A DNA stretch of 64,000 bases from assembly GCA_024103425.1 (NCBI GenBank), contig JAGFIS010000034.1, positions 1 through 64,000 of the forward strand. Reading direction: 5' to 3'. Of the stretch, positions 1-64,000 are shown in pieces; position 1 is the first letter of the stretch; the number at the start of each line of letters is the position of its first letter. Source of the stretch: Chitinophagaceae bacterium. Its GTDB lineage: Bacteria > Bacteroidota > Bacteroidia > Chitinophagales > Chitinophagaceae. Both the position numbers and the translations under genes were made by a program. Under the pieces are notes generated by a model. The model worked only from the letters and a program-made list of their open reading frames with translations, had not been told where the DNA came from and did no database searches.

Positions 1-430
1 ACCAGGATGGTCAAGGTACTTTAGGCGGCATGGATTTCGAAACTTTTAGGGTTACATAGCTAAGTCGAAACGAGGCACCGGAACTTGGTGTGGAAGAATA
101 ATAACCATCCGGGACGGCCTAAATTCCGGTGCGTTAAGAAAATGAATGGAGTGATGCGTTGGGCGAAGACCACAGAGAAATACTGTCTGAATCACGCCGC
201 AGGCGGGATGAGTTTATTTCTCTGAGCAGAGCGTAATTTATTTTTAGCAAACGGAATTTCAGCCTTGACTTTTTGCTTCTTTTGGGTCAAGCCAAAAGAA
301 GAGTAGATGTCTGCGGAATACTTTGGTGATCTATCGGAAATTATAATAGGTCCAGACGAGACGCATCTGTTAATGGGCCTGTAGCAATGTACCCGGACCA
401 TCCCTGGTCCGGGAGGAGCTTTTCGCCTTG
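1..430. other. non-coding repeat-rich start of window
   Basis: I see no convincing gene here. A 69-codon frame on the minus strand exists but is made of a low-complexity Lys/Gln-rich repeat translation. The block opens with the same ~20 bases (accaggatggtcaagg and following) that open each of the next two repeat copies, so it is probably an older, diverged member of the same repeat family. It contains an inverted repeat in which a cttcttttgg arm faces a ccaaaagaag arm, around 265-302. Confidence 0.5.
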
Positions 431-1270
431 ACCAGGATGGTCAAGGGACTTTCGACAGCATGGAAAAACTTTCGTAATTATCATGCAGGAGCATCTTTTT
501 TAACCTAATGCGCGCTGGCCGGACAAACGCGCGGAGCGATCGGGTTGTCCTTGACTTTTTTGGTTACTTTTTGTGTCAAGACAAAAAGTGACAAACAGAA
601 GCTCGGCTATGAGCGAAGGTATTTATTTCGTTCCAAGTGAAACGTTTGAACTCGTTGGAGATGTTGATGAGATTCCGTGTCATTCAGAACGTTTGGGATG
701 GAATGACGGTGGGTAGGAAATAACTTAAAAAAGAAACGTCATTGCGGACTAGATCCGCAATCTAAAACTACATTCCTGCACACAGCCATAAGCACCTTGC
801 TTGTTACTTTTTAATGTAAAGTACCGGCTCCATTCCAGGTCCGGGAGGAACTTTAAGCCTTGACCAGGATGGTCAAGGTACTTTCGACAGCATGGAAAAA
901 CTTTCGCAATTACTATGCAGGAGCATCTTTTTTAACCTAATGCGCGTTGGCCGGATCCGCCGCGGCGGATTGGTTACTTTTTGTGTCAAGACAAAAAGTG
1001 ACAAAGAGAAGTCCGGCTATGAGCGAAGGTATTTATTTCGTTCCAAGTGAAACGTTTGAACTCGTTGGATGTTGATGAGATTCCGTGTCATCCAGAACGT
1101 TTGGGATGGAATGACGGTGGGTAGGAAATAACTTAAAAAAGAAACGTCGTTGCGGACTAGATCCGCAATCTAAAACTACATTCCTGCACACAGCCGTAAG
1201 CACCTTGCTTGTTACTTTTTAATGTAAAGTACCCGGGCCTTCCCTGTTCCGGGAGGATTTTGTCTCCTTG
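431..1270. repeat. two direct copies of a ~420-bp intergenic repeat
   Basis: Copy 1 runs about 431-862 and copy 2 about 863-1270. They align almost base for base: both start accaggatggtcaagg, share gcatggaaaaactttcg, the block from atgcaggagcatcttttt to aatgcgcg, the tail gttactttttaatgtaaagtacc and a ccgggagga stretch. Copy 2 lacks a short internal segment after the shared ggccgga, replaced by a small ccgccgcggcgg palindrome. A third start (accgggatggtcaagg) follows at 1271. Each copy holds a ttgcgga...tccgcaa hairpin (about 742-762 and 1151-1170) also seen near 61530. No open frame spans the copies. Confidence 0.8.
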
Positions 1271-1407
1271 ACCGGGATGGTCAAGGTACTTTAGGCGGCA
1301 ACTATAAAAGCAAAGCTTATGATTTGGTATCAAGCAGTTTGTAGCCCAACCACTATTCCTAATAAACGATTAAACTCTCGGTTGCTATCGAGATAAACCA
1401 ATAAACA

Positions 1408-1448
1408 AATAAACCAATAAACCCCTAAACGAGGCCTATTGGTTTATT
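1408..1448. repeat. 12-bp inverted repeat in heptamer-rich DNA
   Basis: The arms aataaaccaata (1408-1419) and tattggtttatt (1437-1448) are perfect complements around a 17-base loop. They lie in DNA made of repeats of ataaacaaataaacc, the same family found at 9694, 60020, 60590, 61120 and 62580. It sits just downstream of the leftward S9 peptidase gene, so it may also act as its transcript end, though the T-run is weak. Confidence 0.5.
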
Positions 1449-1486
1449 AACTTTTATCCTTAAACGGATGGACTAATGAGGTATAA

Positions 1487-4468
1487 CTAGAAAGCTCTCT
1501 CCTCCAGATGCTCTTCCATCTTCAGTCTGTCAATTCCTTTGCTCCACCAGTCCGGTGCAGGCTCACCTTTCAGGAAGTGATTAAAGAACTCCATCATCCT
1601 CACAGCATAATCCTTTTTATTCTCTGTCTTGCCGATGCCGTGGTTTTCTCCTTTGTATTGAATCATCACTACGGGTTTGTGCAAACGGCGCAGTGCGTTA
1701 TAGAATTCAACTCCTTGTGTGAAATCAACGGCTCCATCCTTATCGTTGTGCAACATCAGGATCGGAGTCTCTACTTTCTTTACATGGTAGATCGGTGAAT
1801 TCCTCAGGTAAGAATCCCAGTTCTCCCACGGGCCACCTCTGAACCTTCCCTGTGATGCTTCGAAGATCGACATATTGCCACTGCCTGTGTTCCAGTAGAT
1901 GAGGCTGTACATACTCACCATATCCGTTAGTGCTGCACCCGGAGCAGCTGCTTTAAACATGTTGGTCTGTGTAGCGAGAAAAGCCGTTTGATAACCGCCC
2001 CAGCTGTGCCCTTGCAATCCCATTCTGTCTGGGTCAACAATGCCTGTGGCAATAGCAGCTTTTACAGCAGGAATAACAGCCCATACGGCACTCATACCCG
2101 GATCGTCTAATTTGTAAACAATGTCAGGTGTGAATACCGCATAACCATTACTGGTAAACATGGTGGCGTTATAACCACCTCCTGGGAAAGCAGGGTTTAC
2201 ATACCTGTGCATTCCGTTAGAGGTCTTCTCATAGTAATATACAATCGTCGGATATTTCTTTCCCTCTTCATAACCTGCAGGCAGATAGATCACCCCTTGC
2301 AGAGAGTCGCCTTTATCAGTTACGTAATTCACCAGGCGTGTGCCCGCACTGAAGGTGTATTTATCCTTATCAGGAGTATTTTCTGTTACCTGTTTAGGTG
2401 CAGTAAATTTTTTATCTGTTACAAAAAACTCGGGAGCGGTGTTGAAGGTCTCTCTGGAATAATAATAACTGTCGGCATTCTTAGTCTTGTTGAAGACGCT
2501 GAAAGAAGCATCATCCCAGATGAGGGTAGTGGCGCCGGGTTTCAGTCCTTTTTTGGCCGGATCCAGGCGAACGATGCCCGCTTTCTTGGTCCATTCGCCA
2601 TAGGTGCCGAAGTACTGAGGCTTTTGCAAATCAATTCCCTTATCATCGGGATAGATGTTGAACCTGCGCTGATGCCTGATCCGGTCGGTAGCACCATTGA
2701 CGGTGAGGTTGACTGCGCCTGATCCGTCTGCAGCGATCTGCCAGATATCCCACAGATCCCTGATCAGTACATAACGGCTGTCTGCACTCCATCCGAGAAC
2801 AGGAGTGAGCGGCTTCACTACATTATGATCGTCTTCGGTATTCACGAAAGAGGCCGGCACATTTGCAGTGATGTTGAGCTCTTTCTGTGTATCCATATTA
2901 TACACGTAGTAATTACCGTCGTAACCGAAAACGAATTTTGTACCATCAGGAGAAGGGTTGGGCGACGACGCAAATGACGGTGAATAGAATTTCTCTCTGA
3001 ACAGCGTTTTTTCTCCGTTCTTCAGGTTGATGATGTAGAGGTCTGCATAATTCTGTCCGCTCAGGCTGGCCTCTAATTGATAGTCGTCATCAGCCGTTCC
3101 GAGAGCATACTGTTCTTTTGGAAATACCCTGACATTCATCACAGAGCTGTCGTTGATGCGGATGAATTTGTTTGTATTGACATTATACGAGGCTAAGAAA
3201 GAGAAGTTTTTATCCATTCTTTCTCTCAGCTGCTGTACACTCTGCAGACGCTTATCCTGCCAGTTCCAAATGACCATATCAGGTTTTTTGGCGTCGTTCT
3301 TTTTGGACTTTTTCACATCAGACCCTTCGGGCTTATCGGCCTTGGCTATGGCTTTCTTAAGGTCTTCGAGTGTATGAATACTGGTATCTGCTTTTATCTT
3401 TTCAAGTTTAGCCACCGAGGCTTCCCGCGAAGTGTCTTTTGTGGGTTTGGTTTGTTCAGGTTCCTTGTTTACGGGCTCCAGTTCATTAATTCCGAAGATG
3501 ATGGTTGAAAGATCATCCGACCAATAAGGAGCACGGTTGGAGCTGACCGTCATGCCTGCCGGGAAATTGAGTGAATCCGTATCGGGATTATACGTATATA
3601 CCTGCGGATTAGTCGTTACGTTTTTAACTCCCAGCACGCTTCCTTTGTCTGTTTTATACTTTTTATCCTTCGTGGTTTTCAATACAGAGAGTGCATCTTT
3701 ATCCTCAACCCATTGAAGTGATTTATATGCAGCAGTATCATTGTCTAAAACAGATATTTTCTTGTCAGACATCCGCATAGTGAAGAGTCCGTTTTCCTGA
3801 TTATTGGTGCCGGCTACGGTATAAGCCAGGTAGTCTCCTTTCTTATTGAAGTTGAACTCTCCGATTTTTCCGATGCTGAACTTTTTCCCTGTTCCCAGTT
3901 CGTATAACAGTAAGCTGGTACCGGGTGCTGCTGCATTAGCCGCCGGGCCTGAGCCGCGCTCTGCTACCAGCACCATGCCCAGGTAGCTTTCGTCTTTGCC
4001 GTTGAAGCTGAATCTGCCTACTTTGTCGAAGACAGTGGACGAAAGGTCAGAGAGGTTAATCAGGTGTAATTTTTCAAACAGTTGTTTGCCCGGAGTTTTC
4101 GAGGCTGCTTCAGCATCCTTGAATTTTGCGTATTCTTTAAATACAAACCACTTTCCATTTTCGGTGAACTCCATTTGCGGACCGGTAGTCCACCCGATGG
4201 GGTATTTTCTTATGGAATCTGTTTTGATATTTCTCAGGATTACTTCGCCGTCGCCCTCGGCAGCTACGATTCCGTAGGCTACCCAGTTTCCGTCTTCTGA
4301 GAATTTAACGGAGAAGGGCGACATATAGCGCCATGCGCCTACATCCTGCCAGGCCATTGGCTTTGGAGCCTTATCTGCTTTCTTCTGAGCAGTCACTCCC
4401 AAAGCAATAAAAATGAATGAGATGGTGATGAGTACTTTATGCATTGAAATGGATTTAAGCAGTTTCAA
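1487..4468 (-). CDS. S9 family prolyl oligopeptidase-like serine peptidase, exported
   Basis: Predicted exported serine peptidase (dipeptidyl/acylaminoacyl peptidase type) that would cleave peptides in the periplasm or at the cell surface. It is 993 aa, long for the family, with a signal peptide ending near Ala-Gln 27-28 and a long N-terminal beta-propeller region (about 50-650) containing a Lys-rich insert near 330-400. The alpha/beta-hydrolase domain holds the nucleophile Ser822 in GHSWGG, Asp911 in HNDKDGAV and His943 in GENHG, so the catalytic triad is complete. A second Met at codon 9 is an alternative start that keeps the signal peptide. It stands alone, leftward. Exact substrate is unknown. 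The fold and activity are confident. Confidence 0.93.
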   Translation of the reverse strand: MKLLKSISMHKVLITISFIFIALGVTAQKKADKAPKPMAWQDVGAWRYMSPFSVKFSEDGNWVAYGIVAAEGDGEVILRNIKTDSIRKYPIGWTTGPQMEFTENGKWFVFKEYAKFKDAEAASKTPGKQLFEKLHLINLSDLSSTVFDKVGRFSFNGKDESYLGMVLVAERGSGPAANAAAPGTSLLLYELGTGKKFSIGKIGEFNFNKKGDYLAYTVAGTNNQENGLFTMRMSDKKISVLDNDTAAYKSLQWVEDKDALSVLKTTKDKKYKTDKGSVLGVKNVTTNPQVYTYNPDTDSLNFPAGMTVSSNRAPYWSDDLSTIIFGINELEPVNKEPEQTKPTKDTSREASVAKLEKIKADTSIHTLEDLKKAIAKADKPEGSDVKKSKKNDAKKPDMVIWNWQDKRLQSVQQLRERMDKNFSFLASYNVNTNKFIRINDSSVMNVRVFPKEQYALGTADDDYQLEASLSGQNYADLYIINLKNGEKTLFREKFYSPSFASSPNPSPDGTKFVFGYDGNYYVYNMDTQKELNITANVPASFVNTEDDHNVVKPLTPVLGWSADSRYVLIRDLWDIWQIAADGSGAVNLTVNGATDRIRHQRRFNIYPDDKGIDLQKPQYFGTYGEWTKKAGIVRLDPAKKGLKPGATTLIWDDASFSVFNKTKNADSYYYSRETFNTAPEFFVTDKKFTAPKQVTENTPDKDKYTFSAGTRLVNYVTDKGDSLQGVIYLPAGYEEGKKYPTIVYYYEKTSNGMHRYVNPAFPGGGYNATMFTSNGYAVFTPDIVYKLDDPGMSAVWAVIPAVKAAIATGIVDPDRMGLQGHSWGGYQTAFLATQTNMFKAAAPGAALTDMVSMYSLIYWNTGSGNMSIFEASQGRFRGGPWENWDSYLRNSPIYHVKKVETPILMLHNDKDGAVDFTQGVEFYNALRRLHKPVVMIQYKGENHGIGKTENKKDYAVRMMEFFNHFLKGEPAPDWWSKGIDRLKMEEHLEERAF

Positions 4469-4677
4469 AATAATTGAAGCTGCAATATAGGAAAAAGGGC
4501 TAACAGCTATTGTAGCAGGGGAGGGGAGGTTGCGTTGCGGAAAGCAAGGGCCGGGAGCCGGGAAAGGATATTTTTATTTATCTGATATACCAATAAACTA
4601 CAATTTAACTTTAAAGAACTCGTTATTAATTACTCGAATTTTCTGTTATTTAGAAAGTGATTTTAAAACTTTTTTCC

Positions 4678-5790
4678 ATGAAAATCAAAGAAAGGAAATA
4701 TTTACGAGGTACCACCGGTGGCCGCCTCATTGTAATGTTTATTGCTCTGCTGCTTTTGCGCGGTAGTTCTGTAGGTCAGTCGTTTGATGATTTAAAAGAT
4801 CTGAAAGAACTAAGCTTTCCCGAATACGGATTCAAGGTTAGTTTTTTCACGAAAGCTAAAAAAGCAGTCCTGGATCAGGGGAAAGAGAGTGAAAGAATTG
4901 AATATACTTACGAATGGAGTAGTAGCGATAGAAAGTATTGGGCAAATCTCACAATATTTTTAAAGGGAGGTTGTGAGGAGCCTGAAACGATGTATAACAA
5001 TTTTAAAAAACAGTTGGAAAAGCCCTATAAGGGGGATTATCCTGCCTTACCCGTACAAAGTTCAAGAGTAAAATCGATTCCTTTCGGTTGGGTAAAGTAT
5101 GATGCTATCTCTGTATTGGGCAAAGAGGTTTTCGGATTTAAGCATCGCACTAATCTGGCAGCCTACTTTAACGGTAAAGTTGGCGTAATTATCAAAATGC
5201 TGGGACAGAATATGGATGGCGGGGATATGCCTTATTGGACTATTGAAGATAGTTTTACACCCTTACCCAGATCATTAGAATTGGAAAAGTACGGAATAGC
5301 GTTCGGTGTAAAAGGAAATGTATGGGCAGTTTTTAATAAAGAGCTTGATGGTTATGAATTATTGCGTTGCCTCCATTCCGATCGATTCCCCCATGGTAGA
5401 GTCAAGCAATTTTCCGGTGCCACTGTCCAACAGTTGTATAACTTGATATTGGAAGAGTATAAAAAAATTCCGAATACTGTTATTAAAGAATCCGGAAAGA
5501 TAGAAAAAGACCCTGTGCTTATGCGTATTAAGTCGGATATCTACCGTATAGATATGGAAGCTAAAATGTCATCAGAAGGTAAGCAAGTTGACGGCAGGGC
5601 AATCAGTTATGTTTTTGAATATGAAGGAAAAGGCTATCTCTGTTATCTGAGGGTACCATATGTCAGGAAGGATGATCATGAGTATAGCAAACGTACCGAT
5701 GCGGTTTTTGACGAAAAAGATGCGAAAAAAGCCGATGAAAGTTTTCGCGAGATAATAGGCAGTATTAAAGTGACATCTTCATCCAGATGA
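4678..5790 (+). CDS. exported hypothetical protein
   Basis: I do not recognise a family. The frame is open from a GTG at 4657, but the ATG at 4678 gives a normal signal peptide (basic start, hydrophobic core about residues 16-29, then SSVGQS), so I chose it; that makes 370 aa. The mature part seems to have two related halves: one starting at FPEYGFKVSF and one at LEKYGIAFGV about 175 residues later. No cysteine pattern or catalytic motif stands out. It is a single gene convergent with the TPR gene that ends at 5878. Function unknown; a periplasmic or surface location is inferred from the signal alone. Confidence 0.7.
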   Translation: MKIKERKYLRGTTGGRLIVMFIALLLLRGSSVGQSFDDLKDLKELSFPEYGFKVSFFTKAKKAVLDQGKESERIEYTYEWSSSDRKYWANLTIFLKGGCEEPETMYNNFKKQLEKPYKGDYPALPVQSSRVKSIPFGWVKYDAISVLGKEVFGFKHRTNLAAYFNGKVGVIIKMLGQNMDGGDMPYWTIEDSFTPLPRSLELEKYGIAFGVKGNVWAVFNKELDGYELLRCLHSDRFPHGRVKQFSGATVQQLYNLILEEYKKIPNTVIKESGKIEKDPVLMRIKSDIYRIDMEAKMSSEGKQVDGRAISYVFEYEGKGYLCYLRVPYVRKDDHEYSKRTDAVFDEKDAKKADESFREIIGSIKVTSSSR

Positions 5791-5877
5791 TGGATGCAGA
5801 CTTCCCGATCAACTGTCTTTGAATAATGGCTTATACGCGGCCGGTGTAGCAAGGATGACCAAAGGTTCAAAAATCTT

Positions 5878-7992
5878 TTAATTTTTCGGCATTGTAATAT
5901 AATATCCGAGATCTCCTGTAACCGCTCCGCCTGTTATTGTACCGGGCCCTGAATTCCATACCAATGGCTGATCTCCATAATTCTCTATTCCGCCCTTTGT
6001 GCCTATTACTGTAACCCCCGCTCCAATTTTTGGTCCTTTGATATCGGAGATTCCGTTCCTGTCAAATTCGACGGTTATAGATACGGTAGAACTAATCTCC
6101 GCATAGTTTTCCCAACCGGCTTTTACAACGGTGTATTCAGCGCCTGCAGTCCATTTCGACTTTTTGAAGTTGTATCCGACGTTGACGCCCAGATTTCCTT
6201 TGGTTACACCGAGCGTAGCTGATGTTACTTCTTTAGTGAGCAGGTTCTGCTCAATTTTGAAACTGAGTGGAATGCCTAAAGGATGGATATCAAAGAAACC
6301 GCGGTTACAGTGTATACCCCAGGTGGCTACTCCCGGTATGGTGAAGTTGATTTTATTATTGCAGTGTTCATTATCATAATCGGGGAGCTCACCAATGATG
6401 GTCTTCTTCCTGGGGACAAGACATTTCGGATCAGGTAAAAAGCCCGAACCTCGCGGTACTTTTAAATTAAATAAGGTTGACAGAGTAAATAAGAATTCGT
6501 TCCGGTTTTGAAGAAAACTTATTTCCTGCTCTTCTGCGGTTCCGGACGTAAGCATGCTTATATAAGCATTTTCGTTTGACCTGTAAAACTGATAATCCTT
6601 TCTGGGTTCGTAGTACTTCTGTCCGGCGTAGGTCCACGTAGAGATTCGTTCGTTCAGTTCCGCTATGACGGCGGGGCAATCAAATGGATCTGCATCGCCC
6701 ACGGCAACAGCATCAATCTGTGCCAGCCACCAATCCTGGCTGTAACGGTTGATCTCTGCCTCGAGTTTGGGATCTTTTGATTTTCTCAGTTCATCACCAT
6801 ACAGCTGCCAGATAGTACTTGTTTTCGGACTAAGATTGACAAGTCTTGACTCAGGTGTTTGCTTCATTGAATTATTAAATACCAAAGTGCTCAATTCTGT
6901 CAGTTTATTATAAGACTCTGCGTATTCATTATTTAACTCAGCAATAAAATTTTCCCATGCCGGGGTGAGCAAGATTACTTCACCCACATCATCAGGCCAG
7001 TCGGGAACACGGTCGAGGATTTTTTGCAGATTCAGGATATCGTCGTCGACTTCAGGCTTTTCAAATTTAACCTTTGATTTTTTCAGGTCACCACCCCAAC
7101 TTTGGAGCAATTCCACTTTTATTTCGCTGAATCCCGAAGTGATAGATTCAGCAATAAAATCAAATTTCTGAGGGCTGTTTGATGTGGCGCTTAAAATTAA
7201 AGCCTTGGTGAGGTTGGCCTGCGAATTTTTTTTGTCTTTTTTAAGTGCTTCATCCAAATATTCCTGTGCCTTGTTGAAATCACCCAGGCTGAACCACGCC
7301 TGCCCCAGATTGTTGAGTACAGGACTGTAGCCCGGAAAATCTGAATTGAGCCGGTTGAGAATCGGAATACTCACTTCGGGTACATTCATCATGTTCAGAA
7401 AAGCCGAAAAGTTATTGAGATTGTCCAGCGTTGGCGACAGCAGAGCTGCTTTGCCCATAAGTAATAATGCGACGTCGGTACTTCTCATAACCCAGAGCGA
7501 GCCGGCCGTAATCCCCAGTTGATCACCATCTGCAGACTCGGGCAGATCCATTATAGCCTGCGCTAATGCTTTGTTCTCAGGGTCTATCTTTTGCTCCAGG
7601 TATGTTACAATCCTGGTGATATAATCTTCAAGCTCCTCGAGAGAAAAGATTTTTTTAGAAACCCTCTGTATCCGTGCGTTATCTTTCTTTGGGATTTTGT
7701 ATGTGGTCATAGCTTCCGAAATAGCTTCAGCTACACCTTTCTTAGCTCCTTCGGGAATAACCTGAATCATCTTTTTGAACATTTCAATTGTCTCCGGCGG
7801 CATGCCGTTCGCCTTCATCATTTTAACCGCTTCATCCAGTTCTTTCTGGGTCATTTTTTCCTGCGCCGATAGTGGATGCAGGCCGAGGAAGAAAAATATC
7901 AGCAATAAGGCCGGAATTCTGAACAGGGTGGTGCCGATTTTCCCCGCAATGGATTGTCTCCGGTTTTCGTGTTTGGTTCTGATGGTGCTCAT
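5878..7992 (-). CDS. exported TPR-repeat protein
   Basis: Predicted exported protein of 704 aa using the ATG at 7990-7992; an upstream ATG would add 17 residues before the signal peptide and is less likely. The signal peptide's hydrophobic core (ALLLIFFFLGL) ends at LSAQ. Residues about 200-290 contain tetratricopeptide units, clearest in NNLGQAWFSLGDFNKAQEYL. The last ~120 residues are rich in Gly, Thr and alternating hydrophobics, suggesting a beta-rich terminal domain. TPR parts mediate protein-protein contacts; the partner is not evident. No operon partner is seen. The TPR call is good, the function is unknown. Confidence 0.75.
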   Translation of the reverse strand: MSTIRTKHENRRQSIAGKIGTTLFRIPALLLIFFFLGLHPLSAQEKMTQKELDEAVKMMKANGMPPETIEMFKKMIQVIPEGAKKGVAEAISEAMTTYKIPKKDNARIQRVSKKIFSLEELEDYITRIVTYLEQKIDPENKALAQAIMDLPESADGDQLGITAGSLWVMRSTDVALLLMGKAALLSPTLDNLNNFSAFLNMMNVPEVSIPILNRLNSDFPGYSPVLNNLGQAWFSLGDFNKAQEYLDEALKKDKKNSQANLTKALILSATSNSPQKFDFIAESITSGFSEIKVELLQSWGGDLKKSKVKFEKPEVDDDILNLQKILDRVPDWPDDVGEVILLTPAWENFIAELNNEYAESYNKLTELSTLVFNNSMKQTPESRLVNLSPKTSTIWQLYGDELRKSKDPKLEAEINRYSQDWWLAQIDAVAVGDADPFDCPAVIAELNERISTWTYAGQKYYEPRKDYQFYRSNENAYISMLTSGTAEEQEISFLQNRNEFLFTLSTLFNLKVPRGSGFLPDPKCLVPRKKTIIGELPDYDNEHCNNKINFTIPGVATWGIHCNRGFFDIHPLGIPLSFKIEQNLLTKEVTSATLGVTKGNLGVNVGYNFKKSKWTAGAEYTVVKAGWENYAEISSTVSITVEFDRNGISDIKGPKIGAGVTVIGTKGGIENYGDQPLVWNSGPGTITGGAVTGDLGYYITMPKN

Positions 7993-8246
7993 GGCAATCA
8001 ATTTTAATGATTGGTAAATCAAAACTATATATATTTCCTTCAACCGAAATCACCCAAAAACGGGAAAGAACGGGGAATGCCATCCCCTAAAAAAGGGAGT
8101 AGGCAGATGTATGTTTTGATTATGAATTACCGGTATGATTGTGTTGTGGAGGCAGGGATTCAAGAAATGCATGAGCTTGGTTCTTTCGCACTTTCTTTCT
8201 TTGAAGAATCAACTAAGGAATCTAAAAGTTGTTTTAAAGAGAGCCG

Positions 8247-9656
8247 CTAAAACCTCAACCTCGCATCATCCATCAGATCTCTGGCGATGTAATAAAACTC
8301 ATCGTCAAATCCGCTGAGGTAGGAGCGGCTGTTGGCCAGGATGACAACGCTGTACTGCGTACCCATTACCCAAAATGTAGCCGTTCCTGCCAGATTGCCT
8401 CCGTGATAAAAAGCATCAGGAAAGAAAGGATGCCCGGCACGCCAGCCGAGTGCATAACGCCCGTTGTTGGAAGAGGGCGTAAGCATCAAAGTCCTTGCTT
8501 CCGGACTGATAATATCTGCCGGACTGCCCTTGCCGTCGATATAGGTAAGCAGCTTCATCATTTCCTCGGTGGAAGCAATCAATCCGCCTGCGCCTGCTAT
8601 AACATCCATGTCGTTGAGGTAACCGTTGGTTCCATCCTGAGAATAGTACACCGCCTCGTTCGAGCGGCGACCGTTCAGGTCTTTACCTACATGCACATCC
8701 GTTATACCGGCTTCAGCAAGTAAACCGGTTAAAAATGTTTCATACGGTTTACCGCTCAACTTTTCGATAACCTTTGAAAGAATACCGAATCCCATGTTGT
8801 AATAGGAGTAGGTGGCAACATCAGGATCTGTCTGCGGAGAGGTGAGGACGTATTGGATTCGCTGATCGAGTGTCTGTCCGCGAAAACTGCTTGTGAACAT
8901 CGGGTCGGGATCGCTCTTCCATCCGGATGTATGATTCAACAGATGTTTGATAGTTACTTTCTTTGCAAGTGCTGATACTTCACCATAGTCATTTCCTAAA
9001 ATACTGCCGGGACCAAAGACAGTAGAAGAGAGCGTCAGCTTTCCTTCATCGAGCAACCGCATGATACAGAGGGTAGTGAATTGCTTCGAAATACTGCCCA
9101 GTCTGAAAAGGTGATTGGGCTTGGTTCTCGTCATTTGTGCCTTGTTGATGAAGCCGATTCCGGATTTATACACGATAGAACCGTCAGCCATTTTCATTAC
9201 GGCATAAGATACTCCCGGAATAGAATATTTCTGCATGAACTTATAAATCTTCGTATCATAAGCAGGGATACCGGTCTGTGCGAGTATATAATACTTCTTT
9301 GTGGTTCCTGCTTCCGACTTTACCTCCACCGTGGCTGTATTGGTGAGGTTGAAAGAACCGGAGAGGTTTGCGGCCGGCTGGCCGTTCACTGTTACAGAGG
9401 CGCCTTCGCTCACTTTGAAGTTCAGCTTCACATTGGTCAGATCAGAACCCAACGTCAGTGTCATATACACTTTATCCCCATCGGGGAAAACATAGGCATT
9501 ATCAGTGAAAGTCGGGTTGTCTGCTTTGATGGCAGTCAGGCTGATAAGGTCATTCCCAGTCAGCGGTGCTGCCGGTTCAACCACTTCTTTCTTACAGGAA
9601 AAAACGAGCAAGGTCATCAGCAGACCAAGGAGATATATTTTGTTGTACTTCATCAT
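8247..9656 (-). CDS. beta-lactamase-fold serine hydrolase lipoprotein
   Basis: Serine hydrolase of the class C beta-lactamase/penicillin-binding fold (family Beta-lactamase PF00144), 469 aa. The start is a lipoprotein signal with the lipobox LVFSC (Cys21), so it is likely anchored on the membrane. Residues about 30-128 form a beta-rich Ig-like N-terminal domain. The hydrolase domain follows with SxxK at Ser188-Lys191 (SISK), YxN at Tyr285-Asn287 (YYN) and the HxG-type third motif at His418-Gly420. These are the complete active-site motifs of D-alanyl-D-alanine peptidases, esterases and class C beta-lactamases; which activity applies cannot be told from sequence alone. It is monocistronic. Confidence 0.9.
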   Translation of the reverse strand: MMKYNKIYLLGLLMTLLVFSCKKEVVEPAAPLTGNDLISLTAIKADNPTFTDNAYVFPDGDKVYMTLTLGSDLTNVKLNFKVSEGASVTVNGQPAANLSGSFNLTNTATVEVKSEAGTTKKYYILAQTGIPAYDTKIYKFMQKYSIPGVSYAVMKMADGSIVYKSGIGFINKAQMTRTKPNHLFRLGSISKQFTTLCIMRLLDEGKLTLSSTVFGPGSILGNDYGEVSALAKKVTIKHLLNHTSGWKSDPDPMFTSSFRGQTLDQRIQYVLTSPQTDPDVATYSYYNMGFGILSKVIEKLSGKPYETFLTGLLAEAGITDVHVGKDLNGRRSNEAVYYSQDGTNGYLNDMDVIAGAGGLIASTEEMMKLLTYIDGKGSPADIISPEARTLMLTPSSNNGRYALGWRAGHPFFPDAFYHGGNLAGTATFWVMGTQYSVVILANSRSYLSGFDDEFYYIARDLMDDARLRF

Positions 9657-9693
9657 TCGGTTTTGACAATTTTATTTGAAACAGACGAATACG

Positions 9694-9751
9694 TGTTTAT
9701 TCGTTTATGGGTTTATTTGCTTAATTGTTTATTTGTTTATTCGTTTAATTT
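9694..9751. repeat. gtttatt heptamer dispersed repeat
   Basis: A run built from gtttattcgtttatt-like units with single-base variation. The same unit, on one strand or the other, fills gaps at about 1380-1450, 60020-60058, 60580-60615, 61115-61142 and 62575-62660. A short cggcttagccg inverted repeat follows at about 9777-9787, another dispersed family member. Confidence 0.6.
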
Positions 9752-9847
9752 TTCCACCTAACTGCGAACTACTCTCGGCTTAGCCGAGACAAACTACGAA
9801 CCCCGAACCCCAAACTCACCACAGGTGAAAAATCTTCAATCTTCAAT

Positions 9848-10510
9848 CTACTTAATCAAGTATGGAGCGATTTCTTTCTGCCAAATTTTATATCCTTCTG
9901 CATTCATGTGCAGGCTGTCGCTTTTGAAGATATCCGGAATGGGTTGTCCTGATTCTAAAAGCATGAGCCTGTAAACATCAACGTAAGAAGTGTTCTCATG
10001 CTGATCAAGGAAATAACGGATAGCTGCATTACCGGCCTCCATGTCTGCACGGAATTTCTTCCGGCTCGGACTCGGTTTCATAGAAACGTAAGTCACCGGA
10101 ACTCCGGGATAGTGCTTTCGAATCAGGTTGAATAATATTTTAAATCTATCAAATACTACAGTAGCATCGACATTCGGTTCGGTTAAGTCATTCTCGCCGC
10201 AATAGATGACCACCTGGCGGGGATGATAAGGCTTCACAACATCATCTGCGTAGTAGATCAAGTCTTTTAAAGTTGATCCTCCGAATCCCCGGTTGATAAT
10301 CGGATAACCGGGAAAGTAATCCTGAATATCCTTCCAAAAGGTAAAAGAAGATGAACCTATAAACAGGATAGCATTCTTTTCGGGCATCTTTATCTTATCC
10401 TGTTCTTTGAATGCTTTGATCGCATCTGCAAACGGATACTGTTGCGATAAAACATTTTCAGAAGAAAGAAAAAGGAAACAGGTAACGATGATTTTGAAGA
10501 AAAGCCTCAT
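9848..10510 (-). CDS. SGNH/GDSL-type hydrolase, exported
   Basis: Predicted exported esterase of the SGNH hydrolase superfamily, 220 aa, with a signal peptide ending near LSQQ (residue 24). The four blocks are visible: block I IGSSSF with nucleophile Ser54, block II Gly in GFGGS (about 76-79), block III GEND with Asn107, and block V DSLH with Asp198 and His201. The proteins of this type act on acyl or acetyl esters of sugars and lipids; the substrate here is unknown. It is leftward and stands alone between a heptamer repeat and the 180-bp repeat array. Confidence 0.9.
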   Translation of the reverse strand: MRLFFKIIVTCFLFLSSENVLSQQYPFADAIKAFKEQDKIKMPEKNAILFIGSSSFTFWKDIQDYFPGYPIINRGFGGSTLKDLIYYADDVVKPYHPRQVVIYCGENDLTEPNVDATVVFDRFKILFNLIRKHYPGVPVTYVSMKPSPSRKKFRADMEAGNAAIRYFLDQHENTSYVDVYRLMLLESGQPIPDIFKSDSLHMNAEGYKIWQKEIAPYLIK

Positions 10511-10581
10511 CAGGTGTTCTTTTGGAACTGAAAGTTAAGAGAAAAATTTTACAACCTGTTGAGAATCATTACAAGAAATCA

Positions 10582-11480
10582 GGCTTTGTGCGCGAGGTTC
10601 TCCTCCTGAGGAGGAGTCAGAGGTGGTGAACTCCATGTTGTTCTCAGGATTAGCTGCGCTGATCCTTTACGCATTGACCTAGCCCAAAACCCTCCACGCC
10701 ACTATCGTGTCGTGTGATCTTTTCATTCCAACTCCTTAGTGAAGCGAGCTTCCCATTAGCGGGCCCTGTGCGCGAAGTTCTCCTCCTGAGGAGGAGTCAG
10801 AGGTGGTGAACTCCATGTTGTGCCCAGGATTAGCTGCGCTGATCCTTTACGCATTGGTCTAGCCCAAAACCCTCCACGCCACTATCGTGTCGTGTGGTCT
10901 TTTCATTCTATCCCCTTTGTGAAGCAAGCTTCCCATTAGCGGGCCCTGGGCGCGAAGTTCTCCTCCTGAGGAGGAGTCAGAGGTGGTGAATTCCATGTTG
11001 TTCTCAGGATTAGCTGTGCTGATCCTTTACGCATTGGCCTTACCCAAAGCCCCTGCACGCCACTATCGTGTCGTGTGGTCTTTTCATTCTAACTCCTTAG
11101 TGAAGCGGGCTTCCCACATTATCAGGCTTTGTGCGCGAAGTTCTCCTCCTGAGGAGGAGTCAGAGGTGGTGAATTCCATGTTGTTCTCAGGATTAGCTGT
11201 GCTGATCCTTTACGCATTGGCCTTACCCAAAGCCCTGCACGCCACTATCGTGTCGTGTGGTCTTTTCATTCCAACTCCTTAGTGAAGCGGGCTTCCCACA
11301 TTATCAGGCTTTGTGCGCGAGGTTCTCCTCCTGAGGAGGAGTCAGAGGTGGTGAATTCCATGTTGTTCTCAGGATTAGCTGTGCTGATCCTTTACGCATT
11401 GGTCTTACCCAAAGCCCTGCACGCCACTATCGTGTCGTGTGATCTTTTCATTCCAACTCCTTAGTGAAGCGAGCTTCCCA
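10582..11480. repeat. five tandem copies of a 180-183 bp repeat
   Basis: The landmark cgcgaggttc/cgcgaagttc recurs at 10591, 10771, 10951, 11134 and 11316, giving periods of 180, 180, 183 and 182. Each unit contains the hairpin ctcctcc-tga-ggaggag, then agtcagaggtggtgaa, ccatgttgt, gctgatcctttacgcattg, cgccactatcgtgtcgtgtg and gtgaagc. Copies 1-3 end in ttagcgggcc and copies 4-5 begin with tatcaggctt, so the array has two subtypes. Short frames of 69-99 codons cross the units but are just the repeat translated (PPEEESEVVNSM...) and carry no gene features. The array ends right beside the proposed left end of the integrated element. Confidence 0.9.
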
Positions 11481-11494
11481 CAGAGTTGAAATGA

Positions 11495-11527
11495 AAAGCC
11501 CCATTCGCTTTTGGCGAACAGGGCTTT
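11495..11527 (-). terminator. displaced tRNA-Arg terminator (probable)
   Basis: Arms aaagccc (11495-11501) and gggcttt (11521-11527) enclose an inner ttcgc/gcgaa stem with a five-base loop. Read leftward it lies directly after ggggtcac, the 3' end of a tRNA acceptor stem. I infer it is the original terminator of the tRNA-Arg gene now at 28470-28546, separated from it by the inserted element. Confidence 0.5.
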
Positions 11528-11535
11528 GTGACCCC
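11528..11535. other. putative attL core gtgacccc
   Basis: Eight bases identical to 28472-28479 inside the tRNA-Arg acceptor end. A short core is normal for serine recombinases. The match alone could be chance; its place immediately next to a terminator hairpin supports it. Confidence 0.45.
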
Positions 11536-11733
11536 AAAGCTACAGTTTTCAAACCAGTTAATGCAGGATTTTAAGCGGATTTACGAGTTAAAGGCAATTG
11601 TGCCGGTTAATTTATTGCAGGGTGTTAAGGGCGAACTATACGGAAGATGTGCTATCTAACAGAATTATACTCCCCAACCAACATCAAACCAATAAAGAAT
11701 AGTAATTCTAAGGTGTGCGGTAATCTTACTCAC

Positions 11734-11958
11734 CTAATTGTACAGCTTAGAAAGAACAGTTTCCTTCTCTAAACCTAAGTAAAGGCAAAGCTCATCAATG
11801 GTAACAACTTGATGTTGCTGCTTACTGAAGTGCTGCTTTATCTTTTTAATAATTTCTCTACCCCAACGTTCACTCCTGCCAGTGAGTATCTGAACATCTT
11901 TGGGATAAACACAAACTCGTTCCATGGGCTTAATATTCAATTTTGATACACTATCCAT
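11734..11958 (-). CDS. small Bacteroidota hypothetical protein, HTH-like C-terminus
   Basis: Protein of 74 aa, or 63 aa from the second Met (start codon 11923-11925), which is the more usual start for this kind of protein because the conserved part begins at MERVCVYPKD. The pattern YPKDVQILTGRSERWGREIIKKIK followed by VTIDELCLYLGLE is one I associate with short proteins near integrases in Bacteroidota, possibly a helix-turn-helix accessory protein; I cannot name a family. It is the first gene inside the left end of the element and faces the end. No operon partner is seen. Confidence 0.6.
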   Translation of the reverse strand: MDSVSKLNIKPMERVCVYPKDVQILTGRSERWGREIIKKIKQHFSKQQHQVVTIDELCLYLGLEKETVLSKLYN

Positions 11959-12144
11959 ACCTCATCCATGCTTTATTTATTAATCATCCACTACAAAAAT
12001 ACTAAATACTAAACAGGAATAATAAGCGTCTCACGGATAAAAATGTTCTTATCGGCATAAACGGAAGTGCTTGTTTGTAAAGGGTTTCAGAGCTTAATAA
12101 TTTCGGGTTGTTATTCATTCGTAACCTATTAAATTCTTATTACA

Positions 12145-12900
12145 ATGGCACAACAAAAAGGCATTATCAAACTGGATGGTACTATTGGGGGTATCACCTT
12201 TTATAAATCTGAAGACGGCTACCTTGCCCGTGAAAAGGGCGGTGTTTCTGCTGAAAGAATTGCCAATGACCCCAACTTTGAACGGACTCGTGAAAACGGT
12301 GCTGAATTCGGACGGGCTGGAAAGGCTGGTAAGATTTTGAGGACTTCTTTAAGAGCGTTACTTCAAAATGCGTCCGACAGCCGAATGGTTAGCCGGTTGA
12401 CGCAACGCATGGTTAAAGTGATTCAGGCTGATGCTACAAATCCTCGTGGACAAAGAAACGTGATTGATGGCGAAGCTGAATTGCTGCAAGGGTTTGAGTT
12501 CAACATTAATGGAAAGCTTGGTACTACTCTTTACGCTCCTTACACTACCAGCATTGACCGTGTAACCGGTGCTTTAGAAGCTGTTATCCCATCTTACGTC
12601 CCTGCAAACATGATTGCCGCTCCAAGTGGTACTACACATTACAAAATCATTTCTTCCGGCGTTGAGATTGATTTTGAAAATGAAACCTTCGTTGCAGACA
12701 GTAACAGTTCTACTATTCTGCCTTGGGATAATGTTGCAAGTACTGCATTAACGCTTACCAACAGCGTTACTCCTGCAAGCACTCACCCACTTTTCCTCGC
12801 ATTAGGAATTGAGTTTTATCAGGAAGTGAATGGTACTATGTACCCTTTGAAAAACGGTGCGTTTAACGCTCTTGCGCTTGTTCTGGTGAATGGTGTGTAG
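12145..12900 (+). CDS. Bacteroidota hypothetical cargo protein
   Basis: Protein of 251 aa starting MAQQKGIIKLDGTIGGITFYK. It resembles a family of Bacteroidota proteins that begin with this sort of KGxIKxxGTxGGxxFYK motif and carry a basic, helix-rich segment (about 45-95: ENGAEFGRAGKAGKILRTSL), then a beta-rich C-terminal half. No signal peptide, membrane segment or catalytic motif is seen. Function is unknown. It has its own terminator at 12929-12956 and no neighbour on the same strand closer than 100 bases, so it is a single-gene unit. It may be a phage- or conjugative-element-derived structural protein, but this is a guess. Confidence 0.75.
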   Translation: MAQQKGIIKLDGTIGGITFYKSEDGYLAREKGGVSAERIANDPNFERTRENGAEFGRAGKAGKILRTSLRALLQNASDSRMVSRLTQRMVKVIQADATNPRGQRNVIDGEAELLQGFEFNINGKLGTTLYAPYTTSIDRVTGALEAVIPSYVPANMIAAPSGTTHYKIISSGVEIDFENETFVADSNSSTILPWDNVASTALTLTNSVTPASTHPLFLALGIEFYQEVNGTMYPLKNGAFNALALVLVNGV

Positions 12901-12928
12901 GAAAAACTTTTCTTTCAGTTAAACGATT

Positions 12929-12956
12929 AGCCCTGTAGTCTTGCAGGGCTTTTTTG
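12929..12956 (+). terminator. rho-independent terminator
   Basis: Arms agccctg (12929-12935) and cagggct (12944-12950) with an eight-base loop, followed by a run of T (12950-12955). It ends the 12145-12900 gene. Confidence 0.85.
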
Positions 12957-13026
12957 TTTTCAGGATGTGAATATTTTGAATGAGGTTTGATAATTTAGTC
13001 TCTGTATGTTTGTCAAAAAGCATATT

Positions 13027-13239
13027 ATGAATTTCAAAGTAACAGACTACGATAATGAGAATCCTACTTTACATTGTCCTAAGTGCGACTGTGAATACAC
13101 ACATTTGCAGAAAGTAAACGAAGAAACATTTGAAGACCGTCCGGGTGTAACTCTAACCTTCAAATGTGAAGAAGGTCATGAATTTACTTACTCACTCATG
13201 AATCACAAAGGCTATACACAATCGTTCCTCATCAGTTAA
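13027..13239 (+). CDS. small zinc-ribbon-like protein
   Basis: Protein of 70 aa from the ATG at 13027; the frame is open from an ATG at 13006, but that codon lies inside a TATGTTTG sequence that matches the Bacteroidota -7 box (13005-13012), so I prefer the downstream start. It has a CPKC pair near the N-terminus (HCPKCDCEY) and a second Cys followed by His (FKCEEGHEF), the spacing of a small metal-binding ribbon. No other domain fits in the length. It sits between the cargo gene and the structured non-coding block. Function unknown; a nucleic-acid-binding or regulatory role is possible. Confidence 0.6.
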   Translation: MNFKVTDYDNENPTLHCPKCDCEYTHLQKVNEETFEDRPGVTLTFKCEEGHEFTYSLMNHKGYTQSFLIS

Positions 13240-13472
13240 TCAGGAATGCCCTAAAAGGGCAAATCTGAAACAAACCGGAAACCGGAAGGATAGCAATGAG
13301 CGAAAAACCCGGATGAAAGGCTATACACGGAGACGCCAGGACGATAAGTGAAGGCAACCGGGCGGCGACGCAAATGCCTGCTGAAAAACGCCGAAGGAAT
13401 GGAAGAACGGCGAACCGAACAATAAGGCTCAATGGCTGGACGGCAATGGCTGATGATACGAAGCTGCTTTTT
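13240..13472. other. non-coding, hairpin-rich lead-in to structured block
   Basis: No convincing gene. Small hairpins are visible: tgccct-aaa-agggca at about 13247-13261, aggca...tgcct around 13352-13378, and cgccg...cggcg around 13389-13413. The phrase aaaggctatacac occurs at about 13207 (end of the preceding gene) and again at about 13316. The base use is richer in G and C than in the flanking genes. Confidence 0.5.
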
Positions 13473-13651
13473 CATAATAAAAAATTTATGTGCTTTTCAC
13501 ACGAAGGCGGCGCAGTCCAACCAAAAGGAAACGGAATAAATGATGGCTTTGTGCGTTGGCTTTGTGTTTATGCCGTAGTCTTTTGGTTGGCTGCTTTGGG
13601 CATTGTGCGTTAGCCCGCCGAAGTATCTTGCACATAAAATTTTTTATTATG
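13473..13651. repeat. structured element A (long nested inverted repeat)
   Basis: An outer AT-rich stem pairs 13473-13493 (cataataaaaaattt...) with 13630-13651, 21 bp with one bulged base. Inside are a ggcgg/ccgcc stem (13506-13510 with 13615-13619) and a perfect 11-bp stem ccaaccaaaag (13517-13527) with cttttggttgg (13580-13590). The latter continues through an internal loop gaa/agt into acggaataa (13531-13539) paired with ttatgccgt (13568-13576) with one A-G mismatch. The same order of stems and the same loop bases recur in element A' (14216-14439) with paired sequence changes. It may act as RNA or as single-stranded DNA; no known RNA family is recognised. Confidence 0.75.
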
Positions 13652-13741
13652 GTAGCGAAGTAATCAGACAAGCGGGTTTGAGCTGTCCTGATTTTTCATC
13701 CTGTTCATAATTCGTTGCACCTTTTGTAAGTCTGTTGCACC

Positions 13742-14164
13742 CTACCTTCTCAAATGGCGGTAGATGATGGCTCTTTTGAGGTCTGATAACAATGCAGCCT
13801 GGATGAGATATTGCTTTTCTAACTCCTCGTATGACCTTATCTTTTTTAAGTCATCTTCAAAATCGGTTTGCCTTAATCTTAAACGGTCGGCTGATTCAGC
13901 AACCAGCTTTTTAAAATCATTGATGCGAATAAACTCAATGACGGAACCGACAAGGATTTGATGAAATGCTTTAGAAATCCAAAGACCATATAAAAGAGAC
14001 TTGTAAAATTCCTTTTGCTTTTCATCCTGGCATAAAATGGCAAAGCAATTCGGGCTAGGTTTTTCAAGTGGTTTACCACTGTTTAAACCCTTACAGAGTG
14101 CAAAGACGGTAAATGCCGGGTAATGCTTTTTAGAATTGTACTGCTGAACTTTTGGGATAACCAT
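13742..14164 (-). CDS. DUF6943-like hypothetical protein
   Basis: Predicted protein of 140 aa from the ATG at 14162-14164. The frame extends upstream to 14320 but that extra 52-codon stretch translates the A-rich stem of structured element A' and is not protein-like. The core pattern ALCKGLNSGKPLEKPSPNCF, then FYKSLLYGLWISKAFH and LVGSVIEFIRINDF, matches my memory of the Bacteroidota family of unknown function DUF6943. The C-terminal 50 residues are a charged helix. It lies exactly between the two related structured elements A and A', pointing left. Function unknown; often found on mobile elements. Confidence 0.65.
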   Translation of the reverse strand: MVIPKVQQYNSKKHYPAFTVFALCKGLNSGKPLEKPSPNCFAILCQDEKQKEFYKSLLYGLWISKAFHQILVGSVIEFIRINDFKKLVAESADRLRLRQTDFEDDLKKIRSYEELEKQYLIQAALLSDLKRAIIYRHLRR

Positions 14165-14215
14165 GGCTATTATTTTTGCGGTTACTTCCCTATTGCCCTG
14201 AAAAAAAATATTTTT

Positions 14216-14439
14216 CAAAAGAAAAAAGGGAAAAAAAGAAAGCAGTTGAAAAAGGCGGCGTGGCAAAAAAGCCAAAAGGAAACGGAATAAGTGCCGAAGG
14301 CTGGCAAGGCACATAAACAAAGCCGGCGAAGCCGACCTATTGCCTTGCCATTATGCCGTAGTCTTTTGGCTTTTTTTGTGTAGAGCCTTGTGGTAGCCGC
14401 CTACCTTTGCGAACTTTTTTTTCCTTCTTTTTCCTTTTG
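14216..14439. repeat. structured element A' (covarying relative of A)
   Basis: An outer purine-rich arm (14216-14250) faces a pyrimidine-rich arm (14405-14439), followed by a ggcgg/ccgcc stem. Then a perfect 14-bp stem pairs 14265-14278 (aaaaaagccaaaag) with 14363-14376, the gaa/agt internal loop recurs, and acggaataa (14282-14290) pairs with ttatgccgt (14351-14359), all as in element A. The apical part is different: tggcaaggca pairs perfectly with tgccttgcca and encloses a cggc-gaa-gccg hairpin. In the shared stem, A/T, C/G and C/G pairs of A are G/C, A/T and A/T pairs here, so pairing is kept while sequence changed. Confidence 0.78.
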
Positions 14440-14530
14440 TGATAAATAAATGGAACTTCTAACTGAGCACGGCTACTAAGTACCATTGGATTGGTTGTTT
14501 TAATTGTGCGTTGGATTGGGACAAAATGCC
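14440..14530. other. short non-coding spacer
   Basis: Nothing certain is seen. It contains attgtgcgttgg, a phrase that recurs with small changes at about 13550, 13603, 14568 and 14721, apparently a shared part of the structured elements. Confidence 0.4.
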
Positions 14531-14955
14531 GCAGGGCTATAAAAGCATACCTTTTTAATTGTGCGCTGGCTTCCCCGAAGGGGTGCAAATGTGGTGAGCC
14601 GGAAAGCCAGGGCAAATGCTTGGGGCAGAAAGCGGGTGCGGCTTGTGCATGGCGGCATTGGTAAATTTATTACGACCAATGCCGTTGAAGCAGAGGTTAA
14701 GCCGCACCCTGCTTTATGCGTTGTGCGTTGGCTTGCCCTGGCTGACGGAGAAACCACTTTTGCAGTGCGGTGCTGAGGCTGGTGCAAGTAAACGAAGCGG
14801 TAATGAAGTGAAGGATAGTGAAATGAATGCAGCCCCGATAAAAATCGGGATAAACTCCGCTGCATGAATGGAACGCCTGAACGGAATGGTAGCGAAGTGC
14901 TTGCATCCTGCCGGAAGCACATTGCAGTGAAATATCAATGCTTTTATAGCCCTGC
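14531..14955. repeat. structured element B, 425-base nested hairpin
   Basis: A perfect 18-bp outer stem joins 14531-14548 (gcagggctataaaagcat) and 14938-14955. Nested inside are agccagggcaa (14605-14615) with 14733-14743, gggtgcggctt (14634-14644) with 14699-14709, and ggcattggt (14654-14662) with 14675-14683, all perfect. To the right are a cccgat-aaa-atcggg hairpin enclosed by atgcagc/gctgcat, and gtgctt/aagcac (about 14897-14919). Short frames on both strands cross this block, but none has protein-like composition; they are by-products of the paired structure. Confidence 0.75.
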
Positions 14956-15016
14956 ACCGCTGAAATGGGTGGGTGGGTGCGTGGGAAGAAGCGTAGGGAA
15001 AAAATGCGGCTTCTGA

Positions 15017-15068
15017 ACCCCGAAAAATATTAGCTTAGGATTTGTGTGCAGGGATATTTTTTCGGGGT
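15017..15068. repeat. hairpin C
   Basis: Arm accccgaaaaatat (15017-15030) pairs with 15054-15068, which has one extra T. The loop is 23 bases. It lies between structured elements B and D. Confidence 0.65.
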
Positions 15069-15084
15069 GAAGGCTATGCCATTG

Positions 15085-15196
15085 GCTACTTAACATAATG
15101 TGCTTATGTGACAGCCTGTGCGGCTGGATGCTTGCATAAGCGATAGCAAAAGGCTGTGCGAAGCGAACACATAAGACCACATTATGTTTAAGTAGC
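15085..15196. repeat. structured element D, ~26-bp stem
   Basis: Left arm 15085-15110 (gctacttaacataatgtg then cttatgtg) pairs with right arm 15168-15196, interrupted only by one extra base and one three-base bulge. The loop contains cagcc-tgtgc-ggctg, an acagcc/ggctgt alternative pair, and a tgcgaagcg mini-hairpin. Same style as A, A' and B: long AT-rich outer stem, GC-rich small hairpins inside. Confidence 0.72.
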
Positions 15197-15200
15197 TTCC

Positions 15201-15372
15201 GCCGTTTTACATACTGGCATAAGCGAAGTGGTGGTGGTGGTTGGAACGAAGCGTCTATTTGCTGCTATGCAAAGGGTTGGCTTGGCTCTTTGGCTGTGCA
15301 GCGAAGCGAAACAGACAATGTGCCAAGTGGATTGGCTGCATAGCCGCAAATAGTATGACAGTTGTAAACGGC
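15201..15372. repeat. structured element E
   Basis: An outer gccgttttac (15201-15210) pairs with gtaaacggc (15364-15372) with one bulge. Inside, ctatttgctgctatgca (15255-15271) pairs with 15337-15353 with a single mismatch, and cttggc pairs with gccaag (about 15281-15286 and 15322-15327). The loop carries gcgaagc. Confidence 0.68.
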
Positions 15373-15389
15373 GGCAATGGCATAGAAGG

Positions 15390-15423
15390 CAGGCGAAGCG
15401 TTGGGTTTGTGCGATTGCGCCTG
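15390..15423. repeat. hairpin F near operon end
   Basis: Arms caggcg (15390-15395) and cgcctg (15418-15423) enclose a gcgaagcg core. It lies about 30 bases past the stop of the leftward operon, so it could serve as its terminator, but no T-run follows on that strand. Confidence 0.45.
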
Positions 15424-15452
15424 ACTAAAGCCTCATTTTTTGTGGGCGGGTG

Positions 15453-15749
15453 TTAAGCTAATGCTTGTTGAGAAAGCCTTGCCTTAAAAGAATTGGCAAT
15501 AACAGCTTTTATAAATGGACTTGCGTTTATGAAAGTAGTTCTACTCTTAACTTCATCCAATGAAAAGAATAAGGTTAGTTTTGCAAAACACTCATCAGCA
15601 AAAGAATTAGAAACTGTTTCTACATCTGTAAAATCAAAAACAATCTTATCCGATGATTGTTTGATAGCCTCTACAATTTCACTACGAACTTCAGCTCCGT
15701 GTACCCTTGTTCCTAAGTGGATACCGATATTTTTGAAATGAATGTTCAT
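15453..15749 (-). CDS. STAS-like DUF4325 protein
   Basis: Predicted 98-aa cytosolic protein of the STAS-like DUF4325 type. The ATG at 15747-15749 fits the domain start (MNIHFKNIG); the frame is open further up to 15821, where an ATG would overlap the upstream gene by 14 bases, but that extension lacks domain character. The signature is IVFDFTDVETVSNSFADECFAKL: a strand ending in acidic residues, then the Ser-x-x-Phe-Ala-Asp/Glu loop typical of STAS-like proteins. Such proteins often partner a GHKL ATPase in a partner-switch. Here the ATPase is the gene just upstream. It is the last gene of the eight-gene operon. A role in controlling the upstream restriction genes is inferred. Confidence 0.75.
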   Translation of the reverse strand: MNIHFKNIGIHLGTRVHGAEVRSEIVEAIKQSSDKIVFDFTDVETVSNSFADECFAKLTLFFSLDEVKSRTTFINASPFIKAVIANSFKARLSQQALA

Positions 15750-15807
15750 AAAATTGAAGTTTGAGTTTTGCAGATAACGCCCAAATATACGCAAAGAGTG
15801 TGCGAAG

Positions 15808-16770
15808 TTACCACAAATCATCGTTAATTCCTTGCATCTGGTCTAAAAAGAATTGGTAATCTTCCGGCAAACTATGTCCCTCCGGCATAATTCGCTTATA
15901 ATCAACGGGAATGTTTGTATTAATCCTCATGAAAACAAAGGTTCCATGCCAGAACTCACCTTTATTTACCTGCTTTATTCCTTCCAATAAATGAGAAAAA
16001 TAATGCCCGGAATAGATAAGCATTTCTCCTCCATTTTCCTTTATAAACTCTGATGTGGCGAATAAACCAAAGCCCAATCCTTCTCCATTGGTAACACCCT
16101 TAGCCGTACAAATTTGAACTGCATCCATTTCCTTCAAATGTTTGTACTTAGATTTTTCCGGTGTTGTCAACGCCTTATGAATACCTACTCCGGTGTCGCA
16201 AATAATTAAGCGAATTTCATTTGATTTCGGAAATAATTGAGCACAACACCATCCTTTGCCCTCATAAACATTCGGATAGTCAGAATGGTTAATAACATTG
16301 TCCATAATTTCGTACATACAGTAATCCAGCATTTGTTGTACTTCAATTGCTACTTCTACATTTGCAATTAATACCCTACGAATATTTTCAAAAACATTTT
16401 TGATTGTATCCTTATTGTACGGCGTTATCTCTGTAAACTTTCCTGCACTTGGTCTTCTTTCAAACTTTTCTTCATAATCCAATTCCAAAAGTTTAAAGAA
16501 ATTCACCCGACTGGCATATTGGCTTTTGGCATCTTCATCATCACAATGTACTCCACCCGTTACTGTAATTCCGTCGCTTCTGAGTTTTATCAATGTTGTA
16601 GTAACCAGCATCAATAAATCAGAATACAGCATTTTGTAATAAGTGTTCAGGTAAACTTGAAAATCTACCGTATCACCAACCGTTGCGGTAAATGCAGGAC
16701 TTAAATCAGCTACTAATTGAGGATGAGAAGTATATCGCTTGAAATCTATATTTATGTTGATAATAGCCAT
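15808..16770 (-). CDS. GHKL/HATPase_c ATP-binding protein
   Basis: Predicted 320-aa soluble ATPase or kinase of the GHKL fold. Visible boxes: N box EIMDNVINHS (Glu154, Asn158), G1 box DTGVG (Asp192-Gly196) and G2 box GEGLG (229-233) followed by FGLFATSEF. It lacks a histidine-kinase phospho-acceptor His region, so it looks more like an anti-sigma-type (RsbW/SpoIIAB-like) protein with a ~140-residue N-terminal domain I do not recognise. Its start codon shares one base with the stop of hsdR (TAATG), so the two are translated together. The next gene is STAS-like. The pair inside a type I R-M operon is unusual. Confidence 0.85.
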   Translation of the reverse strand: MAIININIDFKRYTSHPQLVADLSPAFTATVGDTVDFQVYLNTYYKMLYSDLLMLVTTTLIKLRSDGITVTGGVHCDDEDAKSQYASRVNFFKLLELDYEEKFERRPSAGKFTEITPYNKDTIKNVFENIRRVLIANVEVAIEVQQMLDYCMYEIMDNVINHSDYPNVYEGKGWCCAQLFPKSNEIRLIICDTGVGIHKALTTPEKSKYKHLKEMDAVQICTAKGVTNGEGLGFGLFATSEFIKENGGEMLIYSGHYFSHLLEGIKQVNKGEFWHGTFVFMRINTNIPVDYKRIMPEGHSLPEDYQFFLDQMQGINDDLW

Positions 16771-19700
16771 TATTTGATTTCTTCTTTTGCCCAGGTATCT
16801 GCTAACATTTCTGCCTGCTTTAATACAGTCTGTACTGCTTTTTCCTGCTTATCAGGTGGGTAGCCATATTGTCTTAGTATTTTGCGAACGATGACTCGTA
16901 ATTTGGCTCTTACGTTTTCTTTTATTTGCCAGTCAATGGTAGTATTTGCTTTTACCTTATCAACCAATTCTCTTGCAATTTCTCTAAGCTGCTCATCTTC
17001 CATTATTTGCTTAGCCGCATCGTTATCACAGATAGCATCGTAAAAAGCTATTTCGTCTTTTGTAAGGTTTAAAGCAGCTTCTCTCTCATCGGTCTGTCTT
17101 AGGTCTTTTGCCAAACCTATCAGCTCATTCAATATTTCAGCACTGGTCAATAATTGGTTTTGGTACTTTTTAATAGCGTTTTCCAGCATTTCTGAAAACT
17201 TCTTACTCAGTATCAGGTTGTGTGTAGAGCGGCTTTTCAATTCATCGTTCAGCAATTTTTTAAGCAATTCCAAAGCAAGGTTCTTATGTTGCATACCTCT
17301 AACTTCTTGTAAAAACTCATCACTTAAAATGGAAATATCCGGCTTCTTAATTCCGGCAGCATTAAAAATATCTACCACCTCGTTACTAACTATTGCTTTG
17401 TCTACCATTTGGCGAATGGCAGTTTCTATTTCTTCATCCGTTTTTCCGTTTTGGTTTCCGTTGAATTTTGAGAGGCGTGCTTTTACTATCTGAAAGAAAG
17501 CTACCTCTAATGCAATATCAGCAGCTTCTTGTGTGCTTTTACAAAGGGCGAAGGCTTTTGACAATAAACTTACTTCCTTATTAAAACGCTCCTTGCCATT
17601 TTCTACAGAAAGGATATGTTCTTCGGAAGTAAGGATGATAGATAATTTCTCTGCAACAGGTGCTGTGAAGTATGGGGTATAATCATAACCATTCATGATT
17701 TGCCGCACCACTTCCAGCTTTTCCATCATTATGGCAATAGCATCATCTATATCAAAGGTCGGTTTTCCCTTCCCGCCGCTTTCGGTATAAGTTGAAAGTG
17801 CTTTCTTTAAATCCTGTGCTATACCAATATAATCTACTATCAAGCCTCCAGGTTTATCTAAATAAACCCTATTCACCCTTGCAATTGCCTGCATCAGACT
17901 GTGTCCTTTCATGGGTTTATCTACATACAAAGTGTGTAAGGAGGGAGCATCAAAACCTGTAAGCCACATATCCCTTACAAGTACCAGTTTCAATTCATCT
18001 TTAGGTTCTTTCAATCTTTCACCGATGGCTTTATTCCTTTCCTTACTTCTTAGATGAGGTTGAAAAGTAGCGGGGTCGGACGAAGACCCTGTCATAACAA
18101 CTTTAATTGCTCCTTCATTATCATCTTTACTGTGCCAATGCGGTTTTAGTTTAATTATCTCCTCATACAACAAAACACAAATTCTGCGGCTCATACAAAC
18201 TATCATTCCTTTACCTTCAAATACTTCCTGTCTTTCTTCAAAATGATTAACAATATCGGCAGCTACATTTTTTATCCTATTCGCATTTCCTACAATTGCT
18301 TCCAGCCTTGCCCATTTGGCTTTTGCCTTTTGCTTATCAGTTAACTCTTTGTCTTCTGTTATTTCTTCAAACTCTTCATCCAGCAACTCCTTTGCTTCTG
18401 GGTCTATATTCACTTTTGCCAAACGGCTTTCATAGTATATGCGAACCGTTGCTCCATCTTCTACTGCCTGTTGTATATCGTACACATCAATGTAGTCGCC
18501 AAAAACAGTTTTTGTATTTCTATCGGTGAGCTCTACGGGTGTACCGGTAAAACCAATGAAGGTTGCAGCAGGCAAAGCATCCCGCATGTATTTGGCAAAC
18601 CCGTAGGTAGTTCTTGCGCCTATTTCTTTTCCTTCTTCGTCTTTAATAATCCTGTTCTTTGCTTCAAAGCCATACTGTGTGCGGTGCGCCTCATCTGCAA
18701 TCACCACAATGTTTTTACGGTCACTAAGCAATGGGAAAATATCTTGCCCTTCTTCGGGAAAAAATTTCTGAACCGTTGTGAAAACTACACCACCTGCTGC
18801 AACTTGCAGTTTGTCTTTTAGATCATCTCTGTTTTGTGCCTGTGTGGGAGCCTGCCTTAATAATTGCCGACAAGCTGCGAAAGTATCAAACAACTGCTGG
18901 TCAAGGTCGTTCCTGTCTGTAATGACAACGATGGTAGGATTGTTTAGTGCCTGAATGATTTTTCCGGTATAAAAAACCATTGACAATGATTTACCACTTC
19001 CTTGTGTATGCCATACGATACCGCCCTTTTGTGTAGCATCTTTATCACCAAACCCCGTAGCTTGTACGGTGCTATCTACTGCTTTATTTACTGCGTAGTA
19101 TTGGTGATAGGCAGCAATTTTCTTGATGGTTTCGATAGTGATTATTTGCGTTACCGGGTCTTCTTTTTTGTCTTTTTCAAAAACAATAAAATAGCGGAGA
19201 TAATCCAGCAAAGTATTTTTATTGAGCAAGCCTTCTATTAAAACCAACAATTCGCTTTCTAAATGCGAAGCATTTGTTTTACCATCCTTCGTTTTCCATT
19301 TTGAATAGCGGCTAAAAGATGCACTGATACTACCTGCTTTTGCTTCAAAACCATCGCTGGCTACCATAAATGCATTGTAGGGAAATAGAGATGGGACGGC
19401 AGTTTTGTAATTATTGAGTTGGGTATAGGCTTTTTCCACTGTTGCTTTGGCATCGGCTGGGTTTTTTAATTCAATGATGACCAAGGGAATGCCGTTAATG
19501 AATAAAATAATATCGGGGCGTTTGTGCTGTGTGCCTTCTGTAATGGTAAATTGGTTGACGCAGACGTAGTTGTTGTTTTCCGGATTTTGATAATCTATCA
19601 ATAAAACTTTATCACCTCTGGTTTCGCCATTGAGTGTATAGGTTACATCCACACCTTCGGTTAGCATGATGTGAAAATCTTCATTTGCCTGCATCATGTC

Positions 19701-19943
19701 GGGGCTGCCAATACGCAATACTTTATTGATGGCTTCTTCTTGCGCCGATATGGGAATTTGTTCATTGATAACAGCAATATGCTGCCGCAGCCGTTCTTTC
19801 AGTATCACATCATTATAGCTATCTCGTTCCGGGAACTCCCCATCAGATGCCAACATAGGACCGTACATATAATCCCAACCGATAGATTGTAAATGCTCAA
19901 TGGCAAGTTGTTCTATGCTATCTTCAGATATTATTTCGTTCAT
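16770..19943 (-). CDS. hsdR: type I restriction enzyme subunit R
   Basis: Motor and nuclease subunit of a type I restriction-modification enzyme, 1057 aa, usual length. The PD-(D/E)xK nuclease is near the N-terminus (Asp144 in KRPDIILF, Glu158-Leu-Lys160 in IIELK). The helicase motor follows: Walker A GSGKS (315-319), DEAH box (417-420), FTGTP motif, and the motif VI segment [10 protein letters not shown]. The C-terminal third is helical and charged, as expected for contact with the methylase. All key residues are present, so it should be active. It overlaps the DUF262 gene by 4 bases (ATGA) and the GHKL gene by one base. Confidence 0.96.
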
Positions 19944-21718
19944 GTTTTTTGGATTAAATTCTTTTTGATTTTCTCTAAATCAACATCTAAAATTTTCTCT
20001 ACCTGATCACAAAACCACATCCATCGCCCATTCATAGCATCAATATTCCATTCTTTATTGAATTTGTTGCTGTTGTAATCGTTTACAATGTTTTGAGTGA
20101 TTTTAAATGAGCTGATTTTTTTATCGTCGGCATCTTCCAAACCTGTACCATCGTAGGATTGAAGTTTAATATCAAAGGCGTAATTTCTTGCATCCAGGTT
20201 TTTGCTTCCACTAAGCAACGTAAGGTTAGCTCCGGTATTTATCCATTCGTCAAGGTCTTTGATATCGTTGGCAAATTGCCATTCTTCTATTTTATTAAAT
20301 GCCCTTGGAAGGATATGCTCCGTCTGAATATTTCTATCTCCCATTGAGTAATAGGGTGGATTATCCTGCTGTTCATATTCAATCATAAACAGTAGCGGTT
20401 TACACCATGCTTCAAAATAAATGTCTCCATTCAGGTTATTGATGGCTCTTTGTATAACGTCATCATTCAATTGTTTGTTCCATTCATTTTCTATATCCGC
20501 TAATGGTTTGTGGTCTTTTAAATAGCCAATGAGATTAAAAGAAGTTTGTTTGATTTTTGATAATGTATTTCCTGCCAGCCAGTTTAAATAATAATATCTT
20601 CTGAACTTGACTAAAAACTCCTCGAACTGTGGATATTTTACATACAACGCCGTAGTAACTATGGTGCGCCAATACACACTCCATCTTAGATAATACAATG
20701 AATACATTATCGGACTTTCAGAGTTGTAAACGTCTATTTTATAGGTATGCACAAAGTCTTTAAATTCTTTTATTACTTCGTTGGCATATCTTGCATCAAA
20801 AAGATTTCGCAATTCATCGTATAATGAACGTTCAGGGTTTTTTGCCAATAAATAATACTCATACATCACAAATAGATTGTTCATGCTTTCCTCTGTATCC
20901 GTGGCTATGTTTTCACAGCTTTTCCAGTCGTCCATAAACTGGTCTTCGTGTTGCTTTCTTACTTCGGCATCTTCTTCATACTGTTTATGGATTTTACCGA
21001 TTAAAAAGCTTTTGATTAGGTCTGCATTGGAAAGGTCGAGCCCTCTGTCGTTCAATACCTGAAACAGCTTAATGGCAAAACTTACCGATTGGCAATCAAT
21101 GCGGATGATTTTTACACTGTTGAACAGGTAGTTGATAAACTGTCCCGTTTCTTCTTCGCCCAATTCTTCCATTTTTTCCCGAAAGAAGGCGGCGGTATTC
21201 ATAAACTTGAACTTGGGTGCTTGCTCTATGCGTAAGTCTTTTTTGTAGGGTCTTTTATTATCTGTTGCCCTTCCTTCTTTAATAACTAAATTCTGAAAAT
21301 CGCTTTCATGGTTGGAATGTGTTCTGAGCCGTAACCGTTCGAACCTGTCATTTAAACGGATTGAAGATTTTATGGCAGAAACATCAATGGCAAAAGGGTC
21401 TTTCTCTAAAATAGCTGCGTTAATATCCGGGTACATATCCCGGCATACGCAAAGCAGAATTAGAAGTGTAGTTAGTCGTTGCTGCCCATCTACTATGTCC
21501 AGATAATTAGAGGCTTCCTCCGGCTTGGCAGTAATAATAGAACCTAAAAAATAATTGGGCTCGTATTGCTGAGCTTCCCGCAAATCGTCCCAGAGTTTGC
21601 TCAACTGGTCTTCGCCCCAGGAGTAAGGACGCTGGTAACGGGGTATTTGATACAGGGCATCTTTATTACCAAACAGTTCGCCAATGGTTAGGCTTTGTGG
21701 TTTAAATATATCTTCCAT
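19940..21718 (-). CDS. DUF262/DUF1524 GmrSD-like nuclease
   Basis: 592-aa fusion with an N-terminal DUF262 domain (YQRPYSW at 28-34 and DGQQR at 77-81, the ParB-like nucleotide-binding signature) and a C-terminal DUF1524 His-Asn-type nuclease domain (His468 in TEHILPR, Asn498 in GANLTLL, Asn512). This is the architecture of GmrS-GmrD, SspE and BrxU, which cut modified or foreign DNA using NTP. The motifs appear complete. It lies inside the type I operon, 11 bases after the GIY-YIG gene and overlapping hsdR by 4 bases, so it must be co-expressed with the R-M enzyme. Whether it restricts modified phage DNA here is inferred from the family. Confidence 0.88.
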
Positions 21719-21729
21719 TTAGTTTTTCT

Positions 21730-22152
21730 TTAAAAATCAGTATTCCATCGTGGCAGTCCTTTATGCTGCCTAAAATAGTCTTGAAGACAGTAAGCCTCGG
21801 CATAAGCCGGTATATCTTCCACTTCTCCTGCCTCAAAGGTTACATACCACTTCACTATTATTTCTTTAATACCCTCTACCATCATTTTAGAAGCCCATGC
21901 CTTTTTTCTTGGCGCATCAAACTGCTTTCCGTTTACTATCCTGTCGCACATGCCACCTTTTCTTAACTGAAAGCTACCATCCTGGCATACCCAACCGGAA
22001 CTTCCGATATAGATTATTTCATGCGTAGCTGCGTTATAAACAATATAAATCCCTCCTTTGTCCGTAGGCGCATTACATTTTTTTGAAAGCACCTCTTCAG
22101 TTTTAAAAACAAACTCGCCCCTTGTTTTGTATTTATTTGTCAGTGCTTCCAT
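21730..22152 (-). CDS. GIY-YIG domain protein
   Basis: 140-aa protein with a GIY-YIG nuclease fold: GGIYIVYN, then YIGSSG, an Arg in LRKGGMCDR, and a late Glu in the helix YAEAYCLQDYF. It is little more than the domain plus short extensions, with no DNA-binding module visible. It is placed between hsdS (8 bases) and the DUF262 gene (11 bases) in the same operon. GIY-YIG proteins cut or nick DNA; many small ones next to restriction genes have unproven roles. It could be a nuclease subunit or a structural partner of the DUF262 protein. Confidence 0.78.
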   Translation of the reverse strand: MEALTNKYKTRGEFVFKTEEVLSKKCNAPTDKGGIYIVYNAATHEIIYIGSSGWVCQDGSFQLRKGGMCDRIVNGKQFDAPRKKAWASKMMVEGIKEIIVKWYVTFEAGEVEDIPAYAEAYCLQDYFRQHKGLPRWNTDF

Positions 22153-22160
22153 TATCTACT

Positions 22161-23393
22161 TCATTTTACCCTCACCGTTCCGCTCATCAACTGTGGCAAT
22201 AAACTATCCCGCAATTGGGTAAGGGTTTTTATTTGCTTTTTATTTTGATTTTGCTTTTTAAATAATGGCTTTATTTTTTTATTGAAACTTATTACTTCGT
22301 TTTCATTAGGCATTTTAAATTCCATTTGGTTCAGTAGTGCTTTGTAATCCAAATTTTTTATTCCTGAACTACCATTTTCTAAATTGAAAAATTCTCCTTG
22401 ATTGTATAAAAATTGCAAATAGCAATAAAGAAAAAATGAATAATCTTTCCTTTTTATTCTAATCATTCTACAGAAATTAGAAAAGACTATTGGATAATCA
22501 AATAGGTCTTGAACATCGTCGTTTATATAGCATACTCTTCCTGTAGATTGGTTGTCTGTTCCTCCTGATATTTCAATAATTAAATCACCTTCTTTTGGTT
22601 GTATATTTTCAAACTTTTTTTCCTTTACAAAACGAATAGGCGTTTTTAATGGTAATCCGGTAATCAAGTCTGCAATATCAGTTCCTCTAATACAGTTAAC
22701 TGCTTTATTAAAATCGTTTTCTAAATTTTCTTTACCCCATTCCCCTCCTACAGTTTCTAAAATCCATTTACTAAAGCTTCCCATTTCCCAATCCTCCTTT
22801 GCATCTTCTACAAACCATTTTCTAAACAACGTTTCAGCCAATTGTTCTAAAGTTTGGTTTTGGTGGTGCAGCAGGTCTATTTTGGCATCTAAGCGGCTGA
22901 GTATGGTGGCTATGGCTTTTTGGGTGGGGAGTGGGGGGAGAGTGATGTCAACTTCACTCAATAAAGATGTATTAATAGATGGCATTGTTGCTCCAACCGC
23001 AATCATCCTTATCGTTTCTTTAAAACTGAATTGACTAAAGTAGTAAGACAAATATCTGGAATAAATAATACCCTCATTAACTCTTACTCTTAACAACCTG
23101 CCCGAAAACATCCATCCATCTTCCTGTTCAGAAATGTATGCACATCTGTCAACTGAACCAACTCTACTAAATACGATGTCCCCTTTTTTAAGAGTGTATT
23201 TTTTTAATCTGTTTTTATCTTCATCTCCAACTAACGGTAAGTTTTTATGCAGAACTTTATTATCTCCTAAATGTTCTACAGTTATAATTGGCGTGCCTGT
23301 TGGCTTGTAATCACTCATATGTAACTGACTACCGAATGGACCTGTTTGTACGTTCGCCACATCTCCTAACTTATATTCTTTCCAATCGTTCAT
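22161..23393 (-). CDS. hsdS: type I restriction enzyme specificity subunit S
   Basis: DNA-recognition subunit, 410 aa, usual length. Two target recognition domains are seen (about 1-150 and 210-365), each followed by a helical conserved region (about 160-195 with HHQNQTLEQLAETLFRKWF, and about 375-405 with KKQIKTLTQLRDSLLPQLMSG). The first domain begins with the usual WKEYKLGDVANVQTGPFGS pattern. Start codon shares one base with the stop of hsdM (TAATG). The recognised DNA site cannot be told from sequence. Confidence 0.95.
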   Translation of the reverse strand: MNDWKEYKLGDVANVQTGPFGSQLHMSDYKPTGTPIITVEHLGDNKVLHKNLPLVGDEDKNRLKKYTLKKGDIVFSRVGSVDRCAYISEQEDGWMFSGRLLRVRVNEGIIYSRYLSYYFSQFSFKETIRMIAVGATMPSINTSLLSEVDITLPPLPTQKAIATILSRLDAKIDLLHHQNQTLEQLAETLFRKWFVEDAKEDWEMGSFSKWILETVGGEWGKENLENDFNKAVNCIRGTDIADLITGLPLKTPIRFVKEKKFENIQPKEGDLIIEISGGTDNQSTGRVCYINDDVQDLFDYPIVFSNFCRMIRIKRKDYSFFLYCYLQFLYNQGEFFNLENGSSGIKNLDYKALLNQMEFKMPNENEVISFNKKIKPLFKKQNQNKKQIKTLTQLRDSLLPQLMSGTVRVK

Positions 23394-24937
23394 TATGTTA
23401 TTATTATTTGCTCTAAGCTTTGGTCAATTAATTTATTCAATTTTGCTTCCTCTTTCATTTGTTCTTTTAATGTGGCTTTGAGTGTGGTAAAGCGTTCTTT
23501 AAAATCAAAATCTTCCTCATCGTCGGGCAAGCCTATGTACCTGCCGGGTGTAAGCACATAATCCAATGCTTCTATCTCTGCAAGGGTGGCAGTTTTGCAA
23601 AAGCCGGGTATGTCTTTATATGCTTTTTTACTTGTTCGCCAATTGTGGAAAGTGTCTGCCAATAATTGTATATCGTCATTGCTAAGCTCCCGGTTTCGGC
23701 GGTTAATGAGGTGCCCCATATTGCGGGCATCTATAAACAACACTTCGCCGTTGCGTTCTTTTTTGCCACGGCTAAAAAACCAAAGGCAGGCGGGTATTTG
23801 TGTGTTTAAAAACAATTTGGTGGGCAGGTTTACAATGCAGTCTATACGCCCGTCTTTCACCAGTGCTTTGCGTATCTCGCCCTCATTGCTGCTTTTGGTG
23901 CTGAGGCTGCCTTTTGCCAGTACAATGCCGCCTTTACCGTTGGGCGCAAGGTGGTAAATGAAATGTTGCAGCCAGGCAAAGTTGGCATTGCCTGCGGGCG
24001 GTATGCCGTACTTCCATCTGCCATCTTTGGTAAGCAGGTCGCCGCTCCAGTCGCTGTCGTTAAACGGTGGGTTGGCAATAATGTAATCCGCTTTTAGGTC
24101 GGGATGGGCATCTTTTAAAAAACTGCCTTCGGTATTCCATTTTATGTGTTCGCTGTTAATGCCTCTAATGGCAAGGTTCATCTTAGCCAGCCGCCAGGTA
24201 GTTTGGTTGCTTTCCTGCCCGTAAATATTTATGTCGTCTATCTTTCCCTGATGGCTGAGAATAAATTCTTCGCTTTGTACAAACATGCCGCCGCTGCCGC
24301 AGCAGGGGTCGTACACACGCCCTTTGTAGGGTTCCAGCATTTGCACCAATAGCTGCACCACGCCTTTTGGGGTGTAGAACTGTCCGCCTTTTCTGCCTTC
24401 GGCAAGGGCAAACTGCCCGAGAAAATATTCGTACACTTTACCCAGCACATCCTTTGCCCGGCTCGCTTTATCGCCAATGGTAATGTTGCTGAACTGGTCT
24501 ATCAATCCACCCAGAGATGTTTTATCCAAATTTTCCCTTGCATATTGCTTGGGCAATACATTTTTAAGCGATTTGTTTTCCTTTTCTATGGCATCCATTG
24601 CATCATCAACCGTTTTGCCAATAGTGGGCTTTTTTGCTTCTGCCATTAAGTGTGTCCACCGGGCGGTTGGTGGTACGTAAAACACATTTTCAGCAAGGCA
24701 TTCGTCTTTGAACTCTGCCAAAAGGGTTTCGTCATTCTCAAAATCTGCACCATTGTATTGGATGAAGTTATTGTATAACTCTTCAAACGCATCGCTGATG
24801 TATTTCAAGAAAATCAAGCCCAAGACAATGTGCTTGTATTCGGCAGCATCTATGTTTTTGCGTAGCTTATCGGCAGCCAGCCAAAGTGTTTTTTCTAAAG
24901 GCAGTTCCTGTTCTTTTGTTTTTCTTGCTTTTGCCAA
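23393..24937 (-). CDS. hsdM: type I restriction enzyme methylase subunit M
   Basis: N6-adenine methyltransferase subunit, 514 aa, usual length. It has the helical N-terminal domain (HsdM_N-like, about 12-150), then the SAM-binding motif DPCCGSGG (210-217) and the catalytic NPPF (289-292), which marks adenine-N6 methylation. With HsdS it modifies host DNA and with HsdR it restricts unmodified DNA. It starts 10 bases after the unknown protein gene at 24948, so that gene belongs to the same operon. Confidence 0.96.
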
Positions 24938-24947
24938 TGTTTTATTT

Positions 24948-25820
24948 TTAAATTAGTATGTCTTTAAATTTTTCGTCTAATGCATCCCAGTCCATACCTT
25001 TCAAAAGGGCTTCTTCCACTGAAAACTCGGCTTTGGATTGAGCGGTGTGTAATTTCTTGCGGATGCCTTCCACTCTCATAGAGATATTACCTCCGCCTTC
25101 TGAAGTATAATCTACCAGACTGTTTATTAGCTTGCTGTCTGGATTGATTTCAAGATTACTATCGCCATCGCTGTTGAGTTCTACGGTAGTTTTATGGGAA
25201 TTGGTATCCTCGTATAATTCTTTAAGGTTGATTTGCAGATTACGACTGATGTTAGCCATGTTAGGCGAAACCATTTCAAAGGAAAGCTGTTTAATCTTCT
25301 TGTCATAATGACTAACCATTTTCCAGAACTCCCGCTTGTCAAAGATGGGTTCTAAATAAAATGAAAGGCTTTCGTTGCGAAGCTGCTTATCAATCGTTTC
25401 TTCTAAAATGCGGCTAACAGTATCTGTTTCCTTAAAAGCCTGCGTGTAGGACTGAATGGCGATTTTTTGAACGTCCGGTGCATTATTAAACGCAATGAGA
25501 ATATTGGGGTAATCTTCTACGGTTGTTTCTGTAAAATCTTTATTGGTGATTCGCTTCTGCCTTTTGACTGCTACTTTGAAATAAAAGCGGTTATTTTTCT
25601 GGTACACCAACTTGCTTTCAATCTCTGATTTGTTGGACTTGAAATGAAAGTTTTGGTTGCTAAGGATATTTTCAAGAATGGTATTTTTCGCGGCGCGAAC
25701 TTCATCGGGATTCTGATAAGGACTATCTGTTCTAAGCTGCACCGCTTTATCCACAAGCAGTTGATAGCGATAGATATCAAAGGTGGCATTCTTGCCGGGA
25801 GTGATGGCAATATCCGTCAT
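24948..25820 (-). CDS. unknown protein leading the R-M operon
   Basis: 290-aa protein that I do not recognise. It is charged and mostly soluble, with a Lys-rich middle part (about 70-95, [15 protein letters not shown]), Ser/Thr/Asn-rich stretches and a C-terminal helix ([16 protein letters not shown]). No signal peptide, membrane segment, or nuclease or ATPase motif is visible. Its position is the informative point: it is the first gene of the operon, 10 bases before hsdM, directly behind the shared promoter/operator. It is therefore made with the R-M enzyme and could be a regulator, an inhibitor of self-restriction or an added defence protein. Function unknown. Confidence 0.75.
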
Positions 25821-25841
25821 AATTCTTCAGTTAAATGGTTT

Positions 25842-25849
25842 CAAAAGTA
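25842..25849 (-). promoter_or_regulatory. -7 box of the R-M operon promoter
   Basis: TACTTTTG read leftward matches the Bacteroidota TAnnTTTG -7 element. It lies about 20-30 bases upstream of the start codon at 25818-25820. The operator palindrome at 25867-25881 sits 17 bases further upstream, over the expected -33 region. No clear TTG -33 is seen. Confidence 0.55.
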
Positions 25850-25866
25850 ATGTTTATTTTCAAAAA

Positions 25867-25881
25867 ACCTTACGGTAAGGT
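25867..25881. promoter_or_regulatory. palindromic operator between divergent promoters
   Basis: ACCTTAC-G-GTAAGGT is a perfect 7-bp-arm palindrome around one central base. It lies between the leftward R-M -7 box and the rightward MerR-like gene -7 box, so one bound dimer could control both. MerR-type regulators normally bind such dyads near the promoter spacer. Binding by the neighbouring gene product is inferred. Confidence 0.65.
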
Positions 25882-25892
25882 ATAATTCTTTG

Positions 25893-25900
25893 TATCTTTG
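25893..25900 (+). promoter_or_regulatory. -7 box of the MerR-like gene
   Basis: TATCTTTG matches TAnnTTTG and ends 17 bases before the ATG at 25918, predicting a short leader. The operator palindrome ends 11 bases upstream of it. Confidence 0.6.
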
Positions 25901-25917
25901 AAGAAAGAAATTTGTAA

Positions 25918-26751
25918 ATGGCAACCCTCAAGACTGCATTAATCAAATCGGGCAAACTGGTAGAGGCATTTACGAATGAAATGTTTGAGGAAAGCTTTGA
26001 AAATTACTTTAAGCAAAAGGGCAAAAACAAGGTTTCGCAAGTACTGAACAATACAGAACGCAATATTAAACTCTCGTCTGTAACCTACCGTCAATTAAAT
26101 AGCTGGGAGCAGCAGGGTTTATTAACTACGAGCAGAGAAGATGAAAGAAGCTGGCGCAGGTTTAGTATTATGGATGCGCTGTGGGTAAAGATTATTCAGG
26201 AGCTAAGAGAATTTGGGCTAAGCAGTGAACAAATAAAAACAGCAAAAGAAAGTCTGAGTTATGGCAAGGAACGCTTTTCGGTGGAGTTGCCGATACTGGA
26301 ATTTTATACAGCGTTTGCTATTGGCAGTAAAATGCCGGTGTTGCTTTTGATTTTTAAAGATGGTGTAGCTGTTCCTACCAATACTACACAATACAGGATA
26401 GCACAGCAGTTGACCGATTTGGAAAATCACCTTCAAATCAATTTGAACCAGTTGTTGCAATCGTTGTTTCCTGATGTTGACTTAGCGCCTAATAGGAAGT
26501 TGGAACTATTGCCCGACATGGATGAAATGGAATTGCTGGCTTTCCTGCGCATTGGAAATTATGAGAAAGTGGAAATTCAGTACAAGGGTGGCAGAATGCA
26601 CGTTTTAGAAGGCATGGAACGAATAGAAGCCGGAAAGCTGGTAATGGATGCCATCAGGGAACATAAGTATCAAAAAATTGAGGTGGTGGTGGAAGAAGGG
26701 AAAACAGTTTCCCTCCGCCGCACTGTAAAAAAGAAAATAAAAAAGGGATAA
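25918..26751 (+). CDS. MerR-like transcriptional regulator
   Basis: 277-aa DNA-binding protein. The part at about 50-110 (SSVTYRQLNSWEQQGLL, then RRFSIMDALWVKIIQELREFGLS) has the MerR winged helix-turn-helix pattern: recognition helix, YRQL/W turn, R-R-F-S wing and the long helix with LREFGLS. The long C-terminal half is not a typical metal-binding MerR tail; it ends in a Lys-rich segment. It is divergent from the eight-gene R-M operon across a 97-base gap that contains a palindrome, so it very likely regulates that operon and itself. The ligand or signal is unknown. Confidence 0.8.
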   Translation: MATLKTALIKSGKLVEAFTNEMFEESFENYFKQKGKNKVSQVLNNTERNIKLSSVTYRQLNSWEQQGLLTTSREDERSWRRFSIMDALWVKIIQELREFGLSSEQIKTAKESLSYGKERFSVELPILEFYTAFAIGSKMPVLLLIFKDGVAVPTNTTQYRIAQQLTDLENHLQINLNQLLQSLFPDVDLAPNRKLELLPDMDEMELLAFLRIGNYEKVEIQYKGGRMHVLEGMERIEAGKLVMDAIREHKYQKIEVVVEEGKTVSLRRTVKKKIKKG

Positions 26752-26822
26752 TGCACCCTAAGAATTGCCTATTGCAGAAATGACCGGACAATGCCCCGGA
26801 GTGGATGCGGAAGCTATTCAAA

Positions 26823-26993
26823 ATGCTCAACTTAGAGAAGTGTAAAAAAATTTTAGAAAAAAATGGGAAAAAGGTCACTGATGAGGAAGTAAAAAAAATC
26901 AGAGAACTGATGTACAAAATCGGCAATCTGGACTATTTATTAACTACTGAAAGAAAGAAGGGATGCAAACAGTTGTCATCTACACCCGTGTAA
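26823..26993 (+). CDS. small protein preceding the recombinase
   Basis: 56-aa protein from the ATG at 26823 (MLNLEKCKKIL); a longer frame starts at 26805. It is Lys-rich and helical, with the pattern NGKKVTDEEVKKIRELMYKIGNLDY. I have seen such short proteins before recombinase genes in Bacteroidota, but have no family name or function for it. Its 3' end overlaps the recombinase start by 31 bases, so the pair is translated from one transcript. It could be a directionality or accessory factor. Confidence 0.55.
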   Translation: MLNLEKCKKILEKNGKKVTDEEVKKIRELMYKIGNLDYLLTTERKKGCKQLSSTPV

Positions 26994-28507
26994 GTACGGA
27001 CGAACAGGCTGAAAAGGGCTATAGCCTGGCAGACCAGGAAAACCGTCTTCGCAAATATTGTGAAGCAAAGAATTATGAAATAGCGCAGCACTTTCAGGAC
27101 GACCATTCTGCAAAAACCTTTAATCGTCCTGAATTTCAAAAATTCCTTGAGTATGTCAAGAAGCACAAGGGGTTGGTGAAGAAGTTGCTGATTGTGAAAT
27201 GGGACAGGTTCAGCCGAAACATGGAGTTGTCAATGAACATGATTTCTACGCTGATGCGATTAGGCGTTTCAGTAGAAGCGATTGAACAACCATTGGATGA
27301 AAGCATACCAGAAAATCTTTTGATGAAAGCCTTTTATCTGGCAGCGCCTCAGGTGGAAAATGCAAGGCGGTCCCTAAATACTTTTAATGGTATGCGGCGG
27401 GCAATGAAAGAAGGAAGATATGTGAGCACAGCACCATACGGCTTTAAAAATAGCCGGGATAATTTCAACAAGCCCATCATCGTTCATTCAGAAATGGCAG
27501 CGCCCATAAGAAAGGCGTTTGAATTGATGGCTACAGGAATGTATCCAATTGAGGTTTTGAGAAAGAAACTGTGGAAGGAAGGATTGAAAATCAGCCGGAG
27601 CAATTTTTATACAGTGCTTACCAATCCAATTTACTGTGGCAAAATAAGAATTAAGGCGTTTCAGGATGAACCGGAAGAAGTGGTAAAAGGCATACATGAA
27701 CCGATTATTAGCGAAGAACTATTTTATGATGTTCAAGATGTGCTGGCTGGAAGAAAAAAAGCAAAGATTAAGTATGCGAAGGTTAATGAAACTTATCCGC
27801 TCAGAGGGCACTTAATTTGTCCGCGATGCGGCAAAGTCCTTACAGGTAGTTCCGCTCAAGGCAATGGCGGGAAGTATTATTACTATCACTGCACACAGGG
27901 TTGTAAGGAGAGGCACAAAAGCGATTATGTACACTCTCAGTTTGAAAAATGGCTTTCATCAATAAAAATGGAGGACAGTTTTGCTGAACTGTATCTGGCT
28001 GTAATGGAGGACATTTTTAAGCTGAATGAGGGAGACAGAGAAAAGGAAATAAAGAAACTGGAAGCTAAGAAAGCTGAAAATGCAAGTCTGCTAAAGAGGT
28101 CTGCTCTAAAGTTGGCAAATGATGAGATTGATAAATTTGTGTACCATACGGTTAGGGAGAAAGTAAACGAGGAAAACAGAAAGTATGATATGCAAATTTC
28201 TGATTACAAAAAACTGGAAAGCGGGTTTAGCGACTACGTAAAATACGGGATTTCGCTACTGACCAACCTGGACACCTATTATTCAGCAAGTTCGTTGGAA
28301 GGAAAACAAAAAATGGTTGGTTTGATATTCCCTGAAAAATTGCGGTTTAGCAATAGCACTTTTCAAACCACAAATCCGAATGAAGTATTAACGCTGCTTT
28401 GCAGTACAGGCAAGGGTTTTAGCAAAAAAGAAACAGGACTTTCCAGAAGAAAATCTGAAAAGTCCTGTTTGGTGACCCCGTCAGGATTCAAACCTGAAAC
28501 CTTTTGA
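26963..28507 (+). CDS. large serine recombinase (integrase)
   Basis: 514-aa site-specific recombinase of the large serine type. The N-terminal resolvase domain starts VVIYTRVSTDEQAEKGYSL with catalytic Ser11 and the Arg cluster (DRFSR at about 81-85). It is followed by the recombinase domain (about 155-265), a zinc ribbon (Cys286, Cys289, Cys310, Cys314) and a C-terminal coiled-coil region rich in Lys/Glu (about 350-420). Its last codons (ending TPSGFKPETF) are translated from the tRNA-Arg sequence, so the gene end was formed by the insertion site. It would integrate and excise the element spanning 11528-28479. Confidence 0.93.
   Translation: MQTVVIYTRVSTDEQAEKGYSLADQENRLRKYCEAKNYEIAQHFQDDHSAKTFNRPEFQKFLEYVKKHKGLVKKLLIVKWDRFSRNMELSMNMISTLMRLGVSVEAIEQPLDESIPENLLMKAFYLAAPQVENARRSLNTFNGMRRAMKEGRYVSTAPYGFKNSRDNFNKPIIVHSEMAAPIRKAFELMATGMYPIEVLRKKLWKEGLKISRSNFYTVLTNPIYCGKIRIKAFQDEPEEVVKGIHEPIISEELFYDVQDVLAGRKKAKIKYAKVNETYPLRGHLICPRCGKVLTGSSAQGNGGKYYYYHCTQGCKERHKSDYVHSQFEKWLSSIKMEDSFAELYLAVMEDIFKLNEGDREKEIKKLEAKKAENASLLKRSALKLANDEIDKFVYHTVREKVNEENRKYDMQISDYKKLESGFSDYVKYGISLLTNLDTYYSASSLEGKQKMVGLIFPEKLRFSNSTFQTTNPNEVLTLLCSTGKGFSKKETGLSRRKSEKSCLVTPSGFKPETF
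28424..28470 (-). terminator. element-supplied terminator for tRNA-Arg
   Basis: A perfect 12-bp inverted repeat, aaacaggacttt (28431-28442) with aaagtcctgttt (28459-28470), plus an inner caga/tctg pair, lies just after the tRNA 3' end in its direction of transcription and is followed by CTTTTTT on that strand (28424-28430). It lies inside the recombinase coding region. It is unrelated in sequence to the hairpin at 11495-11527, which I take as the original terminator. Confidence 0.75.
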
Positions 28508-28546
28508 TCCGTAGTCAAATGCTCTATTCAGTTGAGCTACGGGGCC
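28470..28546 (-). tRNA. tRNA-Arg (anticodon ACG)
   Basis: Read leftward, the acceptor arm GGCCCCG pairs with CGGGGTC (one G-U pair). The D arm is GCTC/GAGC, the anticodon stem is TTTGA/TCAAA around CTACGGA (anticodon ACG, Arg CGN codons), and the T arm is TCAGG/CCTGA around TTTGAAT. The 3' CCA is encoded. The structure is complete, so the tRNA remains functional. It overlaps the recombinase gene 3' end by 38 bases and carries the putative att core at its 3' end. Confidence 0.95.
28472..28479. other. putative attR core in tRNA-Arg
   Basis: gtgacccc, identical to 11528-11535, in the acceptor end of the tRNA. It marks the inferred right end of the element. Confidence 0.45.
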
Positions 28547-28672
28547 TTGGTTGTAAAGTGGAGCGCAAAAATAGGGAATTCTTTTTGCAAGAGTTTTGCC
28601 ACGGGCAAAATAAAGTGAAATATTTTCTAAGTCTTTGATTCTTTGTCTTGCACGTTGGTCAACTCACTCCCG

Positions 28673-29074
28673 TTATTTCTCGACAGGCAACTGTTTTTCG
28701 TTCCAGCTCGTTATACCGCCATCCATATTGAAGACTTTAAAACCTTCCTTTTTGAGTGCCTCAGCAGCTCTCATACTGCGCACACCTGAACGGCAATAGA
28801 CATAAACGGGCTTTTTCTTGTTCAATTTGTCCATATTTTTCTGCAGAGTAGAATCCAGTACATTATAATTAGTAGCCCCTTTCAAATGGCCTTCGTTGTA
28901 CTCCTGCACCGTGCGCACGTCAATCAGCTGCACATTCTTATTTTTTATTTTTTTCTGAAATTTCAATACGTCAACAGTAATAATTTTTCCTTCTTTCTGT
29001 GCGTGTGCAGCAGGAGAGAAAGATAGGCTTACTGCAAAAAGCAGAATAAAAAATTTCAATACAGATGTTCTCAT
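28673..29074 (-). CDS. exported single-domain rhodanese
   Basis: 133-aa rhodanese-like sulfurtransferase with an N-terminal signal peptide (ending near AHAQ, residue 26), so it is likely periplasmic. The rhodanese domain covers about 31-130, with VQLIDVRTVQEYNEGHLKGA and the active-site loop CRSGVRS containing Cys94. It would move a sulfane sulfur to an acceptor, exact partner unknown. It is leftward and monocistronic, just outside the element end. Confidence 0.92.
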   Translation of the reverse strand: MRTSVLKFFILLFAVSLSFSPAAHAQKEGKIITVDVLKFQKKIKNKNVQLIDVRTVQEYNEGHLKGATNYNVLDSTLQKNMDKLNKKKPVYVYCRSGVRSMRAAEALKKEGFKVFNMDGGITSWNEKQLPVEK

Positions 29075-29229
29075 TATATAATTTTTAGTGGATGATTATT
29101 TTATTTACTGATTGTACAAAGTTAAAAATACCGTTGTTGTTTTCTGTTGGAAGAACCCTAAAAAAATAATCGGTGAAAGACTAATGATTTTCGTCGTTTC
29201 ACCGATTACTCAAAAATATGAATCAACTA

Positions 29230-31662
29230 TCAGGGAGTAGTTTGCTTGGAGATGAAATCTCCGGTAGCCTGAATAAATTCTGCATACCTCTCTTTCACCT
29301 GATCGTTTTCTTTGTTACCATTGATATAAAGAGTGCCATCCTGAACTGCAATAGAGAAAGATTCAGAATTGATCATTCCGTCAGCTGACAGTCTCTTGAT
29401 GAAGTTGTTGATAGCAGCCTGAGCGTCTTTGTCGTTGCTGGCTGATTCCAGTTGCCATACGTCTTTTGCATTTTCAACGCTTGCCTGATTTCTCAGCAGT
29501 TGCAGGTTCTCAATTTTCTGCTCTCTGTCCTGGTGAATCTTACCCTGATAAATCGTAGCAAGGGTAGGAGCGATAACCAGAGAAATGATACTCATCAATT
29601 TGATGAGGATGTTCATGCTCGGTCCGCTGGTATCTTTAAACGGATCACCTACAGTATCACCGGTTACCGATGCTTTGTGAGGCTCACTTCCTTTATAATG
29701 AGTTTCGTTATTGATAACCACACCTTTCTCAAATGACTTTTTAGCATTATCCCATGCACCACCGGCGTTGTTCTGGAAGATACCCATCAACACACCACTC
29801 ACTGTCGCACCGGCGAGGAATCCGCCCAGTACTTCAGGTCCGAAGATAAATCCGATGGCGATCGGAGCGATGAAAGCAATACCACCCGGAGCCAGCATCT
29901 TTTTGATGGAAGCATTTGTACTGATTGCTACGCATCTCTCGTAGTCAGGCTTACCGGTTCCTTCCATAATGCCGGGGATGCTCTTGAATTGTCTTCTTAC
30001 TTCTTCAACCATCGCCATGGCAGCTTCACCTACTGCGCGGATAGCCAGAGAGGAGAAGAAGAATGGAATCATAGCACCTACGAATAATCCTGCCAGTACA
30101 TCTGCCCTGTAGATATCAATACCGTCAATTCCTGCAATTCCAACGAAAGCAGCAAACAGTGCAAGAGCTGTGAGTGCTGCGGAAGCAATGGCAAATCCTT
30201 TACCGGTAGCAGCTGTTGTGTTGCCTACAGCATCCAGGATATCTGTTTTCTCACGAACTTCTTTTGGCAGTTCAGACATTTCTGCGATGCCGCCTGCGTT
30301 GTCTGCAATCGGACCAAATGCGTCAATTGCCAGCTGCATGGCTGTTGTTGCCATCATACCTGCAGCAGCTATAGCCACGCCGTAGAGTCCGGCAAAGAAG
30401 TAAGACATATAAATACCACCGGCCAGTACAATGATTGGTAGAGCAGTACTTTCCATACCTACAGCCAGACCTCCGATGATGTTGGTAGCATGTCCGGTTG
30501 AACTCTGACGAACGATTGAATTTACCGGGCGCTTGCCGATAGCTGTATAATACTCAGTAATAATACTCATTAATGTTCCTACAACCAATCCTGTAATGAT
30601 GGCTCCAAACACACCGTTTCTTGTGAAGTTGAAGTTTCTGAGTGTCATTTCAGTTTCGGGCATAATCCACATTACCAGGAAGTAAGAGGTGATGGCTGTA
30701 AGGACGATAGAACCCCAGTTACCGAGGTTCAATGCTTTCTGAACGACACCTGTATTCAGTCCGGCACTGTCAGATACCCTTACGAACCATGTGCCGACAA
30801 TAGAGAAAAGGATTCCGATACCTGCAATCAGCATGGGCAACAAGATCGGAGCCATTCCGCCAAAAGCATCATCAGAGAAGGTCTCGCGTCCGAGTACAAT
30901 GGTAGCCAGAACTGTAGCTACATATGAACCAAACAAGTCGGCGCCCATACCCGCAACGTCGCCCACGTTATCACCTACGTTATCGGCAATGGTAGCGGGG
31001 TTACGCGGATCATCTTCGGGGATACCTGCTTCCACCTTACCTACGAGGTCAGCACCAACGTCGGCAGCTTTAGTGTAGATACCACCGCCCACACGTGCAA
31101 ACAAAGCGATACTCTCTGCACCAAGGCTGAATCCTGTCAATACTTCAATGGTACGCTCCATTTCCAGACTGTCAACACCGGATTCAGGAGCGAAGATGGC
31201 TTTAAGAATGATAAAGAGCCCTCCCAGACCGAGTACAGCCAGACCCGCAACACCGAGCCCCATAACGGTACCACCGGTAAAAGATACTTTCAGCGCTTTT
31301 GAAAGACTGGTACGTGCAGCTTCAGCAGTACGAACGTTCGCTTTGGTAGCTACTCTCATACCGATGAATCCTGCTGTTGCACTGAAGATGGCACCGGCTA
31401 CGAATGCCAGTGCGATAGACCAGTGGCTGTTAGCACTGCTCGCACCCATTACTCCGAGGAGTAAGGCTACAACAATCACGAAGTAGGACAGTATTTTGTA
31501 TTCTGATCTTAAGAAAGCCATTGCACCGTCGGCAATATGCTTTCCGATTTCTCTCATTCTGTCATTTCCTGCGTCTTGTTTACCAACCCAAACAAACTTT
31601 AAAAAGGTGTAAATAAGACCTACGGCAGCCATTGCCGGAATCGCATAAACCAGATTGTTCAT
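29230..31662 (-). CDS. hppA: membrane-bound pyrophosphatase, K+-dependent type
   Basis: Ion-pumping inner-membrane pyrophosphatase that couples pyrophosphate hydrolysis to H+ or Na+ export. It is 810 aa with about 16 membrane segments. The signature [11 protein letters not shown] is at 201-211, followed by [13 protein letters not shown] and the second metal-binding block [19 protein letters not shown]. In NTTAATGKG, Ala484 and Gly487 replace the Lys/Thr pair of K+-independent enzymes, so it should need K+. The protein ends with about 90 residues of soluble extension (after [13 protein letters not shown]), longer than usual. Whether it pumps H+ or Na+ I cannot decide from sequence. Confidence 0.95.
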
Positions 31663-31696
31663 AGTAAAATATTAATATGCAAATTTTTTTGGTCGG

Positions 31697-31704
31697 CAAA
31701 AATA
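31697..31704 (-). promoter_or_regulatory. possible -7 box for hppA
   Basis: TATTTTTG read leftward matches TAnnTTTG, about 35 bases before the hppA start codon. No convincing -33 TTG is present. Confidence 0.35.
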
Positions 31705-31840
31705 GTGCAATTACCCTAAATATGGTAATCCGGATACCTGAATTATAACAGTTTCAACGCTTAATATGCTTATTGTGGATAATAAGCGCCGTTTGGAGGG
31801 GAGAAAAGCAGAAAACTATTAAAAATTTGAAGGAAGGTTG

Positions 31841-31911
31841 AGGTCCCGAGCAGATTCGAACTGCTGTAGAAGCTTTTGCAGAGCTCTGCCTAGCCACTCG
31901 GCCACGGGACC
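31841..31911 (-). tRNA. tRNA-Cys (anticodon GCA)
   Basis: Read leftward: acceptor GGTCCCG/CGGGACC, D arm GCC/GGC, anticodon stem GAGCT/AGCTT around CTGCAAA (anticodon GCA), T arm AGCAG/CTGCT around TTCGAAT, discriminator T. The CCA end is not encoded (tcaa follows). All arms fit. It is isolated between hppA and the metal-binding protein gene. Confidence 0.95.
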
Positions 31912-31999
31912 ATTCGCTCAAAATGAGTGTGCAAAGCTAAGGATTTAAAATTTTGAAATGAAAATTATGAGGTAATTATTTCCGGAAGGCCTGTCATTT

Positions 32000-32740
32000 T
32001 TAATCGTAATTCTTTTCATCCTGTAGCTGCAAGAAGTAATCCGGTGCCAGTCGCATCCTGCTGCCATACCACGTAAACATCTCTCCGTCTGCCAGAAGAA
32101 TCTTTGTGTCCGGAAGTAAATTCCTGAAGTAGGGAACATGTTTTTCCGTAAACGGGTAGGGTTCCGAAGAAAGAATCAGTACTTCAGGGTTTGCGTCAGA
32201 CAACTCTTCTTCAGTAATTACCGGATAGCGTAATCTGTCTGCGAAAATATTTTTGAACCCTGCCATTTGGAGCATATTATTAATATAGGTATCGCCACCC
32301 ACCGTCATCAACGGATTTTTCCATATCATATAGACGATTCTCTGCGACTTATTTTTCGCCGGCTTCAATTTCTGAAAGGCAATTTCTATTTCCCTTATTA
32401 ATTTAATAGCTGCTGTTTCTTTACCTGTTAGTTTACCGATGACCTGAATCATTTCCAGTGCTTCGGAGTAGTTGGATATATTATCAACATGCACTTTGCA
32501 AAAAGCAGCACATGCTTCAATTTCTTCTTTGATATTTTCCTCCTTATTTGCTAATATCAGGTCAGGTTTCAGTTCTCTGATGATATCAATCTTTAGCTTT
32601 TTCGGGCCACCGACTCTGGTTTTCGTGCGAAACCATTTTTCCGGATGAATACAGAATTTGGTAATCCCCACGACTTCTTCATCAAGTCCCAGATCGTACA
32701 GGAGTTCGGTTACTGACGGCACTACGGAAATGATACGCAC
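32000..32740 (-). CDS. BtuF-like helical-backbone metal receptor protein
   Basis: 246-aa protein of the periplasmic-binding fold with a helical backbone, the type that binds cobalamin or iron chelates (BtuF/FecB/FhuD). It starts MRIISVVPSVTELLYDLGL, has KPDLILANKEEN at the end of the first lobe and the second lobe around 140-240 (VGGDTYINNMLQMAGF). No signal peptide is visible, which fits a group of cytosolic or unusual members. It stands alone, divergent from the nucleoside phosphorylase gene. The binding ligand is unknown; cobalamin is the usual suggestion for close relatives. Confidence 0.75.
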   Translation of the reverse strand: MRIISVVPSVTELLYDLGLDEEVVGITKFCIHPEKWFRTKTRVGGPKKLKIDIIRELKPDLILANKEENIKEEIEACAAFCKVHVDNISNYSEALEMIQVIGKLTGKETAAIKLIREIEIAFQKLKPAKNKSQRIVYMIWKNPLMTVGGDTYINNMLQMAGFKNIFADRLRYPVITEEELSDANPEVLILSSEPYPFTEKHVPYFRNLLPDTKILLADGEMFTWYGSRMRLAPDYFLQLQDEKNYD

Positions 32741-32798
32741 TATATTGTTGTTGAATTGATTCGCATCAATTATAGTGCTTTTCTTAGAAATGAAAAGT

Positions 32799-32806
32799 TA
32801 CTTTTG
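32799..32806 (+). promoter_or_regulatory. -7 box for the phosphorylase-dapF operon
   Basis: TACTTTTG matches TAnnTTTG and ends 31 bases before the ATG at 32838. No clear -33 TTG. Confidence 0.45.
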
Positions 32807-32837
32807 CTGATACTGAAGGAAAAATAAAATTATCACG

Positions 32838-33719
32838 ATGAAGCACAGAATAGAAGAATCAGAACTGATTATTAATCCGCGTGGGGCAATATACCATTTG
32901 GATGTGCGTCCCGAAGAACTCGCACATAATGTCATCACCGTTGGTGATCCCGACCGCGTGCGTGAAGTAAGTAAGCACTTCGACGAGATTGAAGTAAAGC
33001 GGCAGCACAGGGAGTTCGTTACCCACACCGGAAGAATTGGTAATACAAGAATTACTGTTTTAAGTTCGGGTATCGGGCCGGATAATATAGATATCGTTCT
33101 GAACGAATTGGACGCTCTGGTTAATATCGATTTTGAAACCAGAATGGTTAAGCAGGAACTGACGAAGCTCAATATCATCAGGCTGGGTACATCGGGTTCG
33201 TTGCAGGCTTCTGTTCCTGTCGATAGCATGGTTGCCGGTACGCATGGCCTGGGAGTAGATAACCTGCTTAATTTCTATAAGCACGAGAATAACGAAGAGG
33301 AAAGGCAACTGATCCACAGTTTCATTACACAAACACAACTGCAAAACAGCGTGGGCTATCCGTATATCACAGGCGCGTCTCCATCGTTGCTGAAGCATTT
33401 TGTCGATGGCTATCATCATGGTATTACAGTTACCTGCCCGGGATTCTATGGTCCACAGGGCAGAGTGTTGAGGTTGGGCATTGCCAATCCGAATTTTGTG
33501 GACAGTCTGAGCAGTTTCTCGTTTGGTCCGCACCGAATTGTCAATTTTGAGATGGAGACATCGGCAATCTACGGACTCGGAGCAATGCTCGGTCATCACT
33601 GTCTGTCGTTAAATGCTATTATCGCCAATCGTATTGATAAAACCTTCAGTAAAGATCCGGCCGGACTGATTGAGCAGCTGATTCAGAAGTCACTGCAGAT
33701 TATGGCAGACAAATTGTAA
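32838..33719 (+). CDS. nucleoside phosphorylase (uridine phosphorylase-like)
   Basis: 293-aa enzyme of the PNP/UDP phosphorylase family, which splits nucleosides with phosphate into base and ribose-1-phosphate in salvage. Visible motifs: VGDPDRV (about 36-42, phosphate-binding), SSGIGPDN, RLGTSGSLQ (about 114-122), and NFEMETSAIYGL (about 236-247, with the Glu/Met/Glu ribose-binding triad). Which nucleoside is used is unclear; uridine is likely from overall resemblance. It is the first gene of a three-gene unit with dapF (16-base gap) and Nudix. Confidence 0.88.
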   Translation: MKHRIEESELIINPRGAIYHLDVRPEELAHNVITVGDPDRVREVSKHFDEIEVKRQHREFVTHTGRIGNTRITVLSSGIGPDNIDIVLNELDALVNIDFETRMVKQELTKLNIIRLGTSGSLQASVPVDSMVAGTHGLGVDNLLNFYKHENNEEERQLIHSFITQTQLQNSVGYPYITGASPSLLKHFVDGYHHGITVTCPGFYGPQGRVLRLGIANPNFVDSLSSFSFGPHRIVNFEMETSAIYGLGAMLGHHCLSLNAIIANRIDKTFSKDPAGLIEQLIQKSLQIMADKL

Positions 33720-33735
33720 CTCAATCAACCGTGAG

Positions 33736-34512
33736 ATGAAAATTCATTTTGAGAAATATCAGGCTACGGGTAACGACTTCGTCATGCTCGATAACAGAGA
33801 CGGCAGGTATGACAGTCTGGATGCTGAAGCCGTCCGTAAGCTCTGCGACCGCAGGTTTGGTATTGGAGGCGATGGACTCATAATGCTGAATACTGATAAG
33901 GAGTACGATTTCGAAATGAAATACTTCAATGCAAATGGTTCTTTGGGCAGTATGTGTGGTAATGGTGGCAGGTGCATTATAGCGTTTGCCAAAAAGTATG
34001 GTGTGATTGGTGAAGAGACGCGATTCATTGCTTACGACGGAGAGCACAGTGGCCGGTTTGAAGACGGTTTAGTAAGCCTCAAAATGAATCCGGTAGAAGG
34101 TATATCAGCTGCCGGAGCTGACAAGATTTTAGATACAGGATCCCCGCATTATGTTCGTTTTGTCGATGCTGTCGAGGCATATGATGTCTTTAACGAAGGT
34201 AGAAATATCCGCAATTCTCCTTCGTTTGTCGACCAGGGAATAAATGTCAATTTTGTTCAGCAACTTTCTGATAATGAGCTTTTTGTTCGCACTTACGAGA
34301 GGGGTGTAGAAGATGAAACTTACAGTTGCGGAACGGGTGTAACTGCTTCGGCAATAGCATTTGGAAAAGACAAGAATGGCAGGCAGACTGTAAATATTCG
34401 AACCAAAGGCGGCAGGCTAAGGGTGAGTTATAATAAAGAAGGTAACAGGTTTGATGACATTTGGCTCACCGGACCGGCAACCTTTGTTTTTGAAGGTGAT
34501 ATAGAACTGTAA
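33736..34512 (+). CDS. dapF: diaminopimelate epimerase
   Basis: Converts LL- to meso-2,6-diaminopimelate for lysine and peptidoglycan synthesis, in the cytosol. 258 aa, usual length. The start FEKYQATGNDFVMLDN is typical, and both catalytic cysteines are present: Cys74 in MCGNGGR and Cys198 in YSCGTG. It lies between the phosphorylase gene and a Nudix gene (5 bases downstream). Confidence 0.97.
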   Translation: MKIHFEKYQATGNDFVMLDNRDGRYDSLDAEAVRKLCDRRFGIGGDGLIMLNTDKEYDFEMKYFNANGSLGSMCGNGGRCIIAFAKKYGVIGEETRFIAYDGEHSGRFEDGLVSLKMNPVEGISAAGADKILDTGSPHYVRFVDAVEAYDVFNEGRNIRNSPSFVDQGINVNFVQQLSDNELFVRTYERGVEDETYSCGTGVTASAIAFGKDKNGRQTVNIRTKGGRLRVSYNKEGNRFDDIWLTGPATFVFEGDIEL

Positions 34513-34517
34513 GGATT

Positions 34518-34979
34518 ATGACTTTTAATGTGAGAGTTTATGGTATTCTGATAGACGATCACGACAGAATACTGGTGAGTGATGAAGTGATTCTCGGAGA
34601 TGTCTTTACCAAATTCCCCGGTGGAGGCATGGAATACGGTGAGGGCACGAAAGAATGTCTGAAGCGAGAAGTGCGCGAAGAACTGGGCATTGAAATAGAG
34701 GTTGGAAAACACATTTATACTACCGACTTTTTTCAGGAGAGTGCTTTCAAGCCCGACGATCAGCTAATTTCTATTTACTATGAAATGTCGACCAAGGATA
34801 CAATAGATACCTCACGTGTACACTACGATAGAGAGGAGATAGCTTTTGAACTGAAACCTCATGCAGACCAGGAGTCGTTTCGGTTTGTTCCACTATCCAA
34901 ATTCTCTCCTGATATGCTCAGCTTTCCCATAGATAAAGTAGTAGGAGAGATTGTCTGCAATGGCTACAGGAAGAAGTAA
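34518..34979 (+). CDS. Nudix hydrolase
   Basis: 153-aa Nudix family hydrolase. The box GX5EX7REX2EEXG is complete: GMEYGE, then KREVREELGIE. The N-terminal part is a beta sheet typical of the fold. Substrate unknown; such enzymes cut nucleoside diphosphate derivatives. It is the last gene of the unit and its 3' end overlaps the convergent gene at 34964 by 16 bases. Confidence 0.9.
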   Translation: MTFNVRVYGILIDDHDRILVSDEVILGDVFTKFPGGGMEYGEGTKECLKREVREELGIEIEVGKHIYTTDFFQESAFKPDDQLISIYYEMSTKDTIDTSRVHYDREEIAFELKPHADQESFRFVPLSKFSPDMLSFPIDKVVGEIVCNGYRKK

Positions 34980-35269
34980 AGTCCTTCCGCTATCAAAAAG
35001 AGGACATTAATAATCCCGATTTTCCTCGGAATCCATTTCATCTTTCCGGTTGCAAGTAAGATTAGATAGGTGATACAAACCAGCGAATTAATAACGATCG
35101 CGGAAAATCCGAGAATGATGATCAGCTCTCTCAAAATCGGTGTTTTGGCTATAATAGAGGATATAATTCCGTCGGGTGCAATGAACTCCATCAGGTTGAA
35201 GAATACAAACAACAGAAAGCAAAGATTGCAGATCAAAGCCGATTTAGATAGAAAATGAATCCCCTTCAT
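34964..35269 (-). CDS. small membrane protein
   Basis: 101-aa protein with three predicted membrane segments: about 10-30 (ALICNLCFLLFVFFNL), about 45-68 (LIIILGFSAIVINSLVCITYLIL) and about 82-99. I recognise no family. It runs against the Nudix gene and overlaps its end. The length and hydrophobicity support a real gene. Confidence 0.55.
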   Translation of the reverse strand: MKGIHFLSKSALICNLCFLLFVFFNLMEFIAPDGIISSIIAKTPILRELIIILGFSAIVINSLVCITYLILLATGKMKWIPRKIGIINVLFLIAEGLYFFL

Positions 35270-35336
35270 TTCGTTTTATTACTTAATGCACAACAAAATA
35301 ATAGTAATTTGCCCGAATTAAGAATCTGAAGCACCG

Positions 35337-36248
35337 ATGCCTGAATTACCCTCAATTTCGCTGGTAATCTGTACCTATAACCGTTGCAAGTATTTGCCGG
35401 CGGCACTCAAGAGTGTGGCAGAACAGAACTGCAGCGCCAATCTGTTCGAACTGATTGTTGTGGATAATGCCAGTACAGATGAAACGGCGACTATTGCCCA
35501 AGACTTCATTGCTGCACATCCCGGATTGAATATCCGTTATGTGTACGAAGGTAATAAGGGACTTTCTTTCGCCAGAAACAGGGGCAGGGTAGAAGCGAAG
35601 TCAAATGTGGTGGCTTATATCGATGATGATGTGATTTTATTTGAAGATTATGTTGCTAACCTGAACGATTTCTTCGTCCGTTTTCCTGAAGCCGTCGGCG
35701 CCGGTGGCAGAATCATCCCAAAGTATGAAAAAGAGGAACCCATCTGGATGAGTAAATATCTGAAAGGATTTGTTGGTGAAGTAGCCCATGGCGATACAAT
35801 CAAGAAATTTGATAAAGGCATGAAGTATCCTGCAGGGGCCAGCATGATTTACACTAAAGCCATCCTTGAACAGGCCGGTGGGTTCAACAACGAGCTCAAA
35901 TTCAGAAGCGACGATAAATATATTTTCTACAAAGTGCTGGAATTCTCAGATGCTATCTACTATCTGCCCGATGTCAGGCTCTACCATTATATAGATGAGG
36001 CAAGGCTGGAGTTCGGCAATTTCAAAAAACTCTTTTTAAAGACGGGAAATGAAGAAAAGTTGAGGATGAGGTCTGCCGGAAAAAGTGTGATTCCCAAAGC
36101 CTTTGAGTTTATGTTTAAAACCGGGGCTGCCTTGGTTATAGGTGTTTGGTTTACCATCAAAGGGCAGTATTCAAAAGGAAAAATGGTTTTCCTGTCTCAG
36201 TGGTTTACACTATCGGGATTTTTCAAAAAAGAAGTATTCGTGCGGTAG
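35337..36248 (+). CDS. family 2 glycosyltransferase
   Basis: 303-aa GT-A-fold transferase. The N-terminal part has LVICTYNRCKYLPAAL, then VVDNASTDET and the metal-binding IDDDV (Asp96-Asp98). The C-terminal part (about 255-280) is hydrophobic and probably binds the membrane. It would add a sugar to an unknown acceptor. It is monocistronic, upstream of the LemA gene by 111 bases. Confidence 0.88.
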   Translation: MPELPSISLVICTYNRCKYLPAALKSVAEQNCSANLFELIVVDNASTDETATIAQDFIAAHPGLNIRYVYEGNKGLSFARNRGRVEAKSNVVAYIDDDVILFEDYVANLNDFFVRFPEAVGAGGRIIPKYEKEEPIWMSKYLKGFVGEVAHGDTIKKFDKGMKYPAGASMIYTKAILEQAGGFNNELKFRSDDKYIFYKVLEFSDAIYYLPDVRLYHYIDEARLEFGNFKKLFLKTGNEEKLRMRSAGKSVIPKAFEFMFKTGAALVIGVWFTIKGQYSKGKMVFLSQWFTLSGFFKKEVFVR

Positions 36249-36359
36249 ACTTAAATGGTTTATTTATCCGTTAATAAAAATTAGACTGCATTCGCTTTTA
36301 AATTCCTAATTTCATCAGCGAAAAATGTCTTTTTTGTAACATTAAATTTTTGATTGCTT

Positions 36360-36920
36360 ATGATCGGTATTATGATTTTCTTCGGACTTGTTGCTCTCTT
36401 CATTGTCTGGATTATAGCTATCTATAACAACCTGGTAAAGATGAAGGTGAAGATTGATAACAGTTGGAGTGATATAAAAGTATTCCTCAAAAAGAGGTTT
36501 GATCTGATTCCGAACCTGGTAGAAACCGTAAAGGGGTATGCAGAGCACGAAAAAAGCACCTTTGATGCAGTTACTGCTGCCAGGGCTGCTGCGGCCAATG
36601 CGGCACCCAATGATGTAAAAGCTCAGATGGAGGCGAATCAAGGACTGGCCGGTGCTTTGGGCCGTTTGTTCGCCGTGGCTGAGAATTACCCGGAACTAAA
36701 GGCAAATACCAATTTTCTCGATCTTCAGGCTGCGCTGCAGAATATAGAGGGCGATCTTGGAAATGCCCGCCGTTACTATAATGCCACTGTAAGAGATTTC
36801 AATACTGCCATCCAGCAGTTTCCTGCAGTACTGGTGGCGGGAGCATTAGGTTTTACAAAAAGAGAGTTTTTTGAACTTGATAATCCCGACGAAGCTAAAA
36901 ACGTTGAGGTTAAGTTTTAA
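36360..36920 (+). CDS. LemA family protein
   Basis: 186-aa LemA-type protein from the ATG at 36360. An N-terminal membrane segment (MIFFGLVALFIVWIIAIY) is followed by helices with NSWSDIKVFLKKRFDLIPNLVETVKGY and, later, ARRYYNATVRDFNTAIQQFP, which are the hallmark repeats. LemA proteins are membrane-anchored, coiled domains of uncertain role. It is followed 13 bases later by the DUF2207 gene, a pairing that is common. Confidence 0.93.
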   Translation: MIGIMIFFGLVALFIVWIIAIYNNLVKMKVKIDNSWSDIKVFLKKRFDLIPNLVETVKGYAEHEKSTFDAVTAARAAAANAAPNDVKAQMEANQGLAGALGRLFAVAENYPELKANTNFLDLQAALQNIEGDLGNARRYYNATVRDFNTAIQQFPAVLVAGALGFTKREFFELDNPDEAKNVEVKF

Positions 36921-36933
36921 AAGATTTCAGCCG

Positions 36934-38658
36934 ATGAAGGCCTCTTTCATTACAATGTTGATGCTGCTTTTTGGCAGCCTGCATATCCATGCCCAGGAGG
37001 CATTTTATGTCAAGGATTATGATGTGGATGTACAGGTAACGCAGGATGCTTCTTTGAAGATAACCGAGAAAATATCAGTTTATTTTACCGAAAGCCGTCA
37101 TGGTATCATACGCTATATCCCTTACCGCTACAAAGTTGAGGATCTGCCCGAAGGGTTGGAAAAAGCAGAAGCTGCATGGGAGTATAACGGCTACAGGTAT
37201 GTGAATATAAAAGATGTAAAGGTCAGGTATGCTAAATACAAAGTCTCGTCAACAGGAGACAATCAGACGATAAGGATTGGAGATGAAAATAGATTGGTGA
37301 CCCGAGATCAGTACTACGAGATCTCTTACACTATGGAGGGTGCTGTCAATTTCTTTAAAGACTATTCAGAGCTCTACCTGAATGTGATCGGAAATGCCTG
37401 GGCTACCAGAATTGAAAAAGTGCATTTTACCATACGCTTTCCTGCACCTCTGCCTGATTCTGTGCGCTGGTTTGTAGCAACCGGCCGTCGTGGCTCAACG
37501 GATAATAATTCATATACTAAATGGAATGATGATCATACCGTTCTGGAGGGGATGACCATCGCGCCATTGAAGATGTATGAAGGTGTAACGGTGGGGGTTG
37601 CCATGCCCGGTGGCATGATTAAAAAACCGGATTATTCCAAACGTGATCTCGGTTGGCTGGCGCTGCCTTTTATAACCTTATTTGGTATGTTCGGCATCTG
37701 GCGAAGATGGGGAAAAGACCCTGCGGTTACGGTCGTGGCCCAGTTTTATCCTCCGGATGGGATTACGCCTTCAGTAGCCGGCAGTCTTATTGATGGAACA
37801 GTAAATCGCCGCGATTTAACGGCACTGGTTCCTTATTGGGGTGCTAAAGGTTACATAAGAGTGGAAGAGACCGAGAAGAAAAAGCTGCTCGGACTGATAA
37901 AAGGCTATGAGTATAAGTTCATTAAGCTGAAAGAGTTGGATAACAATGCTGAGAGGTTTGAAAGAACAATGTTCAGCGACATGTTTGCCGAAGGTGATGA
38001 GGTTGTATTGGATGATTTAAAAGATTCGTACTATAGGACAATGGAAGCATCGCGAAAACAGCTTAAAGAGTTAATTGACTCCCGTAAATATTATACTCAA
38101 TATTCCCGTGAATTTGCTGTGCTGATCCCTGTTTTTGGAATCTTATTCCTGATTATCGGGATTGTTACTTTCATTGGCCATTATCCGGTAGGTGCTATCA
38201 AATGGGGAGCTATTTTAACGGCTTCCCTAATTGTTGTTGTATTTGGTGCACTGATGTCTAAAAAGACAGAAAAAGGAACTGAGGTTTACGAAAAATTGCT
38301 CGGCTTCAAAGAGTTTATTAAAACAGTAGAAAAGGATAAACTAAATGAGTTTTTGAAAGAAGATCCCAATTATTTCGACAAGATATTGCCCTATGCTATA
38401 GTATTTAATGTGGCTGATGAATGGAAAGATAAACTGAAAGACCTGGACGTGCCGCCTCCTTCCTGGTATTCCTCGACAAACTATACGGCGGCGAACTTCA
38501 GCAATCTGATGTTCCTGAACAGTCTGGACAGATCTATGAACTCTATGAGTCAGACCTTCTACAGCCGGCCTTCTTCTTCCGGTTCCTCCGGCGGAAGCTT
38601 TGGGGGTGGCGGATTCTCCGGCGGTGGATTCGGAGGTGGTGGAGGTGGCAGTTGGTAG
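36934..38658 (+). CDS. DUF2207 membrane protein
   Basis: 574-aa protein from the ATG at 36934 (MKASFITML...; the frame opens earlier, but the signal peptide begins here). It has an N-terminal signal, a beta-rich DUF2207 domain exposed outside (VKDYDVDVQVTQDASLKITEKISVYF), a membrane helix near 240-258, and a pair of helices near 395-440. It ends in a Gly/Ser-rich tail (SGGSFGGGGFSGGG). Function unknown. It follows the LemA gene and leads into the complex I-like genes after 55 bases. Confidence 0.88.
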   Translation: MKASFITMLMLLFGSLHIHAQEAFYVKDYDVDVQVTQDASLKITEKISVYFTESRHGIIRYIPYRYKVEDLPEGLEKAEAAWEYNGYRYVNIKDVKVRYAKYKVSSTGDNQTIRIGDENRLVTRDQYYEISYTMEGAVNFFKDYSELYLNVIGNAWATRIEKVHFTIRFPAPLPDSVRWFVATGRRGSTDNNSYTKWNDDHTVLEGMTIAPLKMYEGVTVGVAMPGGMIKKPDYSKRDLGWLALPFITLFGMFGIWRRWGKDPAVTVVAQFYPPDGITPSVAGSLIDGTVNRRDLTALVPYWGAKGYIRVEETEKKKLLGLIKGYEYKFIKLKELDNNAERFERTMFSDMFAEGDEVVLDDLKDSYYRTMEASRKQLKELIDSRKYYTQYSREFAVLIPVFGILFLIIGIVTFIGHYPVGAIKWGAILTASLIVVVFGALMSKKTEKGTEVYEKLLGFKEFIKTVEKDKLNEFLKEDPNYFDKILPYAIVFNVADEWKDKLKDLDVPPPSWYSSTNYTAANFSNLMFLNSLDRSMNSMSQTFYSRPSSSGSSGGSFGGGGFSGGGFGGGGGGSW

Positions 38659-38713
38659 GCCATGCACCCGCCTTAATGGTTTATTCCTGAGGGTATCTTA
38701 TTTTTGAAAAAAA

Positions 38714-39121
38714 TTGCGATTGCTCCGACTTCTCCAGATCCATACGAGTATCAATAATACGCCGGATTACTTCCCGCTGATTTTACAATTCTTTTTTGTA
38801 GCCGGACTGGTATTATTAGTCTTCCTAATTCTCCGGAGTAAGATAAGAAAAGAGCATGCAGATATGCCACCTTTGGAAAAGACACCCGGGAAAGAAATTT
38901 TGTATGACCATCCTGAAGAAGTAAGATACTTTATACCGGCAGCCATGTTTGTGTTGTTAACGGTTGCGCTGATCTTCTTGTTTCCCTATGCTGTGAATCT
39001 CAGTGAATTGGGATGGAAGGGCTTTATTCCCGTAGGAATTTATCTTTCGGTTCTACTTTTCGGATATCTCTTTTTTCTGAAAAAGTCGCACTTGTACGAT
39101 ACCCATGACCCCGATTTTTAA
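38714..39121 (+). CDS. divergent NuoA-like membrane protein
   Basis: 135-aa (from the TTG at 38714; the start is uncertain because there is no ATG and a stop lies at 38705) three-helix membrane protein with the fold of NADH:quinone oxidoreductase subunit A. Landmarks: YFPLILQFFFVAGLVLLVF, then VRYFIPAAMFVLLTVALIFLFPYAVNLSELGW. In normal NuoA this last segment reads FVLFDVEVAFLFPWA; here Asp and Glu are Thr and Ala, and the Cys loop (SPYECG) is gone. It heads a run of complex I-type genes without the redox subunits. A change of function is inferred from the losses. Confidence 0.75.
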   Translation: MRLLRLLQIHTSINNTPDYFPLILQFFFVAGLVLLVFLILRSKIRKEHADMPPLEKTPGKEILYDHPEEVRYFIPAAMFVLLTVALIFLFPYAVNLSELGWKGFIPVGIYLSVLLFGYLFFLKKSHLYDTHDPDF

Positions 39122-39135
39122 AAAAGGCATTTATA

Positions 39136-40149
39136 ATGAATGATAATTACGTTTCAATAGATCTTGGGTTGGTTTTGGAGAAGCTGATATTGATTGTAGT
39201 AGTTACATTCTTTACACTGCTCGCTGCCCGGTTGGCATGGAGTGCCGACAGGCGAATGGGAGCCATTATCAGAAAGAGTAAACAGAAAAAAGGCATCTCA
39301 GAAGAAACGAAACCTGCTGTTACACGGTCGTTTTATCCTATTGAGGCACCTCGTTCAGGGATTTTATGGTTAATGACGGTGATGTTTACACTCGTTTTTA
39401 CCATGTTAATGAGCGGATTGATACCCTGGGGAGATGGTATCTCTGTAGGAGGAAGAAAAATTGCCTTGCACATTGCCAGAATTGACCCCGGAATACTCTT
39501 TATAATAGGATTATTTTGGATTGCACTGCTGGGCATTATGGGTACGATGTGGAATAAAGGAACCAAGCTGGATCTATTAAAGAATACCTCTTTATATTTT
39601 GTTTACAGTCTTACATCTGGTTTGTCGGTAGTAGCCATTCTGATTATTTCAGGCTCTACTGATCTGAGGGTTATCGAAAGTGTACAGAGGGATCATTACT
39701 GGAATGTGATTTTGCAGCCGGCAGGTATTGCTGTTCTAATCTGGAGTTTAATAGCTCTGTTTAACCGGGGATATTTCCCAGGTGATATTTCAGATGAATA
39801 CCTTCCCGGGCCTGACTTTAAGTCCCCTGTCGGAATCTTTCGAATGGCCGAGTACGTTGTCTTTTTTCTGGTGAGTTCGTATATAGTCACTCTGTATTTT
39901 GGCGGTTATGATATCCCGTTCACCGACTATGTGAGTATGCGCGAATCATTGGGTATTAATGTCATGGCTGTACTTCAGGTCGGTATCTTATTATTTAAAA
40001 CTGCACTTTTGATTCTCTTCTTCTTGTGGCTGAGATGGAAGAGCAGGAGGTTTACACGAGATCAATTAATAGAGATCGGATGGAAATTTATAATTCCGAT
40101 GGTGGTAATAAACTTTTTGGTAACAGCCATAGTCGTATTGGTATTATAG
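39136..40149 (+). CDS. divergent NuoH-like membrane protein
   Basis: 337-aa protein with about eight membrane helices, similar to subunit H by position, length and pattern: FFLWLRWKSRRFTRDQLIEIGWKFIIP near the end matches the ...RLRYDQLMRLGWK... region of NuoH, and FRMAEYVVFFLVSSYIVTLYFGGYD matches its ...FFLAEYANMILVSAL... part. The quinone-site segments are altered: the ERKVLARMQ-type opening is ADRRMGAII, and the ETNRAPFDLPEAESELV-type loop is FNRGYFPGDISDEYLPG. The gene lies 14 bases after the NuoA-like gene. I am confident of relationship, less of function. Confidence 0.72.
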   Translation: MNDNYVSIDLGLVLEKLILIVVVTFFTLLAARLAWSADRRMGAIIRKSKQKKGISEETKPAVTRSFYPIEAPRSGILWLMTVMFTLVFTMLMSGLIPWGDGISVGGRKIALHIARIDPGILFIIGLFWIALLGIMGTMWNKGTKLDLLKNTSLYFVYSLTSGLSVVAILIISGSTDLRVIESVQRDHYWNVILQPAGIAVLIWSLIALFNRGYFPGDISDEYLPGPDFKSPVGIFRMAEYVVFFLVSSYIVTLYFGGYDIPFTDYVSMRESLGINVMAVLQVGILLFKTALLILFFLWLRWKSRRFTRDQLIEIGWKFIIPMVVINFLVTAIVVLVL

Positions 40150-40173
40150 AGAAAATGGCAAATAAATAGTTTT

Positions 40174-40698
40174 ATGGGAGCAACGGTTATTCTTTTCTGG
40201 TTTTTGGCTGCAGTGGCGGTTAGTAGTGCTTTAGGGATTATTATCAGCAGAAAGCAACTGTTCAGTGTTCTCAGTTTTCTTTTGGTAATTTTTTCTCTTG
40301 CAGGGCATTTCATTCTGATGAATGCACAGTATCTGGCATTGGTGGATATCATGGTATGGGGAGCTGCCGTTGGTATCCTGTTTTTATATGCTGTCACGCT
40401 TACACGTTCCCACAAAGACAGCGAGCAGGTGAAAATTATTTACATGAGGATTGCCGGAGTGGTTGCGGCCCTGGCTCTGATGGTTGTATTGATTGCCGCT
40501 GTTGCTCATGCAGAACAAAATGAGGTAGTGATGCGTCCCGGAACCTGGGTGGGCCATGTGAACAGAATCGGTAAAGAACTCTTTTCCCGTTTTTATGTAC
40601 CATTTATCATCAGCAGTTTTTTACTTTTAAGTACCTTGACAGGTATATTCATACTCAACAAAAAAGAATCCTCTGACTCTAAACCCGTGCAATTATGA
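40174..40698 (+). CDS. divergent NuoJ-like membrane protein
   Basis: 174-aa protein with five membrane helices and the NuoJ pattern LVDIMVWGAAVGILFLYAVTL. In standard NuoJ this is AEFLA.VQ..VY.GAV..LF: here the Glu is Gln (AQYLAL), Gln is Asp and the conserved Tyr is Trp. Its stop overlaps the next start by four bases (ATGA). It is the third gene of the membrane-arm run. Confidence 0.75.
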   Translation: MGATVILFWFLAAVAVSSALGIIISRKQLFSVLSFLLVIFSLAGHFILMNAQYLALVDIMVWGAAVGILFLYAVTLTRSHKDSEQVKIIYMRIAGVVAALALMVVLIAAVAHAEQNEVVMRPGTWVGHVNRIGKELFSRFYVPFIISSFLLLSTLTGIFILNKKESSDSKPVQL

Positions 40699-41222
40699 AA
40701 AAGTTTATTGTTTTTCTGGCCTTTAGCTTCCTCACTGCCGGAACAGCCAAGGCACAGATCAATCTTGATGATCTCAGACTGGAAGACCTTTTAGGCAAGG
40801 TGATGAAAGTAGAAAAAGGTTTTGCTCCGAAATTTTCGCTGGGCAATATGCCGATAAATGAAATTTCCAAAGTAGCTGAAATCCTGGGGATGAAAAAGAG
40901 TCCCGATATCAACAAACTCTTCAAGACATTCCGTACAGGCCGTCTTGTGTACAGAGTGGCAACTATTGCCGGGGGGGCTATTGCCGTGTACGGTCTGGCG
41001 CGCAAGATGGATAACTCCATTAACAGTGGAGATTATAAAACTGCATTGTATTCAGGATTAGGTTCTATAGCTTCCGGACTGGCAGTGAAGTTCCTGACTA
41101 AGGGAGCTTCCTATAAAGCGGTTGATTTGTTTAATGGTATAACCATCGACAAGATACTCGATATTTTTACAATAGCGCCGGCTTCTGATATGCCGGGAAT
41201 AGGTATCTACGTAAAACTATAG
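40695..41222 (+). CDS. exported protein inserted in the complex I-like cluster
   Basis: 175-aa protein with a signal peptide ending at KAQ (residue 21) and a hydrophobic Gly/Ala-rich segment about 89-100 (ATIAGGAIAVYG), then about 125-138. I do not recognise a family. It is not a known complex I subunit. It overlaps the NuoJ-like stop by four bases and is followed two bases later by the NuoK-like gene, so it is translationally coupled and likely a dedicated partner of the complex. Its location in the periplasm or in the membrane is inferred from the signal. Confidence 0.7.
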   Translation: MKKFIVFLAFSFLTAGTAKAQINLDDLRLEDLLGKVMKVEKGFAPKFSLGNMPINEISKVAEILGMKKSPDINKLFKTFRTGRLVYRVATIAGGAIAVYGLARKMDNSINSGDYKTALYSGLGSIASGLAVKFLTKGASYKAVDLFNGITIDKILDIFTIAPASDMPGIGIYVKL

Positions 41223-41224
41223 CG

Positions 41225-41554
41225 ATGTTAACTCAGTGGTATGTCATATTATCCGTTGTGCTTTTCTCCATAGGGGTTATGGGTGTACTGACGCGCCGGA
41301 ATGCAATCGTGGTGTTGTTGTGTATCCAGTTGATGCTGGGCGCCTCTGCACTGTTGCTGACGGCATTTTCGAAGATGCACCTCTCGCACGCTCATGTATT
41401 CTCGGGCGAACAGGCAAGCCAGGGACAAATCTTTGTCCTTTTTATAATTGTGATTGCGGCAATACAGGTCGTCACCGGTCTGACTATTATTCTGAGTTTT
41501 TATAAGAAGACGCATTCACTTGATATCAATTTTTTAAACCGGTTGAAGAATTAG
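41225..41554 (+). CDS. divergent NuoK-like protein lacking both key Glu
   Basis: 109-aa three-helix protein clearly like NuoK: GVMGVLTRRNAIVVLLCIQLMLGAS and VIAAIQVVTGLTIILSFYKK. In the family the two membrane glutamates sit in ...IELMLNA... and ...AAAEAAIGL...; here they are Gln35 (CIQLML) and Gln81 (AIQVVTGL). Both changes are Glu to Gln, shape-keeping but without charge. In E. coli these residues (Glu36, Glu72) are needed for proton pumping. The gene is intact and tightly spaced (two bases to the previous stop, four to the next start). Confidence 0.85.
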   Translation: MLTQWYVILSVVLFSIGVMGVLTRRNAIVVLLCIQLMLGASALLLTAFSKMHLSHAHVFSGEQASQGQIFVLFIIVIAAIQVVTGLTIILSFYKKTHSLDINFLNRLKN

Positions 41555-41558
41555 GAGT

Positions 41559-41810
41559 ATGGAAAATCAAGATCTCGGCTCATCTGTGTTTGACAGAACC
41601 CTGATTCGGCCATTGCAGAAAATTTCTGCTGTCTTTGAGAACATCATAGATAAAAAAGGAATTGAGGGAATTGTAAGTGGAGTAGGCAGCGCCGTTAAAT
41701 ATGCCGGGCGGCAGGTGCGTTTGCTTCAAAGCGGACAGGTGGCATCCTACTTCCTGCTGATGGTTACCGGGCTGATTATCTTTTTCCTGATTAAGCTCCT
41801 TGGTGGTTGA
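41559..41810 (+). CDS. orphan C-terminal tail of a NuoL-like subunit
   Basis: 83-aa protein matching only the last part of NuoL: FDRTLIRPLQKISAVF, then GIEGIVSGVGSAVKYAGRQVRLLQSGQVASYFLLMVTG. In full NuoL this follows the lateral helix and ends as ...LVNGVA...LRRLQTGQVQHYALVLL.... The ~500-residue antiporter body and the long lateral helix are absent from the window. It has its own ATG 4 bases after the nuoK-like stop and is intact, so this piece has been kept as a separate protein. It probably holds one membrane helix and one amphipathic helix. Confidence 0.65.
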   Translation: MENQDLGSSVFDRTLIRPLQKISAVFENIIDKKGIEGIVSGVGSAVKYAGRQVRLLQSGQVASYFLLMVTGLIIFFLIKLLGG

Positions 41811-41951
41811 TTTTTCTTTTGGCAAAATACCTTCTGATTTCTCCGAACGCAATGGGGAGAAACTTCTCATATACAGAGATTGGTTTTTCTTAGTTTTGCC
41901 GGAACCGTAACAGATACCGTATGTCTAATAAAAAAGTTTTTACTGTAATTA

Positions 41952-43445
41952 ATGTTGGGTAACTACTATACTTTCCCAGAATTATTGATTTGGGTACCTC
42001 TTGTCATGGGGCTGGTTACGCTCTTCATCAGAAATTCAGGTGGAGCTAAGTTGGTATCTCTGTTTTCAACTTTTATTACACTGGGAGTATCGATAATAGC
42101 GCTCAATTATTCCGATCCGGCGAAGGCATCAGAGTTCTGGAATTATAATAATGTCAGCTATTACTGGTTGCGGTATCTCGGAGCAAGCTTCACGCTAGGT
42201 CTGAATGGTCCGGGTTTTCTTTTTACATTTTTGACGACTTTAGTATTCGTACTCACATTGTTGATCAGCGGGAGACAGGAGTATGAGAAGCCTAATATTT
42301 TTTATGGTTTATTGTTATTCTGGCAGGCAGCGATCATGGGTGTTTTTACTGCTCTTGATGCACTGGTATTATTTTTCTTCTGGACGCTGGCGCTGCTGAT
42401 CCCTTTCTTCCTGATGGGGAAGTGGGGCGACTCGTGGAAGTTTGGTTTTGCGCTCAGGTATTTTATCTACCTGTTTACAGGTGCTGTACTGTTACTGGCA
42501 GCAATTCTTTTCTTGTATCCCGCTACAGTGCCTGTAATAACTGATTCTGTACATAGTTTTACGATTACTGCATTATATAGTTCGCCCTTTTCCATCAGAG
42601 TTCAGGTGTGGGCTTTCGGACTAATGACACTCGCCTTTTTACCCTTGATTCCGGTTTTTCCGTTTCACACATGGTTCCCCGGAGCAGTTGTCCGTTCGCC
42701 ATATCCGGTGGCGATGATTGTATCTGCATTACTGGTGACAATGGGAGCATTTGCATTTGTGCGCTGGGGAATTCCGCTCTTGCCGGTTGGTTTTGCCAAG
42801 TTTCAAAAAGTATTGATTATCCTTGCTCTCATCAGTGTGGTTTACAGTGGTTTCATTGCTTTAGTTCAGGATGATCTGAAGCGGCTTGCCGCATGGGCGT
42901 CCATTGCTCATATAGGATTGGCTGTACTCGGTATCTTTTTAGGTAATGCTGACGGATTGAAAGGGGGCATATTTGAACTGTTTAACCACGGTATTGTAGT
43001 CACTGCCTTGTGGATGGTGGTTTATATAATAGAAGATATTACTGGTGAAAGAAGAATTTCGTCCTTAGGCGGGTTATACCGCAAGGCACCGTTTCTTACA
43101 ATATTTTCCTTATTAATTTTTTTGGGTTTTACCGGTACTCCTATGACAGGCTCATTTCATGCAGGATGGATGGTTTTTACCGGTATGAGCGGTGATTGGT
43201 GGCTGCTGATTCCGGCGGGGGCGGGCGTATTGGTAATGTTGTTGTTCATGCTTAATATGTTGTCAAAGGTATTTTTCGGAAGCATGAGCGAAGCGGTAAT
43301 GTCTGCGCGTAAAATGAGCTTATTGCAGACAATAGCCCTGGTGGTAATTGTGGTAGCAATTGTAGGTTTAGGAGTGTATCCTGATTTTGTGACGAAGTTG
43401 CTGGAGATACCTGTTGCCAATATGTTGAAGGGAATAGGAGGGTAG
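41952..43445 (+). CDS. divergent NuoM-like protein with lost proton-path charges
   Basis: 497-aa protein with about 14 helices, NuoM-like by order and patterns (VFPFHTWFPGAVV, IALVQDDLKRLAAWASIAHIG). The four charged residues of the antiporter path are replaced: the Glu of FWELMLIP-type TM5 is Thr145 (FFFWTLALLIP), the TM7 Lys of VKxP is Leu232 (PLIPVFPFHTW), the TM8 Lys of LLKxG is Thr263 (LLVTMG), and the TM12 Glu of VGEF is Gly405 (FHAGWM). Other fold-determining residues are kept. A 141-base gap separates it from the NuoL tail. The losses are seen; their effect on pumping is inferred. Confidence 0.85.
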   Translation: MLGNYYTFPELLIWVPLVMGLVTLFIRNSGGAKLVSLFSTFITLGVSIIALNYSDPAKASEFWNYNNVSYYWLRYLGASFTLGLNGPGFLFTFLTTLVFVLTLLISGRQEYEKPNIFYGLLLFWQAAIMGVFTALDALVLFFFWTLALLIPFFLMGKWGDSWKFGFALRYFIYLFTGAVLLLAAILFLYPATVPVITDSVHSFTITALYSSPFSIRVQVWAFGLMTLAFLPLIPVFPFHTWFPGAVVRSPYPVAMIVSALLVTMGAFAFVRWGIPLLPVGFAKFQKVLIILALISVVYSGFIALVQDDLKRLAAWASIAHIGLAVLGIFLGNADGLKGGIFELFNHGIVVTALWMVVYIIEDITGERRISSLGGLYRKAPFLTIFSLLIFLGFTGTPMTGSFHAGWMVFTGMSGDWWLLIPAGAGVLVMLLFMLNMLSKVFFGSMSEAVMSARKMSLLQTIALVVIVVAIVGLGVYPDFVTKLLEIPVANMLKGIGG

Positions 43446-43479
43446 TTAAATATTGAATGAATTTGATAGATACAGATAG

Positions 43480-44862
43480 ATGAATGCTATTGTCATAAGT
43501 GCTTTTTGGGGTATCCTGATGATGCTCGGAGGGGTGGTGTTCAAGAACAAATATCACCCAAAGTATCTGGCCATTACCGGAGTTATAGTATTGATAGCTT
43601 TGAACCTTCTGGAGTTTTTTACCGGTCCGTTGATAGAGCTGCCTGTTTTTGATATGCTCAAGACAAGTTCTTTCGGCTTGCATTTCAATACCATAGCTTT
43701 TACAGCTACATTGTTTATTCTTTTGCTGAACGGCAAGGAATTCAAAGAACTAGGTTTGCACGTATCAGAATATTTCGGCCTGATATTCTTTGCCCTTATC
43801 GGGGTGGCAATTGCAACATCCTACAATACCTTATTACTACTACTGCTCGGTATTGAGTTGATGGTAGTGCCATTGTATTTTCTTACCGGTATCAACTATG
43901 GAAACCTGAAAAACAGTGAAGCCTCCTTGAAGTTTTTCCTGACGGGTGCCTTCTTTTCGGCAGTAATTATAATGGGGATAACGCTCATCTATGGCGGGAA
44001 CCAGCTGGGATCTTTTTATATCAATTTCATCGCCCTCGGTAAGACAGATGTCAATCCGCTGATAATGGCTGGAATGATTTTAATGTTGGTGGGGATGGCT
44101 TTTAAGGTGTCTGCAGCACCGTTTCATTTCTGGGCTCCCGATGTGTACGATGGAACCCCCTCGGTTATTTCATCTTTTCTTTCGACCATCATGCAAACAG
44201 CAGCATTCGTTGCCTTTTTTAGATTATTCAAAACCACTTTTGGCCAGATCCAACATGAATGGCAATTGCTGATAATTATCCTGATTGTTGCTTCCTTGTT
44301 GATTGGTAATATCACTTCCGTATTCCAGCAAAGTGTCAAACGAATGTTAGCATATTCAGCTATTGCACATATGGGGTTCCTTTTGATGGGTATTTTACCT
44401 TCCACTGATTTGGCCACTGAAGGGGTTATCCTTTATATTGCTGCATATACTCTGGCTACTTTGGGAATGTATGGAGTTATCGGACGTATGCAGGATTATA
44501 CTTTGGAAGGTTTTAACGGACTTGGAAAGAAAGCCCCCCGCTTGGCTTTTTTCACCACTATCTTTCTGTTATCCCTGACGGGGATACCGCTTACAGCCGG
44601 ATTTCTGGGTAAGTTTTACATTCTCTTGCAGGTGGCAACACTGGAGGGTATGGAGTGGCTGATTCTTTTATCTGTATTAAACATAGTGCTGGCAGCAGTA
44701 TATTATTTCAGGATCATCCGCGCTATGTATTTCAGGCCGGTAACCGACGAAGAAAGAGGCGATGTTAAGGGAATACCATTGTTAATTTTTGGAATCATTG
44801 CTTTGCTGACCGTTCTTCTTGGAATAATGCCGGATATCCTTACAAGCTGGATTTATTATTAA
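43480..44862 (+). CDS. NuoN-like protein, mostly normal charged residues
   Basis: 460-aa protein with about 14 helices, clearly NuoN-like. The TM5 Glu126 in LLGIELMVV, the TM7 Lys209 in FKVSAAPFHFWAPDVY and the TM12 Lys378 in GFLGKFYIL are all present. The TM8 Lys is replaced by Gln239 (FLSTIMQTAAF). So this subunit alone kept most of the proton path, in contrast with the NuoM-like and NuoK-like partners. It is the last complex I-like gene; the next gene begins 56 bases later. Confidence 0.9.
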   Translation: MNAIVISAFWGILMMLGGVVFKNKYHPKYLAITGVIVLIALNLLEFFTGPLIELPVFDMLKTSSFGLHFNTIAFTATLFILLLNGKEFKELGLHVSEYFGLIFFALIGVAIATSYNTLLLLLLGIELMVVPLYFLTGINYGNLKNSEASLKFFLTGAFFSAVIIMGITLIYGGNQLGSFYINFIALGKTDVNPLIMAGMILMLVGMAFKVSAAPFHFWAPDVYDGTPSVISSFLSTIMQTAAFVAFFRLFKTTFGQIQHEWQLLIIILIVASLLIGNITSVFQQSVKRMLAYSAIAHMGFLLMGILPSTDLATEGVILYIAAYTLATLGMYGVIGRMQDYTLEGFNGLGKKAPRLAFFTTIFLLSLTGIPLTAGFLGKFYILLQVATLEGMEWLILLSVLNIVLAAVYYFRIIRAMYFRPVTDEERGDVKGIPLLIFGIIALLTVLLGIMPDILTSWIYY

Positions 44863-44918
44863 TCAATTGGGCAGATGTTGCTACCTTCACCACCCGGTTA
44901 TATCCGTTGTTATCACAA

Positions 44919-46190
44919 ATGAAATTAAGAGATTCACTTACACTGGCATTTAATACAGCAAGGAGTAATAAATTACGTACAGGTATTACTGTAGCAATTA
45001 TTGCTTTTGGAATTATGGCCCTGATAGGTATTGTAACCGCCATAACAGCAATGAATCAGAGCCTGACCGACAGTTTCTCTGTGATGGGAGCAAATTCTTT
45101 TACGATTATGTACCGCGACGTGAATATTCAGCTGGGTGGCGGAGGAGGAACTGTTAAGACAACAAACGGCAGGAGGAGACGAAAGAAAAGCAATATGGAT
45201 AAGCCGTTTACTTATGAAGAAGCTAAGCTGTTTAAAGAACGCTATAATTTTCCCGCCCGTGTAAGTATCTCATTGAATTACAGAAATGTTATCGTAAGCA
45301 AAGGAAGTATCCAATCGAACCCGAACGTTACCTTGATCGGTATTGATGAGAATTACCTTTTACTCAGCGGGTACACATTAAGCAGCGGCAGGAATCTTAC
45401 GCCAATCGATGTGCAGAGCGGCGGCAACCTTTGTATCATCGGAAGCAGTGTTGCAAAAAAACTGTTTCCCCAGCATCCTGATAAAGCATTAGACCAAAGT
45501 ATAAAAGTAGCCGGCATTAAATACAGGGTGGTCGGGATACTAAAGGATAAAGGCAGCAGTTCATTTATGAATGCCGATAATGTAGTATTTACAAGCTACA
45601 ATAACCTGAGAAGGCTTTTTCCGGTTGGACGCAGTTCTTTCAGTATCGGTGTTTATGTAAACGACATCAACCTGATGGAAGCAGCCATATCAGAAGCTAA
45701 GGGAACTCTGCGCCCGATACGTAAACTCAGGTTTGACGAGGATAATAATTTTTATTTCTTACAGAGTAACAGTATATCCGAAGCGTTTATTAACAGCTTA
45801 AGTTCCGTTGCAGGAGCAGCTGCGCTCATCGGATTGATCACGTTATTTAGTGCGGCAATCGGACTGATGAATATTATGCTGGTTGCAGTGAACGAACGAA
45901 CCAGGGAAATCGGGTTGGTGAAGGCTATTGGAGGCAGAGCAAGCAGTATCAAAGCTCAGTTTCTTTTTGAATCTGTGATTATCAGCCTGATGGGGGCAGC
46001 GTTCGGGATAGTTCTGGGGATACTTGTGGGCAACATTGTGGGTATATTCCTGGAAACACCCTTTGTCATTCCATGGGGATGGGTTATAACGGGTGTGGTT
46101 ACCTGTACAATTGTCGGGTTGGCTGCGGGAATTTACCCTGCCATGAAAGCTGCAAAATTGGATCCTATCGTAGCACTCCGTTATGAATAA
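44919..46190 (+). CDS. ABC transporter permease, MacB/FtsX type
   Basis: 423-aa permease from the ATG at 44919. One N-terminal membrane helix (GITVAIIAFGIMALIGIVTAI), a large periplasmic MacB_PCD domain (about 45-275), and three C-terminal helices with the FtsX signature NERTREIGLVKAIGG. It lacks its own ATPase; a partner must be encoded elsewhere. It is co-directional with the complex I-like genes but its link to them is unclear. It could take part in lipoprotein or peptide export. Confidence 0.88.
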   Translation: MKLRDSLTLAFNTARSNKLRTGITVAIIAFGIMALIGIVTAITAMNQSLTDSFSVMGANSFTIMYRDVNIQLGGGGGTVKTTNGRRRRKKSNMDKPFTYEEAKLFKERYNFPARVSISLNYRNVIVSKGSIQSNPNVTLIGIDENYLLLSGYTLSSGRNLTPIDVQSGGNLCIIGSSVAKKLFPQHPDKALDQSIKVAGIKYRVVGILKDKGSSSFMNADNVVFTSYNNLRRLFPVGRSSFSIGVYVNDINLMEAAISEAKGTLRPIRKLRFDEDNNFYFLQSNSISEAFINSLSSVAGAAALIGLITLFSAAIGLMNIMLVAVNERTREIGLVKAIGGRASSIKAQFLFESVIISLMGAAFGIVLGILVGNIVGIFLETPFVIPWGWVITGVVTCTIVGLAAGIYPAMKAAKLDPIVALRYE

Positions 46191-46528
46191 GAGCGGTAAG
46201 TTTGAAAAGCTAACTGTGTAGAAGGAGGGGAGAGAAGCCTGAAAGGGTTGGCCGGAAGTTCATTCAAAGATTTCAACAATTATCAGGAGATAATGTGGAT
46301 AAATAAAAAATTATTTCAGAGTTGGCGGTAATTGAGGAAATTAGCGTCAGTTTCAATAGCGGATTTTATTGGTATTTTATTACCTTGTGCCATTGAATCC
46401 TGTTTTTTTTTAGATAGTTGAATTTTATTAATGAATTTTCTTTAGAATTGTAACCTGAAACCAAAAAAGTATTGGTAAAAATCTTGTTATTTAGTAAACC
46501 TTAAACCTTAAATTAAATTTTAGAAAAG
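46191..46528. other. intergenic region upstream of exbB
   Basis: 338 bases without a gene. The second half is AT-rich and should hold the promoter of the TonB operon. I see no clean TAnnTTTG box or terminator hairpin. Confidence 0.4.
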
Positions 46529-47392
46529 ATGGCAGATTTAAAATCTACTGCGGGTTCTTCACCTAAAGCAACGACCTCAGTGAAGGCAAAAAAATCGAGC
46601 AATATCATCTCTCTTATTGCTCCGTTTATGTGTGTTCTAGTTGGGTACCTCTTCTGGCGTTATGTGATTGGTAATGCGGACAATTTTAACCTTCCGGATA
46701 AAGCGGGTGGTTTCTGGCCCGACCATAAGGAGCCGAAGAACGACTTTGCCAGGATGTACGATGGCGGAATTATCGTTCCTGTATTGATTGGCTGTTTATT
46801 GATTGTGGTAACTTTCGTTATCGAAAGAGCTCTGACTATTGCGAAAGCTACCGGTAAAGGATCTAACGCTGCTTTTGTTAGAAAGGTTCAGTTCTTCCTG
46901 GCAGACAAGAAAATTGATGCTGCTATCGCTGAGTGTGACAAGCAACAAGGTTCTGTTGGTAACGTAATGAAAGCAGGACTGAGGAAGTATCAGGAAATGA
47001 TTACAAATACCGAACTTACTACTGACCAGAAAGTTATGGCTATCCAGAAAGAAGTAGAAGAAGCTACCGCTCTTGAATTACCTATGCTGGAGAAAAACCT
47101 GGTGTTCCTTTCAACACTGGCTTCGGTATCTACGTTGATCGGTCTGTTAGGTACGGTAATCGGTATGATCCGTGCATTTGCCAACCTGGGTGAATCAGGT
47201 GGTGGTGAAGCGGCACGTGAATTGTCAAAAGGTATCGCTGAGGCTCTGTATAATACGGCTCTGGGTATCGGTAGCTCTGCTGTGGCAATTATTACCTACA
47301 ACATCTTTACAACAAAGATTGACGCTATTACCCACGGAATTGATGAGTCCGGATTCTCTCTGACACAAAGTTTTGCTTCTTTGTACAAATAA
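46529..47392 (+). CDS. exbB: ExbB/TolQ family proton channel protein
   Basis: 287-aa inner-membrane protein of the MotA/TolQ/ExbB family, energising outer-membrane transport with proton motive force. Membrane segments lie at about 29-46, 80-98, 198-220 and 240-262. The signature part LVFLSTLASVSTLIGLLGTVIGMIRAF is intact and ALYNTALGIGSSAVAIITYN follows. It has an N-terminal extension typical of Bacteroidota. It starts a four-gene operon (exbB, exbD, exbD, tonB). Confidence 0.95.
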   Translation: MADLKSTAGSSPKATTSVKAKKSSNIISLIAPFMCVLVGYLFWRYVIGNADNFNLPDKAGGFWPDHKEPKNDFARMYDGGIIVPVLIGCLLIVVTFVIERALTIAKATGKGSNAAFVRKVQFFLADKKIDAAIAECDKQQGSVGNVMKAGLRKYQEMITNTELTTDQKVMAIQKEVEEATALELPMLEKNLVFLSTLASVSTLIGLLGTVIGMIRAFANLGESGGGEAARELSKGIAEALYNTALGIGSSAVAIITYNIFTTKIDAITHGIDESGFSLTQSFASLYK

Positions 47393-47444
47393 TTCTGTGG
47401 AATTTGAGTACAAGCTGCATCTAATTAATAAATAAAAACAAATT

Positions 47445-48122
47445 ATGGCCAGACCAAAGATAAAAAGAGGAAGTACGTTTGTGGATATGACCGCGATGTG
47501 CGATGTGGCATTTCTGCTGCTGACTTTCTTTATCCTGGCTGCTCAGTTCAAACCGTCGGAAGCAATTACCGTTGTTACTCCTACATCAGTATCAACAAAA
47601 CACGCTCCTCAGAAAGATTACTTTACCGTAACACTTGATAAAGACAATAAAATCTATGTGGATATGGATCCAGGCTTCAGAGCGAGTGTTATTGAGAAAG
47701 TTGGAGAATTGACAAACATAGAATTCTCACCGGCTGATGTTCAAGCTTTTGTTGATGCTGAATTTGTCGGAGTTCCGTTGAATCAGCTCAAGAAATTTGA
47801 TCTGTTACGCCCGGATGAGAAAGCAAAGGTGACACTTCCCGGTATTCCATACGACAGTACAAACAACGAACTGTATACCTGGATTACGGCTGCAGTACGC
47901 GCAGGTGAAGGAAAGAAGATCAACTTCCTCATCAAAGGTGATAACGACACTAAGTACACTACTTTCAAAAAAGTGCTCGACGCATTTAAGAAGAATGAAA
48001 TCTTTAAGTACAACCTGATGACTGAATCTATTGCAGTACCAGAAGGAACAGACCTGTACAAAAAGAATGTAGAGCGCATGATGAATAAAGGAAAAGGTGG
48101 CAACGAAGAAGAAGAAAGTTAA
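47445..48122 (+). CDS. exbD: ExbD family protein, first copy
   Basis: 225-aa biopolymer transport protein. The N-terminal helix DMTAMCDVAFLLLTFFILAAQF carries the key Asp20 used for proton coupling. The periplasmic part is longer than in the second copy (about 180 residues, ending in a charged Glu-rich tail). It lies 52 bases after exbB and 28 bases before the second exbD. Two different ExbD subunits are usual in Bacteroidota. Confidence 0.93.
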   Translation: MARPKIKRGSTFVDMTAMCDVAFLLLTFFILAAQFKPSEAITVVTPTSVSTKHAPQKDYFTVTLDKDNKIYVDMDPGFRASVIEKVGELTNIEFSPADVQAFVDAEFVGVPLNQLKKFDLLRPDEKAKVTLPGIPYDSTNNELYTWITAAVRAGEGKKINFLIKGDNDTKYTTFKKVLDAFKKNEIFKYNLMTESIAVPEGTDLYKKNVERMMNKGKGGNEEEES

Positions 48123-48150
48123 TTTGAAAACCAAATAAAACCAGACTATA

Positions 48151-48681
48151 ATGGCAGAAATGGAAGTAAAAGACTCCGGTGGTAAAAAAGGCCCCGGCGT
48201 CAAGAAAGCTAAGAAAGCGTCGACGAGAGTTGACCTTACCCCGATGGTGGATTTGGGATTCCTGTTGATTACATTCTTCATTTTCTCGACAACCATGTCT
48301 CAGCCTACTTCGATGAATCTGAATATGCCTAAGGATACTGAGAAGCCGACTGATGATACTAAAGTTAAAGAGTCAGGATCACTGACTATCCTGATGGGTA
48401 AAGCAAATGTTGTGTATTACTATTTGGGAAATGAAATCATGGATTTGCAGACTACTAACTACAAAGATATCAGAGATGTTATCATGAAGAAAAAAAGGAG
48501 TACTCCGATTGATGATTTGTACATTATCATCAAACCTAACAGCGATGCTTCCTATAAAAACGTAGTTGATATTCTGGACGAGATGAATATCTGTGATATC
48601 CCACGATATGCTATGATGGACCCAACGGATGATGAGAATGCCTTAATCCATAAGACGGAAGAAGCCGCAGGAATTCAATAA
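48151..48681 (+). CDS. exbD: ExbD family protein, second copy
   Basis: 176-aa ExbD protein. Basic N-terminus (KKAKKASTRVDLTPMVDLGFLLITFFIF) with the key Asp34. The periplasmic domain is short and normal. It sits between the first exbD and tonB, with 43 bases to the latter. It probably forms a hetero-complex with ExbB and the first ExbD. Confidence 0.93.
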   Translation: MAEMEVKDSGGKKGPGVKKAKKASTRVDLTPMVDLGFLLITFFIFSTTMSQPTSMNLNMPKDTEKPTDDTKVKESGSLTILMGKANVVYYYLGNEIMDLQTTNYKDIRDVIMKKKRSTPIDDLYIIIKPNSDASYKNVVDILDEMNICDIPRYAMMDPTDDENALIHKTEEAAGIQ

Positions 48682-48724
48682 ATCAAGTCTATTATTTAGA
48701 ATAAATTCTTTAACACGTAAAAAA

Positions 48725-49552
48725 ATGATGGATCCAAAAGACATACTAAAAGCGGATTTCCTTGACATCTTGTTTGATGGAAGGAATAAGGCTTATGGAG
48801 CTTATCAGTTAAGACGTACCTATAACAGGCGTTTGATAATGGCTCTCTCTGGTATGGCTGCTCTGGCTTTTCTGGTAATCGCCGGAAATCTGATGGCATC
48901 AAAACTGAAGCCTAAGGATATAGCCATGGAGATGATTACCAACGAGACCACGCTGCAGAACCTGCAGGCTGAAGAGCCGCCTCCACCTCCACCGCCTCCG
49001 CCGCCGGCATTGCCGCCTCCGCCGCAGGTGCAAACTATTCAGTTCACTCCTCCTAAGATCGTGAAAGATGAGGAAGTTGTTGAACCGCCTCCGGAAGTTA
49101 AGCAGATCGAGGAAGCAAAAATCGACATCAAAACCCAAGAGGGTGTGAAAGATATCGGAATTATTGCTCCCCCGTCAGAGGAAGTAGGTACTCAGGTAGT
49201 AGCTGCTCCGGTTGAAAAGAAAGAGGACGAGGACAGAATCTTTACCAAGGTAGAGAAAGATGCCCAGTTCCCCGGTGGATTGAATGCCTGGAACGCATAT
49301 GTGAAGAAAGCTATTGAGAGAGAGATTGATGAATTTACTGATTCAGACTTCGGAACCTGTATCGTAAAGTTTGTGGTGGATAAGCAAGGAAACGTGAGTG
49401 ATGTGCAAGCTACTACGATGAAAGGAACCAAACTTGCTGAAATTGCAGTAAATGCCATCCGTAAAGGGCCAAAGTGGATTCCTGCTCAGCAGAACGGAAG
49501 GTTTGTAAACGCATACAGATACCAACCGGTAACGCTGGTGAACCCGAACTAG
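48725..49552 (+). CDS. tonB: energy transducer TonB
   Basis: 275-aa TonB-type protein. Cytosolic start with FDGRNKAYGAYQLRRTYNRR, a membrane helix at about 38-57, a Pro-rich periplasmic linker beginning with ten prolines (about 84-100), and a C-terminal TonB domain (about 180-275) with DAQFPGGLNAW and FVVDKQGNVSDVQ. The Bacteroidota-style N-terminus and PPP linker are normal. It transmits energy to outer-membrane receptors such as the barrel at 50567-53374. It ends the operon before a strong terminator. Confidence 0.96.
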   Translation: MMDPKDILKADFLDILFDGRNKAYGAYQLRRTYNRRLIMALSGMAALAFLVIAGNLMASKLKPKDIAMEMITNETTLQNLQAEEPPPPPPPPPPALPPPPQVQTIQFTPPKIVKDEEVVEPPPEVKQIEEAKIDIKTQEGVKDIGIIAPPSEEVGTQVVAAPVEKKEDEDRIFTKVEKDAQFPGGLNAWNAYVKKAIEREIDEFTDSDFGTCIVKFVVDKQGNVSDVQATTMKGTKLAEIAVNAIRKGPKWIPAQQNGRFVNAYRYQPVTLVNPN

Positions 49553-49578
49553 CAGATTGCTGATTTCTAAAATTATAC

Positions 49579-49607
49579 AGGCTGTACTTTTTAGTACAGC
49601 CTTTTTT
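49579..49607 (+). terminator. rho-independent terminator after tonB
   Basis: Perfect 10-bp hairpin aggctgtact (49579-49588) and agtacagcct (49593-49602) with a tttt loop, followed by a T-run (49602-49607). Confidence 0.95.
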
Positions 49608-49782
49608 ATTTCTGGTAAGCTACTAAGTATGGAAGATTAGATCGAACCACTATCTGAGGATGAGCAACCGGGGGCGGCTTGTATAGTAAAGTCTGACTCT
49701 CTCTTGAGGAAGCAAATTTCATTTTTGTGACGGTTTGTGGCATTAAAGCAAACAAACTCTTCTTTCAGTAGTACCTGCTGGG

Positions 49783-50559
49783 TTACAACATACTTTCCCA
49801 GTAAATCCGGTCGATAAATTCTTTTTGTTGCCGCGCCACTTCGGGATCCGTCTCTGTATATGGAATTTTGAGAAGGTCCCTAAGTGTCTTACTATACGTG
49901 GAATAAGTAAACGGTTTTTTTTGATTGGGCGCCTTTACAGTACTTTCTTTTAAACCTGTTACACTAATACTAGTTGCAATCCAGGAAGTGTAAAGCCTTG
50001 GAACAGTGATGCCCAGTATTGTGCCGGGTAAGCCGTGAAATCCTGCCGGTCCGCCTGGTAAAGTAATCTCCTCTGTATAAAATGCAAACACGTAAACACT
50101 GTCAAAGAGGATGGCCTGGGCTTTACGACAGTTGAAACCGGCGATCTCTCTGTATTCATTGGGAGCGAGTTTCCAGTCAAGCTGCGGGATGGAGTCAGCT
50201 ATATTGATAACTGTACCCCAGATAGATTTGACGATGTTACAGTTTTCTGCATTGAAGTCGTAATACCAAAGATTTTCTTCATCACTGCTATATCGATTCC
50301 TGGCAAAATTGGTCATGCTGCTTCCCCAGCGATCAAATTTAAATATGCTTTTGCCATTCGTAAACGAGAGGGTGTAGTAGGCTGTCTTGAAATCGGGCAT
50401 CTGATCTCTTACTAATTCTCCAAACATTCCCGGTTCGGCTGTTTTCCTAAGGTTAGTTTTTACTTCGTATTCGATTGTCGCCTTATCGATAAATTGTTGC
50501 GCCTTGATGTCGGTTGTCGCTATCAGACAGGCTATGAGTATCAATAATTCTTTTTTCAT
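49783..50559 (-). CDS. GLPGLI family protein
   Basis: 258-aa exported protein from the Met at codon 9 of the longest frame (MKKELLILIACLIA; the longer start would run into the upstream gene's stop). The diagnostic motif is GFHGLPGTILGI, which gives the family its name. It is a Bacteroidota-only family commonly encoded next to OMP_b-brl_3 barrel proteins, as here (stop of the barrel gene lies 7 bases upstream). Function is unknown, probably linked to cell-envelope stress or transport. Confidence 0.9.
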   Translation of the reverse strand: MKKELLILIACLIATTDIKAQQFIDKATIEYEVKTNLRKTAEPGMFGELVRDQMPDFKTAYYTLSFTNGKSIFKFDRWGSSMTNFARNRYSSDEENLWYYDFNAENCNIVKSIWGTVINIADSIPQLDWKLAPNEYREIAGFNCRKAQAILFDSVYVFAFYTEEITLPGGPAGFHGLPGTILGITVPRLYTSWIATSISVTGLKESTVKAPNQKKPFTYSTYSKTLRDLLKIPYTETDPEVARQQKEFIDRIYWESML

Positions 50560-50566
50560 AGTTGTT

Positions 50567-53374
50567 TTATTTGGTGCCCGCACTCTTGTTCTTAAAGTTC
50601 CAGGTAAATCCTGCCAAAAAATATCGTTTTAATCTGTCATTCCTGATTTCAGAAAAACTGGTGCCGTAAAAACTTCGCTGGATATCCTGGTTTTGATTCA
50701 GTAGGTCGCGCACGGCTATGTAGGCTGTAAATTGGTTGTTACTGAACGTGCGTTGCAGCCTCATATTCAGTAAGTGGATATTGATATCCTTATCAGACTT
50801 TTGCATTTTTTGGTTGTACGAATAATTGTAATCAGTAATCAGCGACCATACTTTGTGATAGTATATTGTGAGACTTGGCATCAGGTTACTGGTGATATAG
50901 TGGATCCTGGTGTTGTTCTCAGATGTAATAGTGCTGTTGTAACCAATGCTATAACTCAGTACCCATGAATATTTAAATTCTTTGTCTTTATACAGCGATA
51001 TTCTTATGCCCGGATTAAAGGTTTTGGATATCGTCTTTTTATTGTTCAACAGTCCAACGTATTTGCTAAAATCCAGATTGGGGCTCAAGTTCACATTAAT
51101 ATCCAATGGTTTGATCTTAAATCCTCCTCCGCCATATATGTAAAAAGAAGAATTACCGTTTACATTGACGGGCTGTGTTATTGTTTTTCCGGAATCAAGA
51201 TTGATGTATTGATGGTTGGTAATAGCATTTTCTGTAAAGGTGATGCCGCCGCCTAGATAGGTATAAATATTCTTAAGGAAGTTATATGAGTCGTGGCCAA
51301 AGTTGATGTTGTGATTGAATGATGGTTTCAGATCCGCATTGCCGATATATTGGTTGAAATAATCGTTGTTATTCCTGAGGGGCTGCAATTGATTGATGGT
51401 AGGTTGTGTCGTACTTCCTGAATATCCGACATTAATACTGTGATTGGGTTTGTAGGTAAATTTGAGGTTAGAAGAAGGGTAGAAGTTTATGTAGCTTCTG
51501 TTGTAATCTTTGCTCAGGGTTATGTCCCGCAATTTAAAAGAGGTAAACCCAAACCCTGCTCCGACATTAATCTTCCATTTTTTGTTGGCGAAGTTGATCT
51601 TGGCACTCGGAGTATTTTCCACAATCTCCTGCCTGAAGTCATTGGTAAGAGAATCCACAATCTGGTCATACTTACCGGAACCCGGTGAGTAAGCGTTAGT
51701 GGTTTGAGAGTTAGAGCCTTTGTTGTAGGTAATACGATGGCTGAACAACAGAGAGAGTTCTTTACTGAGCGGTTCCGTATAGCTGACCGTTAGTCCTGAA
51801 TTAGTAGTATTCCCTTTGGAGTTTTTCTGTTGATTGACGGTTTGGCTGCCCGAAGGTTGGCCGTCTAAGAACGACAGATTCATCGACCTCAAAAATGAAA
51901 GAGCTTTGTTGTCGCCGTATTGCCAGTTAGCCGATACTGATAAGGTTCTTCTCGGCTTTTTAAATTTATGCTGATAGGTAATGTCTGCAGAAGTATTTGA
52001 CCTGTCGCTTGTTGTGCTGAGGTTTCGGCTACTGGTATTTTTCAGAGTTCCGTTACCGCCTGTAGTGGAGGAGGTCATGTCACTGCCACCTTCTGAGTGA
52101 TAAAATGCAGAATTGATATTGATCTTCAAGGTGTTCATGGAGTCAAACTGCAGGTCCCATTTGCCCTTCAATTGAAAGTTGTACCGGTTTACAGAATTAG
52201 TGGTGTTTGTGTTCCTGTTGATGACGGAATCACCAATTTGTGTCTGGTTGAAAGAAAACGTATTATTCGTGTATTGTTGATTGTTATAACGCGGTGTGAA
52301 GTTGAAACTGTATTTATTTGCCCACTTGTTTGAGTACTGGAGTCCCGCATTATTATTGGTCATGAAGCCATTTCGTGGATTTACATAAGGCTCATCCTCA
52401 CTTCCACTTGTAGAATAGATGGCAATGCCGCCACCTTCTGTTACCTGTATGTTGGCATCCATTCCACCGTATTGCATCTGATCCTCCCAGTTCAATCCAT
52501 CCTGCCCGGTGTTGCCATTCAGTAGAAAGGCTGAAAGCTTTCTTTGATTTTTAAATGTGCTGAACATGAGGTTGCTGTTATACCTGGCTGAATGGTCTTT
52601 AAGCGGACCGGCCGCCACATCAGCTTTTCCAAAGTAACCTCGTTTGGCGTCATCTTTCAACTTCAGGTTGATAGTCTTCTGGGTTTTACCATCGTCAATA
52701 CCTGTAAACTCTGCCAGGTCACTTTTTTTGTCGAAAACCTGCACTTCCTTCACAGCATCAGCTCTCAGATTCTTCACGGCCATACCCGGGTCGTTTCCGA
52801 AAAACTCCTCTCCGTCGACTAAAACTTTTTCTACCGATTTACCCATAGCCGTAATCTTACCATCCTTATCTACCTGAAGGCCCGGAAGTTTTTTCAGGAG
52901 TTCTTCAACGTTGGCATTTGGGCTTACGATAAAACTATCTGCGAAGAAGATAGTCGTATCCCCTTTAATCTTCATCGATGAGGTAGTTTTTATGATGATT
53001 TCCTCCATCAATTTCGCCTTCGGAATCAATTGAACGGAAAAGTCATTTTCACCTGCCTTCAATCTGATATCCTGTATCAGATCACCGTAGCGCGGGTGCG
53101 AAACCATCATGATGTAATTTCCTTCGGGGATGTTATTCAATGAGAATTCTCCGGTCTCATCCGTACGGGTGAATTTCACGAGAATCGAGTCGGCAGGCCT
53201 GATCAGGGATATTATTGCGTTTGCAATGGGCTTGTTCTCCTCTCTCTCTGAAACCGAACCTTTCGCTGTATTTTGGGCACCGACAGCGAAGGATATCAGG
53301 ACAAATACCACTAAGGATAGTGCTTTGGCCATTAGCAAATGTGACTTTTTATGTGGTTGATTTCCTGATTCCAT
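50567..53374 (-). CDS. outer-membrane beta-barrel, TonB-receptor-like with carboxypeptidase-like domain
   Basis: 935-aa outer-membrane protein; with the MAKALS start (53332) it would be 921 aa. After the signal peptide (ending VGAQ) comes a CarboxypepD_reg-like beta-sandwich (about 35-120), then a plug-like part (VEELLKKLPGLQVDKDGKITAMGKSVEKVLVDGEEFF), then a large barrel (about 240-935) of the OMP_b-brl_3 type. It lacks a typical TonB box at the start. Paired with the GLPGLI gene, it forms a common Bacteroidota two-gene unit. The cargo is unknown. Confidence 0.9.
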   Translation of the reverse strand: MESGNQPHKKSHLLMAKALSLVVFVLISFAVGAQNTAKGSVSEREENKPIANAIISLIRPADSILVKFTRTDETGEFSLNNIPEGNYIMMVSHPRYGDLIQDIRLKAGENDFSVQLIPKAKLMEEIIIKTTSSMKIKGDTTIFFADSFIVSPNANVEELLKKLPGLQVDKDGKITAMGKSVEKVLVDGEEFFGNDPGMAVKNLRADAVKEVQVFDKKSDLAEFTGIDDGKTQKTINLKLKDDAKRGYFGKADVAAGPLKDHSARYNSNLMFSTFKNQRKLSAFLLNGNTGQDGLNWEDQMQYGGMDANIQVTEGGGIAIYSTSGSEDEPYVNPRNGFMTNNNAGLQYSNKWANKYSFNFTPRYNNQQYTNNTFSFNQTQIGDSVINRNTNTTNSVNRYNFQLKGKWDLQFDSMNTLKININSAFYHSEGGSDMTSSTTGGNGTLKNTSSRNLSTTSDRSNTSADITYQHKFKKPRRTLSVSANWQYGDNKALSFLRSMNLSFLDGQPSGSQTVNQQKNSKGNTTNSGLTVSYTEPLSKELSLLFSHRITYNKGSNSQTTNAYSPGSGKYDQIVDSLTNDFRQEIVENTPSAKINFANKKWKINVGAGFGFTSFKLRDITLSKDYNRSYINFYPSSNLKFTYKPNHSINVGYSGSTTQPTINQLQPLRNNNDYFNQYIGNADLKPSFNHNINFGHDSYNFLKNIYTYLGGGITFTENAITNHQYINLDSGKTITQPVNVNGNSSFYIYGGGGFKIKPLDINVNLSPNLDFSKYVGLLNNKKTISKTFNPGIRISLYKDKEFKYSWVLSYSIGYNSTITSENNTRIHYITSNLMPSLTIYYHKVWSLITDYNYSYNQKMQKSDKDINIHLLNMRLQRTFSNNQFTAYIAVRDLLNQNQDIQRSFYGTSFSEIRNDRLKRYFLAGFTWNFKNKSAGTK

Positions 53375-53583
53375 GTACGGGATTGAAAATTTGAAGAAAA
53401 ATTTAAACTAGATTTTGTAACGAAGGTATTAGTTTTAGGGGAGGGGGATTTTATTTTGATGATAAGATTTTGTTAAACAAGGCTTTATGCCGAGAGATCA
53501 ATCTTTCTTTTTTTGTCAATCGCCTGAAAATGTAAGTTGAGCGAACCGTCTGAATTGTTTTATTTTGCAGCGATTAGAACAGC

Positions 53584-54375
53584 ATGTTAGAATTCCACAA
53601 AGACAGGTACGGCTATTTCCGTATGCAAACACAGAATGCTGAGAAGTATGTCATCCCTTTCATAGAACAGGTCAAAAAACTGATTCCCGGCATGAGGGTG
53701 ATGGAGATAGGTGCCGGAGAGGGCGGGGTGTTGAAAGCCTTTGTGAATAAAGGGTGTACCGGAGTGGCTGTGGAGATGGATATAGACCGGGTGGAGAATG
53801 CAAAAAAATATCTCGCAGAGGATATTGCAGCAGGGAAGCTGAAATATATAGCCTGCGATATTTATAAGGTTTCTGCAAAAGATCTGGATGGCAAGTTTGA
53901 TCTGATAGTAATGAAAGATGTCATAGAGCATATTCACGATCAGAGAAAGCTGATCAGTTGGTTGCATGAATTTATAGCTCCGGGTGGTATGATTTATTTT
54001 GGTTTTCCCCCGTGGCAGATGCCTTACGGCGGGCATCAACAGATTGGTGAACAAAAGGCCGCTCGGCTGCCATGGCTCCATCTGCTGCCAATGGGAATGT
54101 ACCGTAGAGCCCTACGCCTCTTTGGCGAATCGCCAGGTAATATAGAAGGACTGGCAGAGATTAAAGAGACCGGGATCACGATAGAGCGGTTTGAAAGAAT
54201 CGTGAAGGAAACCGGCTGGGAAGTGGTATTAAAACAGCACTACCTGATTAATCCGATATACGAGTTCAAATTCAAGCTCAAACCCCGCAGGCAGTTGGGG
54301 CCCATTACCAGGATCCCCTGGTTCAGGAATTTTGTTACGACTTGCGTTTATTATGTCATTCAAGAGAAGACGTAA
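53584..54375 (+). CDS. class I SAM-dependent methyltransferase
   Basis: 263-aa methyltransferase. The SAM motif VMEIGAGEGGVLKAF (about 39-53) is followed by VAVEMDIDRVENAK (post I), and a motif II-like FDLIVMKDVIEHIHD (about 103-117). The C-terminal third is a helical lid. Substrate unknown; the LHEFIAPGGMIYFGFPPW part is typical of small-molecule or lipid methylases. It is monocistronic, facing away from the barrel gene. Confidence 0.9.
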   Translation: MLEFHKDRYGYFRMQTQNAEKYVIPFIEQVKKLIPGMRVMEIGAGEGGVLKAFVNKGCTGVAVEMDIDRVENAKKYLAEDIAAGKLKYIACDIYKVSAKDLDGKFDLIVMKDVIEHIHDQRKLISWLHEFIAPGGMIYFGFPPWQMPYGGHQQIGEQKAARLPWLHLLPMGMYRRALRLFGESPGNIEGLAEIKETGITIERFERIVKETGWEVVLKQHYLINPIYEFKFKLKPRRQLGPITRIPWFRNFVTTCVYYVIQEKT

Positions 54376-54382
54376 AATGTTC

Positions 54383-54560
54383 GGGGTTTGAGGTTCGGTG
54401 TTTGTAGTTCAGGCCACAAACCGCCAACCACAAACCCCGAACTCGCCAAAGGCGAAACTCCGAACTCCGGACTCCGAACTCCGAACTGTCAATTTTCAAC
54501 CTTAAACCACAAACCACGAATCCACCACGGCGGACAAGCTCCCAACCGGGAAACCAATTC
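54383..54560. repeat. dispersed gaactccgaac / ccacaaacc repeat
   Basis: Intergenic stretch made of gaactccgaac, aaccccgaactc and aaaccacaaacc units on one strand with matches to tttgtagttc and ggggttcg. Related pieces lie at about 9780-9830, 61240-61320 and 63800-63835. No gene is seen. The segment gccaaaggc is a small hairpin that also occurs, as gccttcggc or gccgag variants, at 61254 and 61292. Confidence 0.6.
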
Positions 54561-54606
54561 ATTATTCAATACTTATAATTCATAATTCGCTTAGTAATTC
54601 TCCTAC

Positions 54607-54650
54607 GAGAGATAACGTGTTTTTGACATTTGTCAAAAATTAATCTCTCA
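54607..54650. promoter_or_regulatory. large palindrome upstream of the T9SS gene
   Basis: TTTTTGACA (54620-54628), tt, TGTCAAAAA (54631-54639) is a perfect 9-bp-arm palindrome. An outer GAGAGAT/ATCTCTC pair flanks it (starting at 54607 and ending near 54649). It lies about 100 bases before the start codon at 54749, a place for an operator or for a hairpin in the leader. Confidence 0.5.
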
Positions 54651-54748
54651 TAAAAACAAAAAATCATACTAAAGACTAACAAATGGGCGTTTTACATCAA
54701 GTATTACCGAAACCATTTTGAATATCCTAAACCAAAAACTGACTACTT

Positions 54749-55804
54749 ATGAAAACCTACTTTACACTATTCCTATTATGTATAGGCCTGTCAGGCTTCT
54801 CGCAGGTAAAACAGTTCAGAAGCAATCTCTACATTATTGATCCCAAAGGCAACCCGGTTTTGATGGATGGCACCTTATCGTTCTATGATAATATGTACGA
54901 TAATGCAGTTAACCAGCAGGATGCCCGCAAAATGTTCAACCCGAGTGAGAACTGGGGAATGCTGCGCGACAACTACACGCTGATTGTTGAGAGAAGACAA
55001 GACGTCGCCGGACCTGATACCATCTTCTTCAAAATGTGGAACATGCGCATCATCACCTACCGGTTGGAGTTTTCTGCAAAGTATTTTGAAGAGTCAGGCG
55101 TAACAGCTGTTTTGTACGACAGCTATCTCAACAAATACACCGATATTGATCTTCAGAATACTACCGAAGTGGACTTCAGTGTTACAGCAGATGCTAACTC
55201 GAAACGCAGCGACCGCTTTACGCTGATCTTCAACAAAGAAGAACCCAAACCGATGGAGTTCACCCAGGCTATTGCCTCCCTGCAAGGAGATGATATTGTA
55301 ATTCAATGGGCCACCATCAACGAAAAAAATATTAAAGACTACACCGTTGAGCATTCCACCAATGGGGTAAGATTTACGGAGTCGCCGTTAATGACAGGCG
55401 CCATTAATCAAACCGTGGCCGATTACCGGCAGGTTATAAGGAATCCGTCGGGAAATATCCATTATTACCGTGTCCGTGCCAATCACGTAGATGGCAACTA
55501 CACCTTCAGCGAAGTGCTGAAAATTGAGGTTCCACATAAGAAAACACTCGTTTCCATGTACCCGAACCCCGCACCTTCTTCAAATGTGCAGGTAAAGCTG
55601 ACGCAGGTGCCTATCGGGGTTTACACGATTAATCTGTACAACAGTTTCGGACGAATCGTTCATACACAAAACGAGTTGATTAAAGCCAACTCGGGAAATA
55701 TAAAACTGAATACAAGAAATTCTGTTCCTAACGGGTTATACAGGATTGAAATAACCGGACCGGAAGGATATCGTACTACCCAAAGTATTTTGATTCGTAA
55801 TTAG
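54749..55804 (+). CDS. type IX secretion system sorted protein
   Basis: 351-aa exported protein. The N-terminal signal ends at GFSQ (residue 19). After two beta-rich domains, the C-terminal ~80 residues form a T9SS sorting domain (Por_Secre_tail/type A): VSMYPNPAPSSNVQVKL, then GVYTINLYNSFGRIVH, then GLYRIEITGPEG and TQSILIRN at the end. The middle part (about 190-260) resembles a fibronectin-like repeat. It is delivered to the outer surface or released. Function unknown. A strong terminator follows. Confidence 0.92.
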   Translation: MKTYFTLFLLCIGLSGFSQVKQFRSNLYIIDPKGNPVLMDGTLSFYDNMYDNAVNQQDARKMFNPSENWGMLRDNYTLIVERRQDVAGPDTIFFKMWNMRIITYRLEFSAKYFEESGVTAVLYDSYLNKYTDIDLQNTTEVDFSVTADANSKRSDRFTLIFNKEEPKPMEFTQAIASLQGDDIVIQWATINEKNIKDYTVEHSTNGVRFTESPLMTGAINQTVADYRQVIRNPSGNIHYYRVRANHVDGNYTFSEVLKIEVPHKKTLVSMYPNPAPSSNVQVKLTQVPIGVYTINLYNSFGRIVHTQNELIKANSGNIKLNTRNSVPNGLYRIEITGPEGYRTTQSILIRN

Positions 55805-55822
55805 ATTTAACCTGTCAAATTG

Positions 55823-55849
55823 AAGGCTGCTCATCCGGGCAGCCTTTTT
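55823..55849 (+). terminator. terminator of the T9SS gene
   Basis: Arms aaggctgc (55823-55830) and gcagcctt (55839-55846) with an eight-base loop, followed by T's. Confidence 0.88.
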
Positions 55850-55939
55850 AATTTCAGAAAAATTATGCATCATTTATAAATATTTTTCAAATTATTGCGT
55901 TAGATATTTATCTTAGCGCCCAATACACCCGAAGACACT

Positions 55940-56203
55940 ATGAAACAGTTTAAGAAGTTTGTAATCCCTTTTATTGCTGGGATTTTACTTTTAAGTTTAA
56001 GTCCTTATTCAACTTTTGCGCAAGGCGGACCTTCTGATGGCGGATGTGACCCAAAGGAAACCTGGGCTGAATGTTGTGCGCGAGTGCCAACAGATCCTTT
56101 ATGCCCGATAGACGGGGGAGTGGTTGCTTTACTTGCTGCCGGGGTCGGCTATGGTGTTAAGAGAGCCAGGGATTCCAGGAAGGAAGCAAAAGTAGGTGAA
56201 TAG
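55940..56203 (+). CDS. small exported protein with PID-type C-terminal sorting signal
   Basis: 87-aa protein. The N-terminal signal peptide ends at TFAQ (about 28). Then a short Cys-rich part (GCDPKETWAECCARVPTDPLCP), and a C-terminal region PIDGGVVALLAAGVGYGVKRARDSRK: a PID motif, a hydrophobic helix and a basic tail. That tripartite end is like the exosortase-type sorting signals (PEP-CTERM and the PID-CTERM type known in Bacteroidota). It lies right before the exopolysaccharide genes, as such targets often do. A sorting enzyme is not seen in the window. Confidence 0.7.
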   Translation: MKQFKKFVIPFIAGILLLSLSPYSTFAQGGPSDGGCDPKETWAECCARVPTDPLCPIDGGVVALLAAGVGYGVKRARDSRKEAKVGE

Positions 56204-56734
56204 GCCTTTCAGGCTTATCCTTATAGTCCTTGGAGGTTTATTCGTTTATTTGTTTACTGATTTCTTACTTTCATTTTTCTTGATGTAATTACTCCTTGTT
56301 ATATTCCAATAATTGCAATGTGCTAAGGCTATTTGATACCGTATCCGCCTGAATTATTTAAGCAAGATTTCGTAAATAAATGAAAACTTATCCTGGTTGG
56401 CGGGCCGCTTTAATTCCTTGCGCGAGAATTCTATGAATTTCTCGTGAAGAGTTTTGAACATTTTATCAATAACCCATTGATTCTTTGAGAAAAGTGTACC
56501 TTTTTTATAAATGATTTGCCGTAATTTAGCAGACATTGGTTCTAAAACAATGAATTACCGTTTTTTTCGTTCTATTCTTACTACTGCATGCCTGTATACT
56601 CTTGTATATCCGGGAGAGAGTAGTATCTATATTCATCGTTAAAAACAAAATATCAGACCCTCAAACATTTAAATCTTATATCCCGAAGAAAAATCTACCT
56701 GAAAAAGTTTACGACGACTAATCCGTCTTAAATC
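56204..56734. other. intergenic region before the EPS genes
   Basis: 530 bases. No convincing gene other than a weak leftward frame (56354-56536). The end near the Wza gene (about 56580-56700) is AT-rich, likely the leader of the EPS operon. No clear -7 box or hairpin was picked out. Confidence 0.4.
56354..56536 (-). CDS. possible small basic protein
   Basis: 60-aa frame with many Lys residues (RKELKRPANQDKFSFIYEI). No family recognised. It stands alone in an intergenic gap. It could be chance; I list it because the composition is protein-like and it is on the opposite strand to the neighbouring genes. Confidence 0.25.
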   Translation of the reverse strand: MSAKLRQIIYKKGTLFSKNQWVIDKMFKTLHEKFIEFSRKELKRPANQDKFSFIYEILLK

Positions 56735-57490
56735 ATGAGACTTACACTTTTATGGCGTTTATGTTCGTACCTCATGGCAGTTATAGCTGTGCCGGTTCTG
56801 TTATCTTCATGTGATGTTACTAAAAAGACAGTGTATTTTCGTACACTCGAAAAAGACACAACACTACAGAACCTTGTCGCCAGGAGTTACAACGACTCGA
56901 TTATTCCCGGAGACTTCCTGTCTATTACCGTTTCCAGCCTCAGTCCGGAAAATACCACTCTGTATAACGTGGCACCGGATGCACTTGGAGAACAGAAAGG
57001 CTACCGCGTTAATGAAAGCGGAGATATCGAATTCTTTAAATTAGGCAAGCTTCATGTAGCAGGAACGACTACTACTGCACTTAAAGAACGTTTACAAAAA
57101 GAACTGGAACCCTATCTCGCCCAGAATATAGTTTCTGTATCTGTAATCAACCGCCATATCACCATGATGGGAGCTGTTTCTCCAAAGGTGATACCGCTTA
57201 CACCCAATATGACATTGTTAGATGCGTTAGCCGAATCAGGCGATATTGGTGAAAAGGGCAGGAACGACAACATTCTCGTTATCCGCGAAAAAGATCAGGG
57301 CAGTGCCAGAGATTTTAAAAGACTGAAATTATCCGATCATTCTATTTTTTATTCACCCTATTTTTATCTGCAACCCAACGACATCGTTTATGTAGAACCC
57401 AGAAAACCTACTACCCAGGTGATGCAGATTGCCTCATTTGCCATGTCAACAATAAGTTTTATCCTATTGTTAATCAACAGATTCAGGTGA
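56735..57490 (+). CDS. polysaccharide export lipoprotein, Wza-like
   Basis: 251-aa outer-membrane polysaccharide export protein of the Poly_export/SLBB family. A lipobox LLSSC places the lipid on Cys26. The Poly_export domain has PGDFLSITVSSLSPENTTLY and the SLBB part follows (ITMMGAVSPKVIPLTPNMTLLDALAESG). The C-terminus ends in a membrane helix (FAMSTISFILLLINRF), as in Wza. It is 13 bases before the tyrosine-kinase gene. It would form the outer-membrane channel for a surface polysaccharide. Confidence 0.92.
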   Translation: MRLTLLWRLCSYLMAVIAVPVLLSSCDVTKKTVYFRTLEKDTTLQNLVARSYNDSIIPGDFLSITVSSLSPENTTLYNVAPDALGEQKGYRVNESGDIEFFKLGKLHVAGTTTTALKERLQKELEPYLAQNIVSVSVINRHITMMGAVSPKVIPLTPNMTLLDALAESGDIGEKGRNDNILVIREKDQGSARDFKRLKLSDHSIFYSPYFYLQPNDIVYVEPRKPTTQVMQIASFAMSTISFILLLINRFR

Positions 57491-57503
57491 CAAACTGATA
57501 CAC

Positions 57504-59906
57504 ATGAACCCCGAAGAACAATTTTTTAAGGAAAAACCGGAAAGCAACATATTCAAGCAGATACTCTACAAGTATTTGCCGTTCTGGCCCCTCTTTGCCG
57601 TTACGGTAAGCATCTCCATGTTTATCTACTATCTGGATCTTCGAGCGCAGGTACCGATGTACGTTGCCTCCAGCAGGATCCTGTTAAAAGATTCGCGTAG
57701 CGGAGACACAAAAGCACTTGATCAACTCAACATCTTTACTGAGCGAAAGGTAATGGATAATGAAATTGTTACCCTGCGCTCCATGGACCTGATGCAACAG
57801 GTTGTAAAGGAACTGGATATTTATGCAACTGTTTACAACAAAGGAAATGTAAGGACAGAAGAACTGTACAAAAGCACTGCTCCTGTTAAATTTATTGCAG
57901 TTGACAGGGATAATATCAATTTGTGGAAGACCTACTTCTTCTCAATGGACTGGAATAACAATCAGATTGTTATAGACAATAGAAGAATTCCCTTTTCTGA
58001 TACCCTCGAATTAGACGGTTATAAGTACCTGATGCAGGTAAATGAAGGATACAACAAAGCTGCAGTAGGTAAAAATTTCTTTGTAACATTCGCCGGTCCT
58101 ACAGGACCTGCAGGCGCAATTATCGGAGGCTTGAGAATTGCTGCTTATTCCTATTCATCAACTATTCTTAATGTTACCCTCAACACTCCTGTTCCTCAAA
58201 AAGGAAAAGATGTTCTGAGCAAACTGTTTGAGATCTATAACCGTGAGGCTATTATCGATAAGAACGAGATAGCCGTGCGTACTATGGATTTTATAGACGA
58301 ACGTCTAGCGCTGGTTACCGAACAGTTAGACAGTGTTGAAAAGAAAATTTCCGGCTATCGAGTGGGAACTTCAGTTGTAGATCTCGGAGCACAGGCAACC
58401 AACTACTTTAGTCAGGTAAATGAATACGACAAACAAGCTGCTACTCTCGACTTACAGTTAGATGCTCTGGATGATATTCAGAAATACGTGGAATCAAAAG
58501 GCGGCACCGCAGGCTCTGTTCCTTCGATGATGATTGTCAGCGATCCTGCAATGTCCAACCTGCTTAGTCAATTATATACTGCACAGGTAAACGCAGAACA
58601 ATTGCGAAAAGTGACAGGAGAGAAAAACGATGCCTATATTGCCGCATTAGACGAAGTGGAGCGGCTCAAGACCGATGTCAGAGCGAGTATGGCTAATGTA
58701 AGGGCCAATCTGCTCACGATGAAACGGGAGGTTAACCGCCAGATTGCCCGAAGCAATTCTCTGTTGAGAAGCATCCCTGAGAAGGAAAGGGCTTTTCTCG
58801 AAATCAGCAGGCAACAGGCAGTTAAAAATAATATCTACACCTTCCTGCTGCAGAAGAAAGAAGAGACGGCTATTTCTTCCGCATCCACTACTCCGGACCT
58901 GAAGGTTATCGACTCTCCGTCGCACTACGGTCCGGTAAGCCCCATAGCACGTAACTTCTACCTTACAGGCCTGGTTATCGGACTTCTGGCCGCAGCAGCT
59001 TTAGTTCTTCTCAAGGAAGTCTTCACACGTAAGGTTCTTTTCAGAAAAGAGATTGAAGATAAGGTTAAATTACCGGTACTCGGGGAACTCATACAGGTAC
59101 CCGGAAAAGAACATATCGTTGTTGCCGATGGAAAGAAAACAGTTATTGCAGAGCAGTTCCGCTCCGTACGAACGAACCTGGCGTTCATGGGCCTCAACGA
59201 AAAGAACAATGTATTGTTGGTAACCTCAAGTGTTTCCGGAGAAGGAAAAAGCTTTGTGGCTATGAACCTGGCTATCAGTTTCACCCTCACAGGAAAGAAG
59301 GTGGCTCTGATGGAGCTCGACCTCAGGAAGCCCAAACTGAGTAAAATGCTGGGAGTATCCAAACGGCCCGGTACAACCACTTATCTCGCAGGAAAAGCTG
59401 ATGTCGACAGCATTATAAAGACTACCGTATTCCCAAATTTGTTTCTCATTTCGGCAGGTCCGATTCCGCCGAACCCGACCGAGTTGATTTCAACTGATGA
59501 ATTTGCAACACTAATCGGTGAAATGAAGAAAAGATTTGATGTAGTGATCCTCGATACGGCCCCGGTATCTCCGGTTACGGATGCCCAACTGCTACAGGAA
59601 CACAGCAATATCAATCTCTTTGTAGTACGACACGCAGTTACACCCAGGATATTCCTTCCGATGATTGAAGGTTTGCACCAGCAGAAGAAGTTCAGACACA
59701 TGTGTGTTGTGTTCAACGGAGTGAAACCCCGCGGATTCAGGATAGCGGGATACGGTCTTGGTGGTTATGGTAACGGTTATGGTTATGGTTACGGATATGG
59801 TTACGGCTACGGTACAGAGTACGGTGGCGGCTACTATACCGAAGAACATAAAACAAGCTTGCTTAAAAGCATAAAAAAATGGTTCAGAAAGCGATTTCCT
59901 CGCTGA
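57504..59906 (+). CDS. polysaccharide biosynthesis tyrosine kinase, Wzc-like
   Basis: 800-aa inner-membrane protein that controls polysaccharide chain length and export. The N-terminal Wzz domain has a membrane helix at about 25-46 and a second at about 490-510. The C-terminal BY-kinase has Walker A SGEGKS (578-583), Walker A' MELDLRKPKLSK, and Walker B VVILDTAP (Asp684). The tail contains a Gly-Tyr run with about ten Tyr residues (from GYGLGGYG to GGYYTEEHK), the autophosphorylation cluster. The DNA for this run is a repeat of ggttatggttacgg-like units. Confidence 0.95.
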   Translation: MNPEEQFFKEKPESNIFKQILYKYLPFWPLFAVTVSISMFIYYLDLRAQVPMYVASSRILLKDSRSGDTKALDQLNIFTERKVMDNEIVTLRSMDLMQQVVKELDIYATVYNKGNVRTEELYKSTAPVKFIAVDRDNINLWKTYFFSMDWNNNQIVIDNRRIPFSDTLELDGYKYLMQVNEGYNKAAVGKNFFVTFAGPTGPAGAIIGGLRIAAYSYSSTILNVTLNTPVPQKGKDVLSKLFEIYNREAIIDKNEIAVRTMDFIDERLALVTEQLDSVEKKISGYRVGTSVVDLGAQATNYFSQVNEYDKQAATLDLQLDALDDIQKYVESKGGTAGSVPSMMIVSDPAMSNLLSQLYTAQVNAEQLRKVTGEKNDAYIAALDEVERLKTDVRASMANVRANLLTMKREVNRQIARSNSLLRSIPEKERAFLEISRQQAVKNNIYTFLLQKKEETAISSASTTPDLKVIDSPSHYGPVSPIARNFYLTGLVIGLLAAAALVLLKEVFTRKVLFRKEIEDKVKLPVLGELIQVPGKEHIVVADGKKTVIAEQFRSVRTNLAFMGLNEKNNVLLVTSSVSGEGKSFVAMNLAISFTLTGKKVALMELDLRKPKLSKMLGVSKRPGTTTYLAGKADVDSIIKTTVFPNLFLISAGPIPPNPTELISTDEFATLIGEMKKRFDVVILDTAPVSPVTDAQLLQEHSNINLFVVRHAVTPRIFLPMIEGLHQQKKFRHMCVVFNGVKPRGFRIAGYGLGGYGNGYGYGYGYGYGYGTEYGGGYYTEEHKTSLLKSIKKWFRKRFPR

Positions 59907-60019
59907 ACCTGAGACTCTTTTCTGATTTTGTTTGATCTCAGTGTGCCTTTTTCAAATGAGATGTGACTGAGAGAGGCGAAGCCGTCTTTGCTGGTTACGT
60001 TTTTATATTTCGCAGCGGG

Positions 60020-60058
60020 TTATCGTTTATTTGTTTATTCGTTTAATTGTTTAGTTTA
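60020..60058. repeat. gtttatt heptamer repeat
   Basis: Another copy of the gtttatttgtttattcgtttaattg run, in the gap between the kinase gene and the next gene. The gap (59907-60118) shows nothing else. Confidence 0.6.
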
Positions 60059-60118
60059 CAATGTGAGGATTAAATAGAGAACACTGGTTTTATAATTACC
60101 CGGATTAAAAATTTATTG

Positions 60119-60532
60119 ATGAGTAAGACCTTCAGCTTTGAAAAGTTGGAAGTATGGCAATTAAGTCGGAACCTGGTTGCGCAGGTTTATTCTATTTTAA
60201 AAGACTTTCCCGAAGATGAAAAGTTTGGTTTGGCCTTGCAAATGAAGCGTGCTGCAATAAGCGTTTCATCAAATATAGCAGAAGGAGCAAGCAGGATGTC
60301 TCCAAAAGAACAGGCACATTTCTATCAGATTTCCTTTTCCTCCTTATTAGAACTGCTGAACCAAATGGTTCTTAGTGTGGATTTGAATTTCCTGAAAGAA
60401 GAAAAGTATTTGGAATTAAGACGAGAATCCGAGAAAATATCAAATATGATAAATGCATTACGACAAAGAGCGATTTCCCAGATAGAAGACATGAAAACGA
60501 ATGGAACCTACAAAGACAGGGAGTACGAATAA
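60119..60532 (+). CDS. four-helix bundle protein (23S rRNA-IVP type)
   Basis: 137-aa protein of the four helix bundle/23S rRNA intervening-sequence protein family, from the ATG at 60119. The pattern FEKLEVWQLSRNLV, then FGLALQMKRAAISVSSNIAEGASR, then QISFSSLLELLNQMVLS is typical. Such proteins are common and their function is not known. It lies between EPS genes but is flanked by repeats, so it could be a stray insertion; no intervening sequence is visible. A relative begins at 63852. Confidence 0.88.
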   Translation: MSKTFSFEKLEVWQLSRNLVAQVYSILKDFPEDEKFGLALQMKRAAISVSSNIAEGASRMSPKEQAHFYQISFSSLLELLNQMVLSVDLNFLKEEKYLELRRESEKISNMINALRQRAISQIEDMKTNGTYKDREYE

Positions 60533-60620
60533 AGAAAACTATGCGACCGGTAAAAACGATAGAATAAATAAACCTCTACAAAGAGATAAACAAATAAACC
60601 CATAAACAAATAAACATCGA

Positions 60621-61106
60621 ATGCCCTGGTTCGCTCTATACACAAAACCACGTTGGGAAAAGAAGGTGGCTTCTTTGCTGGATAATGCAGGGTATATTAC
60701 CTACTGTCCGGTGACGAAGACTTTAAAGCAGTGGAGCGACCGGAAGAGAGTGGTAATTGAACCTGTGTTCAGAGGATATGTTTTTATCAATTGTTCCCTG
60801 CAGCAATTATGGGAGTCGCTCAAGATACCCGGCATTCTCAGTCCGGTAAAGTATCTGGGAAAACCTGCTGTAATCCGAGATGAGGAGATTGATACCGTTA
60901 AGAAATTTCTGAAGGAATTTGATGATGTAACAGTTGAAAACCTGCCGGTTGAAAAGTCCTCAAGAGTACGTATCCGCACCGGAGTTTTGATGGATTATAA
61001 AGGAACGGTTGTTGAGGTATTTGGGAATAAGGTTGTTGTAAAAATTGATAGTCTCGGATTACAACTGAGTGCGCAGTTTGATAAGAAGGATTTGGAGAAA
61101 ATCTAA
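60621..61106 (+). CDS. UpxY family transcription antiterminator
   Basis: 161-aa NusG-like specialised elongation factor. The NGN domain begins MPWFALYTKPRWEKKVASLL and has PVFRGYVFINCS; the C-terminal KOW part is VLMDYKGTVVEVFGNKVVVKI. In Bacteroidota these factors allow transcription of long surface-polysaccharide operons. It lies upstream of the fucose synthase and glycosyltransferase genes but is separated from them by a 533-base gap filled with repeats. Confidence 0.92.
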   Translation: MPWFALYTKPRWEKKVASLLDNAGYITYCPVTKTLKQWSDRKRVVIEPVFRGYVFINCSLQQLWESLKIPGILSPVKYLGKPAVIRDEEIDTVKKFLKEFDDVTVENLPVEKSSRVRIRTGVLMDYKGTVVEVFGNKVVVKIDSLGLQLSAQFDKKDLEKI

Positions 61107-61639
61107 AAACGTTTTTTCGTTTATCTGTTTATTCGTTTATTATATAACCCCAACTCACCCCCTGTTTTCTTCGCAGTGTCTCTCTGACTTTAGGTAGAGG
61201 ACGCTGAGACCAATAATGATTGAAGGTTGCGCTTGCAGCGCGTTCGGGGTTTCGCCTTCGGCGAGTTCACAGTTCGGAGTTCGTCTCGGCTCAGCCGAGA
61301 GTGGTTCAAGATTGAAGATTGAAGATTTAAAATTAGATACCCATCGTCATTGCCAGGAGGCACCTGAAAGGGTGACGACGGAGCAATCGCAATGTAAAAG
61401 CTACCGTCCGTTGAGGAGCTCACTGAGCTTGCCGAAGTGCCGAAACGAGGCGATACGATTCAGCCCTTTTCCTTGTCATTCTGTGCCTGACACAGAATCT
61501 CAGAAAAGAATTGAAGCGAGATTGCGGATCAAGTCCGCAATGACCGTCTTTTTTTGATTGTAATTTCCCGGCAGGCACAAGCGAGACGCTCATTCAAAGA
61601 ATACAACACATCGCAACGGACAGAAAACAAAATTTGAAA
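61107..61639. other. repeat-rich intergenic region
   Basis: 533 bases with no gene; a 113-codon frame is only repeat sequence. It contains a gtttatt run (61115-61142), gaagattgaagatt units (61310-61330), gttcgg/cggag units, a cggctcagccg inverted repeat (about 61291-61301), an attctgtg-cctga-cacagaat hairpin (about 61479-61499) and an attgcgga-tcaag-tccgcaat hairpin (about 61521-61541) followed by T's. It is a patchwork of the dispersed families seen at both ends of the window. Confidence 0.6.
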
Positions 61640-62563
61640 ATGGAAAAACAAGATAAAATTTACGTAGCCGGCCACCGGGGAATGGTGGGCAGTGCTATCA
61701 CACGAAAATTGCAGAAAGAAGGGTACGAGAATCTCGTATTGCGTACCTCTAAGGAATTAGATCTTCGCAATCAGAAAGCTGTAGAAGATTTTTTCAAAGC
61801 GGAGAAACCTGACTATGTCTTCCTTGCAGCGGCTAAGGTGGGAGGCATCCTGGCCAACAATACCTATCCTGCAGAATTCCTATACGATAATCTGTTGATA
61901 CAGTCTAACGTCATCCATCAATCGTATCTCAACGGAGTAAAGAAACTGCTGTTCCTCGGGAGCAGTTGCATTTATCCCAAAATGGCGCCTCAACCTTTGA
62001 AGGAAGAATACCTGTTAACCGGTTTACTGGAACCTACCAATGAGCCGTACGCAATTGCCAAGATTACGGGTATCAAAATGTGTGAATCTTACAGAAGGCA
62101 ATATGGTTGTAACTACATCTCAGCCATGCCGACCAATCTGTACGGCCCGGGCGACAACTACGACCTGAAGAACTCCCACGTATTACCGGCACTGTTACGT
62201 AAGTTTCACGAAGCAAAGATGAACAACGAACCTGCCGTTATCGTCTGGGGAACAGGTTCACCGTTGAGAGAATTTCTTCACGCGGATGATCTCGCAGATG
62301 CACTTTACTTCCTGATGCAGCACTACGACGGGGCGGAGTTCGTCAACGTCGGTACCGGGAAAGATATCAGCATCGGCGATCTGGCCAGGCTCGTTCAAAA
62401 GATTACCGGCTATGAAGGCCAACTGGAGTTCGATATATCCAAACCCGACGGCACACCGCGCAAGCTGATGGATGTCAGCAAACTGACTTCCTTAGGATGG
62501 GAACCGTCTATTGGTTTTGAAGAAGGAATCAGAAATGTTTATAAGGAAAAGTTTTTATCGTAA
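61640..62563 (+). CDS. fcl: GDP-L-fucose synthase
   Basis: 307-aa NADPH-dependent 3,5-epimerase/4-reductase (WcaG-like) from the ATG at 61640. The GxxGxxG motif is GHRGMVG, the active-site Ser is in GSSCIYP, and the YxxxK pair is YAIAK. The length is usual. It converts GDP-4-keto-6-deoxymannose to GDP-L-fucose for a surface polysaccharide. The gmd partner is not in this window. Confidence 0.94.
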
Positions 62564-62721
62564 GAACTGCGGATGTTTAATCGTTTATGAGTTTATGCGT
62601 TTAGAGTACGCTTCAGAAAAACCCTATATTATAAACGAATAAACAAATAAACCAATAAACACAACCGGCAATTATATAATCACATCTCCTCTCAGCAAAG
62701 GATTATAATTAGTAACCAAAA
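62564..62721. repeat. heptamer repeats between EPS genes
   Basis: gtttatgagtttatgcgttta and then ataaacgaataaacaaataaacc units on the reverse sense, forming potential inverted pairs. Otherwise nothing is seen. Confidence 0.5.
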
Positions 62722-63801
62722 TTGTTATTTCTCACATTAAAAACCTTCTCCGACACCGGTGGCATTGAGAAAGTCTGCCGCATTGCGGGAAAAGTGTTTC
62801 ACGAGCTGGCAGAGGAATCAGGAGAATCATTCTATCTGTATTCTTTGCACGACGAAGACACTGCGTCAACAGAGCCTTATCTTCCGAAGAAGAATTTTAA
62901 GGCATTCAGCGGAAAGCGATTTCTCTTTGTATTGAAATCTGTCCTGAAAGGTATTAAGAGCAAGACAGTTATCATCAGTCATATCAACCTGGCACTGCCT
63001 GCTTATTTGATAAAGAAATTATCACCCAAAACGAAGGTCATTGTCTTTGCACACGGAATTGAAATCTGGGAAAAACCTGAGGGGATTAAAAAGAAACTCC
63101 TTACCGTGGCCGACAGGGTAGTAGCAGTGAGCAACTTCACCCGCAATAAAATCAATGCAGACAATTATATCAGGAAGATCACTGTCATCAACAACTGTAT
63201 TGATCCCTTCCTGCGTCCGCCGGCAACCGAGAGAGCTGTCATCAGAAAGAATATCGGATTCAATAACGATGATTTTGTCCTGCTGACTGTCAGCCGTATC
63301 AGTTCGAAAGAAAAAAATAAAAACTACGACAAAGTATTAGTCGCATTACAGAAAGTAAAACAGCAATTGCCGAACCTGAAATACCTCTTCGTCGGCAAGT
63401 ATGAAGAGCAGGAAAAAGAAAGACTGGATACATTGACCAGTTCGTTGGGTTTATCGGATGCCGTTTATTTTACAGGCTATGTTGCAGACTCTGAACTGCC
63501 TTCTTACTATAATGCAGCAGACCTTTACGTTATGCCCAGCAAGAAAGAAGGATTCGGCATTACCTTTATAGAGGCCATGTATTACGGCCTGCCCGTTCTT
63601 GGCGGCAAATCTGACGGCAGCGCAGATGCCCTCATGAATGGCCGGCTCGGTACCCTCGTCGATCCTGAACGACAGGATGAAATCACCATCGGCATCGCGC
63701 GAATCCTTAGCAACCTCGAATCATTCAAACCCGATCACAACCTGCTGATGGAGCATTTTGGGTATGAGGCGTACAAGAAAAAATGGAGGGAAGTTTTATA
63801 G
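62722..63801 (+). CDS. family 4 glycosyltransferase
   Basis: 359-aa GT-B transferase of the GT1/GT4 type. Start is a TTG at 62722; no ATG fits, and the first residues (LFLTLKTFSDTGGIEKV) are the usual beginning, so the non-ATG start is likely. It has the Rossmann C-terminal domain with VSRISSKEKNKNYD, FVGKYEEQE and the EGFGITFIEAMYYGLPV nucleotide-sugar site. It would add one sugar to a polysaccharide unit. Confidence 0.85.
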   Translation: MLFLTLKTFSDTGGIEKVCRIAGKVFHELAEESGESFYLYSLHDEDTASTEPYLPKKNFKAFSGKRFLFVLKSVLKGIKSKTVIISHINLALPAYLIKKLSPKTKVIVFAHGIEIWEKPEGIKKKLLTVADRVVAVSNFTRNKINADNYIRKITVINNCIDPFLRPPATERAVIRKNIGFNNDDFVLLTVSRISSKEKNKNYDKVLVALQKVKQQLPNLKYLFVGKYEEQEKERLDTLTSSLGLSDAVYFTGYVADSELPSYYNAADLYVMPSKKEGFGITFIEAMYYGLPVLGGKSDGSADALMNGRLGTLVDPERQDEITIGIARILSNLESFKPDHNLLMEHFGYEAYKKKWREVL

Positions 63802-63851
63802 TTTGTAGTTCAAAGTTCGGGGTTCGTGGTTTATAATAGGTACGGTAAATT

Positions 63852-64000
63852 ATGGCGAAGGTTACACAATTTGAAGATTTAGAAATCTGGAAACTAGCCA
63901 GAATTCAGTCCAACGAAATATGGAAGATATGCTCAAAAGGAAAATTTGCACACGATTATGAACTAAGGAATCAAATTAATCGTTCTACAGGATCAGTGAT
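63852..64000 (+). CDS. partial four-helix bundle protein
   Basis: A frame starts with ATG at 63852 and is cut by the window end. The translation MAKVTQFEDLEIWKLARIQ and then NQINRSTGS is like the N-terminus of the 23S rRNA-IVP family four-helix proteins, as at 60119, but diverged. It follows the glycosyltransferase by 50 bases, with repeat-like gtttgtagttc between them. Confidence 0.75.
   Translation, partial: MAKVTQFEDLEIWKLARIQSNEIWKICSKGKFAHDYELRNQINRSTGSV

Follow-up and report, generated by a model that had tools for sequence, protein, structure and literature searches.

Fold-back elements of Bacteroidota mobile DNA as probable single-stranded-DNA promoters comparable to Frpo of the F plasmid

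Results and Discussion

Organisation of the locus

The DNA analysed here (the window) is a stretch of 64,000 nucleotides from a Chitinophagaceae bacterium. The two related fold-back elements under study, A (13473-13651, + strand) and A' (14216-14439, + strand), belong to a module at 11734-15413 which recurs in other genomes. Besides the two elements, the module comprises a small helix-turn-helix-like gene at its left end (11734-11958, - strand), a conserved 251-aa companion gene (12145-12900, + strand), an unannotated conserved 74-aa gene which we call orf74 (13251-13475, - strand), a DUF6943 gene (13742-14164, - strand) and a conserved noncoding region of nested inverted repeats to the right of A' (14752-15413, + strand). 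The companion gene is always found on the opposite strand, to the left of the first copy of the element; its product is beta-sandwich-like, with moderate model confidence (AF2 pLDDT 68) and Foldseek matches to generic beta-sandwiches. The noncoding region is kept in six relatives, in places reaches 95% conservation between genomes, and is possibly an oriT or another single-stranded DNA structure. Copy A had at first seemed to lack a gene, but orf74 starts 34 nt downstream of the A model. In 14 aligned copies its frame and its terminal LPF-stop are kept, substitutions fall on codon positions in the order 3 > 1 > 2, and the protein, which follows the pattern M[KQ]KQLRI...PSGxRxLSALPF, has no match in Pfam, NCBIfam or PHROGs.

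The module sits at one end of an apparent integrative island of about 17 kb (11525-28478, with inferred boundaries). A large serine recombinase gene (26963-28507) overlaps and reads into tRNA-Arg, and the cargo of the island includes type I restriction-modification, GmrSD and STAS/HATPase genes. The sequence TGACCCC occurs at both island ends, after a hairpin. A direct repeat of tRNA-Arg was considered as the island end and set aside, as just the short TGACCCC match was found. Just outside the left end of the island there is a tandem array (10580-11480) in which a unit of roughly 180 bp is repeated about five times.

Architecture and folding of elements A and A'

Element A is supported by a covariance model (92.3 bits), by DNA folding and by covariation, and A' by the covariance model (77.2 bits) and DNA folding. 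The core of A consists of a 5' arm at 13521-13539 (CCAAAAGGAAACGGAATAA), the template arm, and a 3' arm at 13568-13586 (TTATGCCGTAGTCTTTTGG), the non-template strand of the folded promoter proposed below; the corresponding arms of A' are at 14272-14290 and 14351-14369 (non-template), all on the + strand. The original prediction had listed a set of inner stems and an internal loop shared by both elements, and all of these were found where it placed them: GGCGG/CCGCC, CCAAAAG/CTTTTGG, the GAA/AGT internal loop and ACGGAATAA/TTATGCCGT. Each element also has a near-invariant unpaired A in a bubble, A13577 in A and A14360 in A'. A' has two further features, a side hairpin (CCGAAGG) and a stem that is extended and ends in GGC-GAA-GCC. 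At least three base pairs of the middle stem had been said to differ in both partners, and three such pairs are indeed present at its base, where A-T in A is replaced by G-C in A' and C-G by A-T twice. As to the outer AT-rich stem, which had been described as common to the two, each element does have one, a perfect 15-bp pair in A (13473-13487/13637-13651) and arms with 88% pairing in A' (14222-14237/14416-14431), but the two are not clearly homologous. The claim that the elements flank a DUF6943-like gene as direct repeats holds, since they lie 751 nt apart in the same orientation with a gene between them that matches PF22105 (E 1.6e-40).

On both strands, and whether RNA or DNA energies are used, the two elements have folds much more stable than those of dinucleotide shuffles; the z-scores against shuffled sequence are -5.9 (A) and -4.2 (A') for RNA folding, and -6.2 and -6.3 for DNA folding. 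A search of the whole window against Rfam 15, at gathering and at permissive thresholds, gave nothing credible apart from two tRNAs elsewhere in the window. The genome that contains the window has exactly two copies, A and A'. The heptamer TTGTGCG was considered as a boundary or nick motif and rejected; it recurs in loops and marks no sharp boundary.

Distribution of the family and selection on base pairing

A pattern search in relatives, together with inspection, yielded about 20 more copies, in which the core (AAGGAAACGGAATAA..TTATGCCGTAGTCTT) is invariant and the flanks vary in sequence yet pair with each other. From 22 copies we built a covariance model, R1, which matched 85 of 296 genomes of the same family (Chitinophagaceae), with up to 7 copies per genome. 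In a sample of the phylum it matched 27 of 395 genomes, and these belong without exception to the same class. When a 26-base pattern was searched over 85,000 species, at least 119 loci were found, whose titles are almost all Bacteroidota; the exceptions among the matches listed are a Chlorobiota bin, an unclassified bacterium and a Parvularcula bin. Matches in virus collections were few. In total, hundreds of copies exist, and they covary, so that a lack of further covarying copies, named beforehand as an outcome that would count against the original prediction, did not occur. We found no account of such elements in Bacteroidota in the open-access literature searched. The family is not universal, since Bacteroidota plasmids that bear a RadC/JAB gene (in Pontibacter, Pedobacter, Adhaeribacter, Bacteroides and Chryseobacterium) have no copies detectable with R1, and no comparable hairpin was seen upstream of RadC/JAB on those plasmids.

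Covariation was assessed in an alignment of 112 copies, many of which are related, so that the counts are not independent. Double changes were observed at 13 of 19 pairs, and 91% of cells pair. The number of double-change cells was 228, against 62 in shuffles, and the covariation score was 0.281, against 0.100 in shuffled alignments; 0 of 500 shuffles scored as high, and sliding controls reached at most 0.106. The earlier proposal that pairing is under selection is thus borne out by compensatory change well beyond the two copies on which it was based. The inner helix (CGG/CCG, an A.G mismatch and ATAA/TTAT) is nearly unchanging across the 112 copies, which indicates that sequence as well as pairing is constrained, and in the bubble an A is nearly always opposed to an A. 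Some hairpin loops are G-rich (GGGTGTGGGATGGGTGGG), for example at L041 8594-8681 and in similar class-A loops, and a G-quadruplex is possible there on the hairpin strand.

Genes downstream of the elements

In nearly every case the strand that forms the hairpin is the template strand of the next gene, which lies beyond the 5' side of the hairpin. In the first set of loci, the gene was on the opposite strand for RadC/JAB (22/22), SSB (26/26), DUF932 (27/27), DUF6943 (15/15), DUF6876 (10/10) and ParB (5/5), and for the MobB relaxase in 9 of 10. Among named species the counts were 51/52 for SSB, 38/38 for ParB and 33/33 for DUF932. The elements face a fixed way, 40-160 nt before the start codon, at a distance specific to the class of gene: 70-71 nt for ParB in 21 of 21 copies from named species, 51-54 nt for RadC in most, and 52-54 nt for orf74. 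For 21 of 134 copies in the named loci, no ORF of 70 aa or longer lies within 260 nt. The genes so placed are those typical of leading regions (SSB, ParB, DUF932, RadC/JAB, ArdC, DUF6876 and DUF6943). Mobile elements carry two to three copies, each before a different gene, and the copies lie inside the mobile elements, not at their ends, and point one way throughout. The suggestion that the DUF6943 gene plus one element forms a unit therefore stands in the sense of a proposed promoter plus its gene, although each copy, A included, precedes an opposite-strand gene of its own. On the sense strand, a GCTTTCTTTTTTCCC(T)nCTTTT tract is conserved 20-60 nt downstream of many copies, in the interval between hairpin and gene start; it is missing from the RadC and ParB classes.

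Many Chitinophagaceae loci (L047, L081, L090 and L105) read element, SSB, DUF932, element, RadC, and then MobC, relaxase and coupling protein. By contrast, in five loci of Flavobacteriia (L130, L171, L197, L256 and L264) the relaxase gene is oriented oppositely relative to the hairpin strand, and this conflicts with a simple leading-region geometry. The element is commoner in genomes with a PF03432 relaxase (27/52) than in those without (12-15/67); these counts are approximate, the genomes without being in part reconstructed from incomplete listings, with p about 1e-4 to 1e-3. No PF03432 relaxase was found in the genome of the window itself, so that the island would need a helper if its elements act in single-stranded DNA. 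A search for a Mob_Pre relaxase in the same genome gave no match, and control genomes were silent too.

Evidence for folded single-stranded DNA

In the inner helix-1 pairs, 918 of 984 cells are Watson-Crick, 10 are G-T, 3 are A-C and 53 are other. Wobble thus amounts to about 1% in the element stems, against 8.4% G-U in tRNA stems of the same loci. Of 38 three-base loops closed as C(loop)G on the hairpin strand, 29 have the form GNA, against 0 of 38 on the complementary strand, counts which are not independent because copies share descent; in distant control sequence, GNA makes up about 7% of such loops. In DNA, GNA loops on G-C stems are known to form mini-hairpins of extraordinary stability, GCGAAGC having a Tm of 78 C (PMC4686876). 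In 108 of 110 copies, DNA parameters gave the hairpin strand a higher stability than the complementary one. The near absence of wobble pairs, the occurrence of GNA triloops on one strand and the greater stability of that strand together point to elements that act as folded single-stranded DNA, not as RNA. The original prediction had left the choice between a functional RNA and single-stranded DNA; it is supported, and our data favour the latter.

A proposed promoter in the folded strand

The strand of the mobile element that forms the hairpin, which is imperfect and has a conserved mismatch bubble, is the template of the gene just past the hairpin's 5' side. We infer that transcription takes place from the single-stranded DNA, and consider it likely that A and A' are single-stranded-DNA promoters which are functional analogues of Frpo of the F plasmid. 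In the folded form the 3' arm reads TTATGCCGTAGTCTTTTGG, whereas the non-template sequence of the duplex at the same place is TTATTCCGTTTCCTTTTGG. The bubble A of a 'TA' is present in the folded form of 104 of 110 copies by a strict pattern, and of 111 of 112 in the alignment, against 0 of 110 in the duplex form. The A of 'TA' would correspond to the base captured at -11 by the primary sigma factor. In Bacteroidota this factor reads TAnnTTTG at -7, and no -33 element could be identified in Flavobacterium (PMC7366714). The folded arm has TA-N4-TTTG, a partial match; the exact TAnnTTTG was found in the hairpin arm of none of the copies examined, and no -33 motif was evident. TAnnTTTG is rare around the elements, with 1 occurrence in the 100 nt between element and gene (15.7 in shuffles), 0 inside the element (6.7) and 13 upstream of it (26.6). 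This depletion fits genes that are silent in duplex DNA, although other constraints could also deplete the motif.

In the proposed switch, the element would enter the recipient as single-stranded DNA, in which the 5' arm would be the template and the 3' arm (TTATGCCGTAGTCTTTTGG) would take the place of the non-template strand. Exposed by the bubble, the near-invariant A of 'TA' would be available to the primary sigma factor, and RNA polymerase would start at the hairpin and continue past its base into the gene. Synthesis of the second strand would give a duplex whose non-template sequence (TTATTCCGTTTCCTTTTGG) lacks the bubble A, and the promoter would therefore be off. For the two elements of the window this predicts expression of orf74 from A and of DUF6943 from A'. 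The transcript begun at the hairpin may also prime synthesis of the complementary strand, as has been proposed for Frpo.

Comparison with Frpo

In the F plasmid, Frpo is located before ssb, and its folding in the transferred strand creates a promoter (PMC9849209; PMC7690428; PMC11541004); single-stranded promoters of the Frpo/ssi kind are described for F-like and IncI plasmids (Masai and Arai 1997, as cited in PMC9849209; PMC11541004). The Bacteroidota elements resemble them in being fold-back structures and in occurring in several copies per element. They also stand immediately before ssb and other leading genes, with the folded strand as template; that the promoter forms only in the single strand is described for Frpo/ssi and proposed here. 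The leading region of F has its SSB, ParB-like and DUF932 genes directed toward traM, and the Chitinophagaceae loci named above share this geometry. The same three gene families occur behind the Bacteroidota elements. R1 gave no match to the leading regions of F and R100 at E values up to 10, so that the Bacteroidota family is to be regarded as an analogue and not a homologue of Frpo. It also differs from Frpo in size (a core of about 60-90 nt, against 328 bp), in having no -10/-35 of the E. coli type, in being almost wholly confined to Bacteroidota, whose sigma factor reads TAnnTTTG, and in occurring also on islands without a relaxase. Since the known single-stranded promoters of F-like and related plasmids have been defined by sequence and by E. 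coli -10/-35 boxes, their counterparts in Bacteroidota, a dominant phylum of gut, soil and water, would be missed.

Single-strand origins (sso) of rolling-circle plasmids are likewise hairpins in single-stranded DNA, thought to recruit RNA polymerase, and they prime replication. The copies described here differ in being tied to gene starts, sso being set apart by its description and not by its sequence.

Alternative explanations

The elements could be single-strand origins of the sso or ssi type, whose folded strand recruits RNA polymerase or primase solely for priming of the second strand, so that the proximity of genes would be incidental. Such an origin would be expected to leave the same single-stranded-DNA signature, some copies have no gene immediately beyond them, the relaxase polarity in the five Flavobacteriia loci does not fit gene expression, and Frpo itself has been described as both promoter and primer site (PMC7690428). 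One priming site should suffice, however, yet there are two to three copies per mobile element, each before a different gene, and the class-specific distances to the starts of ParB, RadC and orf74 are fixed; we regard this explanation as unlikely. A cis-acting RNA leader or attenuator in the 5' UTR, or a small RNA, would agree with the fixed position and orientation upstream of start codons and with the strong folding as RNA. Against it, G-U pairs are nearly absent in either sense, the strand of mRNA sense is the less stable one in most copies and the GNA triloops are on the other strand, the -7 motif is depleted upstream of the element too, and Rfam gave no match, all of which leave an RNA function with a small probability.

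The original prediction had also suggested a test for strand-specific recombination at the stems. An attC-like site or an end of the IS200/IS605 type, with gene and element as a mobile unit, would account for the two copies which flank a gene as direct repeats, and for the position of the module inside an integrative island. Many unrelated genes are preceded by the element at fixed start-codon distances, however, and the copies are internal and always point the same way. The island, moreover, has a serine recombinase and a tRNA site of its own. Strand-specific recombination is thus unsupported, and we consider a recombination or transposition site very improbable.

Implications and the predicted role of DUF6943

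Returning to a single-stranded-DNA promoter, a wider reading, which we hold to be slightly better than an even chance, is that promoters of this kind occur across Bacteroidota, that their conserved bubble provides the critical -10 A only when folded, and that they turn on genes for anti-restriction and establishment during the few minutes until the second strand is synthesised. They would also mark relaxase-less defence islands, that of the window included, as travellers in single-stranded form that need a helper; islands without conjugation genes would carry such promoters because they move as single-stranded DNA. If this is true, the family can serve to locate leading regions and early-expressed genes of Bacteroidota by sequence, and many unnamed families (DUF6943, DUF6876, orf74, RadC/JAB and DUF932) are predicted to be establishment or anti-defence genes. 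A switch that is off in duplex and on in the single strand also becomes testable with a short oligonucleotide.

A search for DUF6943 on PLSDB plasmids gave no match. Its AF2 model (pLDDT 92.7) consists of a beta domain and a 59-residue helix. In Foldseek and VIA comparisons the model matched 7eew (Z 8.2), the S subunit of PacII (7.7), 1yf2 (7.4) and 5ybb (6.8), and most of the ten best VIA rows, in which the whole model was spanned, are S subunits or related restriction-modification folds. The best VIA match has a Z of 8.2, which is close to background, and an rmsd of 3.7 over 133 residues. The product (140 aa) differs from HsdS in being only one half, with 7-15% identity, and no gene for a catalytic partner lies directly beside it. 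The predicted fold resembles one target-recognition domain plus the long helix of HsdS, that is, half a subunit. From this model, DUF6943 probably mimics HsdS and so blocks type I restriction, which makes it a candidate anti-restriction protein; a half-HsdS expressed early would be a natural product of a leading region.

Follow-up and report, generated by a model that had tools for sequence, protein, structure and literature searches.

The locus studied here raises the question of what a dense chain of long hairpins is doing at one end of a bacterial genomic island, and whether these hairpins work as RNA or as DNA. They lie in the window, that is, the whole stretch of 64,000 nucleotides of a Chitinophagaceae bacterium that was analyzed, in which an original prediction described five successive hairpins, named B to F. 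The reading favored here, with a probability of roughly 60%, is that the hairpin zone is built to fold when its plus strand is single-stranded, that two further hairpins to the left of B, S1 and S2, are single-strand promoters, and that B–E form a companion structure.

The hairpin zone (13454-15425) is part of one end of a mobile genomic island. The conserved unit of this end runs from a small HTH-like ORF and the MAQQKG gene through S1, another small ORF and S2 with the DUF6943 gene to B–F. The B–F block is present in one copy in its own genome and had matches in 27 of 394 genomes from its own family, Chitinophagaceae, B–F being kept in related islands, and no copies were detected by blastn in plasmid and phage collections. 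The MAQQKG gene (12145..12900, plus strand, 251 aa) adjoins nearly all of the island copies; its product had no family match in Pfam, PHROGs or NCBIfam, and its AlphaFold model was poor (pLDDT 60). Twenty members of this family were aligned. A 180-bp unit repeated five times in tandem (10578-11482) lies directly to the left of the conserved island end.

The block had been thought to lie between two operons of the element. This did not hold, since the DNA to the right of B–F is variable cargo rather than a fixed operon, mostly encoded on the minus strand, with restriction-modification (R-M) genes in the window and metal efflux or other defence-like genes elsewhere. The cargo of the window includes a Type I R-M operon (HsdR, HsdS, and HsdM; 16770-24937, minus strand) in which an inserted GmrSD-type gene separates HsdR from HsdS, and a protein of about 690 aa starting with motifs like LNIIPF is cargo of at least seven islands. 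A large serine recombinase gene (26963..28507, plus strand), which overlaps the 3′ end of a tRNA-Arg gene, likely encodes the integrase of the window's own island. It was rejected as an integrase common to the island family, because the far island end of several relatives holds a tyrosine integrase gene adjacent to mnmE. In the search for an att repeat of the tRNA-Arg, no exact 12-nt repeat was found at the left side. No relaxase was present among the Pfam matches of the ORFs from 12 to 28.5 kb of the window, and the transfer of this island would therefore need a helper.

The folding of the B–F block was analyzed on the plus strand. Eighteen uninterrupted base pairs (14531-14548 with 14938-14955) form the outer stem of domain B (14531..14955) and enclose 425 nt. 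In the relatives examined this stem is kept by compensation, other bases having taken over the pairing; the interior varies in length and content and holds a long C-poor unpaired stretch. In domain C (15018..15067; stem 15018-15030/15054-15067) the stem sequence is replaced in relatives and a stem is still present. D and E, which had been listed as separate hairpins, proved to be two arms of a single domain (15075..15384) with 84 consensus pairs, closed by a helix between 15075-15084 and 15375-15384. Arm D (15084-15196) pairs 15084-15102 with 15178-15196, and an inner helix continues the stem; arm E (15199-15374) pairs 15199-15216 with 15354-15374. Hairpin F (15390..15425; 15390-15395/15418-15423) is short and the weakest of the set. 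The 941-nt block folded with −219 kcal/mol under DNA parameters (z −15.3) and −398 kcal/mol under RNA parameters (z −11.9), values matched by none of 20 shuffles in either case. The stems of the predicted chain are thus real, and the series extends further to the left, to S1 and S2.

The abundance of GCGAAGC mini-hairpins in this zone was also confirmed, with four copies in 13240-15450 vs. 0.18 expected from the rest of the window; d(GCGAAGC) forms very stable DNA mini-hairpins. In the hairpin region of the window the pentamer CGAAG occurs 15 times on the plus strand and its complement CTTCG not once, a bias that fits the plus strand as the folded one. As a general strand marker this bias was discarded, because it is absent around S motifs in general, outside the islands. 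Two G-rich runs were also noted on the plus strand. For GGGTGGGTGGGTGCGTGGG (14967-14985) the relatives keep only a G-rich stretch, and a G-quadruplex was dismissed as a conserved feature, this run not being a strict G4 in most of them; GGTGGTGGTGGTTGG (15230-15244) is well conserved in most islands.

S1 and S2, which were absent from the original list, flank the DUF6943 gene just to the left of B and have an internal-loop motif in common, made up of AAAAGGAAACGGAATAA on the 5′ arm and TTATGCCGTAGTCTTTT on the 3′ arm. The hairpins themselves span about 13473-13651 (S1) and 14222-14431 (S2). In S1 (about 13454..13660, plus strand) the motif appears as GGAAACGGAATAA at 13527-13539 and TTATGCCGTAGTC at 13568-13580, followed by a −7-like element, TATCTTGC (13624-13631), that is off the consensus; most relatives have TAnnTTTG. 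In S2 (about 14200..14440, plus strand) it occupies 14278-14290 and 14351-14363, and TACCTTTG (14402-14409) lies within an internal loop of the 3′ arm. On the minus strand, a 74-aa ORF (MKKQLRIISHCRPAIEPYC...DLPF; 13251..13475) has its start codon 52 nt to the left of the S1 motif, and relatives have a comparable ORF in this position; the DUF6943 gene (13742..14164) has its start codon 114 nt to the left of the S2 motif. S1 and S2 are proposed as candidate ssDNA promoters for the 74-aa ORF and for DUF6943, respectively. A conserved non-coding RNA to the left of S1 was also considered and rejected, as the region contains a small ORF but gave no consensus fold.

A pattern search with the S motif retrieved at least 120 stretches in genome contigs, nearly all of Bacteroidota by record title, and six in viral contigs, and 133 distinct sites were present in the contigs examined. 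The motif was also seen in two contigs labelled Pelotomaculum and Parvularcula, which are probably misbinned Bacteroidota sequence. After clustering of the neighbouring ORFs, the nearest conserved gene to the left of the motif proved to be a minus-strand gene in 113 of 125 cases, its start lying at a median distance of 127 nt. Those genes typically encode SSB (PF00436), RadC (PF04002), ParB (PF02195), DUF6943 or proteins that we take to be DUF932-like, whose fragments gave no Pfam match among those searched; PRTRC, TraN, and relaxase genes are found farther from the motif. The left-hand neighbours are genes typical of conjugation leading regions, and elements with two such transcription units carry two hairpins. 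In five flavobacterial elements, two S hairpins are separated by almost exactly 2.05 kb with a ParB-like gene between them, and in several of these a DUF932-like gene lies to the left of the first hairpin.

The 3′ arm of the S hairpins often contains a sequence of the Bacteroidota promoter form, TTG-N18-21-TAnnTTTG. TAnnTTTG was found within 90 nt to the right of the motif on the plus strand at 46 of 132 sites, with counts of 3, 1, and 1 for the other choices of side and strand and a background of about 5%; the exact element is thus present at only about a third of the sites. Among the 69 hairpins tested, TTG was located 18–21 nt upstream of TAnnTTTG in about half, and the −7 core was unpaired in about 74% of the ssDNA folds, lying in a bubble with paired DNA on both sides; for most stretches nearby the share was 17–33%. 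Read as duplex DNA, this promoter would point to the right, away from the leading genes, and no gene is consistently placed on that side; read in the hairpin, it would point into them. The comparison between sites shows conservation, compensation restricted to Watson-Crick pairs, putative promoter elements that keep to one side, one strand and a bubble, and a placement before leading-region genes.

The S hairpins are best read, from this analysis, as Frpo-like single-strand promoters with Bacteroidota sigma elements. In the F plasmid, Frpo is ssDNA whose folding restores the −35 and −10 boxes ahead of ssb and further leading genes; Frpo/ssi sequences exist in dispersed copies, and the leading-region genes downstream of them use the transferred strand as template (PMC9849209, PMC11541004). 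As in Frpo, the S hairpins combine putative promoter elements, including a mispaired −7, with a site immediately upstream of leading-region genes that the folded strand would template. On this model, the plus strand would fold when single-stranded, as in conjugative entry, and the two arms of S would form a duplex in which the 3′ arm supplies the −33 and −7 elements of a Bacteroidota housekeeping promoter, the −7 being held open by the internal loop. Since the 3′ arm would then act as non-template and the 5′ arm as template, transcription would proceed to the left, and the RNA polymerase initiating at S would run along the still single-stranded plus strand into the minus-strand genes. The mRNA for the small ORF (S1) and for DUF6943 (S2) could in this way be made before second-strand synthesis. 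B–E would accompany S1 and S2 on this strand as a further ssDNA structure, most likely serving transfer or the start of complementary-strand synthesis.

The polarity of transfer is the weakest computationally testable link of this promoter model. At eight loci, relaxase or coupling genes were located farther to the left on the minus strand, which would place the nick to the left of the leading genes, and from this we infer that the plus strand is the transferred one. By contrast, MobA/MobB genes are found on the plus strand to the right of the motif at four loci, the opposite polarity, which argues against the model.

The product expected from S2 was analyzed by structure prediction. The DUF6943 model (pLDDT 92) consists of a small recognition-like domain and one 59-residue helix, an arrangement resembling that of HsdS, the specificity subunit of Type I R-M systems. 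The best Foldseek match was an R-M specificity chain (E 3.5e-4), and the best ten rows of VIA-align (Z 5.9–7.6) were without exception R-M S-subunits, recognition chains or the S-subunit-like Esub1. The superposition on the HsdS-type fold reached Z 7.6 with an rmsd of 4.1 over 137 residues; a Z below 8 may mean only a common arrangement, and the likeness is therefore taken as a lead. Moreover, DUF6943 differs from HsdS in being half its size and in a sequence identity of 7–14%. Judging from the predicted model, DUF6943, as an HsdS-like protein of half the usual size, might hamper the Type I restriction of a recipient cell and is a candidate anti-restriction protein of the leading region.

The companion structure B–E has no TAnnTTTG on either strand and is not directly before a gene start, and domain D recurs in several unrelated mobile elements. 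B–E would probably act as an origin of transfer, a primer site or a recombination site. The first possibility, that B–E and above all D+E contain the origin of transfer of the island, with a relaxase supplied in trans by another element, is tentative. It is consistent with the lack of a relaxase in the window island and with the position of D about 400–600 nt upstream of MobA/MobB in element L199 and of a Mob_Pre relaxase gene in elements L200 and L201. However, the same D stands beside two unrelated relaxase families and also in elements that have no relaxase nearby, B–E yielded no nick sequence, and a nick there with the plus strand transferred would make S1 and S2 late rather than early.

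About the same rating, and thus a similarly doubtful standing, is given to the possibility that B–E are a single-strand initiation site at which a primase or polymerase would prime the complementary strand. The size and structure of this ssDNA, with its long C-poor unpaired run inside B, would suit this role, as would the presence of D in several unrelated mobile elements, and Frpo itself is reported, in work by Masai and Arai, to prime DNA synthesis as well. By contrast, D is conserved far more strongly than a simple hairpin requires.

It is unlikely that D serves XerCD-type recombinases as a folded recombination site, in the manner of integron attC or CTX attP. D does lie about 300–1600 nt from paired tyrosine recombinase genes in nine elements (L200–L203, L205, L206, L246, L251, and L253), but the islands carry other integrases, serine in the window and a different tyrosine integrase beside mnmE in relatives, and D sits inside a conserved module with no sign of crossover there. 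In seven elements (L200–L203, L246, L251, and L253), two consecutive XerCD-like recombinase genes and a third gene were observed with hairpin D at their 3′ side, and elements of this kind are present as two near-identical copies in one genome.

The proposal that the block is a large multi-domain RNA was evaluated from the pair statistics. In 20 homologues of D/E, 94.5% of the cells pair, and 40 of the 84 pairs have changed on both sides, a figure approached by none of 500 shuffles and by none of six slid versions. The stems are thus preserved by compensation between the copies compared, uncompensated free change was not seen, and the selected multi-domain fold stands as predicted. Its assignment to RNA does not. 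RNA is expected to favour G-U over A-C on its own strand, and 34 tRNAs processed in the same pipeline showed this preference (G-T 40 vs. A-C 4 of 578 cells), whereas the 1659 pair cells of D/E contained 17 G-T and 18 A-C, so that compensation is almost purely Watson-Crick and strand-symmetric. Likewise, 3391 of the 3547 cells of the S stems were Watson-Crick, with 40 G-T and 20 A-C. Compensation through Watson-Crick pairs with so few intermediates argues for folded DNA and not RNA, and what selection maintains is most likely a self-folded DNA strand. Counting G-T against A-C pairs in this way offers a test of whether a conserved fold is one of DNA or of RNA.

That B–E are transcribed from the plus strand as a large structured non-coding RNA is accordingly quite improbable. 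The RNA fold energy is strong, and the plus strand folds better than the minus strand in all 20 homologues; however, the pair statistics contradict this reading, the G+T-rich composition of the strand can account for the energy difference, which was for this reason set aside as proof of strand, and Rfam gave no match, only two tRNAs in the window reaching its thresholds. Still less credible is a functionless fold whose arms are matched by palindrome-correcting replication through template switching, an established mechanism that would leave purely Watson-Crick coordinated changes, since such correction would remove mismatches; instead, particular internal loops with their mismatches persist, the same motif recurring at 133 sites, and many loop positions are invariant. 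A selected DNA fold is therefore most likely.

Extended beyond the window, the single-strand promoter reading would describe a phylum-wide Bacteroidota family with its own sigma elements and a conserved internal-loop motif, which would switch on establishment genes in the recipient before the entering DNA becomes double-stranded, some islands adding a folded ssDNA of 900 nt and several domains (B–E) with a further role in transfer; we consider this extension slightly more probable than its contrary. Early expression from the incoming ssDNA lets elements beat restriction and other defences, and to our knowledge it has been documented mainly in enterobacterial plasmids. Bacteroidota rank among the principal bacterial phyla of the gut and the environment, and a motif marking such promoters across them would locate leading regions together with establishment and anti-defence genes, DUF6943 being the first candidate. 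In the literature searched, which lay mostly outside subscription journals and was judged by title and abstract, no paper describing Frpo or ssDNA promoters of Bacteroidota was found. The principle is known from Frpo; the S family of Bacteroidota, candidate single-strand promoters with a large ssDNA fold attached, is not described in that literature.

Compared with known systems, the window island shares with integrative and mobilizable elements and oriT-only islands a likely integrase at one end, a variable cargo (R-M, metal efflux) and transfer-related DNA features. It differs from integrative and mobilizable elements in that no relaxase was found and in that putative ssDNA promoters and large DNA folds dominate its conserved end. 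Like the Frpo/ssi sequences of F and ColIb-P9, the S hairpins are ssDNA stem-loops in dispersed copies, with putative promoter elements in their arms, upstream of ssb and other leading-region genes, a likeness of layout. Unlike Frpo, these promoters, which are candidates by sequence, have the −33 and −7 elements of Bacteroidota (TTG and TAnnTTTG) instead of −35 and −10 boxes, a conserved internal-loop motif (GGAAACGGAATAA/TTATGCCGTAGTC), and a gene set of RadC, DUF932, ParB, and DUF6943.
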